A DNA stretch of 64,000 nt, taken from positions 34,816,824-34,880,823 of the forward strand of contig CM018035.1 in assembly GCA_008638375.1 (NCBI GenBank), read 5' to 3'. Origin of the DNA: Nyssa sinensis. Taxonomy: Eukaryota; Streptophyta; Magnoliopsida; Cornales; Nyssaceae. Of this stretch, positions 1 through 64,000 are shown in pieces. Position 1 is the first letter of the stretch. Each line of letters opens with the position of its first letter. Below the pieces are notes generated by a model that saw only the letters and a program-made list of their open reading frames with translations, did not search any database and had not been told where the DNA came from. Position numbers and translations under genes: made by a program.

Positions 1-579
1 TAGGAAAAGGAAACAGGAAAAATGGAGTAGTAAAATTGTACGAAATAGAATTGAAAAATTTAGGGTTTTCGGATGAACAGTGTCGACCCTCATGGGGAAG
101 ACGACACTGTTCGGGTCGGGTCAGTCTATGGGTCGGTTACGGGTTCGGGTCAAATCCGGTTATGGGTTTATCTAAACGATGACGTTTGGAGATTTAAAAT
201 TTTAAATTTTAAAATAGTTAGGGCTGACGTCATCATGACGTCAGCATTACGTTTCAAACCAACCAAACCGGATTGGTTCAATTAAAACCGGACCGGTTCA
301 CTTTAAATATGACTGAACCCACTGGTTTTCTTATTTAATTAAAACCAAATAAACCAAACCTTTTCTTAATTACGGTTTGACCCCAGAAATTCTCCGAATT
401 TACATTATGGCCCAATTTTTGGAAAAATTATGCAATTAAGCCCCTGGAAAAATAATTAAATAATTAAATAATTAATTTAATTATTTAATAAATAAAAGAA
501 AATTTCTATTATGCCCTTGGGTCATTAATAGGGCAAATAAAGTCCAAATCAGACGTATGAATAGTGAATTTTTACTATT

Positions 580-1230
580 TCAAATATTCTGAGACTAATA
601 ATAGGGTCCGTTTTACGAGACGGGGCCCGAAAAATAAAGACACGAAAAGAGGTAAATGACTAAAATACCCCTTGACCAAAATCAACAAGTTATTAGTATA
701 TTCTTACTATCTCGGACCTTCTGAGTCCATTGGTGAGGTCCTCGACATGAGATGGAGTCCCGAAAAATTTGAGACCCTTAATTATGTCAAAAATGACCAA
801 AATGCCCTTCTCCCTAAACAAGTCAAACGAAGTCCAAATTTAATAAATAAATAGTAAATTTCTACTATTTCAAACATTCTAAGACTGATGGTAGGGTCCA
901 TTTTTCGAGACTGGGTCCCGAAAAATGAAGACGCATGAAGGGGTAAATGACCAAAATACCCCTTGTCCAAAATTAACAAGTTGTTAGTGTACTTTTACTA
1001 TCTCGGACCCTCTAAGTCCAATGGTGAGGTCCACGACATGAGATGAGGTCCCGAAAAATTGGAGACCTGCAAAGGGGTAAAATGACCAAATTACCCCTGG
1101 TACCCTTAAAGCCAAAATGAAACCGGAGGAGGCCTAAATTGACTTTCTTTGACATCCTGGACTCAATATTGGAGTCCAAATTATGAAACGAAGTACGAAA
1201 AATGTGACACGTAAAATGGTAAAGTCCATT
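580..1230 (+). repeat. Dimeric about 292 bp repeat array inside LTR
   Basis: Five related blocks follow one another near 580, 709, 871, 1001 and 1156. Each holds a GGTCCR box, a run like GTCCCGAAAAAT, a GACACG- or GACGC-like box and then GGTAAATGACCAAAATACCCC. Blocks 1 and 3 resemble each other most (offset 291), as do blocks 2 and 4 (offset 292), so the unit is a dimer of two diverged monomers of about 145-160 bp. The same boxes recur in the other chromovirus LTRs, for example 18480-18990, 53880-54130, 60200-60700 and 63290-63720. Confidence 0.7.
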
Positions 1231-2762
1231 CGGCCCAAAAGAAGTGTCTAAATAAAAAGACGTAAAATTTGATGAATAGCATCTGTCAGATGACTATAAA
1301 CTGAGATATTGCCGAAGTATTAAACTAAGGCAAGTACGGGAAATAAAGTACGAGAAGACACGACGCGTTAACTTGACAAGTAAATAAATTTAATTTAAAG
1401 TTAATGGAACTACCAGAAGAGTATAAGTTGAAATAAATTAAGTTTCTAACACATTAAATTGTGTCGTAGGTTAAAAGTACAAGTTGAATTAAGTACGTGC
1501 GAAGTTTATAGAATGTTAGAAAATCGGTTAGGATAAAATACGATCGAAGCATAAGTTAGGAAGCATCGATAAGTGATATTGCAGTAAATGTGAAGTTGAT
1601 GAGATTGTTTATGAATTGTTCTTAGGAATTACGGAGGAAGTGGGAAAGCGCACTTTAGCACTAACCCTGAAGGACCGAGGTGAGTAACCCTGTATTTGAA
1701 CTGGAGATTTAACTCCATATATTTGAAGAAGTTTTAAGCACAAGTCATTGCAGCCTTTGAATATCAAATTCAGTCTATATATGATTCCGTTCTTTTAAAA
1801 TATTCTGTTACGGCATGCTTATTAAATGTTTTAAATTCAGCTCTTTTCTTGAAAATACATCAGCATGTCTAAATCAATTGCAAACCTCTTTAAAATTCTG
1901 AATTTGATTATCACGTGTATTCGAAGCTTTATTGTAGAATTTATACATTTCATGCTTTAAATGTTCATGAAAAATATCTATTGAAGAAGTCATGTGACAA
2001 ATGTTTTATAAGATAAACGGTACTAAGTACCACCCTATATGATGGTTGAAATCCTTCGGGATTCAACAGTACATGCCCGGTAGAAGGATCTAATCCCCCA
2101 GGCAAATGAGATATCTCCATCGACAGTATTGGCAGTAAAATGGGAGTCTGGTTCGAAACAGATTCCGCCTAATAAAAGAGAAAAGATGACAAGTGATTTT
2201 GAAAATAGAAGTAGGTATTATCCCTATTCTATTTCACGTGTTTATATGCTTTTAAATTGCATATGCTCTATTTGAAGAAAATGTGTATTTAGCTTGAATA
2301 CTTAAATTGTTCAAAGCTATTGTTTTAAGAATGCATATATTCTGTGTTCTAAAATGTACGAGCAATTGGTAGTGAGTATTTCATAAACCCTCATGTGCTA
2401 AAACCACTACCAGTTGAAAACCCCATGACGAATGCAGGAATTACTCACGAGCTTTGATTAGCTTACCCGGATTTTATCCGCCCCCCTTTCAGGTGATTAA
2501 TGGCAGATCGAATTTTTGAAGACATTAAGGATGAACCTAGCTTTTGGGAAGATCTGCTTAAGTAGTTCCTTTGGGAAAAACCACATGAACTTTGATTAGT
2601 ATATTTTGTATTTCCAGATAGTCTAAAGATATGTATTAAGCCCCACGGGGCAGTTGAACTAAGATTGTAATTATAAAGTCTTTTAAGTTTTAGTTATGCT
2701 CTGTATGTATGATTATACATGTATACCGAAATGTGAAGAGCGGCAGTATCGGACGGATGTGC

Positions 2763-2768
<6 letters not shown>

Positions 2769-2799
<31 letters not shown>
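2769..2799 (+). repeat. A31 homopolymer
   Basis: A run of 31 A residues lies within the LTR, about 140 bp before its 3' end. It is not at a terminus and has no SINE or LINE body upstream, so I read it as an expanded simple repeat in the LTR. Confidence 0.9.
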
Positions 2800-2801
<2 letters not shown>

Positions 2802-2941
2802 AGATTTTCACGCTTCCGCAACCACATGAAGCACATCTATTCGATACCGCTACCTATGCGAGCCTTGTCTCGAGGCCTTCGGGCCTCGGGGCGGCGGTCG
2901 CGATCCGGTAATCCGCAAAGGGTGGGTTTCGGGTCGTGACA

Positions 2942-3576
2942 TTACAACTTCTTCCAATACTACAGTTTTAGTCATTCTTATATTCTCCCCAATTACAGTC
3001 GTCATTGTAGTACCTCTAGGAATCACGTACCTCTTATATCTTAATTGTGTCCCCACACATCTTTCTAGACATTTGCTACAAGTTCAGCCTCTTTAACCAT
3101 TAGATCCTATTGGTCCTCAAAAGTCATTTAGAATCGTCAATCATTTATCTTTTGAAGCAGCTCGGCTAACTCGATGGAGTATTATTCGCAGTTGGGTTGT
3201 ACAATCATCTAGTTCAACATGATTCATTGAATTTCACCCCAATAGTCATTCATCATACGGCAGTCTCCAAAAGAATTATCATAACATTTATAATGTCATC
3301 TTTAAGAGTCTCGTCTATTCAGTAGTTATCTCTCGAGGCTCTATTTGTCTGTACTCTGTTAGGGTCTACTTATGATTCACTCAAGAATCCTCATATTTCT
3401 GATATGTCACCAAGTTATTCGGAGTCTCAAATTCATCATGTCACCATGTGTTTGACCATCCTTATTGTCCACGAGTCATCAAACCCAATCATAATATAGT
3501 CTTTCTCAGAGACTGTTAACCTCAATAATTAAACACATTATCGTCCCCCAAAAGCCAATGATCAATTAATCATTTA
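2942..3576 (-). mobile_element. Internal fragment of a family A chromovirus
   Basis: This stretch is a close copy of 13105-13736 in the complete family A element. Both start at ACAACTTCTTCCAATAC and keep the same order up to AATCATTTAA. The orientation matches the complete element (- strand). No frame is open. The left side abuts the LTR ending at 2941. The right side switches abruptly at about 3577 to reverse-oriented LTR sequence, which marks a rearrangement breakpoint. Confidence 0.75.
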
Positions 3577-5211
3577 AAGGCTAGACAGTTGTGTTCAATC
3601 ATAGTTTCACTTTATTCTTCATGGATGATATTTAAGTGCCAGATTTGTGATCAATCACATTTCCATCTGATGCCAGTTAAGACCTTCGGGTCTAGATATG
3701 ACCTTCGGGTCTAGACATAATTTACTTTGGATCCAGATATGACCTTCGGGTTTAGTTAAGACCTTCGGGTCTAGATATGACCTTCAGGTCTAGTTAAGAC
3801 CTTCGGGTCTACATATGACCTTCGGGTCTAGTTATGACCTTTGGGTCTAGCATCATGGCATCGCAGATTCGTTGCTATCAGTATCTTATATTGTTGATGT
3901 TATCGATATTTGTAACTTGAACATATTCATGTTTATGTGTGACTTTGAAACTTCACAGCTTTTATTCAGCACATATGATTATATTGTCAGACAGATTTTC
4001 CTTGTTTATCTTTGAATTTCTTATCCTCTGATGATCATAGATGAGTTCAGTATTTATGAGTGGCTAGCATATCTGCATTTATCCTAATTCTTTCATGGAT
4101 AGTGCCTCTATTCTTGTACATATGACAGAGCAAAGGAGAATTACTTACTGAGCTTTAGTTAGCTCACCCCAAAATTACCACCCCTTTCAGGAAACGAAGT
4201 TGTAGAAGAGCCGCAGCAGTAGCAGTAGCAGTAGCAATAGCAGCTATCTAAATAGCAGTGGACATACTTTTGAAGTTGCAGGGTAATGCTTAGTACAGAT
4301 AGTTTTATAGCTCACCCACGTTATCCACGTCCTGGAAAGATTAGTTGTATTAAGAAATTTTGTATTCCGCATTTTGAGAACACTTTATGTATAACATGCA
4401 ACCTTACCAAAATATTTATTTAAGTCTTCCGCATATTTAGTTGTTGCATGATAGTGAAGACTATCTGTACTAAGCATTACCCTGCAACTTCAAAAGTATG
4501 TCCACTGCTATTTAGATACCTGCTACTGCTACTGCTACTGCTACTGCTACTGCTGCGGCTCTTCTACAACTTCATTTCCTGAAAGGGGTGGTAAGTTTGG
4601 GGTGAGCTAACTAAAGCTCAGTAAGTAATTCTCTTTTGCTCTGTCATGTGTACAAGAATAGAGGCACTATCCATGAAAGAATTAGGATAAATGCAGATAT
4701 GCTAGCCAGTCATAAATACTGAACTCATCTATGATCATCAGAAGATAAGGAATTCAAAGATAAACAAGGAAGATCTGTCTGACAATATAATCATATGTGC
4801 TGAATAAAAGCTGTGAAGTTTCAAAGTCACACATAAACATGAATATGTTCAAGTTACAAATATCGATAACATCAACAATATAAGATACTGATAGCAACGA
4901 ATCTGCGATGCCATGATGCTAGACCCGAAGGTCATAACTAGACCCGAAGGTCATATCTAGACCCGAAGGTCTTAACTAGACCCGAAGGTCTTAACTAGAC
5001 CCGAAGGTCATATCTAGACCCGAAGGTCTTAACTAGATCCGAAGGTTTTAACTAGACCCGAAGGTCATATTTGGATCCAAAGTAAATTATGTCTAGACCC
5101 GAAGGTCTTAACTGGCATCAGATGGAAATGTGATTGATCACAAATCCGGCACTTAAATATCATCCATGAAGAATAAAGTGAAACTATGATTGAACAGAAC
5201 TGTCTGGCCTT
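3577..5211. repeat. Fold-back of two LTR fragments, 0.73-0.75 kb arms
   Basis: The left arm, about 3577-4304, is the reverse complement of the right arm, about 4459-5211. Matching marks are the CTG/CAG-rich stretch (4205-4235 and 4515-4555), the 19 bp array (3685-3850 and 4920-5110) and the outer end (AGGCTAGACAGTTGTGTTCA against its complement near 5192-5211). The loop of about 154 bp is further LTR sequence, oriented like the left arm. Both arms come from the first kilobase of the family A LTR, joined head to head. Confidence 0.8.
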
Positions 5212-6811
5212 TACAGCCCTAGGTACGAATGTACAACAAGAATTCAATATACAAATATACCATCATGATCAATATATATGTATGAACATCATCAAATGCT
5301 TCCCACATGATAGAACAATATCGATGTGGTTCTATAAATTCTGATAACCGTGTAAGGAGTACAATAAGCAATGTATATGGAAAGAGCTATGACTTGGCTT
5401 GGAATGTAGCACATACAGAGATCAGAGATTACTTACACTTTTTACTGATCCTTAGAATTCAAGCTATTCCCTCTCCTTTATCTTTTGACGTGCTTGTCAT
5501 TGGAAATGTACTCAGTCTATAATCATAACTCATCTATGCTATTTATTCAAATTTGCTTATCTTGGCTATCAGTATCTTAATTACTAATTTGGATGTCATC
5601 ATTGTATCCGGAACGTTGAATACAAGTGGTTTAGGCTTTTACGGATCTTAAATCGGACTTTTGGATTGAAAAGGGCAAAACTGTCATTTTGTATTTTACA
5701 TGTCTTTTATTCCCGGGACCTCTTTTCAACATTTTGACCTCACCATTGGTTCTAGAAGGCCCGAGATAATAAAAATTGACTATTTATTTGCCTCGTTTGG
5801 ACTTCGTTTGACCTACTTTTGACTTAGGGGTAATTTCATAATTTATTAAATTTTCTGTTGGGCCTCAATGGGATTTCTCATAAATATTGGGGTTGGTTTG
5901 CAATTACCAATAGTTCCGGTCTGAACCCACTGGTTTAGTGTTAGAAACCCTAAACCGGTTTAAACCCCCACTGAACCGACCGGTTCAGGTGAACTCAATC
6001 AACAAAATGGCCCACGATTTTCCGACCTTTACTCCGGTTGCCACTTCCAGCGCCGGTCGTCGGAACTGCCACCTTTCCCCACTGTTTTCCACCTCATTTG
6101 ACGTCCATTTCCTCTGATTTTCATATCAAATTACCTCTAACAATCTCAACAACTCGTTTAAACTAGATTTGACCTGATTTCTTACCGTTTCCGGCACCCA
6201 TAATCAGTTTTCCGGCCACTGCTCTACCTCCGGCCAACTCAGTTTTCTTACACATTCCGTTGTCTATTCTTACTGATTTTCATATCAAATGATCCTAAAT
6301 CTTTAGTCATTTAGTTTAGACCTGTTTTAGACCACTACAATATACAGTTTTCAATACCCAGTTAGCTATTCCGGCCATGCACCGGTGACAAATAATTTGA
6401 CCAAACTTGGTCATTCCGAGACCATTTTAACTGATTCAAGTTGCATTGGACTCCTGAAGATGTTTCCTACTCGTTTCCAGTCTTAAAATTAAGATTAATT
6501 CGACATACAAAAATCTACCATTGTTGACCTTGCACCTAGTCTGAGTTTCTTGATTTTTCTTCATGCTTCGGTTGCTTATTTTTAGCATGCATTCATGATA
6601 AATTTTAAGAGAGAAGTTTAAGAAACTAACATGGATTAATACCTGTTTGGTTGCTGCTTCTTCCTCCTCAAACTCTCGGTTTCTCCAAACTGCTATTTCT
6701 TTCTCTCCCTAAATTTCCTGCTTCTTCCGTTTTCTTTCTCTCTTTCTAACCTTCTCTCTCTCTCTCTCTCTTTATCTCTATTATTTCTTACCAACTCCAC
6801 CGACTTGGACA
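4452..6811 (-). mobile_element. Truncated family A LTR
   Basis: This region is colinear with about 7069-9402 of the family A LTR, so it lacks about 250 bp at one end and about 690 bp at the other. It breaks off within CCACCGACTTGGAC, where the complete copies continue CAGTGACAACGCC, and after five bases the next full LTR starts. It carries the same (CT)n tract, CCGGTTCA boxes and 19 bp array as the complete LTRs. Confidence 0.75.
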
Positions 6812-6815
6812 AATC

Positions 6816-9800
6816 TGACACGACCCGAGACCCACCCTATGCGGATCTCGAGCCGTGCACCCGATCCGACATTGGGTGTCGAATCAAGGGTTCTTATCTT
6901 GCTACACAATCAGTGTCACTAACATGCAAGAACTAAATATGCGGAAGACTTAAATAAATATTTAGGTAAGGTTGCATGTTATACATAAAGTGTTCTCAAA
7001 ATGCAGAATACAAAATTTCTTAATACAACTAATCTTTCCAGGACGTGGATAACGTGGGAGTGCTATAAGACTATCTGTACTAAGCATTACCCTGCAACTT
7101 CAAAAGTATGTCCACTGCTATTTAGATAGCTGCTACTGCTACTGCTGCAGCTCTTCTACAACTTCATTTCTTGAAAGGGGTGGTAAGTTTGGGGTGAGCT
7201 AACTAAAGCTCAGTAAGTAATTCTCTTTTGCTCTGTCATGTGTACAAGAATAGAGGCACTATCCATGAAAGAATTAGGATAAATGCAGATATGCTAGCCA
7301 GTCATAAATACTGAACTCATCTATGATCATCAGAAGATAAGAAATTCAAAGATAAACAAGGAAGATCTATCTGACAATATAATCATATGTGCTGAATAAA
7401 AGCTGTGAAGTTTCAAAGTCACACATAAACATGAATATGTTCAAGTTACAAATATCGATAACATCAATAATATAAGATACTGATAGCAACGAATCTGCGA
7501 TGCCATGATGCTAGACCCGAAGGTCATAACTAGACCCGAAGGTCATATCTAGACCCGAAGGTCTTAACTAGACCCGAAGGTCTTAACTAGACCCGAAGGT
7601 CTTAACTAGACCCGAAGGTCTTAACTAGACCCGAAGGTCATATCTAGACCCGAAGGTCTTAACTAGACCCGAAGGTCATATTTGGATCCAAAGTAAATTA
7701 TGTCTAGACCCGAAGGTCATATCTAGACCCGAAAGTCTTAACTGGCATTAGATGGAAATGTGGTTGATCACAAATCTGGCACTTAAATATCATCCATGAA
7801 GAATAAAGTGAAACTATGATTGAACAGAACTGTCTGGCCTTTACAGCCCTAGGTACGAATGTACAACAAGAATTCAATATACAAATATACCATCATGATC
7901 AAGATATATGTATGAACATCATCAAATGCTTCCCACATGATAGAACAATATCGATGTGGTTCTATAAATTCTGATAACCGTGTAAGGAGTACAATAAGCA
8001 ACGTATATGGAAAGAGCTATGACTTGGCTTGGAATGTAGCACATACAGAGATCAGAGATTACTTACACCTTTTACCGATCCTTAGAATTCAAGCTAGTCC
8101 CTCTCCTTTATCTTTTGACGTGCCTGTCATTGGAAATGTACTCAGTCTATAATCATAACTCATCTATGCTATATATTCAAATTTGCTTATCTTGGCTATC
8201 GGTATCTTAATTACTAATTTGGATGTCATCATTGTATCCAGAACGTCGAATACAAGTGGTTTAGGCTTTTACGGATCTTAAATCGGACTCCTGGATTGAA
8301 AATGGCAAAACTGTTATTTTTTATTTTACGTGTCTTTTATTCCCGGGACCTCTTTTCAACATTTTGACCCCACCATTGGTTCCAGAAGGCTCGAGATAAT
8401 AAGATTTGACTATTTATTCGTTTCGTTTGGACTTCGTTTGACCTACTTTTGACTTAGGGGTAATTTCATAATTTATTAAATTTTCTGTTGGGCCTCAGTG
8501 GGATTTCTCATAAATATTGGGGTTGGTGTGCAATTACCAATAGTTTTGGTCTGAACCCACTCCCACTGAACCGACCGGTTCAGATGAACTCAATCAACAA
8601 AATGGCCCACGATTTTCCGACCATTACTCCGGTTGCCACTTCCGGCGCCGGTCGCCGGAACTGCCACCTTTCCCCACTGTTTTCCACCTCATTTGACGTC
8701 CATTTCCTCCGATTTTTCATATCAAATTACCTCTAACAATCTCAACAACTCGTTTAAACTAGATTTGACCTGATTTCTTACCGTTTCCGGCACCCATAAT
8801 CAGTTTTCCGGCCACTGCTCTACCTCCGGCCAACTCAGTTTTCTTACACATTCCGTTGTCCATTCTTACTGATTTTCATATCAAATGATCCTAAATCTTT
8901 AGGCATTCAGTTTAGACCTGTTTTAGACCACTACCATATACAATTTCCAATACCCGGTTAGCTATTCCGGCCATGCACCGGTGACAAATAATTTGACCAA
9001 ACTTGGTCATTCCGAGACCATTTTAACTGATTCAAGTTGCGTTGGACTCCTGAAAATGTTTCCTACTCGTTTCCAGTCTTAAAATTAAGATTAATTCGAC
9101 ATACAAAAATCTACCATTATTGACCGTGCACCTAGTTTGAGTTTCTTGATTTTTCTTCATGCTTCGGTTGCTTATTTTCTGCATGCATTCATGCTAAATT
9201 TTAAGAGAGAAGTTTAAGAAACTAACATGGATTAATACCTGTTTGGTTGCTGCTTCTTCCTCCTCAAACTCTCGGTTTCTCCAAACTGCTTCTTTCTTTC
9301 TCTCCCCAAATTTCCTGCTTCTTCCGTTTTCTTTGTCTCTTTCTAACCTTCTCTCTCTCTCTCTCTATCTCTATTATTTCTTACCAACTCCACCGACTTG
9401 GACCAGTGACAACGCCACCTGTAGCTTCGGTTACATGCACTGCACACTTGTTCATGCATGGCTGCCATGCAGCTTGTAATTCTTTAGCCCTCGACACCTC
9501 ATCTCCTACTCATTCTCTCTCTCTAATTTCAGTGTGCCAATGCCCACCGATTTGAGTCTGCTTGCCCACGGTTTTCTTTGATTCCTGATTCATATACTTA
9601 TGTGATTTGTATATACATATATAATATAATCTTACATATATATGCATGCAATCCATACACCTACACACGTACACATCCCACTACACCTCACACAGCTGCA
9701 CATATATATATGTATATATACTGCTATATATATATATGCATATAGGTATATTTTCATTTATTTATTTATATTATTATTCTTATTTTATTTCTTTTTTTTT

Positions 9801-10087
9801 TCTTTATACCACATTCTTCAGTTTCCTCGTCTCAGTTTTGGAATCGAATCGTTTGATTATTTCTCGATTGGCATGTTCTATTGGACAGTTGACTGTCGCT
9901 CGCCCATTTTAAAATTTTTCTTAGCTTATGATTGTTATTCTAATATTTTGACAACCTAATAATTCAATTTAAATTTGAAACTTATTTACGTCATAATTTG
10001 ACTTACAGCTGAAGGTCACATATCATGGCTCGATCCAACCCGGGTTTACCTCGATATAAGTGTCATATCCCGGGTCGGGACATTACA
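6816..10087 (-). repeat. 3' LTR of family A element
   Basis: This 3,272 bp LTR on the - strand starts at 10087 with TGTAATGTCCC and ends at 6816 with GTGTCA. It is nearly identical by eye to 13969-17175. Most of the 65 bp length difference is explained by three extra copies of the 19 bp repeat (11 units here, 8 in the partner). It holds a (CT)n tract near 9350-9370 and TA-rich simple sequence near 9600-9740. A 71-codon frame at 7937-8152 recurs in all three LTR copies, but I read it as chance. Confidence 0.85.
7511..7745 (+). repeat. 19 bp tandem repeat (TAGACCCGAAGGTCTTAAC), 11 units
   Basis: Units alternate between endings CTTAAC and CATATC and are interrupted once by a diverged unit containing TGGATCC. 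Each contains GACCCGAAGGTC, an imperfect palindrome able to form a short hairpin. Other copies of the array lie at 3685-3850 (8 units, reversed), 4918-5115 (9) and 14677-14852 (8). Confidence 0.9.
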
Positions 10088-10101
10088 TTCTTACCCCCTT
10101 A
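10088..10101 (-). other. Polypurine tract of family A
   Basis: Read on the - strand this is AAGGGGGTAAGAA directly before the LTR start TGTAATGTCC. It is the expected plus-strand priming site at the end of the internal region and fixes the element on the - strand. Confidence 0.75.
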
Positions 10102-10339
10102 AAAATAAGTTTGTCCTTAAACTTAGCGTTCTAACTCCGAGGTTTTCGTGGTTTCTTTCACATCGTGGTATGGCTCGAACAGAGGTTTCATTAACTAGAT
10201 CAAACTTTTCTACTGAGAATCAAGTTTTACAGTCATATTAAATCAAGTTTTACAGTCACATCAGATCACGTTTCTATTTTTCCAATATTCCTAAGAGTAT
10301 CTCAAACCCTCACATGAATTTCAATTTCTCTAAGAATTT

Positions 10340-10790
10340 CGATTTCTTTCTATGGTCTTCCATAAAGTCAAACCATCTCCCTGATGTAAAGCTCAACTAG
10401 TTGTCCTAAGGTCTGTGTTGCCTTGGTCGCGAGAAAGTGAGTCATATTGGTAAGTTTATCCACAATAACGCATATGCTGTTGCTTTTTTTTGACGTTTTG
10501 TTGGCAATCGTGACACAAAATCTGTTGTCATGCGCTTCCATTTCCACTCTGATATTGGAAACGGCTACAAGAGTCCTCCGGGCTCTTGGTGTTCAACCTT
10601 AATTTACTGGCACACTATACAATGTGCAATATACTCAACTATGTTCTGGACCACCAGTAAGTATTTCTGCCATTACGATACATTTTGGTGTTTCCTGGGT
10701 GTATGACGAATCTTGAATGGTGTGTCTCATCTAGAATCTCCTTTCTAGTTTCTGGTATGTCTGGCACATAAATTTGGTCTTAGTAATACA
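10340..10790 (-). pseudogene. Chromovirus integrase remnant
   Basis: Conceptual translation of the - strand, allowing frame changes, gives pieces of a Ty3/gypsy integrase in the correct order. First is an N-terminal zinc-domain piece (KEILDETHHSRFVIHPGNTK, near 10690-10750). Next is a region corresponding to the start of the catalytic core (near 10510-10590), then VDKLTNMTHFLATK (near 10428-10470) and finally LVELYIREM (near 10380-10405). These match the general chromovirus pattern of a histidine zinc domain followed by a VDRLTKSAHF-like core strand. Several stops and frameshifts break it. It lies near the 3' end of the internal region, as expected for pol. Confidence 0.75.
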
Positions 10791-13700
10791 ACACTCCATC
10801 CCAGATGGCAAATTACTAGACCTTGCCTACTTCAACATCCTAACAAGGTTTGGTCAATGCTGCATCTTGGGACCTGTGGGTTATGGGCCTACCACACTTC
10901 CGCTGTGGTACTCTGATTCTGTCCATAACAAATGGACTAACTATGATATTGGCACACGGTGCTCCTAAACTAGGCAGAACCATCTCGATTTCCATTCAGC
11001 TCTTGTAGCAACTCTATCGGATAAGCTAGACTTTCTAGCGACTGTCGACTAAGGCATCTGTTATCACACTTATCCTTCCCATTGGGTTTTCTATTCTTGT
11101 TTAAGATTTAGTCAGGTGGTTTAAGCTTTCTAAATTCAATATTGTTCATAATACCTTTACTGTTCCTAGATCTTTCCTTCCTTCTACATTTGAAAGCATT
11201 CTGGTACGGGTTCTACAATTTCGTATATCATTTTATTTCACGATTCTTTCTAAATAATGATGCACTACTCTTTCAGTTTCCTTGCCATCATTTAGGTTAC
11301 ATTAATCTCTAAAAGTTCTCAGGTTATTCATCACAAACTTTCCTTTAGCTCAATGGAGGGCCATTCTTTATTCGAGTCGGATCTACTACTCAGGTTACTG
11401 AGGTTTGTTAGATATCTCAGTCTTTTCTCAGGATCTCTACATTTTAAAATGTTAGCTTCTAATAGTCTTGTTTGCTGAGTAGTTATCTACTAAACTCTCT
11501 TTGTCTTTAACTTTTTAGGGTCTATCTATTTACTCAAGACTTTTCACATTTCTGGTATGTCATCAATTTATTACGCAAATTGATAAATTTTATTAACTCC
11601 CATGGACTTACCCCCTTTAAACTACCTTATGACTCCAATGAAATGTCGATCCCCAGTCCTTAGATGGCTTAGAAGTTCAGATCTATCATCTATTATCAAG
11701 ACTTCCATAGTGCTACGTCAAATCTCCAAAAGTGGAACTTAGTACTTATGGCTCAGGTACTCTGTGGTTCTCGATCCACATCTTAATGCTCTGATGTGGT
11801 CAATGGTCTGGGAACCACTCCACTAATCATTGCACATCTTTTCGTACTCTTTTGTTTAATTTATTAGTGATCTCGAAAGTCGAGGTTTTGACTTTTAACT
11901 TCCTCGAGGTTTTAGGCTTAAGCATTTCAATGCTTATTTCTTTAGTCCTTGGACATATTGCTATGGATTCATTATGCTTTCATAACTCACTCGAAGTCAT
12001 CTTTTACAGTCATTTGACTGTTTCTCTATGTTATGCCCGTGGATCTCTACCATTCATAAACCTTTACTTTTCAATCAATTTCTTTGGTACTAATAATATA
12101 AAAGTAACGGTGTAGCTAATACCCCCTCTTATCATTTAGAATACATTAGGTTTTGCATTCAAGTATTTTAATCTTTACTTAAGAATAGAGTCATTAATTT
12201 TCTAATTTCACTTTGGACTCTATCCCATGCACTTGGCGGCATGATTTGCAACAAGAGAGATTTCTACTGAAAGTTCACGTGGTTGGGGTTTGGACTGGTG
12301 AAACAAGAGGGACCGTCCGGCCAAGTCGGCTGGAAGGTTAAATGATGATTGTAGTGCCAGTGGAATGTTGACTACAACCAGATAAAGGTTGGATATGTTC
12401 ACATCTGAGGAACAGGATGTTCCTTTGGACGTTGAATTAATTATGATGGTCTTTTGTTCACGATTGAACCTTCCATAGATTTTCGTTCCCCCATTCCTTT
12501 ATGGATTTAGTATGGCAACTATACTTTGTTCGTTTCTTCTTTAAGTCTTAACAGACTGATTAAGAATTTCTTCGAGCAGTCTTTTACCCCAGTTAACAGT
12601 TCTTCGTATGTTTATAGGGGTTCTTAACTGTAAGATCATATTTGGTTCACCATGAGCCTTCTAAATCATTTGAACTATTTAATTCTCGAAGTCTCATGAC
12701 TCCCTAATTTACAACCATTATTTTGGTTTTACTTACCTTTGTTCAAAAGGTTATTCGGGTGTTTAGTTTTTCGTACTCAGCAATCATATTCGGTTTTCAT
12801 CACATCCCCAAATTTACAAATCTGTTCTCCTAGAGAACCTTTTCAACCGTATGGGGAGTTCTTATGCATTCCGTGACTTCAAAGTCACATTATTATATGA
12901 TCAGTCTTATCCGTAACCAAGGATTTAATATCATGCTGGTACTTACACATTTGTAAGGACTGCTATTCACAATCTTGTCCACTCTGGGACTTTATGTCAT
13001 GTTTTGAATTATTTAAATAATTTAGTTATCTTGTCATTAGATCACCACTTCTGGTATCTAGAGTTTTTCACGTTTAATGAAGGTTTTTGTAATCATGGAA
13101 GTTTACAACTTCTTCCAATACCACAGTTTTAGTCATTCTTATATTCTCCCCAATTACAGTCGTTATCGTAGTACCTCAAGGAATCACGTACCTCTTATAT
13201 CTTAATTGTGTCCCCACACATCTTTCTAGACATTTGCTACCAGTTCAGCCTCTTTAATCGTTAGATCCTATTGGTACTCAAAATTCATTTAGAATCGTCA
13301 ATCATTTATCTTTTGAAGCAGCTCGGCTAACTCGATGGAGTATTATTCACAGTTGGGTTGTACAGTCATCTTGTTCAACATGATTCATTGAATTTCACCC
13401 CAATAGTCATTCATCATACGGCAGTCTCCAAAAGAATTAAAATAACATTTATAATGTTATCTTTAACAGTCTCGTCTATTCAGTAGTTATCTCTCGGGGC
13501 TCTATTTGTCTTTACTCTGTTAGGGTCTACTTATGATTCACTCAAGAATCCTCATATTTCTGATATGTCACCAAGTTATTCGGAGTCTCAAATTCATCAT
13601 GTCACCATGTGTTTGACCATCTTTATTGTCCACGAGTCATCAAACCCAATCATAATATAGTCTTTCTCAAAAACTGTTAACCTCAATACTTAAACACATT

Positions 13701-13953
13701 ATCGTCCCCCAAAAGCCAATGATCCATTAATCATTTAAATAATCTAATCCTCAAATCCAGTGTTGGAAAGATTTTTCCCAAAAGAATCATTAACCATAAG
13801 TTATAATATAGTCCTCGATTTCTCAAAATCATCAATTTCGTTCACAAGCCTACTGTGGTCTCCCGAGGATTACCGTTCATTTGATAATCTTAGTCACCCA
13901 AGAAACATCAACTTTAATCATGACTTGGTCTTCCCCAAAGACCATTAACCTAA
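10791..13953 (-). mobile_element. Decayed internal region of family A
   Basis: About 3.1 kb between the integrase remnant and the primer site has no frame above 90 codons and no motif I can recognise for gag, protease or reverse transcriptase. It is nonetheless colinear with two other places: 2942-3576, and the + strand region 55857-58132. For example, 13290-13330 matches the complement of about 56270-56300, and 12545-12590 matches about 56915-56950. It is shorter than the gag-to-RT part of an autonomous chromovirus, so a deletion is likely. Confidence 0.6.
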
Positions 13954-13965
13954 GCTCTGATACCA
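13954..13965 (-). other. Primer binding site, initiator tRNA-Met type
   Basis: The - strand reads TGGTATCAGAGC, starting three bases after the 5' LTR end. This sequence is complementary to the 3' end of plant initiator tRNA-Met and is the usual primer site of many plant LTR retrotransposons. Confidence 0.9.
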
Positions 13966-13968
13966 ATC

Positions 13969-16900
13969 TGACACGACCCGAGACCCACCCTATGCGGAAT
14001 CTCGAGTCGTGCACAGTATCCGACCTTGGGTGTCGAATCAAGGGTTCTTATCTTGCTACACAATCAGTGTCACTATCATGCAACAACTACATATGCGGAA
14101 GACTTAAATAAATATTTAGGTAAGGTTGCATGTTATACATAAAGTGTTCTCAAAATGCGGAATACAAAATTTCTTAATACAACTAATCTTTCCAGGACGT
14201 GGATAACGTGGGAGAGCTATAAAACTATCTGTACTAAGCATTACCCTGCAACTTCAAAAGTATGTCCACTGCTATTTAGATAGCTGCTATTGCTACTGCT
14301 ACTGCTACTGCTGCGGCTCTTCTACAACTTCGTTTCCTGAAAGGGGTGGTAATTTTGGGGTGAGCTAACTAAAGCTCAGTAAGTAATTCTCCTTTGCTCT
14401 GTCATGTGTACAAGAATAGAGGCACTATCCATGAAAGAATTAGGATAAATGCAGATATGCTAGCTAGTCATAAATACTGAACTCATCTATGATCATCAGA
14501 GGATAAGAAATTCAAAGATAAACAAGGAAGATCTGTCTGACAATATAATCATATGTGTTGAATAAAAGCTGTGAAGTTTCAAAGTCACACATAAACATGA
14601 ATATGTTCAAGTTACAAATATCGATAACATCAACAATATAAGATACTGATAGCAACGAATCTGCGATGCCATGATGCTAGACCCGAAGGTCATAACTAGA
14701 CCCGAAGGTCATATCTAGACCCGAAGGTCTTAACTAGACCCGAAGGTCATATCTAGACCCGAAGGTCTTAACTAGACCCGAAGGTCATATCTGGATCCAA
14801 AGGAAATTATGTCTAGACCCGAAGGTCATATCTAGACCCAAAGGTCTTAACTGGCATCAGATGGAAATGTGATTGATCACAAATCCGGCACTTAAATATC
14901 ATCCATGAAGAATAAAGTGAAACTATGATTGAACACAAATGTCTGGCCTTTACAGCCCTAGGTACGAATGTACAACAAGAATTCAATATACAAATATACC
15001 ATCATGATCAAGATATATGTATGAACATCATCAAATGCTTCCCACATGATAGAACAATATCGATGTGGTTCTATAAATTCTGATAACCGTGTAAGGAGTA
15101 CAATAAGCAATGTATATGGAAAGAGCTATGACTTGGCTTGGAATGTAGCACATGCAGAGATCAGAGATTACTTACACTTTTTACCGATCCTTAGAATTCA
15201 AGCTATTCCCTCTCCTTTATCTTTTGACGTGCCTGTCATTAGAAATGTACTCAATCTATAATCATAACTCATCTATGCTATATATTCAAATTTGCTTATC
15301 TTGGCTATCGGTATCTTAATTACTAATTTGGATGTCATCATTGTATCCAGAACGTCGAATACAAGTGGTTTAGGCTTTTACGGATCTTAAATCGGACTCT
15401 TGGATTGAAAATGGCAAAACTGTTATTTTGTATTTTACGTGTCTTTTATTCCCGGGACCTCTTTTCAACATTTTGACCTCACCATTGGTTCCAGAAGGCT
15501 CGAGATAATAAGATTTGACTATTTATTCGTTTCGTTTGGACTTCGTTTGACCTACTTTTGACTTAGGGGTAATTTCATTATTTATTAAATTTTCTGTTGG
15601 GCCTCAGTGGGATTTCTCATAAATATTGGGGTTGGTTTGCAATTACCAATAGTTTTGGTCTGAACCCACTCCCACTGAACCGACCGATTCAGATGAACTC
15701 AATCAACAAAATGGCCCACGATTTTCCGACCATTACTCCGGTTGCCACTTCCGGCGCCGGTCGCCGCAACTGCCACCTTTCCCCACTGTTTTCCACCTCA
15801 TTTGACGTCCATTTCCTCCAATTTTCATATCAAATTACCTCTAACAATCTCAACAACTCGTTTAAACTAGATTTGACTTGATTTCTTACCGTTTCCAGCA
15901 CCCATAATCAGTTTTCCGGCCACTGCTCTACCTCCGGCCAACTCAGTTTTCTTACACATTCCGTTGTCTATTCTTACTGATTTTCATATCAAATGATCCT
16001 AAATCTTTAGGCATTCAGTTTAGATCTGTTTTAGACCACTACCATATACAATTTCCAATACCCGGTTAGCTATTCCGGCCATGCACCGGTGACAAATAAT
16101 TTGACCAAACTTGGTCATTCCGAGACCATTTTAACTGATTCAAGTTGCGTTGGACTCCTGAAGATGTTTCCTACTCATTTCCAGTCTTAAAATTAAGATT
16201 AATTCGACATACAAAAATCTACCATTGTTGACCGTGCACCTAGTTTGAGTTTCTTGATTTTTCTTCATGCTTCGGTTGCTTATTTTCAGCATGCATTCAT
16301 GATAAATTTTAAGAGAGAAGTTTAAGAAACTAACATGGATTAATACCTGTTTGGTTGCTGCTTCTTCCTCCTCCAACTCTCGGTTTCTCCAAACTGATTC
16401 TTTCTTTCTCTCCCCAAATTTCCTGCTTCTTCCGTTTTCTTTGTCTCTTTCTAACCTTCTCTCTCTCTCTCTCTCTATCTCTATTATTTCTTACCAACTC
16501 CACCGACTTGGACCAGTGACAACGCCACCTGTAGCTTCGGTTACATGCACTGCACACTTGTTCATGCATGGCTGCCATGCAGCTTGTAATTCTTTAGCCC
16601 TCGACACCTCATCTCCTACTCATTCTCTCTCTCTAATTTCAATGTGCCAATGCCCACCGATTTGAGTCTGCTTGCCCACGGTTTTCTTTGATTCCTGATT
16701 CACATACTTATGTGATTTGTATATACATATATAATATAATCTTACATATATATGCATGCAATCCACGCACCTACACACGTACACATCCCACTACACCTCA
16801 CACGGCTGCACATATATATATATATGCATATAGGTATATTTTCATTTATTTATTTATATTATTATTCTTATTTTATTTCTTTTTTTTTTCTTTATACCAC

Positions 16901-17175
16901 ATTCTTCAGTTTCCTCGTCTCGGTTTTGGAATCGAATCGTTTGATTATTTCTCGATTGGCGTGTTCTATTGGACAGTTGACTGTCGCTCGCCCATTTTAA
17001 AATTTTTCTTAGCTTATGATTGTTATTCTAATATTTTGACAACCTAATAATTCAATTTAAATTTGAAACTTATTTACGTCATAATTTGACTTACAGCTGA
17101 AGGTCACATATCATGGCTCGATCCAACCCGGGTTTACCTCGATATAAGTGTCATATCCCGGGTCGGGACATTACA
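13969..17175 (-). repeat. 5' LTR of family A element
   Basis: This 3,207 bp LTR on the - strand starts at 17175 and ends at 13969, three bases from the primer site. It is a near copy of 6816-10087 throughout, including the (CT)n stretch near 16460 and the TA-rich stretch near 16720-16830. It holds 8 units of the 19 bp array at 14677-14852. Confidence 0.85.
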
Positions 17176-20100
17176 CCAAAAGTGCATAATCCTATACAGC
17201 CAGTTTGTCATTATCCCAAAATGGAGCACGGCTCCCACTCATCTTCAGTACTTGAAAAATGTTAGGGAATGGGGCGAGCTTCGAGAAGCCCAATGAGTAA
17301 TTCCTTTATTTGTTATGGTGTTTCAATTGGCAGTGGTTTCGGACATGAGGGTTTATAAAATACTCACTACCAATTGCTCGTATACTTTGAACAGTAGAGT
17401 ACATGCATTCTTCATAAAGATAGCTTTGAAACATTTAAAGTATTCAAGGCTAAACATACATTTCTTTGAATAGAGCGTAAGCATTTCAAAACATATAAAC
17501 ATGGATAGTAAAATAGGGGTAAGAACCTGCTTCCATTTTCAAAAGCGTTACTTCAAACATATAAACATGCATAATGAAAATGGGGGTAAAACCTGCTTCC
17601 ATTTTGAAACCATTTGTCATCTTTTCACTTTTTAATAGGAGGATCCGTTTCGAACCAGACCCTAGTTTTACTTCTGAGACATCTCGTTGCCTGGGGGATT
17701 AGATCCTGCTACCGGGCATTTTTCTGGATTGAGAACCTGAAGGGAACTCAATAATTTGTGATGCTTATGCATCATTATCTTGCAAAACTCAGTTTCTTCA
17801 AGAAATGCTTTTTATGAGCATTTAAACATGACTTATTCAAGAAATGCTTTTTATGAGCATTTAAAATATGATGTTCATGACTTCACAATGAATTTTCAAA
17901 TATTTGGAATAAACAACTTCAGAACATGTAAACATGTTAAATACTTTCAAAGAGAACTGTAATAAAAATTATTCATTGAGCATGTCACAAGAGGATATGT
18001 AAGAACGAAATATTTTAAAACAGGAATCATGAAATATTGAAGTCAACACTCAATGCCTCAGATATTTTGAAACTTAAAACATCTTCAAATCTGTGGAATT
18101 AAATCTCCACTTCAAATGCAAGGTTACTCACTTCGGTCCTTAGGGTCAGTGCTAATAATGCACTTTCCCACTTCCTCTGTAGTTCCTAAGAACAATTTAT
18201 ACATAGTCTCATTAACTTCACATCACTACAATATCACCTACTGATGCTTCTTAACTTATGCTTATATCGTATTAAATCCTAACTTTAATCTTAGGCGTTA
18301 TACTCTTAAGGTATACTCTTCTGGTAGCTCTATTTACTTTAATTTAATTTAACTACTTCACGTGTTTACGTGTCATGTCTTTCCGTATTTCATTTCAATC
18401 TACGTGCCTTAGTTTTGTACTTCGACAGTATTTTAGATTTATAGTCACCTGACTGTTGCTACTTATCAAATTTTATGTCTTTTTATTTTAGACACTTTTT
18501 TTGGGTGAATAGCCTCTACCATTGAGTCTGGAATGTCGAAGAAAGTAAATTTCATGTTAGGGGCAATTTGGTAATTTATGCCTTAACTGTGTCTAAATTT
18601 TTCGGAGTCCTATCTCATAAAACGGACCCTCGCCATTAGGTTCAAAATGTCCAAAATAGTCAAAATACACTATTCGTTTATTTTATTTGGACTTCAGTTT
18701 GACTATTTATGATGTAGGGGCATTTTGGTCATTGTTGCATTTTCACAGGTCTTTAATTTTTTCGGGACCCTGTCTTGTGTCGTGGACCTCACCATTGGAC
18801 TCAGAAGGTCTGAGATAGTAAGATTACATTAATAACTTGTTAATTTTGAACAAGGGGTATTTTGGTCATTTTATCCCCTTTACGTGTCTTTGTTTTTTGG
18901 GGTCCCATCTCATAAAACGGACCTCTTCATTGGGTCCAGAATGTCCAAAATAGTTCAAATACACTATTTATTTATTTAATTTGGACTTTATTTAGGCCTT
19001 TTACTGTCCAAGGGCGATTTAGTAATTTTACTTATAAAATAATTTAATAAATTATTTTATTATTTTATTATTTTTCCAGGGGCGTAATTGCATAAATTTT
19101 CCAAAAATTGGGCCACAGTATAAATCCGTAAAACAGTTGGGGGTCAAACTGTAAATATCAAAAGCTTCGGTCTGAACCAATTGGTTCAGTTTAGATTTAA
19201 GTGAACCGGTTCGGTCTCCATTGAACCAACCGGTCTACATGGTTCAATGCGTAATGCTGGCATCATGATGACGTTAGCCCTAATGTTTTAAATTTAAAAC
19301 TGAAACAAAACGTCGTCGTTCCAATAAATGCGGTGGCCCTCCCGTCTCTTTACACTTGTCCCGAGTCAACTCACTGTTTTGAAGCGAGTCGCGAGTTGAC
19401 TCAGTGTCGTCTTCCCCACAACCACCCCTGTTTGCCCTAGTTACAGTTTTTCTTCTTATCCAATTTCGCGATGTTTGGCTCGATGGAACCCTACTGTTTT
19501 TAATCTAAAACGTTTCTAAAGCATCAGGGATTGTTTTGGCATTCGTTTGAGGAATTAAAAAGGCCTCATTAGCTCGTTTGAAGGTTCGATAATCAAACCT
19601 GCATCTGGTTGGTAAATGCTCATTTTTTAGCCAAAATCGATGAGGTTTGTTTTGTTGTGATCCCCTGTTCATAAGGTTTCAGTTTTCATTCATAAAAGTG
19701 GGTTTAACAGTGAGTTTCTAGGTTTGGGTTTTGGAACTCGTACCTGCAACTCGACTTTTGGGGGTCATTTCATTAGGTTTTTGGTCGTGATCCTAGGTTT
19801 TTAGAGTACCCTTAGGGTCTACTTGAAGCCTCACTACACCAAACTTAGTTTGGTTGCCATGGGTTCAGACCTGTTGTAAGCAAGGTCCTCCCATGGAGGT
19901 TTGATGGACGGTCACGTGTTTTTGGTGTTTTCATGGCTTAAATTTCATGCTCATCATTATTTAAACTTACTCTAAACATTATGCATACTGATTCAAAACT
20001 TAAAGTAGTTCATACGTAGGAAAATTCTAGAGAGAGAAAAATTTGAAAGTTTGTGTTTTTACCTTCAACAATAGCTTTCTCCCTTCTTCCTTTTCTCTTC

Positions 20101-20496
20101 CTCAGAACTTCCTCTCTCTCTCTCTCTCTATTTCTATTTCTCTCCCTCTATGTGGCTAAATAACCATGTGCATCCCAAAATGTATATAAGTGTATATGTA
20201 TATTTTTCTCACATAAATCTGATTTGCCCCTTCATAACTCCCTCTGATTCACCTTTCATTTCACTCCCATACTCCTTTTCAATCAACAGCCATACCTCAC
20301 AGATTTGGGCCATCCTTTTTCCCATTCCTCTTCACTTAATAGCATATAATATACATATATTGTACATAGGCACCTTACCTCCCTTAACTTCATGTCTCCT
20401 CCTTTATATATATATATATATATATATATATGTTTATATAATATATGCCACACACACGGCAGGCACACACACACACACACACCCATCTAATATATA
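17176..20496 (-). mobile_element. Family B LTR, larger part
   Basis: This non-coding LTR sequence is interrupted at 20496 by the Tat-type element and resumes at 43135. It is a diverged reverse-complement relative of 1-2941. The diverged GACCTCACCATTGG / GTCCCATCTCATAAAACGGACC boxes occur near 18600-18990, and CCGGTTCA boxes near 19200. Simple sequence near the right end includes (TA)n at 20405-20432 and (CA)n at 20465-20482. The left edge meets family A abruptly without the TGTCACGACCC terminus, so about 100-400 bp are missing there. Confidence 0.65.
20492..20496. repeat. Target site duplication ATATA, left copy
   Basis: The five bases before the Tat-type element are repeated at 43130-43134 after it. 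The site is TA-rich, so the match is weaker evidence than usual, but it agrees with the paired LTR ends. Confidence 0.7.
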
Positions 20497-21163
20497 TGAT
20501 GCTGCACTTTTTGACTCTCAATAAGTGTGGGCTTCGCAACCTGTAGAACACTTAGAAAAGGGATCAGAGGACCACCGGATTGGCTCCGGCGGTAGCCGCT
20601 CCGATGCTTAAGTAAGTAAACGGAATTGAAAAGACTGTATTGAAAGCCAAAGAATGAGCATAAAAATAAAGCGTACCTTTAGGGTTTAATTTATAGATCA
20701 GTGGCCTTCCTAAGTTGATTAGGATTCGATGCCATGAATATAGGGATTTGATCATCGGAGATTGCAGTTACCTTGTGGAGTATTGTGTCGTAGATAGAGA
20801 TTATAATCATAGATAGTAGCTTCCTTGTTGAAGACTGTTTCCGTGTTGAAGACTGTTTCCTTATTTCCTGCTTGGCAGTTGTTAAGGAAACCATAGGGTC
20901 GGAACTATATGAAATGCTGAGTGAATATTGCCCAGAGCATAAGGTCTGGAGGATATGTGCATGAGAATGCCCTGAGGCTCTGCTTGCTCTGTATGACCGA
21001 TTTTATCGGTTTTGTAGGATATATATATATATATATATGAGAACGCCCTAAAGGCTGTGGCTGCTCTGTATGATCAAGATTATCAGCTCTGTATGATCGA
21101 GATTATCAGCTCTGTACGCATACGTGTCTCAAGGTGATTGGTGAGTCTGTTTGTGGTATATCA
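20497..21163 (-). repeat. 3' LTR of Tat-type element
   Basis: This 667 bp LTR on the - strand begins TGATATACCAC at 21163 and ends GTGCAGCATCA at 20497. It closely matches 42478-43129. Length differences come from a (TA)n tract (short here near 21020-21038, long in the partner) and small indels near 20625-20640. Confidence 0.88.
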
Positions 21164-21181
21164 GCTACTCCCCCCCCCCCC
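21164..21181 (-). other. Polypurine tract with G12 run
   Basis: On the - strand a run of 12 G is followed by AGTAGC and then the LTR start TGATATACC. This is the plus-strand priming site of the Tat-type element. Confidence 0.8.
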
Positions 21182-21367
21182 GAGCCCTAGTTAGAAGCTA
21201 GGGCTTAACTAGGGTTATGGGCTTTGTGAAGAGTCACACGTTTTGTTTTTCCATTTCTCGAGACGTCGGTTTAATGGGTCATTTATTGCGCAGCCGATAC
21301 TTGAGAAGCCATCATTATTTTCAACCGTTGTGTCGACTTGTCTTGGAAGGCTCATATTTCGAATGTG

Positions 21368-21376
21368 TATATAAAG
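21368..21376 (+). promoter_or_regulatory. TATA box for antisense gene 1
   Basis: TATATAAAG lies on the + strand about 200 bp before the ATG of the first antisense gene, inside the 3' region of a - strand retrotransposon. The purine-rich GAGAGGGAAAGG just after it resembles a leader. Calling it a promoter is an inference from sequence and position. Confidence 0.5.
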
Positions 21377-21564
21377 AGAGGGAAAGGTCTTTTATGCCTT
21401 TCTTCTGCACTTGCTTCTATAGTGCCAGAGACTGTCACCGCCATTTGACATATTTTGAAGGTTAAAGGATATCCGGTGTCTATAGTCTTTTCTTGATTTC
21501 AGGTTTGATTTTAGTCCCCTTCTACATTCCCTCTCATTTGCTTCATTACTTTCTTTTGTTCGCC

Positions 21565-23500
21565 ATGTTTGGCCCTGAGTCACCCTCTGGTTCGGGCAGT
21601 CCTTCTAGGACCGTTCCTCAACTGCAACTAATGAATCTTCCTTCTGTAAATGACGATAAGAATAGACTGGTAGAGCCCCCCTCTAGTCCAGGGGTTAGGA
21701 TTGTCGATACATTCGATGAGCCCCCGAATAGGGCTGGTGAGACCTCTGGTCGATCCGGTCATAGAGAGGAGGGTGAGAGTGCAATCACTGAGAAAATGTT
21801 GATGGAGTTGTGGGAGAAATTCAATCTTCCCTCAGACGTTACTTTCAGGGTCTCAGACTCTCTAGATCCGCCCAAGTGATGTTAGAGAGGGGGAAATCTG
21901 CGCCTACCTGGCCTAGTTTGAAATGGGACTGACACTCCCCCTTCCTGACCTTGTAAAACAATTTTTCTACTGGTTCGACCTTTGCCCCGTAGACTTGAAC
22001 CTTAATAGTTGGAGACATCTGTTGAGCTTCATTGTGTTAGGGCATATGAATAATGTCAATGTGTCCTTTGACCTGATTCGTAATAATATGGATTTAAAAC
22101 TCAAGAGGGTGGAAGGCCTTTATTATATGTCTTTTGATAGTAGGTTCAGACCCCTTAGTTCTGCGCCCTCTTCCAACAAGACCTGGAAGAAGTGGTATTT
22201 CTTCATAAAAGGAGGATGGGAATTTAAGGACTTCCAAGGCCAATCCTTAACATTCCCTCGAACCATTGGACGAAAGGGTGAGGCCCAATTTTTTCGTGGC
22301 TGTGTTGATTTCATTTTGTACACCAATTGCTGAACTGATCAATTTCTGTGTCTTTCGTGCAGTTAAGAGCGTGTGGAAAATACCGGACTTCTCTCCCGCG
22401 ATTCAGAAGTAATACAAGAAGCTTTTACAGCCCAGCAACCGAGACCATTCCTCCATTGTTAACCCTGATAAATTGATGGCTACTAGAGGAAGTGTTGAGG
22501 AGCTTGCAAAGAATATGATGGCATGGTGGGAGACCGAGCCATCTTCATCTGTGGCAGTGGGGGAGGCTTCTTCCCTAGTGGACCCTCCCATCTAGACGAA
22601 AAGGCGGAGGATATTTTTGATCTCTCCTGACCCTACTGAGGGGGAGGGAGAGGCACTTGCCCCTATTTCTATGGTCCCCCCAGCCCCGTCCAAGCAAGTG
22701 GGCAAGGAGGCGTCGTCCTCGGTGGCCCCTGATGTTGTCAACCAGGGGGCCAAAAAGATTCTGGAGGACTTTTGGGCCAAAGGCTCAAACAAAATTAGGC
22801 CCCAAAGGCCGGAGAAGCTTCTTGCTGACCTGGCTTCTCTTAGGTCAAGGTAAGTTCTTCGGGCCTTTATCTCTTTTCCTTTTTTCCAAGTGTTTTGGCT
22901 GGTACTGAACTATGTGCTTTGTACACTGCAGGCTCTGCACACCCTTTCCACTCTGACGGAGGTCTCTCCCCCTTCAGGAGGAGGTTGATCAACTTAAGGC
23001 TAAGCTGGACGATCTCAGGCTTCAGCTTGGTACTGCTCAGTCGGAGGCTCACGACTCTGTAGAGAAGCTGAAGAAATCACAAAATTCTCTGATCAGTTAT
23101 GGAGTCAGAGAAGGACCTTGCTGTTCAGTGGGCAAAGAGGTTGCAGAGGGAATTGGACGGCATGCGGTACGAATATAACCAGAAGCTTGAAGATGCAGTG
23201 GAGCAGGCCAAGGTGGATAACGAGATAGAGATGAGGATGGAACTAGAAGGAATGGCCAACACCCTGATCATGTTTGGCTTTAACAACTTCCGAGATAGGT
23301 TCCTTGCCAAATTTCCCGATTTCGACATATCCTCAATTGTGCCTCTAGGGGTTACCCCTCCCGAGGTTGCAGTCCTGAGCGAGGTGGTCGACGTTCTTCC
23401 TGCCGATCCCACTGAAGTTGTCTTCCCAAGTGAGACGGTTGATGCTGCTTCTACCGACCCTTCTCCAGCCGTTGAGCCTGCCTCTGCTGATCAGGCTTAA
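21565..23500 (+). pseudogene. Antisense ORF 1 of Tat element (putative gypsy-type transposon protein)
   Basis: This gene runs on the + strand, opposite to gag-pol, between pol and the 3' LTR. It begins MFGPESPSGSG with a Ser/Pro-rich, acidic N-terminus (to about 21879). After a frame change a domain follows at 21923-22333 with LPLPDLVKQFFYWFDL, LNSWRHLLSF and TWKKWYFF motifs. This resembles the family named 'putative gypsy type transposon' (Pfam PF04195), which is found in such antisense ORFs. A Pro/Ala-rich linker (22617-22853), a coiled coil (about 22975-23090, then 23099-23260) and an FNNFRDRFLAKFPDF motif lead to a stop at 23498. GTAAGT at about 22851 and CTGCAG near 22931 look like intron ends. 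At least two frameshifts outside plausible introns suggest it is broken. Its function is unknown. Confidence 0.65.
22851..22931 (+). other. Candidate intron in antisense ORF 1
   Basis: The + strand reads AG/GTAAGTTC at the left and a pyrimidine-rich stretch ending ACTGCAG at the right. The coding-like frame before it ends soon after, and the coiled-coil coding frame starts after it. This fits a spliced antisense transcript but is not proven. Confidence 0.5.
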
Positions 23501-24282
23501 AAAATAAGCTTAGTTTAGGTTGTTTGTTGTTTTGTTTTGTTTTTGAACTCTAGTGTAATAGACTCTTTGAATGAAATAGTTTTTCCTTCCTCAAATGTCT
23601 TCGTTCCATTCTTCTTGTGTTTGGTTGATCCGTGTAGTATTTCTTTTGAACCTGTTGTTGATGTGTGAAACTGATACAAGTAAGGATGCTCTGGATCCCT
23701 CCAGATCAGCTTTCAAGAGTTGGCGGTTATCTTCCGAATGTAGTTGCTATAAGATAATGATTGTAGACTAGCTTTGACTGCTTCTCCCTCTTTGGATGAG
23801 ACAAGAACGTAACTACAATCAGATATGTAGGGATCTGACATTGATCTTGTGTCGCATGTATTGAAAGTAAATTTTGAAGAATTCTGAGGCAGTTTGTTCT
23901 GAACCCCAGTAGAAACGGTGTCTTGTGTCTAGTTGCTCTGATGATTGAGACTTCTGCTGCATAAGTCATTCAGACTAGGATTGAGATACATCCGAACTGA
24001 TGGTCTTCTGTCGTATACGTGGTCTGTCAGGGATCAACAGAATGGTCAAGACTGAGAGGTCTGTATGTTGGACCGGAGGCCTTTGTATAAATATGGATCG
24101 GACTTTGTTTGCTGTGATCAGTTCGGTATGCTTGGAGAAGCCTTGTATCTTGTCGTCTAAGTATCCAAAAGGACGATTCTATACGTCATCCATTTATACA
24201 GTTTGTCTTTTGGGTTTTCGAGGCCAACCCTTTATTTAACCGTTACGACGGTTCATCTGGATGACTTTTGGGCTTCGAGGGT
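23501..24282 (+). other. Spacer between antisense genes
   Basis: About 0.8 kb follows the stop of antisense ORF 1. It starts with a T- and GT-rich 3' UTR-like stretch (TTTGTTGTTTTGTTTTG) and has no frame above 80 codons that looks real. I see no motif beyond the second TATA box at its right end. Confidence 0.5.
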
Positions 24283-24295
24283 CTATATATATGAT
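24283..24295 (+). promoter_or_regulatory. TATA box for antisense gene 2
   Basis: CTATATATATGAT lies on the + strand about 110 bp before the ATG at 24400. The spacing fits a promoter with a short leader. Functional status is inferred. Confidence 0.45.
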
Positions 24296-24399
24296 AAAGG
24301 AGCGTACGGTTGTGCCCTATCTTTTTACTTGTTTTCCCATACTGTTCCTCTGTCGGAGAGAGTTTGAATGCCTTTTAGAGGCTTACCGTTTGCCCGGAG

Positions 24400-24829
24400 A
24401 TGATTGACAATTTTCAGTCTGAATTAGGAATGATTAAACTGTGGCCGAGAGTTAACCTTCCCTTTGATTCAGTCTCCAAGGAAGGATTAGAGGAGGCTAA
24501 GATCTTCTTGTCCATCTTAGCATCCGGCCGAGATTTCTCCGATGGGAGGTGGACCCTCCTTGATTCAACTGAGGCTTGGAGCATTGATGATGAAGATGAA
24601 GGTGGGATGCCTCATTCCCTTTGTGTCTTGGCAGAGACCCTTACTCAAATCGGCTGGGGTATCACGCCTACTTTGAGGGAGATGAATGGAGGTCCCCTGA
24701 GACCCAAAGCCCTCATCATCCGTTGGTATTGAGATAAGTGACAGTGATGATGAAATGGCCTGGGTGCTTCTTGCTGCAGATTGGGGTTCAGGGTTCCTTC
24801 CTTTCAAATGGAGTCGGCGGCGGCGGTAA
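24400..24829 (+). pseudogene. Antisense ORF 2 of Tat element, unrecognised protein
   Basis: An open frame on the + strand begins MIDNFQSELGMIKLWPRVNL and runs 110 codons to a stop at 24730. If the frame shifts by one base near 24700, coding-like sequence continues through ISDSDDEMAWVLL, an acidic patch, to an Arg-rich end and a stop at 24827-24829. I do not recognise the protein. It has a TATA-like box 110 bp upstream and AATAAA at 24972 downstream, so it resembles a small separate gene. The frame break could be a mutation or an unseen intron. Confidence 0.45.
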
Positions 24830-24971
24830 TGGAAGTTTGGATCCTGGGCCCCTTTCTCATTCGAGGAAGAAAGCCATGATGTTGTGAAAGCGTAGTGAGC
24901 CTTTGTTGTAGCTTTTGTGTACTTGTTCTATTTCTAGTTTTCTTGTACTGATGTAAATTTTCTGAATCATC

Positions 24972-24977
24972 AATAAA
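24972..24977 (+). terminator. Poly(A) signal after antisense ORF 2
   Basis: AATAAA followed by a T/GT-rich stretch lies about 140 bp after the end of antisense ORF 2 on the same strand. It would suit 3' end formation of that transcript. Confidence 0.45.
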
Positions 24978-25254
24978 ATTGAGTTGTTTCTTCTCAAATC
25001 TGATGTTCTCTTCTATTTGAATGTGCTTTTCTGGAGTTAAAACACCTTTTCACGCACTTATGATGACTAACTGTTCAAAGAATAGATCAAAGAAACCTTG
25101 TAGAAGTCTTGAATCAAAGTACTTCAAACCTGCTCGGTACGGGAGTACTCGTTGCTTGCTGATAGATAAGCCAAATAATCAGCTCTGAGATATTCCGATT
25201 TGGGAAACTTTAGTTTAAAGATGTTTGGAACTTCCGTCTCTGGATGGACTAGAT

Positions 25255-25925
25255 CATAGAATCTGTGTATTGAAGATGGGCCAGGTTGGGAAGGCTTGTG
25301 CATTATAGCTGGACCAGGCTCTAGAGGCCTGTGCATTAAAAGATGGACCAAGTCCTAAGACTTGTACATTATAGATGGATCAGGCTCTAGAGGCCTGTGC
25401 ATTATTGATGGACCAGGCTCTGGAGGCCTGTGCATTAAAAGATGGACCAAGTACTGAGACTTGTACATTATGGACCAAGTACTAAAACTTGTACATTATG
25501 GACCAAGTACTAAGACTTGTACATTATGGACCAGGCTCTAGAGGCCTGTGCATTAAAAGATGGACCAAGTACTGAGACTTGTACATTACGGACCAAGTAC
25601 TAAGACTTGTACATTATGGACCAAGTACTAAGACTTGTACATTATGGACCAGGCTCTAGAGGCCTGTGCATTAAAAGATGGACCAAGTACTAAGACTTGT
25701 ACATTATGGACCAGGCTCTAGAGGCCTGTGCATTATAGATGGACCAAGTACTGAGACTTGTACATTATGGACCAGGCTCTGGAGGCCTGTGCATTATAGA
25801 TGGACCAAGTACTGAGACTTGTACATTATGTACCAGGCTCTAGAGGCCTGTGCATTAAAAAATGGACCAAGTACTAAGACTTGTACATTATGGACCAGGC
25901 TCTAGAGGCCTGTGCATTCAAGATG
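25255..25925. repeat. Satellite-like array, two alternating about 30 bp units
   Basis: Two unit types alternate irregularly: TGGACCAAGTACTAAGACTT followed by GTACATTA, and TGGACCAGGCTCTAGAGGCC followed by TGTGCATTAAAAGA. About twenty units fill the stretch between the integrase stop and the antisense genes. Both types share TGGACCA at the start and a TG/GTACATTA or TGCATTA end, and both contain short self-complementary cores. Tandem arrays in the 3' untranslated part of Tat/Ogre elements are known. Confidence 0.9.
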
Positions 25926-25963
25926 AACATTTTATGGAAGCATTAAAAAGAAAGAAACATCTC

Positions 25964-27175
25964 TTATTGATAATACTTCTGTAAATGTTCCACGTTCCAT
26001 GGCCTAGGAATAGGCTTCCCAGTCATGTCTTCTTGCCAGTAGGTGGTAGGCCGAACAACCTTCGTCACTCTGTAGGGGCCTTCCCAGTTTAGTGGCAGTT
26101 TTCCCATAGTGGGATCCTTGGTGTTTTGAAAGACTCTTCTTAAGACAAAGTCTCCGACTTGAAAGCTAACCGTCTTGAGTCCTACCTTGGATTTGTCGAC
26201 CATTCTCTGCTGATAGGCTTCCATCCTGATGCTGGCTTGATCCCTTCTTTCTTCAAGCAAATCCAAATTTTCCATCAACTGCTGATCATTAGATTCTTGC
26301 TTAAAGGCTTCAATCCTCAGGGTTGGCATACCGATCTCAACCAGAATTACTGTCTCTGTACCATAGGCCAGTGAGAAGGGAGTTTCAGAGGTGGGAGTTC
26401 TTCTGGTTGTTCTGTAGGCCCAAAGAACTCCAGGGAGCTCCTCTGCCCACTTTCCTTTGGCCTGTTCCAACCTTTTCTTTAATCCATCAAGGATTGTCTG
26501 GTTGGTGACCTCTGCTTGCCCATTTTCTTGTGGATGGCCTGGAGAGGCAAAGTGTTGCCTAATGTTGAGGTTTTCACAGAATTTTTTGAAGCCTTTACCA
26601 GTGAACTGTGTCCCATTGTCGAAGATAATTACACGTGGTATACCGAACCTGCAAACAATGTTCTTCCAGGTGAAGTTCTCAACTTCCTTTTCTGTGATAT
26701 GTGTTAGAGGTTCAGCTTTGGCCCACTTAGAGAAGTAGTCAATGGCTACCAAGAAATACTTCTTGTTTGGTGGGGCCTTTGGTAATGGACCCACGATGTC
26801 CATCCCCCACTGAGCAAAGGGGCAAGGACTAGGAATCGGGATGAGCTCGTGATGAGGCTGATGTTGATATGGGGCAAATCTTTGGCATTTGTCGCACTTC
26901 TGAACATACTCCTTAACCTGTTTTAGCATGCTAGGCCAGTAATAGCCCTGAGACAGAGCTCGGTGAGCTATAGTTCTACCTCCATTATGATTCCCGCAAA
27001 TACCTTCGTGTATTTCAGCTAAGACATATTGTGATTCTTCTAGAGCTAAGCATTTTAACAAAGGTTGAGAATAAGACCTTCTGTAAAGTTTGTTGTTCAG
27101 GATCAAGTACCGAGCCACTCTGATTCGGATTCTCCTGGCTATGTTTTTATCTTCTAGGAGGAGCCCGGATTGCAA
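25964..27175 (-). CDS. Integrase part of Tat-type pol
   Basis: This 403-codon open frame has no internal stop. The N-terminal zinc domain has histidines in EIHEGICGNH and cysteines in CDKCQRF (about residues 54-98). The catalytic core shows the acidic triad: D in WGMDIVGPLP (about residue 125), D in IIFDNGTQF, and E in ENGQAEVTNQ about 36 residues later. The C-terminal part contains LNWEGPYRV near the end, as in Tat-lineage polyproteins. It would insert the element's cDNA into the genome. It is the 3' end of a longer polyprotein, so its first ATG is not a true start. Upstream the frame is broken near 27175-27350. Confidence 0.9.
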   Translation of the reverse strand: MQSGLLLEDKNIARRIRIRVARYLILNNKLYRRSYSQPLLKCLALEESQYVLAEIHEGICGNHNGGRTIAHRALSQGYYWPSMLKQVKEYVQKCDKCQRFAPYQHQPHHELIPIPSPCPFAQWGMDIVGPLPKAPPNKKYFLVAIDYFSKWAKAEPLTHITEKEVENFTWKNIVCRFGIPRVIIFDNGTQFTGKGFKKFCENLNIRQHFASPGHPQENGQAEVTNQTILDGLKKRLEQAKGKWAEELPGVLWAYRTTRRTPTSETPFSLAYGTETVILVEIGMPTLRIEAFKQESNDQQLMENLDLLEERRDQASIRMEAYQQRMVDKSKVGLKTVSFQVGDFVLRRVFQNTKDPTMGKLPLNWEGPYRVTKVVRPTTYWQEDMTGKPIPRPWNVEHLQKYYQ

Positions 27176-27348
27176 GTACTAGAGGATTGGAGTCATCCAG
27201 TTCTGGGGCTGTTCAGCAATTTGAGCAACTTAGGCTTCCTCTATACTAGGGTCCTGGCTGATAGGAGATTTTTACTATGGAGTTTGCTTCAGACTTTAGG
27301 CGGGACGCCATGTTAGCCAAAGCATCTGCTCTGCAGTTCTGGCTTCTT
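27176..27348 (-). pseudogene. Broken RNase H-integrase linker
   Basis: The - strand encodes SQNCRADALANMASRLKSE, the typical end of a plant retroelement RNase H domain, followed by stops and frameshifts before integrase. It joins the flanking open segments but is not open itself. Confidence 0.7.
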
Positions 27349-27654
27349 TCAATTTTCTAGATAGTGAATGTCTGGAAGGAATGCTTCAAATGGTTCACCA
27401 AGTTCGGAGTACCGAAGCATCCTATCATCTTTAATGAAGAATTCTACCAGGACTTGGCTTACTACCAGTTGGGAGTCTGAGAAGACTTTGAGGTTCTGAA
27501 CCTCACATTCCAAGGCCAACTTGATGCCTAAGATTAGGGCTTCATATTCTGCTTCATTGTTGGAAGCTTTGAATCCCAGGCTGACTACTTTTTCTGACGT
27601 GAGCCCATCAAGGGACTGTAGTACCAGGCCTACTCCTGAGCCCTGATCGGTTGA
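27349..27654 (-). pseudogene. Second RNase H-like domain, distal half
   Basis: The frame shows STDQGSGVGLVL, SNNEAEYEALI and VFSDSQLVVSQV, which carry acidic residues of an RNase H fold (E in NEAEYEA, D in SDSQL). It continues the domain cut off at 38383. The apparent ATG seven residues upstream lies in the inserted Athila LTR and is not native. The stop is at 27349-27351. Confidence 0.85.
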
Positions 27655-27659
27655 CGATC
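27655..27659. repeat. Target site duplication CGATC, left copy
   Basis: CGATC directly before the Athila LTR is repeated at 38378-38382 directly after it. With one copy removed, the RNase H reading frame runs through the junction. Confidence 0.95.
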
Positions 27660-29350
27660 TGATGAGTGTGTGAAAGTGCACTCTAAATACCCGATTATTG
27701 GATTAAATTACTAGAAAGTGAATAAAATATTGGGTTGTGTTTGATATTATTTTATTTAATTTTTATTCACACTGAGATTGGTTGGAACGGTATTTCATAA
27801 GATTTTAAATCTCAAATATTGCAATATTTATTGGCGAGAGATAATTCATAATTATGACTCACATTTAATATTTTTGAGCTTTATTATTCGAATTATTTAT
27901 TTAAATATTATGTTGATGACAGTCGTATTACACTTAAAATCCGACACTCCAAACCGTCCAACAGGCCAAAACAAACAGTGCAGCAAAAGAAAGAAAAGGA
28001 AAAAAATGACATGAAAAAGCTGAAGCACTGGAGCATAATGTTTAAAAAAAAATAAAGAAAACTAAAGTGGGCTTTGTTGGCGTGGCTGCGCAGACTTGGA
28101 GCAGTTGAGTAGAGGCAAAGCAGATTTGGAATAAAGCTTGTGGGCCTAGGTTGATGCGGCTGTTTGGTTCGTGAGCTGGGCTGCTGGCTTGGGACTTGGC
28201 AGCACAGCGCCTGCTTGGGCATGCAACGTGAAACGGCTGGTGCAGTTGGTGGAGTGGGCCAAAGAGTGAAGAGGGGCGTGCGGCTGCGGCTGACAAGGAA
28301 GCCTGGGCTTCGTGAGGCCCTGACGTGCGCTTGCTCCGTGTGGACCATGCGCCTAAGGCTCAAATCAGGACGTTCTGAGCTGGCGTTTGGGGCTGTGAAC
28401 TTGACGGTTGAAATAGGAAAAGTTGCTGTGGGCCATGAGGCTTTAGGGTATTGCGTGAGAGTATTTAAAGACAAAAAAAATATTCAGGGGGGGGAATTAC
28501 ATAACAGAACGACGTCGACGGCTGCGACAGGAGGAGAGATTGGGCGGCGGCTACTGTGCAGAGGACAGAGTGGTGCGGCTGCGCAGCAGTTCTATGGCTC
28601 AATTCTTCTTCATGAAATTTATGTTATCCGTTCTGTACATGGGTAACTAAATTTTCAAGTAGAGTTAGGGATGAACTTGCATAATAGATGGTTATTTTAA
28701 TTTATTTTTGATTCCTGTACGGAGTTTTCACTTGTTAAATTCTTTGATGATCATTTATAAATTATTGTTGGATTTTATTTTCTGAATAATTAAAGGGTTC
28801 AGTCTATTTATAGATTCAGTCATGCTTTTTCTATCGAATGGATTAATGTTTTGATTATTTTTAGAACAATTAAATATTCATATTGATTCAATTCCTTGCT
28901 GCAATATTGCTCGTTGGGTTTATTGTCGTCGTTGGGTTTTCTCAATGTGAATAATAATTTGAGTGATTTAAAAGTGTTGAATGATTTTTCAAAGGATTAC
29001 TTTCAGTCTAATTTTGGTTCATAATTTTTATATCTTCTGATTGAGATATTTGGAATTTAAATTCTCAATTGAGTTAACAGTGAATTAAAAATAATTAAAA
29101 TACCAGTTATGTGTAAGGGATTCCCGAAACTCTACTGTTCGTTAAATTTGAATATTTTCATCTGTTATTCAGCTTGTTTAATTTTTAGTTGCATTCAAAA
29201 TCACTTTCTATATTTTTATTTTTTTCGTTAACTGTCTAATATTTTTGTAGTTCAGAAATTTTGTTTATTATTCTTTTAATTTAGTCTCCTTGTGGAATCG
29301 ACACCCCAAAGCTACACTACAACTACCGCGTTATTCTTTGGGCGTAATCA
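27660..29350 (+). repeat. 5' LTR of Athila-type element
   Basis: This 1,691 bp LTR starts TGATGAGTGTG and ends GTAATCA. A TATA-like TATTTAAAG lies near 28459. The GC-rich stretch upstream (28080-28440) gives overlapping chance frames on both strands. It closely matches 36683-38377. Confidence 0.92.
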
Positions 29351-29355
29351 AATTT

Positions 29356-29372
29356 TGGCGCGTTGCCGGGGA
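29356..29372 (+). other. Primer binding site, tRNA-Asp type, one base short
   Basis: TGGCGCGTTGCCGGGGA begins five bases after the LTR end. The usual Athila site, complementary to tRNA-Asp, is TGGCGCCGTTGCCGGGGA, so one C is missing here. Pairing would carry a bulge. Confidence 0.85.
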
Positions 29373-29454
29373 GACGGTAGAAGAATCAGTAGATAGATTT
29401 TCTTTTCAGCAGTTTGTAAAGGCGGTAACTTCATTCCCTTTTTTTTTACTTGTT

Positions 29455-29456
<2 letters not shown>

Positions 29457-29489
<33 letters not shown>

Positions 29490-29560
29490 TTATTTTTTAT
29501 TTATTTTATTTTATTTTTTTATTTCTAGTTATTTATTTATTTATTTTATTATTGTCATCT
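29457..29560 (+). repeat. (ATT)n and T-rich simple repeat in leader
   Basis: A TTA/ATT microsatellite runs on into T-rich TTTAT repeats between the primer site and gag. It gives a spurious tyrosine-rich extension of the gag frame. It is typical of Athila leaders but is expanded here. Confidence 0.85.
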
Positions 29561-29689
29561 TGCATGCATAATAGGTATAGGGACGCATTAGGCCGCTTTG
29601 CTTATAGGCTTGTGTTAGAGTCGGATTTAGAGTCTAATTTTTCTTGTTTTTCTAATTCTTTGTTTGATAATACTTCCAATTCTGCAAAT

Positions 29690-32600
29690 ATGAGTGAATT
29701 TGAGGATCAACCCACTAGGACTCTTCAGGATTACCTCCACCCTACACGCACAGCCACACCATCATGCATCATGTTTCCACCCAATGCTCGTCCAATTGAT
29801 GTTAAAACGGGGGTAATACAGTTACTTCCTACATTTCATGGTTTGGAAAATGAGAATCCATATGTGCATATTAGGGAGTTTGAAGAGGTAGTTGCGACTT
29901 TTCATAGTCAGAATGCAACACAAGACATTGTGAGACTTAAGTTCTTTCCTTTCTCTTTGAAGGATCGAGCTAAGAGTTGGCTATACTCACTGAGACCACG
30001 GTCAATTGGATCGTGGAATGAGATGACCCAGATTTTCTTCACTAAATACTTTCCCCAACACAAGACCAATGCTTTAAAAAGACAGATTTCTACCTTTGCA
30101 CAAAAGGATAGTGAGACTTTATATCAGTCTTGGGAGAGGTTTAAGGAGTTATTGGGTATATGCCCTCACCATGGGTATGAGAGTTGGCGTGTAGTGAGCT
30201 ATTTTTATGAGGGACTTACACCTAGAGAGCGCCAATTTGTAGAGATGATGTGTAATGGTGAGTTTTTACAGAAAGATCCTGATGAGGCCATAGAGTATCT
30301 TAATGAGCTTGTTGAAAAAGCTCACACTTGGACAGGACCTAGTGCTACTGAGAGCACAAATAGGTCACGACCTATAGGGAGCCAACAGAGTGGGGGAATT
30401 TACCATCTTAGGGAGGAGGATAATTTGAAAGTTAAGGTTGAGACACTCACTAGAGAGTTAGAGATGCTAAAGGCTAGAGACGTAAAGCCAACACACTTGG
30501 CTAATCATGTAGAGCCTTTTAGACCATGTTCAGTGTGTGGCGGGGTAGATCACCTTGCCCAAGAGTGTCCCACATCAGCTGAGATGAGAGGGATGTATGA
30601 GGACCAATGTAATACCCTAGGTATGTACAAGAAGCCTTTCACACCCTACTCTGAGACTTACAATCCAGGGTGGCGCAATCACCCCAATTTTAGCTAGAAA
30701 TCTGAAAGCCAGCCACATGCACCACCACCTGCACAGCCTCCTAAATCATACCCTGCACCATATCATGCACCACGTCATGCATCTTCATCTTCTACGAATT
30801 CTTTAGAAGATACTTTACAGGCATTTATTGAAGCACAGGGTAAGACTAACCAAAAATTTGAATCTTTGATCACGCAGGTTGTTGAAGAAAACAAAGAGAT
30901 AAAGAGCCAAGTGTCTAAATTGATGAGCTGTTTGAGTGTGAATGAGCGAGGCCGATTCCCTTCCCAAGCTCAATCCACACCCCAAGGTCAACACATGGCA
31001 CAAGAGAATCTGAAGGATGCAAACGCCATTGTGACTCGAAGTGGTAAGTCCTTACACATCCCAATCATGGACAAATCAGATGATGTGGAAAAGGAATAAG
31101 ATGGTAGCAATGTTGAACTGCCCAAGGAACCAGAGGTGATGAAGAATTATGTTAAGGTACCATTCCCTCAGGCTTTAAAATCAACCAAGCGCACTCTGGA
31201 TCCTAATAATGAAATCCTCGAAAATCTCAGGCAGGTAAAAATCAATCTTCCTCTTTTGCATGTAATTAAGCAAGTTCCTACTTATGCAAAGGTTCTTAAA
31301 GATTTATGTACAGTTAAGAGGAAGCACCATGTGAAGAAGACAGCATTTCTGACAGAGCAAGTCAGTGCTCTCATTGAGCAGAGGATTCCCCCCAAGTATA
31401 AGGATCCTGGTTGTCCAACCATTGCATGCAGTATTGGAAATCACGAGTTTGGACAAGCTTTACTTGATTTAGGAGCAAGTGTGAATTTAATGCCTTATTC
31501 TATTTACTTGCAGATGGGGTTGGGAGAGATCAAACCAACCTCTGTGGTATTGCAATTGGCTGACCATTCAGTCAGAGCACCACGGGGTGTGGTAGAGGAT
31601 GTTTTAATTCAAGTTGATAAATTTTATTATCCTGTTGATTTCATAATCCTTGACACTAACTCTACTGTTGATTCTACCTCTAAAATTCCTTTGATTTTAG
31701 GTAGGCCTTTCCTTGCCACAGCTAATGCTCTTATCAATTGCAGGAATGGACTTATGAAGCTGTCTTTTGGGAACATGACTCTTGAGGTGAATATATTTCA
31801 TGTTGCAAAACAGCTAGAAGAGGATGATGAGTGCCACCAGACATACATGATTGATTCACTCGTTGATTCACTCATAGATAGGGGAGTTCCTCCAACTCAT
31901 GATTCCGATCCCCTTGAGCATTTTTTGGTTAATTCTGAGTTCGATTATATTGATGATCCATCTGATGTGGTCGATATTTGTGCTATTTTTGATAGGACTC
32001 AGGATTATGGAGCACGGGGGTGGCAACCAAAGTTTGAAGAGTTACCTACAAAAAGGGAAGAGCAGATTCCTTCAAGTGTGGTGCCCCCAAAAGTTGAATT
32101 GAAGCCTTTGCCTAAGGGTTTAAAACATGCTTTCCTTGGTCCAGGTGACACTTTTCCTGTTATTATTTCATCTGAATTATCTGCGTCCCAAGGCGAGAAA
32201 TTAATTCAGACCCTGAATAGGCATAGGCCGGCTATAGGTTGGAGCATAGTTGACATAAAAGGTGTTAGTCCCCTAGTTTGTTCGCATAAAATTAATTTGG
32301 AGGAAGGAACTAACCCTCGTAGAGACCCCCAGCGTAGGCTTAATCCCACTATAAAGCAAGTGGTGAAAAATGAATTTTTGAAACTATTAGACGCAGGCAT
32401 TATATATCCTATTGCTAATAGTAAATGGGTTAGTCCTACGCAGGTTGTCCCGAAAAGGTCAGGTGTCACTGTGATAAAAAATGACCTAGAAGAGTTAGTC
32501 CCTACAAGACTTGTGACTGGATGGCGGATGTGCATTGATTATAGAAAACTGAATGCCGCCACTCGAAAAGACCATTTTCCTCTCCCTTTTATTGATCAAA

Positions 32601-34993
32601 TTCTTGAGCGTGTGGCTGGTCATCCTTATTATTGTTTCTTAGATGGTTATTCTGGTTATTATCAAATTGAAATTGCATTAGAAGACTAGGAAAAACCCAC
32701 TTTTACTTGTCCTTTTGGTACTTATGCTTTTCGTAGAATGCCATTTGGATTGTGTAATGAACCTGTTACTTTTCAACGTTGCATGATGAGCATTTTTAGT
32801 GATATGGTTGAAAATTGTATGGAAGTGTTTATGGATGATGTGACTGTGTTTGGATCCTCTTTTGATGCATGCTTAGTGAATTTAGAGAGAGTGTTGACCC
32901 GTTGTGAGGAGAAGCACTTGGTTTTGAATTAGAAAAAATTTCATTTTATGGTCCCTTCAGGTATTGTCTTAGGGCATATTATTTCTTCTAGAGGGATAGA
33001 GGTTGATCAATCTAAGATTGAATTAATCTCTAAATTGCCCACACCTAAGACAGTCAAGGATGTAAGATCTTTTCTTGGTCATGCAGGCTTTTATAGGAGG
33101 TTTATACAGAATTTTTCCAGCATATCTAGACCACTATGTGACCTTCTAGCTAAAGATGCCCCATTTGAGTGGACACAAGCGTGTCAAGAGGCCTTTAAAA
33201 CGCTAATTGGCAAGCTTACCTCAGCACCCATAATGCAACCACCTGATTGGACTTTACCTTTTGAGATTATGTGTGATGCCAGTGATTATGCTGTAGGTGC
33301 TGTTCTTGGACAGTGAAGGGAGAAGAAGCCATTTGTCATTTACTATACTAGTAGAACTCTAAATAGTGCTCAGATGAATTACTCTGCTACTGAAAAAGAG
33401 TTGCTAGCTGTTGTGTTTGCTTTGGACAAATTTCGTGCTTATTTAATTGGTTCTCCTATTCTTATTTTCACAGATCATGCAGCCCTTAAGTACCTTCTCA
33501 CCAAGAAGGATGCTAAGGCGCGATTAATACGGTGGATTTTACTTTAGCAGGAATTTGACATCACCATCAAAGATAAGAAAGGAGTGGAGAACGTAGTGGC
33601 TGACCATCTCTCGAGGCTCACATTTGAAGACACCTCTGACCACCTGCCAATTAGAGATGATTTTCCTGATGAGCATTTACTTTCTATTACTACTTTACCA
33701 TGGTTTGCTCATATTGTGAATTATTTGGTTGCAGGTGAGATACCAGTGGATTGGAGCGCTCAAGATAAGAGGAAGTTCATGATTGAGGTACGTAATTTCT
33801 ATTGGGATGATCCTTATCTTTTCAAATACTGCCCTGACCAAATTTTAAGGCGTTGCATACCTGATGAAGAGATTTCTAGTGTTTTAGAATTTTGTCACAC
33901 CCAAGCTTGTGGGGGTCACTTTTCAATGAAGAAAACCGCTGCAAAAATTTTGCAGTGTGGATTTTATTGGCCTACTTTGTTTAAGGATGCTAACATCTAT
34001 TGTCGATCATGTGAACAGTGTCAAAAGTTAGGAGCTATGACCCGTCGTAATATGATGCCTTTAAACCCAATTTTAGTGATTGAAATTTTTGATTGTTGGG
34101 GCATTGATTTCATGGGACCATTCCCTCCTTCCTTTGGATATCTATATATTATTGTGGCAGTAGATTATGTCTCAAAATGGGTAGAGGCCGCAGCTTGCAG
34201 GTGTAATGATAACAAGACGGTGATTAAATTTCTGAAAGATAATGTGTTGTCTAGGTTTGGTACACCACGTGCTATCATTAGTGACCGAGGAACACACTTT
34301 TGTAACCGTTCTTTTGAGGCCTTGATGAAAAAATATGGGGTGGTACATAAAGTTTCTACTGCTTATCATCCCCAGACCAGTGGACAGGTAGAACTTGCAA
34401 ATAGGGAAATTAAGCAAATTTTAGAAAAAACGGTTAACCCGGATCGCAAAGATTGGTCTTTGCGATTAGTTGATGCACTTTGGGCCTACCGTACAGCTTT
34501 CAAAACTCCCTTAGGCATGTCACCTTATAGGCTTGTTTTTGGAAAGCCTTGTCACTTACCTGTGGAGCTCGAGCATCAAGCTTATTGGGCCGTAAAGCAT
34601 TTCAATTTTGACATAGGAGAAGCAGGTAAGTTGAGAAAATTGCAATTGACTGAGTTAGAAGAATTGAGAAATGATGCTTATGAGAATTCTAGAATCTATA
34701 AGGCTAAAATGAAAGCATTTCATGATAAAAATATTTTGAGAAAAACTTTTAAGCCTGATGATCGAGTATTTTTATATGATTCTAGACTCCATAAGCACCC
34801 AGGAAAACTCAGGTCTAGATGGACAGGCCCCTTTATAGTGAAAAATGTTTTTGGACATGGGGTAGTCGAAATAGAGGATCCTAACGATGGTCGAGTTTTT
34901 AAAGTAAATGGCCAGCACCTTAAAGTTTTGTTTGATAGGCAAGTTCCAGAGGTGGAAGACATTCCACTTATGGACCCAGTTTATCACCCTTGA
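29690..34993 (+). pseudogene. Athila gag-pol polyprotein, one frame, six internal stops
   Basis: From ATG 29690 (MSEFEDQPTRTL) one frame runs about 1,767 codons to 34993 with no frameshift. Gag is at residues 1-335, with the CX2CX4HX4C zinc knuckle CSVCGGVDHLAQEC near residue 280. Protease DLGASVN is near 592, RT near 850-1200 with FMDD near 1048, RNase H near 1210-1300 (TDHAALKYL), and integrase from about 1370 with D in WGIDFMGP, D in IISDRGTHF and E in GQVELANRE. The first ATG at 29450 lies in a microsatellite and is unlikely to be used. Stops are at 30695 (TAG), 31097 (TAA), 32687 (TAG), 32930 (TAG), 33314 (TGA) and 33545 (TAG). Catalytic residues are kept, so decay is by nonsense changes only. 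It encodes capsid and replication enzymes but cannot make a full polyprotein. Confidence 0.92.
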
Positions 34994-36670
34994 TAGCGCC
35001 ATGCAGGTATGTTTTTTTTTTTTATTTTATTTTTGTTTTATTTTAGTTTCGTTCGTTTTCTTTTTGTTTGCTGTTGTTTTCCTTGTTTTTAGTTTGCAGG
35101 TTCATTTCATTTTGTTAGTTCGGATTGCCATCTTTGGTGCTTAGTGAGCTGCCCCCGACACATCAGGTGTATTCTCTCATTTTTCGTACCCTTTATTCAA
35201 TTTTGATTGCTAAACATTGAAGACAATGTTTCATTTAAGTTGGGGGGTGGTGGTTGCAAATTCAACATTTAAATTATTGTGACATATTTTCATGTGTCAA
35301 AATTTTTTTAAAATTTGCATCACACGTGTATCTCTTTCATATAAGTACTCATTTTCATTCATAGCTATTTTTGTGAATTCACCGAATCCACCATAATCAT
35401 TCTACTGAGGCATTCACAGAACTTTTAATGCACATATCCAAACTTTGTGGTAAGATGGTGGTTTGACACATGTAGCTAGAGAATTCTTTTGCTTAAGTAT
35501 TCGTGTGAGTTTTAGAGAGAATTGAGAGTCTTCAAATTCAGTTTGTGATAAGCATTTATTAATCTATTGAATTGGGCACTTCTTTTGAGAATATCATTAC
35601 ATGGTTGGTGGTATGACGGCGGATATACTTGGGATATGACGAAGGTCAACTTAAGATTAACGTTTGAGCCTTTCAAGCTAACCCTTCTCATCATAGACCC
35701 TTAGTAGCCACTTTGAGCCAGCAAACACAGATAGTTTTTTCATGTGCCTATATCATCCATACCTCTCCACATTGGAGCATAGCTTATACATTATTTATCA
35801 TACCCTTGTTGCTTCCAAGTGTGTACTAGGTGTGAAATTTGCATTACTTGTCTTTTGTGTTGCATTGAAAAAAAAAAAAAATAGAAAAAGGAGAAGGAAA
35901 GAGTACAGTGCAAAGTGTTCAATTGGGTGAGCATCAAATTCAATGAGCATCAAAGTTTATTAGATTCCAAAAAAAAAAAAAAAAAACAGAAAAAAAATTT
36001 GAAAAAGAAAAAAAAAAGTGAAGAAAAAGAAAAAGAGAAAGAAGAAGAAGAAGGAGACGTTTTGTTATTCAGAGATTTGAAAAGTTGAAGAGTACATCAA
36101 GTGGAAAGTTTGGTTTGCTATGGTTCGTAATGAAATTCTCTTAGTATGTACTTGGAAGTTTTTGAATCATTTTTATCCTTTTCTTTATACAGCCCTAACC
36201 CGAGCCTCGGTACAACCCTTTTATATTGATCGTTCTGATATTGAGTAAGCCTGTGGAAAGAGTGGTGGAAGTCTCATTTGTTAGTGCGCCTATCATAAGA
36301 TCAATGTTTGCTTGTTGCTTGTTCATAGTTGCCTAATTCTTCATTGAGCGTGTACACCCCTTGTCAACTCCATAGAGAGAACCCCTACATGAAACACTTT
36401 TATACCCGTGAGATATGGAGTTGAACCTTTTGCTTGAGATGCTCTTGAAGTTGCATGTGTCATGGTTTGTGGTTAGATGGATGTGGTTTGGAGCACACAC
36501 ACACACACACTGTGAATTGTTATAAGTGGATTGATTGTTACAGGGTTAATGAATTCCTAAAATTGCTTTGATTTGAGAATCTGAAAAATGTGATTAGATG
36601 CCTGCTGTGTGTGATTTCCTTGGTCTATTTTGCAAAAAGCATGAAAATTGCTAGGGACTAGCAATGAGCC
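34994..36670 (+). mobile_element. Athila 3' non-coding region, no env-like gene
   Basis: After integrase, 1.7 kb without a convincing ORF leads to the 3' LTR. It has a T-rich stretch then TTTGCAG near 35093-35099 that looks like a splice acceptor, a G-rich polypurine stretch at 35239-35256, an A-rich low-complexity block at 35868-36055, and (CA)n at 36497-36510. Many Athila elements carry an env-like ORF here; this one does not. Confidence 0.7.
35239..35256 (+). other. Internal polypurine tract
   Basis: AAGTTGGGGGGTGGTGG lies about 250 bp after integrase and strongly resembles the terminal tract at 36670. It could be a second plus-strand priming site. Confidence 0.6.
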
Positions 36671-36682
36671 AGTTGGGGGGTG
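36670..36682 (+). other. Terminal polypurine tract of Athila element
   Basis: CAGTTGGGGGGTG abuts the 3' LTR start TGATGAGTG at 36683. Confidence 0.75.
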
Positions 36683-38377
36683 TGATGAGTGCGCGAAAGT
36701 GCACTCTAAATACCCGATTATTGGATTAAATTGCTAGAAAGTGAATAAAATATTGGGTTGTGATTGATATTATTTTATTTAATTTTTATTCACACTGAGA
36801 TTGGTTGGAACGGTATTTCATAAGATTTTAAATCTCAAATATTGCAATATTTATTGGCGAGAGATAATTCATAATTATGACTCACATTTAATATTTTTGA
36901 GCTTTATTATTCGAATTATTTATTTAAATATTATGTTGATGACAGTCGTATTACACTTAAAATCCGACACTCCAAATCGTCCAACAGGCCAAAACAAACA
37001 GTGCAGCAAAAGAAAGAAAAGGAAAAAAATGACATGAAAAAGCTGAAGCACTGGAGCATAATGTTTAAAAAAAAATAAAGAAAACCAAAGTGGGCTTTGT
37101 TGGCGTGGCTGCGCAGACTTGGAGTGGTTGAGTAGAGGCAAAGCAGATTTGGAATAAAGCTTGTGGGCCCAGGTTGATGCGACTGTTTGGTTCGTGAGCT
37201 GGGCTGCTGGCTTGGGACTTGGCAGCACAGCGCCTGCTTGGGCATGCAACGTGAAACGGCTGGTGCAGTTGGTGGAGTGGGCCAAAGAGTGAAGAGGGGC
37301 ATGCGGCTGCGGCTGACAAGGAAGCCTGGGCTTCGTGAGGCGCTGACGTGCGCTTGCTCCATGTGGACCATGCGCCTAAGGTGCAAATCAGGACGTGCTG
37401 AGCTGGCGTTTGGGGCTGTGAACTTGACGGTTGAAATAGGAAAAGTTGCTGTGGGCCATGAGGCTTTAGGGTATTGCGTGGGAGTATTTAAAGATAGAAA
37501 AAAAAATATTCAGGGGGGGAATTACATAACAGAACGACGTCGACGGCTGCGACAGGAGGAGAGATTGGGCGGCGGCTACTGTGCAGAGGACAGAGTGGTG
37601 CGGCTGCGCAGCAGTTCTATGGCTCAATTCTTCTTCATGAAATTTATGTTATCCGTTCTGTACATGGGTAACTAAATTTTTAAGTAGAGTTAGGGATGAA
37701 CTTGCATAATAGATCGTTATTTTAATTTATTTTTGATTCCTGTACGGAGTTTTCACTTGTTAAATTCTTTGATAATCATTCATAAATTATTGTTAGATTT
37801 TATTTTTTCGAATAATTAAAGGGTTCAGTCTGTTTATAGATTCAGTCATCCTTTTTCTATCGAATGGATTAATGTTTTGATTATTTTTAGAACAATTAAA
37901 TATTCATATTGATTCAATTTTTTTGCTGCAATATTGCTCGTTGGGTATATTGTCGTCGTTGGGTTTTCTCAATGTGAATAATAATTTGAGTGATTTAAAA
38001 GTGTTGAATGATTTTTCAAAGGATTACTTTCAGTCTAATTTTGGTTCATAATTTTTATATCTTCCGATTGAGATATTTGGAATTTAAATTCTCAATTGAG
38101 TTAACAGTGAATTAAAAATAATTAAAATACCAGTTATGTGTAAGGGATTCTCGAAACTCTACTATTCGTTAAATTTGAATATTTTCATCTGTTATTCAGC
38201 TTGTTTAATTTTTAGTTGCATTCAAAATCACTTTCTATATTTTTATTTTTTTCGTTAACTGTCTAATATTTCTGTAGTTCAGAAATTCTGTTTATTATTC
38301 TTTTAATTTAGTCTCCTTGTGGAATCGACACCCCAAAGCTACACTACAACTACCGCGTTATTCTTTGGCCGTAATCA
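36683..38377 (+). repeat. 3' LTR of Athila-type element
   Basis: This 1,695 bp LTR is colinear with 27660-29350, with scattered substitutions and a few 1-2 base indels. The TATA-like TATTTAAAG is near 37485. It ends GTAATCA, followed by the CGATC duplication. Confidence 0.92.
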
Positions 38378-39061
38378 CGATCCATCGATGTAGAGCAGCC
38401 AGATTCCTGAAGTTTCGATGAGCTGTGCCTTGTCTTGAAGTGTCGGGGTGAACTCGGCAACAAAATCAGCCAAGGCCTGCCCTTTGATGGAGTTTCGAGG
38501 CACATATGATATGTCGAATTCCCCTAGCTCCACAGACCACTTCACTAATCTTCCCGATACCTCAGGTTTCCTCAATATTGACTTCAGAGGATAGGCAGTT
38601 GGGATTTCAATTGGATGGGCTTGGAAATAAGGTCAGAGCTTTCGAGCTGATATGACCAAGGCAAAGGCTAGCTTTTCCACTTCTGGATATCTTTTTTCTG
38701 TGTCAAGTAGTGCCCTTCTGACGTAGAATATGGGCCTCTGTACTCCTCTATCCTGTCTGACTAATGTGGAGCTGACCGCGTTTTTAGAGACTACAAGGTA
38801 CAAGAGTAGCTTTTCTCCTTGTATTGGTTTTGACAGAAGTTCTGGAGAGGCTAGATACTCCTTTAGTTCTTGAAAAGCTTTCTCGCATTCTTTCGTCCAC
38901 TGTAAAGCTTTGTTGCCCTTCAGAGCTTTGAAGAAAGGTAGGCACCGATCAGTGGATTTGGAGATAAATCTGCTTAGTGCCGCGATTCTGCCATTCAGTA
39001 CCTAAATGTCCTTTCTGGTTTTTGGTGACTTCAATCTAATCAGAGCTTGGATCTGAGTGGG
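38378..39061 (-). pseudogene. Tat-type RNase H and start of second RNase H domain
   Basis: The - strand encodes, in order, WTKECEKAFQELKEYL (the connection to RNase H), ILYVRRALL/DTEKRYPEVEKLAFAL (RNase H core) and, in an open stretch at 38375-38575, LVKWSVELGEFDISYVPRN leading into WLLYIDGS, the first strand of the second RNase H-like domain, where the Athila element is inserted. A TGA at 38635-38633 replaces an arginine position (KL-stop-PYFQ). Several other breaks occur. The domain would degrade the RNA strand of RNA-DNA hybrids. Confidence 0.82.
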
Positions 39062-39760
39062 GTCTGCTTCGATACCCCTCTAGGAGACAATGTATCCCAA
39101 GAATTTTCCCTTCGTAACCCCGAATGTACATTTCGAGGGGTTAAGCTTCATCTTGTGCTGTCTGAGGATATCAAAGGTCTGGGCTAAATGCTGGAGGTGA
39201 CTACCTTTCTGCAGACTTTTGACCAGCATATTGTCAATGTATACCTCCATGGTATTGCCGAGCAGCGGGCTGAACATCTTGTTCACCAATCGCTGGTAAG
39301 TGGCTCCCGCGTTCTTTAAACCGAAAGGCATTACTCTGTAGCAGTAGAGACCTCATTCGGTTATGAAAGCTGTCTTCTCTTGGTCTGAAGGGTATATCTG
39401 AATTTGGTTGTACCCAGAGTAGGCATCCATGAAGCTCATGAGCTCATGCCCCGCAATGGCGTCAACCAATTGATCTATCCTTGGCAGTGGAAAGTTGTCT
39501 TTGGGGCACGCCTTATTGAGGTCTGTATAATCAACGCAGACTCTCCACTTGCTATATTTCTTCTTGACCAGGACGGTGTTGGCTAGCCACTCGGGATAGA
39601 ACACTTCTCGTATCATCCTGGCTTCAAGCAGCCTCTGGACTTCCTCATTTATAATCCGATGTCGTTCAGGAGCAATCGGCCTTTTCTTCTGTCTGACTGG
39701 TGGGTGATCTGGATCTACCATCAGCTTGTGAGTTATGAGATTAGGATCTATACCCTCCAT
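39062..39760 (-). pseudogene. Tat-type reverse transcriptase, inactive site
   Basis: Two open segments in one frame (39353-39760 and 39080-39331) cover the core of RT. The first holds a WRVCVDYTDLNKACPKD block and FMDAYSGYNQI with the first catalytic Asp. The second holds MPFGLKNAGATYQRL and VYIDNMLVK, where the second Asp of the YxDD site is Asn (codon at 39232-39230). A TGA at 39355 sits where an Arg is usual, and a TAG at 39082 sits where Gln is usual. The protein would be inactive even if read through. Confidence 0.88.
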
Positions 39761-40032
39761 GTCTTTGGTCTCCTAGAAGCAAATATAGAGAGGTTGTCTT
39801 TCAGAAACCTGACTGTCTTATCCTACTCGGTGTGCGTCAGATCTAGGCTGATGTATAAATAACGCCCCTCTGATTCTGAACTGACCAACACTTTAATGGG
39901 CTCGCCAACGGGTTTGGCTCTGCTGTCTCATCCCCTTGGGCTCAGGGGTTCTTCAATGTTGGATGGGCAACCTTCCACCTCGGGAGTGTGGGTGAGAGCT
40001 GGATCTGTATAGTCCCGAGTGTACTGTAATTG

Positions 40033-41038
40033 CTATTTGGTGGCCTTCTCCTTGAGTGCAATGGCATGACACTCTCGAGAAGTTGGTTGGCATCCTCTAA
40101 CAGAGTAAACGTTCTGATTGTGGACGTATCTTAGATATTGATGGAGGGTCAAGGTGACCGCCCCTATCTGGTGCAACCATGGTCTCCCAATTATGACGTT
40201 GTAGGGAGATTTCATATTCAACACCATGTACTCTGAAATGGTGGTCTTCTACCCTTCTCCCTCTCCCACAGTAGTAGGAAGGTCGATTCTTGCCAATAGG
40301 GGTGCTGAGATTGCCATCAAAAGCTGCCATCACGGCAGTAGTAAGCTTGATGTTGTTGTGGTCCATTCCCATCTGTTTGAGTGTCTCATGGAACAGTATA
40401 TTGACGGAGCTGCCAGTATCGACCAGGACTCTCCTGATCTCAAAGTTGGCAATTTTGAGAGTGATGACAAGGGCATCACTATAAGGGCAATGTACCCCTG
40501 CTAGATCATGTTCAGTGAATTGGATCTCTAGTGCTGGCTTGAGCCTTTTTTCCACGTTGGAGATCTGTAATACGTCCGGGGCAGCTCTGGCCTCCCGAGC
40601 ATATCTCTTTCTCGCCCTGTTTGACATTCCTGTAATAGGAGAGTCAGCATGGAGGACGTAAATAACATGGTTGTTCTGCCTTTGGGGCTCGTTTCGTCCT
40701 TCCCTATGCTCTTGTCTCTGCTTGGGCCTCTGGTCTGGCCGTTGTTGAGGCTTGTCTTCTTGGGGGTTCTGCCTTCCGTCTTGCTTGACGGACTCCCGAA
40801 GACGCCCCTTTTTTATGAGCTGCTCTATCTCATATCGGAGGGTCCTGCATGAGTTAGTTGTATGTCCATGATCTTTATGGAAATTACAATACTTACTTTG
40901 GTCCCGAAGATTGGGATCTCCTTTGATTGGTTCCGGCCACCTCGAGTTTTCCCGATCTCGAATCTGCCGGAGTACCTGGTTATGTGTAGTGTTCAATGGG
41001 GTGAAGTTAGTGAACTCCCTTGGTCCAGAATTGTACAC
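40033..41038 (-). pseudogene. Tat-type nucleocapsid and protease
   Basis: The 313-codon frame 40097-41038 continues in frame from gag past a stop. It has a variant zinc knuckle, CNFHKDHGHTTNSC (C-X2-H-X4-H-X4-C), usual for the Tat lineage, then a very Gln/Arg-rich basic stretch (nucleic-acid binding) and a retroviral-type protease with VLVDTGSSVNILF. Near 40215-40230 the frame shifts: a second frame (40033-40227) continues with YNVIIGRPWLHQIGAV, the end of the protease. The protease would cut the polyprotein. No true ATG lies at 41038; the frame comes from upstream gag. Confidence 0.87.
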
Positions 41039-41161
41039 AGCTCTTGGTGCTGTTCTCTTCTCTGGACTCCTGGCCCTCTTCTTGCTGGAGTTTCTTCTGT
41101 GGTCCTCCTTCTTGTGATCCTCCCTCTTCGGATTATCCCTCTGGGTCTGATCTTTGCCCTT

Positions 41162-42400
41162 CTAGGATGTGCGGTTGGCTTCTTCCAAGTTGATATACTT
41201 CCTGGCCCGATCTATTAATGTCGCCATGTCGGCTGGAGGGCTCTTTTTCAAGGAGTCTCTGAAGCCACTGTGAGCAAGTCCAGCAGTTAAGGTAGCTACA
41301 AGGAATTTTGGGCTGCAGTCAGTGATCTCCGTGAGTTCGGCATTGAAGCGTGCAATGTAGGCTCTGAGGGACTCCTCCTTAGTTTGCTTGACATTTAACA
41401 GGAATTCTAGTCCCCTTCTGAGCCTTCTGCTGGTCATAAACCTGTCTAGGAATTGTCTACCGAGCTCATAGAAGCTGGTAATTGAGTTCGGAGGGAGGTT
41501 ATGGAACCATTTCAGAGCAGTTCCCTTCAAGCTGGTAATGAAAGTCCGGCACATAAAAGCATTAAAGGCCCCGTGGAGGGCCATCGTATGCTGGTAGTGC
41601 GAGAGATGATCTCCTGGATCTCCGGACTCATCGTACAGGGTGAACTTGGGCACCATGAACTTTCTGGGCCTTTCTTTTGACATGATGGCGTGAGTGAATG
41701 GGGTGGCAAGTCTTCCGAGCAGCTTGGCTAACTCGTCTTGCTCTGGAAGGTTCTGGGCACCTCTCAAAGCAATTGTTCAGTCCATAGATTCGACAATTTC
41801 TTCTACCCTCTGTGGGTCTCTGACTCTAACATCTTGTGAACCTTGCCTCGTAGCCTCGACTTCAGGGTAGTCGGGCTGAGTACGTCCCTCAGACGGAAGA
41901 GGGTTCTGAACCGGAGGGATTGGTGCTACATAGGGATGAGGCCCTTGTGGTGCCGGATGCGCTCCCGAAGCCCTTGGAGTTGGGGCTCGAGTAGTGCTCC
42001 GGTAATGGACGTCAAGCACGAAGGCTGATGTTCCCCAGCCTAGAGTTGCTGTCAGCTGCGGATCTCTGCCAACGCGGGCAACACCCTAGGGGTGCCCAGG
42101 CTGGTTATTTGGAGCCTGCTCATGGGGCTCTTCATTCTCAGTGGCAATAGGGGGTTGTGTTCCTCCAGCAATGTTGACCGGCGGGTTAGGAGGATTCGTC
42201 CCTTGATTCCGTGTGAGCGTTGCCAATGTTCTGGTTATGGCAAGCAACTGTTCCTACACCAGTTCATTGTGTTGTTTGATCGATTTGATCTCTTGTCGCA
42301 TGGGATCAACCGCTAGCCCCCTTGCTCGAGGAGCAGGAAGCCGATGTTGAGAGCTTTACGGATTCTGAGTATTCTGTCGCGGTCGAAGATTCGGGGCCAT
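41162..42400 (-). pseudogene. Tat-type gag (capsid)
   Basis: The likely start is ATG at 42400 (MAPNLRPRQNTQ), about 60 bp inside the primer site. The N-terminal part is soon broken by a stop near 42358. The open stretch 41777-42019 is Pro-rich. After one TGA (41779-41777) the same frame continues as 41162-41767, the capsid domain with FKGTALKWFHNLP-like, FYELGRQFLDRF and ESLRAYIARFNAEL motifs of the retrotransposon gag family. A TAG at 41164-41162 separates it from nucleocapsid and protease, still in frame. Confidence 0.85.
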
Positions 42401-42459
42401 GGTTTTCCAGTGAGGAAAAAGATGAGTTTGTGAATAGAGCACTTGGAGATTAGTCATTC

Positions 42460-42475
42460 CCACAGACGGCGCCAC
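42460..42475 (-). other. Primer binding site of Tat-type element
   Basis: The - strand reads TGGCGCCGTCTGTGGG, starting two bases after the 5' LTR end. This site is common to plant Tat-group elements. I do not name the tRNA. Confidence 0.75.
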
Positions 42476-42477
42476 AT

Positions 42478-42983
42478 TGATGCTGCACTTTTCGACTCGC
42501 AATAAGTGTGGGCTCCGCAACCTGTAGAACACTCAGAAAAGGGATCAGAGGACCACCGGATTGGCTCCGGCGGTAGCCACCCCGATGCTTAAGTAAGTAA
42601 ACGGAATTGAAAACCAAAGAATGAGCATAAAAATAAAGCGTACCTTTAGGGTTTAATTTATAGATCGTGGCCTTCCTAAGTTGATTAGGATTCGATGCTA
42701 TGAATATAGGGATTTGATCATCGGAGATTGCAGTTACCTTATGGAGTATTGTGTCGTAGATAGAGATTATAATCATAGATAGTAGCTTCCCTGTTGAAGA
42801 CTGTTTCCTTGTTGAAGACTGTTTCCTTATTCCCTGCTTGGCAGTTGTTAAGGAAACCATAGGGTCGGAACCATATGAAATGCTGAGTGAATATTGCCCA
42901 GAGCATAAGGTCTAGAGGATATGTGCATGAGAATGCCCTGGAGGCTCCGCCTGCTCTGTATGACCGAGTTTATCGGCTCTGTA

Positions 42984-43031
<48 letters not shown>

Positions 43032-43129
43032 ACGCCCTGAAGGCTGTGGTTGCTTTGTATGATCGAGATTATCAGCTCTGTACGCACACGTGTCTCAAGG
43101 TGATTGGTGAGTCTGTTTGTGGTATATCA
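42478..43129 (-). repeat. 5' LTR of Tat-type element
   Basis: This 652 bp LTR starts at 43129 (TGATATACC) and ends at 42478 (CAGCATCA). It matches 20497-21163 closely. It contains a long (TA)n tract at about 42988-43026. It is followed on the right by ATATA, the second copy of the target duplication. Confidence 0.88.
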
Positions 43130-43134
43130 ATATA

Positions 43135-43391
43135 TATATATTAAAGTTTTCATATATGTATATTTACAATGTACACACATGTATGCACACTTGGCCATAT
43201 GTACACACCACACCTTAAATGTGTGTATGTGAGTGTGTTTATATAAATTTTAATACGCATAATTTCTCATATTAAAGTAATTGTGTAATTTAAAATTAAT
43301 TATTCTTTTAAGTGTATCATCTTTACACTAATTTCTCATAGCCTCATAATGCGTGCCATATGACCCGATATTTTTGGGTCAAGGTATTACA
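43135..43391 (-). mobile_element. Family B LTR, start portion
   Basis: This is the continuation of 17176-20496 beyond the Tat-type insertion. On the - strand it starts TGTAATACCTTGACCC at 43391. No genes. Confidence 0.7.
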
Positions 43392-45480
43392 AAACTATAT
43401 TGATCTCCAATTGTTATCCATTGTACCGCAACTTGCACTAAAAGATATCACAGCTAATCTCTATCCATCTGTAAGGGAAAATATTGAAGGTAAGCTCAAA
43501 GAGCCCAGTAAGGTAGCATAGCATAATATACATCGGAATAGGTTAGGTGAATAACACGAATAATTTAAAAAATAGTTGTTGATAAATCGAACCATTTCAC
43601 AAAGTTTCATATCACTTGAAAACATTTCAATATTCACAATACGAAGTCTGATATCATTTTTGAGTTTAAAAATCATTAACAAATAGTGTGGTAACAAATA
43701 ATATTTTCAAATTTGCATAAGCATTTACCCTGGGTGGCACAACAATCACATATGGTGCCTAATCATTGTGGGACTTGCAAACGTCGCTAGTATTGGAAGT
43801 CAATAGTATTTATACCCCTATTAACATGGGCCAGACTCCAATAGTATCCTGCCGGCACAAACAAACTGCCAATAATAGTAAACTACTATTGACACAAAAC
43901 AGACTCTAACCAGAGCTCGCACCCACACTAAAACAATTCAAATATCTAATAATGATCATATCGATAAAACAATTTATTTCAATAAACGAAATAATTTTCA
44001 TGAACAGATTTATCAATGAGCAGATAACACATTTCACAAACAATCAATTTTACTTGACCCAAGTAATGATAATGAAGCAATCAGAATATTGTAAAACATA
44101 TTTTTGAACTAAAAATAATTTTATCAAACCGATTAAGCTTAATTCACAACATACGGTTAAACATGAAACTAACATGGTTTTCTAATCATCCAAAGATCTT
44201 ATCTTTAATTCAAGAACACTTCTAATAACTCAAATTTACTTATAAATAACAATCATAATTTAGGTCATCTAATTACACATATAAATAATTAGGAAACCAA
44301 TAACTTTAGTGAAATCTTAACTATTCATATTATTTTGAGCCCCGCCTCCTGTACCAATAGCTTCATAATATCAAATATGATTTTCCTACTAAGTTTCATA
44401 ATTTTTGAAGTTTGTTTACTAGTTTTTCCATAAATTAGTAAGATTTTATCAATTAAAAATTAATAATAATTTATATAATTAATTTTTGAGTTCGGGACCT
44501 GGACTACTTGGTTGGGGTTGTCATGCATTATAATTTAGACTCTTGTTTCATCCAATTAAGACTAGAGGTGAACCAAATTTTCCCAACTCACTTTGGCCCG
44601 TGAGTGGGCTTGTGCAAAAAGTGGTCATTTTCACTAACTTTAATATCCAAATTCTACAATTAGAGCAGTCTACCATTTTTTTTTCTTTTAAATTTTGACC
44701 TGAAATTCTCGCTCAATTATAATTCAAATAATGCAAGTTATATATGAATTTTGATCATTTTTTCAAGACTTATCCAACCGTATAGTTTAATTATATTAAA
44801 TCTTTCAAACTTGAAAGAAAACTCAACCCAAAGATTGCATTACAATGTTTTCTTCCAAAACTTTGATTATTTATATCTCTTTAAATGCATCCCCATATTA
44901 GGCACATTATATATTGAATTAAACCTTATTCCATGGGTAATAAAACTACATTTCCAAATTATTCAAAGACCATCAAATTCATACTCAAAATCAAACCCTA
45001 ACTTGATTGTTCTATAGTTCCTTTTATTATGAGAAATTATAATTTTGAACATTAATAATTAATTCATAAATTTTCTTACTAAATCACAACAATAAAATAG
45101 TCATACTAATTTGATAAAATCGTAAACTTACCTCCATTAATGCCTTCTTCCAAAAGTAAATTTCTTTAATCCTCCATAGTATAGTCTTTTTCTCTATCTC
45201 TCTCTAGAATTTAAGATGCGTAAAATAGAGGCTAGGGTTTGTTTTGGTCGTGTATTTATAATAAATTAAACTGTTCATTATTATATTAGTGTCACATATT
45301 TATTTATATTTTAACTTAGCCTCAACCTGAATTATTTAATTCAATTATATAACCTTATTTATATTTTTATATTAAATTGTATCACTATCAATATCCAATT
45401 TAATTTTCAATAAGTTCAAAAAACTAATTTCATTCGAATACATAAAGTATTAAGCCTTAGTAAAAATACGAGTTATTACA
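43392..45480 (-). mobile_element. Family C LTR, truncated
   Basis: The right end reads ACGAGTTATTACA, giving a - strand start of TGTAATAACTCG at 45480. The AAGCTCAAAGAGCCCAGTAAG block near 43490 corresponds to the AGCTCAGTAAGTAA block that lies about 400 bp from the end of other LTRs here, so a few hundred bases are missing at the left. No real frames. Family B sits directly to the left and was probably inserted into it. Confidence 0.55.
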
Positions 45481-45617
45481 TTAGGCCTATTGATTCTGAG
45501 GGAGATGTTCTTGAGGAGGTATAGGTGGTTGGTCATTAGGAGCATTGTTAGGCCCTGCTGGGAGTGGTAGAGGTGGTGTTAACCTTTGTTGTAACAGTTC
45601 TTGGACTATTTGGGAGA
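45481..45617 (-). pseudogene. gag fragment of element E, distal part
   Basis: On the - strand the frame reads RLSQIVQELLQQRLTPPLPL, then a Pro/Asn/Gln-rich stretch to a stop. It continues the frame at 49724-49836 across the solo LTR. It breaks off at the edge of the family C LTR. I cannot assign the gag lineage from so little. Confidence 0.6.
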
Positions 45618-46420
45618 GCCTCTGTCACATCCCGCACCCCACCCTACACGGATGCTGAAGATGTGATGCCAGTTAGCCACCTTGCCAGTCTCCGACCGAC
45701 AATGCGACCAACCAAAGGCAATCTTCTGAACCTTACGATGAATTGCATTCCAAATGTAGGGTCAGAACAGCGGAAATTAAAACCTTTTTATCTCGGGAAT
45801 GCAACTCAATTATATACCTCATAAGCATGTACCACAGAGCAAGTCTATAACCAAACAACTAATAATTCTAATCACAAAACACATTTATAACAGATATATA
45901 ACACAGAGCATATCAAATTCCTCTAAAGTACCATTACCATGAGCCATGTCCCTACTCATCTATTACATATGAATAAAGTCAACTATATCATCACGCTCAC
46001 CTGAATAGCCAAGATCAATCCATTAGAACCCAAGTCTCCACATATTATTGCCATCAGATCCTTACTTGGGAATGCCTCTCAGTCCACTAGTGACATGTCC
46101 TTGTGCTTTCTAATCCAATGGAGATATACCCTGAAAAATGTTAAATAAATGGAATGAGCTTAAACAAGCTCAGTGAGTAACATAGGTTCCTGCCATGGGT
46201 TTCAAATCCAGTTCATATATACATGTATGCTCAAATGCAGCTCAAATAGAATAATGCAGCTCATGTAGAACAAATGCAGCTCAAACAGATCAGATCAGAA
46301 CAGAATAGAACAAATCAGATCAAACTGAATAGAATAGAACGGACAGAACAGATCAGAATTGAACTGAACTGAACTGAACAGAATACAAATCAATCAAAGG
46401 CATAGCATCAAATGCCTGAA

Positions 46421-46605
46421 CCTTCCCCAGCTGCCCATAAGCGGACGACTCGTGGGGCCTCTACCCTCTGGGGTCAGTATCAGAGCGGAACAGAACAGAA
46501 CTGAGCGGGACAGAAACAGAACAGAATGCCAATCATACAGACGAGCCTTCCCAGCTGCCCATAAGCGGACTACTCGTGGGGCCTCTACCCTCTGGGTCGT
46601 GCTCT
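46421..46605 (+). repeat. Tandem duplication of about 125 bp inside solo LTR
   Basis: The CAGCTGCCCATAAGCGGAC / ACTCGTGGGGCCTCTACCCT block occurs at about 46421-46485 and again at 46546-46605. Between and before the copies lies GAACAG/GAACTGA-rich simple sequence (46290-46400, 46485-46530). Confidence 0.8.
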
Positions 46606-47407
46606 GGCATAAAACCGCTCAATCCTGTGGTGGGCCCAGAGTAAGACACAACATAACAAAACAAAATCGAACCAGACTCCAAGGAAGGGTAACAAAACAA
46701 CAGACTTCAACAGAATTAACAGGATATATCAGAAGGCAGGATAGAACAAAATCATGCCACAAGTAATGCAGATCAAGAGGTATGCATGAAAGCATATGCA
46801 TTTAAAACAGTTCAGTGTATAAACAGTTCAGCATATAAAGCAGTATAGTATACAGAAAATATACACCAAGTCAGGAGTCCGAGTTACTCACAAACTCGTG
46901 CTTATCTCCATTCACAGATATCCCCCAGATGCGTTAGGTACCTCCATGCATATCCTCAATAATCATCATCCTGAATAATCATCATTAATTACAGACAGGT
47001 CAGAATTTAACCATTCATATATTATTCATTACCCTAGACGTCTATCGGATTGCCTAAGATAATCTAATGGCCTATTACTCTCTCATTGAGTTTCAACTAA
47101 GGCTATTATATTCCTTAATTAAGCTTAATAATTATCAGGGTTATAATATGAGTCATCCAGACTCTATCGCTATCCATCCCACTTACCAAATCTTTATACG
47201 AGGCATTATAACTAGGCATAAAACTAAATTTATCATTATTGACTAGTAACCCCAAAACCATAAAAGATATTACATTTGTTCAGGATCTTGCCAAACTGCA
47301 CTTTAAGATTTAATTGACAAATATTAGTACAGGAGCAAAGATGGAAAAGAAGTAATTACCTGATGTTAGTACTATTGGATTCATCCAACTCAACTCCTGC
47401 CCCTTCT

Positions 47408-47785
47408 TCATCTTCTGGTCACCGACATCACTCTTTTCACCCCCCATGACGGATTGCTACTTGGGGAATAATCAAGAACTGCCTTATGTGCAGGATTTGA
47501 CATGGCAGTTGCAGCCAACACACTAACAGGTTCGCCAGCAGTGAAGAAACTCTGGGGCTTAGTTCCAGCCTTGACCCCATACCTAAATTGGATAATCGAA
47601 TTACTACATACATTCTTCACCGTGCCATCATAATAGGTAACAACATCCCGAAGGACGACCATTAAGTTTTTGAATAAAGTTCCAAGCTCAGTCAACCTTC
47701 TAGATGAACGGACAATAACTTCTCTACTTGTTGAACTCGTGATTCCCTCTTCATGCCAAGCTAATCGATCCTTCCTAAAACACAT
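47408..47785 (-). pseudogene. NRPD1: Captured fragment of Pol IV/V largest subunit (NRPD1-like)
   Basis: An open frame of 125 codons lies wholly inside the solo LTR and is sense to it. Residues about 15-100 read as the catalytic C-terminal core of a plant-specific RNA polymerase largest subunit: RSSRRLTELGTLFKNLMVVL, then YYDGTVKNVCSNSIIQF (the YDGTVRN / IIQF signature shared by Rpb1-type subunits), then GEPVSVLAATAMSNPAHKAV and LDYSPSSNPSW. The last two, with SNPAxKAVLD and PSSN, distinguish Pol IV/V from Pol I-III. Family similarity stops at PSW. The last residues and the first dozen or so look like LTR sequence. GAAGCAG just upstream resembles a splice acceptor, and CAGGTAATT near 47356 a donor. 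The whole subunit is over 1,300 residues, so this is a small piece. I favour NRPD1 over NRPE1 but cannot prove it by eye. Confidence 0.75.
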
Positions 47786-49185
47786 CCCTGCTTCAATTCG
47801 AAGTTGTTTGCTGCAGCTCCCACAATTTATCTCATTCTCAAGCCAACAACTCCCTTATTACCAATTGCACGCCCAAAACCATATGGGACTGCTGCACTAT
47901 CATATTTCTTCATAAACTAATCCTTATTTTCCAAAGAGAAACCTGACCCTTAAATTCTGTAGAGGATCCTGTTGGTCCTTGTTGTAGTCGAGCAATCGCC
48001 AACACAAAAGGACCCAACGTGATCCACCCTCACAGCGACTGCTACGCAACTCGATCACTGTCGTTCCCCTCTCTGCACCACTACACCCATAAACATACAC
48101 ATATGTATACATGGATCAACTCATCAGGAACAGCCGTCTCCACAGAACTCCTATGACTGCCCACAACTCCATTCTTGTGAAGATAATCCAGTCCCAATAA
48201 CAACTATTTGTGCTTTCTATTTTACCAGATTTTTTTCTTTTGTACATGAACTCTGTTCAATTGCAATGGAAACTGATTTGGGCATCAATAGAATCCAGTG
48301 GGTTTGACAAATGAACCGGCAATATTCCCTTCAACATTACATTTTCCAATTTACTAATAACCCAAGAGGGACTCTAAGAACAAGTTCCAAATACTCAATC
48401 TCATCCTCTGATTTTTACTATGCACAACAGTTCAAGATATTTATGAATTCGATCCCTCCTACAATCAGTAACCAAATCGAAACGGAAGAAACCCTCAAAT
48501 TCTTCAACATTCGGACCACGCCCTTGTTCCCTCAAGATCAAGTTATGTACCTGCTGCACCGCAACTCCCGTAGCAGCAGCCTCAAAATCCCAATTTCAAA
48601 AATGCATCCTTTAGCTTCCCTTTTCCTTCAATTTCTCAGCACCACAACCAACAACACAATATATATATATACATATATATATTTATATATTTATTAATTC
48701 TGCTGCACCGCTACACAAGACGCACGTATATATACACATACCTTTGCTACTGCGTGCTGTTGCTTCGTGCCACTGCTCCAACAATTTCGGTTCTGCGGCA
48801 TCCAACGGCAGCTCCTCTAATCGGCTAAATCAGCCTTCCCCTGCACCGCTACTGCCGTCTCACTCCCAAACCCAATCACGTATCAGATTTCTCTCTCAAT
48901 TTGACCCACAAACAAACCGAGCTACTCAATCAAAAGCACATCTCTGCTCTTGATTAGCCGCAGCACCCGGCCACCATGCACACACACACCATGACCTGCT
49001 GCTCCATCACTCCTTTTTGCTTTTCTTGGTCGGTTTTCTCCAGCCTAGAGCATTCTAGAAGTGACCCATTTTATCCATTTCTCACGTGTTCCAGCAGCTT
49101 CTACGTTGCTATATTTCTCTTCTTTTTCTTTGCTTTCTTCAGTTTCCTTCAGCTTCTTCAAGAAGCTTCTTCAAGCTTTTACTTT

Positions 49186-49189
<4 letters not shown>

Positions 49190-49221
<32 letters not shown>

Positions 49222-49272
49222 TTAGGCTCCTTTACTATTTTAAAATATAACTTATATATATATATATATATA
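49190..49272. repeat. (TA)n microsatellites in solo LTR
   Basis: Two TA tracts lie near 49191-49220 and 49252-49272. A similar TA/TACA stretch is at 48659-48692. They generate spurious Tyr/Ile-rich frames. Confidence 0.9.
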
Positions 49273-49723
49273 TTCTTTTGAGTTAATGTCTTCTATTATC
49301 TTATTACAATTATATAAAATATAATTTCTATATATTTTATGTATACTATTCCCATTCCAAAATATTAAATTATGGAATGGCGACCAATTTGGTATAAAAT
49401 CAGTGCTCGATATCATTATTATATATTTTACTGATTTTAGGCTTCATTAATAATTTATTTTGTATTCGTATTATCTGCGTAATTAATTTATCCGTATCAA
49501 TCCCATTGATTTATCCTGGCACTCGGTTAACCGAGTCGTCTATTTCCCGAGCTTATATTATTATTTTGTGGTCTGAGTTAATTTTATATTTCCTAATAAT
49601 TAATTCAATCATGGCTCACTGTACTTTGGCCTATTTCGAATCGTTATCGTCACGTAATTTATTTTTTTATTAAATCAAGGTACAGTCTTGGTTCATGTCG
49701 AATTCTCGGGATATTACAGCCTC

Positions 49724-49836
49724 TGCATTTCATCTCTATAATTGGCTATGTCTTTTCTGATTTTGGCCAAAATCTGAAGTAATTGGTCTTAATCCATAAT
49801 AATAAGGTGCAATGATTCGCTTGATTTTGATGCCAT
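49724..49836 (-). pseudogene. gag start of element E, proximal part
   Basis: The - strand ATG at 49836 starts MASKSSESLHLIIMD, followed by a TAA (probably from Gln CAA), then DQLLQILAKIRKDIANYRDE, a short coiled-coil-like helix. After the solo LTR the frame continues at 45617. Its position about 0.5 kb inside the element E LTR fits the start of gag. Confidence 0.6.
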
Positions 49837-50013
49837 GGTTTTCGGGCTCAACTGAGGGAATAAGAGCTGTAATGGGGTCGGAAACCTCAATGAATTTTTT
49901 TGATCACCAAATAAGTGCAGAGCAGTTTGAATCCAAGCCAATAGTCCAAAGAGTTTTTTTATTTCAAAATTTAGGGAAAAAAGAGAGAAGAAGAAAGAAA
50001 CTGCTTTGGGCGG
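49837..50013 (-). other. Leader of element E
   Basis: Non-coding stretch between the putative gag start and the CACTA-like insertion. Apart from purine-rich GAGAGAAGAAGAAAG near 49982-50000 I see nothing in it. Confidence 0.4.
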
Positions 50014-50319
50014 CACTGGTATAAAATGGTTTTTTTGCGACGCACGCTGCACGTCGTTGATAATGTCTGCACGTTGCAAAAAATCCTCCAACACGACGTC
50101 GTTTTATTTAGTAAGACTATTACCGACGGACTCATGGGCATCGCTAATAATCTATTTCTCGTAGCCAAAAGTTGTGCGCCTATTTATTTTGCGCGGGAAG
50201 CAGATTTTTCACTCCTTTTAGCGACGCCCAACGTGTGCATCTCGAATAGTGTCTTTTAGCGATGCACATATGTGCGTCGCTAATAATGCGTGTCGCTAAA
50301 AATAATATTTTTTGTAGTG
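50014..50319. mobile_element. Small non-autonomous CACTA-like element
   Basis: The right end reads TTTTTTGTAGTG, the complement of the CACTACAAAAAA terminus of plant CACTA (En/Spm) elements. The left end starts CACTGGTATAAAATGG and aligns with the inverted right end through a shared GCGACGCAC about 23 bp in. Subterminal GCGACGCA / GCGTCGCTAATAATG motifs repeat in both orientations. At 306 bp it can encode no transposase. I find no matching 3 bp duplication, so the left boundary is tentative. Confidence 0.6.
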
Positions 50320-50413
50320 ATTGTGGGTGCCAGCACCGGAAAATATGTGCGTCGCTAATAATGCGCGTCGCTAAAAATAATATTTTTTGTAGTGATTGTG
50401 GGTGCCAGCACCA
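50268..50413 (+). repeat. 75 bp tandem duplication spanning the CACTA-like terminus
   Basis: Units 50268-50342 and 50343-50413 are nearly identical. Each contains the subterminal repeats, the GTAGTG terminus and about 20 bp of flank (GTGGGTGCCAGCACC). The duplication therefore copied the element end together with its target. Confidence 0.85.
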
Positions 50414-51959
50414 GGAAAAAAGAGAAAACGTGTGTCATCCTTTTTATGGATTTAAAGGGATCCTGATTGTCTCATTTTGCTAAAGGTGGGAAGGGATGCC
50501 TCTTATAGGAGATAAAGAGATTGAGGAGTCGCCAGCTTGTTTTTAGGCAAAAAAAAAAGCAAACTCGTTACAGCAGAACATAATCAAAAGAAAACTGAAA
50601 AGGAATGGAATAGTCAAAATTTACATCGCCTTGTCTCCTAATTATATTATAAAGATTCCTTGACATGGATCAAATAAAATAAAACATTGAAGTAAAGTAA
50701 AAACCAAAGAAAATATGGATCCGGGGGCTAAGGTACAAAGTGGGAAGGTGTTAGGCACATAACCTGCCCAATCCTAATGGATCGGCCTCGAATATTCACT
50801 TGCAAGACTATTTTGTCATGAGAAAACTGAAAAGAGGGATGTGAGTCCAGAAGAGATAAATAATAAAAGATCCAATGTAAAGAAATAAAACATAACAGAA
50901 AAGATAAAAAGAAGATCCGAATCGGGCCCAAAAGCGGCCTACGTATCCTTTCAGAAAATGGAATCAAAGTCACATTGTTCTCCGGTTTACCCTCTTTTAT
51001 CAAGAGTGATAAAAGAAATGAGATCAAACGGATCTAAAGAAAAAAGAAACTGTTAAAGGTTTGAAAGAGTACCTTATCCAGTCGTGGTAGTCGGGCAGTA
51101 CTTTAACTAGGAAAGTCTGAATCGGAGACTTTAATCGGGCATATCTCCTGGCTTGTTCTTCGATTTGGAAAGCGTTGCTTCGACTTGTTTCTCGAAGGAA
51201 GGTTGTCACTTCGGCAGGGCTTCGGCCTCGAGAGAGGGTGAGTTCTTATAGAGATAACTCTAAAATTAAACTAATAGCGTGCTGCTATAGAAATCCTGTA
51301 TTTTCTTCCTTCAAATTGATGACTAAGGGGCTCTATTTATAGGAAAATATAGAGATTTAATCCAATGGTCTAAAATGAAACCCTAAAACGGAGGGCTAGG
51401 ATCATGTCTTGAGTGATAATTATCTAATTAAATAAATAAAAAATTAAATAAGAATGATTATCCTAACTAAATGAATTAATAAATAATTACTGACAATGCA
51501 CGAACTAATAGAATTGGTGTCTACATGCAAGAGCCAATAAGATAAAAAAAAAATATATAGAATTTAATTAAAAAATAAACTCTAAAATGAAAACGTCTAG
51601 GTCCAATGTGTCTCCATTTAAGGAAATATCAAGCAACCAGATTTATAGGAAACTCTAAAAGTGAAAAGTCCTAATTAAGCCTGAATAGACTACTATCACT
51701 CAAGATTACTAAATTACTCCCAATTTGGTGGAGAATCTTTAGATTGCCACAAGACATATGAAATGATCGAATTACTCCCAATTCTTTACCAAAGGGCTAA
51801 AGTTACCAAAATACCCCCAGAGGGATAAATGATATGGAAATTACAAAAATGCCCCTCAAGTGACTAGGAAAGTCTTACTAAGGATAGGAGTATGCTAAAA
51901 TTACCAAAATACCCTTAGTGGGTAAAAAGGTGCCAAAATTATCGAAACTTCCTCTAATG

Positions 51960-52458
51960 GGCAGAAGACTCCTAACAAGAGTGGAACTCTGTCAAGAAGA
52001 GCCCTACTTAGACTGGGACTCTGGTAGGAGAGTCCTAACGGGAGTGGGAATCTATCGGGAAGAGTCCTACTTGGACTAAGACTTTAGCAAGAGAGTCCTA
52101 ACAAGAGTAGGACTCTATCGGTAAGAGTTCTACTTAGAGTAGGACTGTAACAAGAGAGTCTTGACGGGAATGGGACTCTATTGGAAAGAATCCTACTTGG
52201 ACTCGGACTCTAATAGGAGAATCCTAACGAGAGTGAGACTCTATCAAGGAAGAGTCTTACTTAGATTGGGACTCTGTCAAGAGAGTCCTAACGATAGTGG
52301 GACTCTATCGGGAAGAGTTCTACTTGGACTGAGACTTTAGCAAGAGAGTCTTAACAAGAGTGGGACTCTCTTGGAAAGAGTCCTACTTGGACTGGGACTT
52401 TGATAGGAGAGTCTTAACGGGAATAAGACTTTATTAGGAGGAGTCCTATTGGGAATAT
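51960..52458. repeat. 62 bp tandem array in element E LTR
   Basis: About eight units of 61-63 bp are each made of two related halves of about 31 bp (AGTCCTACTTGGACTGGGAC and AGTCCTAACGAGAGTGGGAC). The array resumes briefly after the nested solo LTR (GGGAAGAGTCCCTACTTG near 55769-55787). Confidence 0.88.
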
Positions 52459-52622
52459 TGTCACGGCCTGAGACCCACCTTCTACGGATCTCGAATCACG
52501 AACCCGGCCCAACCTTGTTGTCGAACCGGATCTGAACTTGTTACACAAGTAGTGCTACTAACATACAAGAACTATCATAACATAAACATAAATAGCGAAA
52601 GACTTAAAATAAAAGTTACATG

Positions 52623-52656
<34 letters not shown>

Positions 52657-55600
52657 TTCTCAAAATACAAACTGTAAAATTTCTTTAACTACTGTTCATC
52701 CCTAAGACGTGGATGATATAGAAGGCTACAAGATTGTACTACATATTACACTTACAACTTCCAAAAATGTCCATGTCCAAGTAGCAGGCTCTATGGTCTC
52801 TACTCTCAACATTTGTTCCTAAAATATTTTAAAATAAATTAGAATGAGCTAACTTAAGCTCAGTAAGTAATTCTCCTTTACTCTGTCATGTGTACAAGTT
52901 AATATAGAAAGGCATAATCTAAAAAGAACTAGGATAATGCAAACATGATAGCCAGTCAAGAAATATAGAACTCATCAATGAATATCAAATGGTAGGAAGC
53001 TCAAATGATAAATCAATGGAAATCTGAAATGATAATAAATATCATGTTGCTACAATCATGAGCTGTCTCAAGCATAATCAGTATGTACTCAATAAAAAAT
53101 TGTGCAATCTCATGATCATTCATAAAGAAATAATATGATCATCTATGATAGTGATATCAACAAAAGTAGATGCACCTTAACTTGGGGCCCGGCATACCCC
53201 CTAAGCTCATATTTAGGCCCAAATCAGGGTCTCTAAATAGTACTAAGCTCTGTATATACATATCTCTACGTCCTATGCCTCCCATAGCCACGTAGCTGGT
53301 GTTCCTCCTATAACCTTGACCCGTAAGTCATAGTAAGCATCAGATGGAGTTTGTGACTAAGCACAAATCCGACACTTATAATATATCAAGATCATGCTAC
53401 TTTCCTCAAAGAGTATAGTGGAATCATAACTGGTTCTTGGCAACATAATATAACTATAGCTTTTTAGGGCTAAGGTTACAAGGTTGCCGCGAACATAACT
53501 AGCTGGTCCTTTTGGCTCTGGGTACAAGTGTACAAAAGAGTCTATGCACAAGTATACAAAAATCATGATCAAGAAATATGGCAATCAACATAGTCCACAA
53601 GATAGAACAATATCGTAAATGTGGATTCAATAAACTTTCTAGCATGTATGAAGTACAATGGATAGTGTATAAAAAACTGATGACATGGCTAGAAGTCTCA
53701 TATGTAGAGATCAGATCTTACTTACCTCTTACTGTATTCCTCTAGAAAGTCAATCCGCTTTCTCTTTTCCTTTTGATGTTCCTATGATTCAGTAAACACA
53801 TCTCAGTCTATATTTACATCATCTATGTTATTCTTCAAATTTTATGTCTCTTTACTATAAGTATCTTGTTTTCTAAAATAAACTCTACTATTAAGTCTAG
53901 AATGTCGAACAAAGTCGGTTTAGGCTTTCACGGAATTCAATTTGGATATTTGTACTAAAAAAGGTAAAATGGTTATTTTGTACTTTTACCTATCTTTACT
54001 TCTTAAGACCATTTTTCATAAATCAGACTTACTGTTGAGTCTGGAATGCTTGAAATAATAAAAATTTACTATTCATTTACTTTAATCGGAGTCCATTTGA
54101 CTCACTTTTGACTTTAGGGTATTTTAGTAATTTTTCCTATTTAAATTTAATTTAAATCATTATTAAATAATTTAATCTTGGGTCAGAACATAATTAATCC
54201 TAAATTCAGGGTCTATTTATAATTTCTAAAACTTTTGCGCCAATCCGTAAAATCAGAAACTACTATTCCAATTTAGAATAGCCAAACAGTGGATAACTAC
54301 TAAACTAGAATAGGATATCCCTATTCCCAAGGAAGCCCAATTTCAATTTACTAACCTTGCATCCAAACATCCCCATTTTCATTAATACATAAATCAAAAT
54401 GATGCAGTATTAAGGGTCTAACTTGCTGGTGGGTCGGGTCTGACCCAAAACCTGAACCGACCCTGAACCAAACTCGATTCATTATTTATTGCGTTCTCCG
54501 GTGGGGTTCCGTCATCCCCTCCGGCGATGGCCAATATTTTCTAATCACATTTCTAACCATTCTCAATGTATTTTTCTTCGTAATATCATGGGGATTGTAA
54601 CCCTAGGCTTAGTTTTCCATTTCATTCAATATAACTTCACGAATTTGGAGAAAATAGTGGGTCTCCGGTGAGACCCGAATCTTCGGTAAGGGTAAGTGTT
54701 TCAATTTCGTGCATAACCACTAACTGTTTTTGCTCATTCTTTCTCTTATTCTCTTTCTACACCTAAGAGGAACATTTCCTCATTGTTTAAACTAAGTTTA
54801 ATGCATAAAATTGAAATTCTCCGATTATCACCCCTACCCTGTAACTGGGTATTTCTTACTCATTTCTACACCATTTTCAGTCATTGTTTTTGCAAAAGAG
54901 TCCTTATAGCATGCTCTTTAAGTCCTTACTCTTAAACCAAGCATTCAAGCTTTGAATGTAAAAAAAAAAAGAATTTGGGTTTCTTACCTTAGTGAGCTTT
55001 TGGCTCGCAAATTCTATTCTCTTCCTTCTTTGTTTCTTCCTTGCTTCACTTCTGTTCCACTTCTAGATCCTCAATCAACTCTTAGTTTCTCCCTTTTTCC
55101 TTTGTTTTTTTTTAATTTCTCTAAACCCACTACGCATATATATAGGCAATTCTCACTGCCCTCTCTCTTTCCTCCTCCTTCCTCTCTCTTTCCTTTTTCT
55201 TTTCTTTCTTTTCTGCTTTTCTTCTTTTGTTTTCTTAACATTTATTGTTCTAAGATATTTGTATAATATATATATATATATATATATAATATTCATATAT
55301 ACACACACTAGGTACACACACTACTGCAGACAGTGGTTGTGTCAGCTCCCTTGCATGCTTTTGCATGCATATATATATATATCTATAATACATATACATA
55401 TACATTTTTATACTATATATACATATATATATTTGTATATATATATATATATATATTACATTATCACAAGTATATATATATATATACTCATATGTGTATA
55501 CATAATATACTATACACGTACATCTATGCATGTACGGGTCTACGTGCATGATTTTTCATACTGTCGGGTTCCTCGTACAGGTGATCCTAGGGTACTCAGA

Positions 55601-55756
55601 ATCGATTGTAACTTTGCTCATGTGATTGACATTATCATATGTTTTGAAAACTATATATCATTCATTACAATACATATCTGGGTTACAAGTCGATATTACA
55701 CTATTTGACTCGGCCTACCTTAGTTTGAATACCATATTCTGGGTCAAGGTGTTACA
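52459..55756 (-). mobile_element. Solo LTR, 3,298 bp, with TSD AATAT
   Basis: The + strand starts TGTCACGGCCTGAGACCC and ends GGTCAAGGTGTTACA. AATAT lies on both sides (52454-52458 and 55757-55761). It resembles the family A LTR in layout: AGCTCAGTAAGTAATTCTCC near 52858, the TCCAATTTGAC-type boxes near 53880-54130, a pyrimidine-rich tract near 55010-55230, and TA-rich microsatellites near 55262-55500 plus one near 52627-52653. No internal region and no real genes. Confidence 0.88.
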
Positions 55757-55856
55757 AATATGACTCATTTGGGAAGAGTCCCTACTTGAAGTAGGTTTTT
55801 TAACATAATCATTAGTGTTTACTACTTAATCAAGGGTCACAAAATGAGGTGTTTAC

Positions 55857-58117
55857 ACCCCTTGTGAATCCAAAACTTGGAAGCACGGGGCAAGATTAAG
55901 GTGACATAGAGTTGAGATTGTGAAATCTTGGGAAGTCGGTGGATTTAACAACAAATCTATATGAGAGATAGTCTGAGGAAGACTTAATGAATAGTAACGT
56001 GAGGAGTTTGAGACTCTAGATGGATTGATGACATATCAGAAATATGAGGATTCTTGACTGAGTCGTATAGGGTAAAGACAAATGGACCCTTGGGAGGCAA
56101 ATACTGATTGAACGAGACTATTAAGTGAACATTATGAAATGTGATGGTTCTAAAGGGGATTGAGACGTGATGAATGATCATTGGAAAAAATTCAATAGAT
56201 CTTGTTAGTCTAGGTGACAATATGACCCAATTGTGAGCAGGTACTTCATTGAGTTAACTGAATTTATTTCAAAAGATAAATGATTGATGACTCTAAATGA
56301 CTTTTGAGAATTTAAGTAATCTGACAATTAAAGAGATGGAGATTATGGCATAATGTCTAGAAAAACTGGTGAAGACAACGATTGTGCCAAAGTGATTACA
56401 TAATGCCTTGAGATACTACAAGAACAATTGAGATTAAGGTAGAAAATAAGAATAACAAAATCTGTGAAACTAAGGAAGTTGAGAATTTTCATAATGGGAA
56501 AAACGTGACATAATCTTGATGAACTTTGAATGTCAAATGTAACGATAAAATGATGGGATGGCTAATTGATGTGAACAATCCTGAAATATGATATAAAGTC
56601 ATAGAATGTACAAGAAACTCCCTATACGGTTGAATAAGTTCTTGAAAGAACAAATTTGTAAAAATTGAATAACGTCTGAAGAAAGAAATGTAACATGTGA
56701 TGAAAAATCGAATATGATGACGAGCATAAGAAATGAGACATTTGAACAACCCTTCTGAGCAAAGATAAGTGAAACCAAAATAATAGTTATAAATTAAAAA
56801 GTCATAAGACTTTGAGATTTGAACTGACCAACTGGTGTGGAAAATTCAAGGTAAACCAAATATGATAACATCGTTAAGAAAACTTTCGAAGTAAACTGTC
56901 ATATGAAGAATCAGTGACTGGGGTAAAAGACTACCTAAATTTTTCGAAGTATAGCTACTATACTTTAATCTATGAAGGAATGAGAAATCAAAATCTGTGT
57001 AAAGCTCGATTTTGAGCAAGAAATAAAAGGTCTTCGTACCAGTCTATAATTTGACCAAAAAAACAAAGAAAAAAAAATGGAGGAACTGATTTCCTCAACT
57101 TATCTAATTCATAAAAGGATGAATGCACATGAACTGACATGAACCAAAAGATGTTCATGAAAACAAAAAGGAATATGACGTTGAAAATGCTGAAGGGAAA
57201 TACGATAATGGTTGTAATCAAAGAAAGTCCAATAGACAAAAAGAAACTTAAATGAGTGACATTACAAATCTCGCAACCGAATGCATGTAGTAAATCCGAG
57301 GCGGAACTTGTGATAAAAAAAATGGGAGGAGAAATCGGAAAGACAGTTGTGTATAAGCTTCGGATAGATGAAAATCCAAACCCTTTCTTCCATATTATTA
57401 TCCTAAGCCTTCATATGAATCCAATTGGAATAATGTGAATCCATCAAGAATTCTGTCCTTAGTAAAACTTAAAGTACTCGAATGAGAAGCCAAAACACTC
57501 TAAATGATAGAAGTAGTGTAGTCTAGTTACACCGTTGACTTCCTATGACCACTACCAAAGAAATAGATAGAAAAGAAAAGATTAAGGTATTAGATACCTT
57601 TACCTGGCACATGATGCGCCACACGACGCCAACAGAAATTGAGATATCATGAACAATAAGGTAATCACGACCTAATACCAAATGAGATGAATATAACGAC
57701 TAGATGTGGAACTACTCAAGATACTGGTAACAAGGAAAAATAGTCAAGTAACTGAAAAGATGACTCAGGGTGAGTAATAAAAGTAATCGACCCCTAGTCA
57801 TAGATCTAAGAACTAAAGAAATACACATGGGAAGGTTAATACTAAGATTTGGAGACAATAAGTTAAAAGTCCCAAAGAAGTTAAAAGGTCAAACCCTTGA
57901 TTTTCAAAAATTTACTATTGAATTAAAACAAAGGGGAATACAAAAGAACTATGAACCCTGTATAAAGAAATCTTCTTGCTTGAGAATATAGTATCTGAAT
58001 ACTAGAGACAAGTGCAAGAGACAGATTAAAAAGGGAAATATAATGATGAAATTGGCATGAGGAAATAATAGAGTTTCTTAGATTATGAACATTTGAGTTT
58101 TGGGGACAAAACTCAAT
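55857..58117 (+). mobile_element. Decayed internal region of a + strand chromovirus (family F)
   Basis: This stretch is colinear with the reverse complement of the family A internal region: about 56020-56060 matches 13545-13575, 56270-56300 matches 13290-13330, and 56915-56960 matches 12530-12590. It has only short chance frames. The end reads TTTTGGGGACAAAACTCAAT, a decayed form of the usual pol end. Its left part is cut by the insertion of element E. Confidence 0.65.
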
Positions 58118-58132
58118 TTAAGGGGGGTAAAA
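58118..58132 (+). other. Polypurine tract of family F
   Basis: TTAAGGGGGGTAAAA immediately precedes the LTR start TGTAATACCC at 58133 and shows that this element runs on the + strand. Confidence 0.8.
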
Positions 58133-61100
58133 TGTAATACCCTGACCCAATTAAGTGAAGATAATCATTGTAATGATTTTTCTTTTTGGGATTTAATATC
58201 TAATGGCTTATTCATTCTAAATTATATTAAGTAGGCCGTAAATATTAAGAATTTCTACACAAATAAATTTGGCAAGTTAGAATGAAGCGAAAAATTAACG
58301 AAATTTAATCGCCAATGAATATGGAGTATTTTTAATATAAATGAAAAATATGTAACTTATTAAAAATAAAATTTTATGGCATAGAAATTAAACATATGAT
58401 ATTAAAAAGTAAAGAGGGAATATGAAGGGATTTTTAAAGCAATTAAGGCACAACTTAAAAATCTGATGAATGATGCTCAAAATGCCAAACAAGTCATAGG
58501 TAAGAAAAATGGAGAAAAATGATGCAAAAGTGTTGGCCAAGGGACTTGAACCCTTGACCAAAAATGATGAAAGAACTTGAACCTAAAAAGAAATCCACTT
58601 GGGCACTCCACATTTTGTGTCCTATATTACATAAGATATACATATATACACATGAAAACTCACCCCACCTCCCAAAGCAACCAATGAGGTTGCATGCAAC
58701 ACCTCATGATAAATCAAAAATATATATATGAATATATCTATATATGTGGATTGTGTGAAATCAGAAAGTTGAGGTGTGTACATGTGCTTTACTAGAGAGA
58801 GAAGTAGAAAGAGAAAATGAAAGATTGAGGGAAAAGAAGAAAAAAGAGGAATAATGAGAAGAAAAAGGAAGGATCACAAGGTTAGGATATGATCTTGTGT
58901 TTTATTTCTGTTTTTGTATAAATTACAAACTCAGTAGATGGTAGATATGAGCATGCATGTGTTCCAAATTACTGGTTCAAGTCTGAACCACCATTGACAA
59001 GCTTGAAACACTTGCCCAGAAACAAACTTGTACAAAACATGTTTTTGAGTTCTAATACGTAAAATACACAAAAAAATGATGAAGGTAAACCATAAAATCA
59101 GACCCAATAGCTCATGATTGAGCACTGTTCAACCAAGTTGCAGATTTGCCAACAATGGAAAATCCATGCAAACAAAGTTAAGCTTGTATGCATGAATGGA
59201 TTTAGATACTCCATGACTTAAGGAGTCCAACGCAACAAACTAAATAGAAAATCACCTTGAAATAAAAACCCAGAACCGAGGACACGCATGGAAGTCTTAC
59301 TGAGCTTTTGAGCTCGAATCAAATGATCAAAACAATGCCAAACCACTCCTAGCACATACAGAAACCTTTTGATACCAACCAAACTGCACGAAATGCACTA
59401 AAAATCCAAGAAAATCACCCTGTAACTCACGGCCCAAACTTAGTGAAATTCAAGTTAAACCAAACTTGAGTTGGTGAATGGAAATAGATAGAAAATTATG
59501 TTCAGGATTCTAAATCATTTTGAATCAAGAAAAATAGTCAAGAAATGATCATTTTATAGCCAAAAAATCAGAATCGGTACATGGCCAAAAACTTAAATGG
59601 GTGTCGGCAACTGCAATTTATGAGATCTAAAACAAGCCCAAACAAATCCTTGAGGTCCTTAGAATCAATTTGGAATAAAAATCCTCAAAAATAGATGTCA
59701 AAATCCTAAAAAAAAGTAGAAAATTTTTTGCAGTTCTGGCAACCGACGCCGTAGCAGTGGCCGGCAATGCGTGGGGATGAAGCATAATAACGGGTCGGGT
59801 CTCGGGTCGGGCCCCGACCAAATTAAAAAGGGTTTATCAAAATTGCATCTTTTGGGTTAAATGAATTAAAAATATAAAACATTAGGGCTAATGTCAGCAA
59901 AACGTCATCATAACGCATTAAACCGGCTGAACCGGTTAGTTCTTGACCATGATTGTTCGGTTCAGTCTCTAATCCCTCAGACCATACGGTTTAGGTTAAT
60001 AGTTTCTTGAAATTACATTTAGCGCCACAAATGTTTCTGTTAATTACGGAGGGGCCTAGGAAATTAATTTTATATTTACTTTAAACCCCTTAAATTAATT
60101 GAGAAATTACCAAAATGCCCTTAGGCTAAAAATAGGCCAAATAAAGGCCGATTAAAATAAAAGAATAGTGAAACCCAATGTTTTTGGGTATTCTAGACTC
60201 AACAGTAGAGTCCGAATTGTGAAATTAAATTCCAAAAAATACGAACGGACAAACGTGAATAATTATAAATGCGTCCTAATGATCAGTTAGGTAATCCAAC
60301 TGGATTCTGATGACTATGAAAATACATACTTTAACATTTTGGGACATTCTGGACCCAATGGAAGGATCCATTTTATGAAACGAAGTCCCAAAAAATTAGA
60401 CACATGAAACGTAAAATTACTATTTTACCCCTAATGATACCCAAGGCAAATTGAATATAAAAGGTAGCCCATCTTGACTATTTTGGATCATCCAGACTCA
60501 ATGGTAGAGTCCATTTTAGCAAACAAAGTATCGAAAAGCATGACCCACGAAAATGAAAAATTATGAAAATGTCCCTAGGCTTAATGTAAGTCACCAATGA
60601 GCAAATTAAGATCTGAAAAAGCCTAAATTAATTATATTCGATATTCCAGACTTGACGGTAACGTTCCTTTGAAGAGAATAAGACCTGGTAATAAACTAAA
60701 AAATAATGAATACGTCTTTAAGACAAAATGAAGTTACTAGAAGTGTAACCATGAAATTAATAAGTCCACTTAAATGCTATAAGGACCAAATAGACTCAAA
60801 ATGGAGTTTGAATATGTGAATCGTATATGGAGATATATGCAATATTAAAAAAAGATAAATTACCATAATGCCCTTGAAGGGCCAAAAAGGTTATAAGGCA
60901 TTAGGGAACCCTAAATGGGGAAATTGAACACCTTAATTGAATAGACTAAGTTCAAAGGAAATTGAAACATTGAATAACTAAGTTTGAGACTAGAATGAAT
61001 ACTGATTCATTATGCCATGTATTTTTAATTTGTGTTTATAGGATCACCCAAATGATAGAAAATGGGAAGAAAGCTATGGATAGCTATTATGGTAACCGCA

Positions 61101-61767
61101 TGGGAATGCAATGCTAAGAACCCAATGTAAGTAAAAACCCAAACTCTAATATGTGTTAATTCCCAGCCATGTCACAATGTCATTTACTTTATGCTACCAA
61201 ATTAGTACTTCTATACATGTCCTAATACTTATTGATTCCTAATTTGATGCCATTCTGCCTTTGTGAACTTCTTGTGAAATTGATTGCCAATATCCCATAT
61301 GATAAATTGTTCATTTCTATACTTACATGGATATTGAAAAATTATTATGCCCCTCACTGCTGAGGATTTACTATTCTACAAATATGTAAATCGTTTGTGG
61401 AATTCTAATAATCATGATTTTATTAATATGAGTGCTTGAGGTTATGATCTGTCGCAACATCCATCTGATTCATAGATGCCTCTGGACCTATGGGTTAAAG
61501 TCCATAGTGGACATGATGTATGTAACGAGCTCTAGTGCTATTCAAGAGCTCGATGGTGGGTAAACCTGGATAAGCGCTTCTGAGGGTATGCTAGGCCTTA
61601 TTTGTTTCAGCATCTATTCTATTAGTATTCATATAATTTATTGATATTCTGATATTACAATCTCTGATTATTGATATGCTTGTTATACCTATCTTGACTA
61701 TATGATAATATACCCTTGTTTATTGATACGATTGATTTATGGTACGTTTGATCTCTGTTATGCCTTG
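58133..61767 (+). mobile_element. Family F 3' LTR, 5' part
   Basis: It starts TGTAATACCCTGACCC after the polypurine tract. Features shared with other LTRs here are purine-rich GAGAGAGAAGTAGAAAGAG near 58793 (the complement of the CT tracts), GGGTCGGGTCTCGGGTCGGG near 59793, CCGGCTGAACCGG near 59923 and a run of GGTCCATTTTATGAAACGAAGTCCC blocks at 60200-60700. It is interrupted at 61767 by the next LTR. No credible gene. Confidence 0.72.
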
Positions 61768-64000
61768 TGTCACGACCCAAAACTCACCCTATACGGATTA
61801 GGGGTCCGTGACCTGGGTCTGTGGCCTGTGGGCCTGTTCCCCATCAAAAGGATCTAAATTGCTAAGTAAGGTTTTTAATAAAACATTTATAGTTAATAGT
61901 AAATCCGGTAGCATAGCCAAGTCACCATTTAATACATGCCAAAAGAACATAAGTGTTTAAAATTACAGATCCTCCAAAAAAAACACATTGTCAGGACCGT
62001 GGTGACATAGGAGAAATTAAGACCTTCCAATATTTAATTTAGTACAAAAAAAATGCGCCAAAAGAGAGTTACCAGTGGCTAGCGGTGTCTAAGCCTCCGG
62101 AGCTCCCGAGGGTTCCCCTACTTCTTGTTGCCCCTGAAAATATATAAGGGAGGGGTGAGCTAACAAAGCCCAGTAAGTAATTTCCTATCTCTAACATGGG
62201 TTAGGGTTAGTTCACAAGGATAATGAGGAAAAAGATAACAGATAGCCCACAGCCAAATGAGCAACAGTAAATACATAGCCAGTCACCAAGATGCGCAACA
62301 ATAATGACCCGAGGGTCCAAAAGAGGCATATCCCATAATATAAAACAAGAGGCAATAACAAGGTCAATCAAAGTTGGGATCTAGCCTATCATGATGGATT
62401 GCTGCCACAACAAAACGTTAGCCAATCAAATATCTCATGCTTGCAAGAATATGATCATTCACAGGGCATAAAATATGATTATTCAACGAATACCAACAAT
62501 AAATCACGCTCGAGTTCTAATAACCCAGAAATGCGTGAATCACCCGGGGCCCGACATACCCTACTAAAATGCACATTCAGATTTGCCTCTTTATCCTGGG
62601 CTTACTGAATAGCACTAAAGCTCTTATTATCTTAGGTCTCGAAGGACATACAAGACCCCAAAAGGGTCTTTGCCCCACGCAATCTGTGAATAGATGGGCT
62701 ATTGTGATAGAGCACAACCCCGGGTACATACCAAATATCATGATCAATAAAATTCCACACAGGATGTACGACCGTACAAAATAATTGAGATCACAATCAA
62801 CAAGTCATGGAGTGTACTGGAATAACAAGATTTTTATCAACAAGAGATATCTCAAGAGTAGGTCATGGTATGATAGTGCAATAATGCTCAAATATCAATG
62901 ATTAATTTCACAATGTTGTAAGCAAGCAAGTCAAATCCAAAGATTAGGCATAACCGATAACCACAAGTCGATTGGCTCAAATCAAGTACATTAGGTAATG
63001 ATAGAGTACAAATTTGGCAGCATTTGAAGATAAGCGTGACTGGGTGGGAATAACCCATATTAAAGCATCGGAATTACTTACCTCAAAAATAATTTTCAGC
63101 AGTTTTACAAATTCAGGTCTCCTTCTCCTTCCCTTTGGAGGTTCCTATAGATCATAAATTTAATTGTTATTATCCCATTTTTAATTATTTAGGTCAATGC
63201 TAATGCTCATGACCTATTTAACTCTCTCGGTATTATTTAATTATATTCTTAAGGTTGCTAAATTTATTACATCGGCCTTCAGAATATTTTATTTGGATAA
63301 ATGGACTCCATCGTTGAGTCCGAAATGTCCAAGAAAATAAATCTAGGCTTTCGCGACTTTTTATTTGGCTTCAGGTACCCCTAAGGGCAAAATGGTAATT
63401 TAATATTTTATGGGACTTGATTTTTTCGGAGCCCCGGTTGATAAAATGGACCTCACCATTGGGTCCAGAACGTTTGACATAATTAAATTGGACTATCTTT
63501 TATGTTTATTTGGCCTTGGGTATCATTAGGGGTAATACAGTCATTTACCATTTACGTGTCTATACTTTTTAGAATCTCGTCTCATAAAACAAATCCCACC
63601 ATTGGGTTTGGAATGCCCAAAATAGTAGAAATACACTACTTATTTATTTAATTTGGGCTTCGTTTGAGTCATTTAGTGTCCAAGGGTACAATAGGCATTT
63701 TACCCAATTAATAAAATAATTAAATAAATTATTTTATTATTTATTTATTTTTCAGGGGCTTAATTAAATTAATTTTTCAAAAGTTGGGCCAAAACAGAAT
63801 TCTTTAAAACTTCTGGGGTCAAATTGTAAATAGATAAAGTTTCGGTTTATTTATTTTCATTTCAACTGTGAACCAGTGGGTTTAATAACTTAAATTCTAG
63901 ACCAGTCTAAGAGTTCAGTGAACCAGCCAGGTTCAAGCAAGGTTAGAGAACCAATTTAACATGACCCTGTTATATCCTTTATCTACGGTTTGGGTTATCC
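61768..64000 (-). mobile_element. Family G LTR, running off the window
   Basis: It starts TGTCACGACCCAAAACTC on the + strand, which by analogy is the 3' end of a - strand LTR. It has the GAGCTAACAAAGCCCAGTAAGT block near 62156-62178, where other LTRs have AGCTCAGTAAGTAA, and the GGACTCCATCGTTGAGTCC / GGACCTCACCATTGGGTCC blocks at 63300-63720. The five bases before it are CCTTG; the matching copy would lie beyond 64000. Confidence 0.65.

Follow-up and report, generated by a model that had tools for sequence, protein, structure and literature searches.

The 64,000-nucleotide window of Nyssa sinensis DNA analysed here (contig CM018035.1 of assembly GCA_008638375.1) contains two separate pieces of NRPE1, the gene for the largest subunit of RNA polymerase V (Pol V), each lying within an LTR retrotransposon sequence. 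Fragment A (47438–47758, minus strand) is held in sense orientation within a solo LTR, and fragment B (12257–12448, plus strand), a new finding that had been missed in the initial annotation of this DNA, lies in antisense orientation in the decayed internal region of another element. Plants require Pol V to direct methylation to transposons, and if pieces of its gene ride in silenced elements, the silencing of these elements may yield small RNAs against the plant's own silencer. It is likely that two LTR retrotransposons each took up a genomic piece of NRPE1 and carried it as a decaying passenger; even as a passive event, this would raise with unusual sharpness the question of whether silencing genes are over-represented among the genes captured by transposons.

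The 125-codon open frame that drew attention to fragment A is present at 47408–47785 as originally described, on the minus strand, which had been left unstated, with an ATG at 47785 and a stop ending at 47408. From stop to stop the frame comprises 148 codons free of stops (47408–47854, minus); the plus-strand translation of 47408–47785 is interrupted by stops, and all three motifs quoted in the initial annotation are found in the minus-strand translation. Homology to NRPE1 covers about 107 codons as a single uninterrupted exon piece. In a search of PDB chains, the Pol V largest subunit was the best match (E 3.6e-38), followed by Pol IV (E 3.2e-6), Pol II (E 6e-4 and worse), and Pol III (E 0.018 and worse), so the proposed identity as a Pol IV/V largest subunit stands with best matches to Pol V and none better outside this pair, and is narrowed to NRPE1; an origin from Pol IV (NRPD1) is ruled out by these scores. 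The aligned part of the 1,976-residue Pol V chain is residues 749–859, and fragment A is therefore a mid-protein piece rather than part of the "catalytic C-terminal core" to which it had been assigned. Pfam gave just a sub-threshold match to RNA_pol_Rpb1_5 (E 0.0022), and the counterpart of the second half of fragment A in RPB1 is presumably the trigger-loop part.

A first protein search with fragment A returned 17 proteins of 82–247 residues from the same region. A second search, in which long proteins were allowed and scored on fragment A, gave 254 matches, and the best 120 of these (814–2,275 residues; plants where named; many annotated as Pol V subunit 1 and others hypothetical or unnamed) were treated as NRPE1 throughout, having been chosen by their similarity to fragment A, to which they are 63–81% identical over 76–94% of the frame. 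When the window was searched with these 120 proteins in the manner of tblastn, fragment A was matched by all 120 and fragment B by 106 (12266–12448, plus; best match 69% over 65 amino acids, E 1.7e-17), and the best E value on a base-reversed window was 0.09. A profile built from 60 of 103 proteins of 1,700–2,200 residues likewise recovered fragment A (iE 6.2e-56) and fragment B (iE 2.8e-15); the sole other row had an iE of 46, and the reversed control gave no matches. Fragment B corresponds to a different part of NRPE1, just upstream of the conserved C-terminal SIRRI... stretch, and it contains two in-frame stops and ends at ATG/GT. Two further weak tblastn matches, at 24696–24770 (E 0.016) and 39074–39280 (E 0.019), score slightly better than the best match on the reversed window (0.09) but are absent from the profile results and are probably chance.

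Whereas plant NRPE1 is a complete gene, the window holds isolated, decaying exon pieces with matches of about 107 (A) and 64 (B) codons and no complete gene. The profile found no further NRPE1 exon beside fragment A, which in the sequence searched is accordingly not a segment of a complete gene standing outside any LTR, the situation that the initial annotation had named as contrary to its claim. No extension of the homology beyond fragment A was detected when two frames from upstream and one from downstream were searched against PDB, frameshift-tolerant alignment of its surroundings performed no better than alignment of shuffled proteins (41/60 as good upstream and 34/60 downstream), and tblastn gave just three matches in the rest of the solo LTR, at E 0.97–4.7. 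Among the database proteins, P0002, on a short contig, appears by eye to be an NRPE1 piece that is spliced and frameshifted, and P0015 an NRPE1 piece joined to unrelated sequence; judging from these two, other plants may also contain scraps of NRPE1.

The solo LTR around fragment A extends over 4,096 bp (45623–49718). Its plus-strand ends read TGTCACATCCCG...CGGGATATTACA, its sense strand, the minus strand, reads TGTAATATCCCG...GGGATGTGACA, and the 5-bp target-site duplication GCCTC is found on either side (45618–45622 and 49719–49723). The earlier description of a solo LTR flanked by a target-site duplication is borne out by these TG...CA ends and flanks and by the lack of an internal region. 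When the flanks are joined, a single open frame of 66 codons runs across the junction. No further copy of the LTR was found in the 64-kb window at a blastn E of 1e-3. The sense orientation of fragment A, also claimed at the outset, is supported by the motif TTACTYACTGAGCT, which occurs on the minus strand at 46180 in the solo LTR and at 14386 in an LTR of the fragment B element; the latter LTR has minus sense, set by the neighbouring primer-binding-site complement at 13954–13965. Since the sense strand of the solo LTR is the minus strand, fragment A is sense to its LTR. A same-strand match (79% over 53 bp, E 1e-4) also links the solo LTR to the LTR-like region at 51.5–56 kb, which is itself similar to the LTR family of the fragment B element. 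Shared flanks of A and B, and a shared origin of their two LTRs, were rejected on direct comparison, in which the best E values were 0.72 and 0.64, respectively. CpG depletion is similar in the LTR, fragment A, and the whole window.

The element around fragment B is bounded by LTRs at 6816–10087 (3' LTR) and 13969–17175 (5' LTR), both on the minus strand, and the internal region between them (10088–13968, minus) carries the primer-binding-site complement GCTCTGATACCA at 13954–13965, by which the sense of the element is set as minus; TGGTATCAGAGC is taken to be a tRNA-Met primer site. An integrase H2C2 remnant lies on the minus strand at about 10645–10752 (E 1.1e-4, below the curated cut-off). 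Fragment B, on the plus strand, therefore lies antisense within this element. A clear outer target duplication was not seen on inspection by eye, and the left LTR adjoins further LTR copies. The stretch 2942–17175 is made up of nested and tandem LTR copies of one family (4457–6810, 6816–10087, and 13969–17175) with an inverted copy at 3575–4457 and an internal-region piece at 2942–3578 that is 96% identical to 13103–13739.

Both the solo LTR and the fragment B element probably belong to Ty3/gypsy elements of the Del/Tekay kind. The 4.1-kb solo LTR is in the range reported for Del LTRs (1,143–4,831 bp; PMC4029996), and its TG...CA, att-like termini may be those of a Del/Tekay chromovirus; in contrast to those elements, the LTR alone remains here, without the coding region for integrase and chromodomain. 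The two ends of the solo LTR resemble each other, and the GGG reported for the U5 end (PMC4029996) suits either direction, at a reported position that differs by one from the count made here.

The ends of the two matches suggest that unspliced genomic DNA was copied, because both stop beside an exon end followed by GT. In 11 of the 17 partial proteins, the sequence reads ...MK (after ELMK), then V, and then unrelated residues, as expected of read-through into an intron starting with GT, and in one of these 11, P0017, the following exon, EILLC, is reached; of the remaining proteins, three read straight across and three end before the site. The match of fragment A ends at SNPSW, or four codons on at AGA/GTG, that is, at or no more than four codons from this conserved exon end, and GT follows. 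The next exon, EILLC..., was absent downstream of fragment A in one frame by PDB search and in all frames by tblastn and alignment. The match of fragment B ends at ATG/GTC where the homologs read EPIM-x-SIRRI, which points to an intron at this end as well. Exons joined across an intron, as in a processed capture derived from mRNA, are not seen in fragment A, which crosses no junction; as neither A nor B crosses an exon junction, the pieces would also be compatible with an mRNA origin, although we infer capture at the DNA level. LTR-derived flanks of fragment A were present in none of the 17 partial proteins, and the available parts of two papers on Pol IV/V held nothing useful on NRPE1 introns (PMC2834690, PMC10815247).

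Fragment A has diverged at residues that are otherwise nearly invariant. Its core comprises 94 codons (47444–47725), at 58 of which conservation among the 120 proteins reaches 97% or more, and seven of these 58 residues are changed in fragment A. At the same positions, 98 of the 120 proteins show no change, 17 show one, three show two, one shows three, and one shows five, counts that ignore shared descent and come from proteins picked by similarity to fragment A, a choice that may favour conserved sequences. Compared with nine of the partial proteins, 8 of 49 conserved positions are changed in fragment A, against 1–6 in those proteins. If the usual residue is assumed to be ancestral, six of the seven changes are single C>T or G>A steps. 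On the other hand, part of the divergence may be ordinary lineage difference, because it is measured against the NRPE1 of other species and the identity of fragment A to the NRPE1 consensus (78/94, 83%), although close to the lower limit, still falls inside the span of the 120 proteins (82–98%, median 90%). The NRPE1 tree, in which groups of 87–100 tips have support of 0.63–0.75, gives fragment A no firm place, and the branch of fragment A is barely the longest (0.174 vs 0.171).

The initial annotation had remarked that the frame is still open. The frame is indeed open over the 94 core codons, yet this says little for function, because shuffles and neutral simulation also give such frames: a frame of at least 148 codons turned up in 19 of 300 shuffled versions of the LTR, and at a divergence of about 0.055 per site, our estimate from 7/58 codons, about 62% of neutrally simulated copies kept the core stop-free. 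In fragment B, 4 of 13 conserved positions are changed, or 2 of 11 without two misaligned end columns, compared with 0–3 in 102 NRPE1 proteins, and the two stops are a stronger sign of its decay than these changes. From their sequences, neither A nor B looks functional as a protein.

The decay of fragment B also exceeds the age of the LTRs around it. The two LTRs differ by a K2P distance of 0.020 (42 transitions and 21 transversions in 3,194 aligned bases), and at a substitution rate of 1.3e-8, from the grass literature, this 2% divergence corresponds to about 0.8 million years. The simulated probability of at least two new stops arising in fragment B since insertion is 0.003 at the rates used here, and because the two stops exceed what the LTR age leads one to expect, the decay of fragment B had probably begun by the time this copy of the element inserted. 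It would probably have moved with the element, unless it was already decayed on arrival or the LTRs were later homogenised by gene conversion.

Taken singly, each piece is explained by passive capture and decay. Two different LTR retrotransposons would each have picked up a short, unspliced piece of NRPE1, one within its LTR in sense and the other within its internal region in antisense, and the pieces would have travelled as passengers, decaying and not kept as Pol V protein. Their changes look mostly like the C-to-T and G-to-A steps expected of methylated transposon DNA, and at most the pieces could provide extra template during silencing of the elements. The initial annotation's reading of the LTR as carrying, in sense, part of the gene for a Pol IV/V largest subunit is supported, with the gene now narrowed to NRPE1, and of the interpretations offered there, passive capture is favoured because fragment A is changed at conserved residues. 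LTR elements are well known to capture fragments of genes, with 672 LTR-captured genes given for rice, 1,343 for sorghum, and 424 for maize, as well as the element Bs1 of maize (PMC13317346, PMC3726574). A partial, often decaying host gene in an LTR element is common to Bs1, its like, and the present case, which differs in that the captured gene is central to the pathway that silences such elements and occurs in two elements of one window; furthermore, fragment A lies within the LTR itself, where the captured-gene passages of these sources name no host-gene piece (PMC13317346, PMC3726574). In BARE-2, the LTR contains foreign retrotransposon sequence, in contrast to the host-gene piece in the solo LTR here. 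The oddity is the occurrence of the same anti-transposon gene twice in a 64-kb window, which random passive capture explains poorly unless copies of NRPE1 are common in the genome.

A host-gene piece within the boundaries of an element, as found for fragment A, could also have been added to an element that was already dead, for example as break-repair filler or inside a nested Pack-MULE or Helitron, without ever having moved with the LTR element. Such late insertion is possible but rather unlikely for the pieces in general. The solo LTR around A cannot be dated, and it may already have been dead, as a single copy, when A was inserted into it. Around B, about 12220–12570 aligns poorly with 55991–57871, an inverted relative of the fragment B element that is otherwise 68–72% similar, which is consistent with replacement or insertion there; the relative has a different sequence at the corresponding place and no NRPE1 match by profile. 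Against late insertion, no inverted-repeat pair brackets fragment A among the 25 listed of 59 found, and a single 11-nt pair (91%) brackets fragment B, observations by which a nested DNA transposon with inverted repeats was rejected. Furthermore, since B is more decayed than the age of its LTRs allows, its late arrival would need a donor that was already decayed. Passive capture, with fragment A moving together with its LTR, is preferred to this course.

An active role in counter-defence is improbable. According to this explanation, siRNAs from A (sense) and B (antisense) would match NRPE1, lower the dose of Pol V, and weaken the silencing of the elements themselves, so that copies carrying the pieces would be favoured. 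It would account for the presence in this window of two elements with parts of the same silencing gene, sense to its element in one case and antisense in the other, and captured fragments in maize transposons are described as siRNA reservoirs able to silence their donor genes (PMC13317346). Any effect on NRPE1 would come about through silencing of this kind, known in that account from Helitrons, Pack-MULEs, and Sireviruses; the difference is that the donor here itself belongs to the machinery of siRNA-directed methylation and that the present case is known from DNA sequence alone (PMC13317346). However, the changes at conserved sites in A and the stops in B suggest drift, which would leave fewer perfect 21–24-nt matches to the host gene, loss of Pol V would harm the host as well, and no report of NRPE1 capture by transposons was found in the open-licence literature, judged by titles and the starts of abstracts. 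Similarly improbable is the broader proposal that LTR elements of this plant repeatedly captured and spread NRPE1, with sense and antisense siRNAs dampening Pol V in a counter-attack through RNA-directed DNA methylation (RdDM) itself.

It is very improbable that A and B are what transposon insertions have left of a local NRPE1 gene or pseudogene. Two exons of one gene are present in the window, and both apparently keep an exon end followed by GT, but they are on opposite strands, so a single gene would need an inversion; A is inside an insertion bounded by target-site duplications, B lies between a young pair of LTRs, and the profile found no other NRPE1 exon in the window. The expression of A as a small Pol V-like decoy protein that poisons the polymerase deserves hardly any credence, for despite its 125-codon frame with an ATG, sense to the LTR, the frame length is within that of shuffles, a stop-free state is likely under neutrality, conserved residues are changed, and the domain is partial.

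In a Pfam scan of eight stretches in six frames, covering about 33.6 of the 64 kb, no other host domain was found and the integrase remnant alone was detected; the scan of long frames is a weak control, because fragment A itself was missed there. A match to the plant snoRNA snoR71 (Rfam RF00097, E 9e-9) lies at 30070–30177 on the minus strand, opposite a retrotransposon gag frame that it overlaps. Finally, the direct repeats at 27660–29195 and 36683–38222, which are 96–99% identical and about 9 kb apart, are likely the two LTRs of a Ty3/gypsy element; frames for gag, integrase, and, below threshold, protease lie between them.
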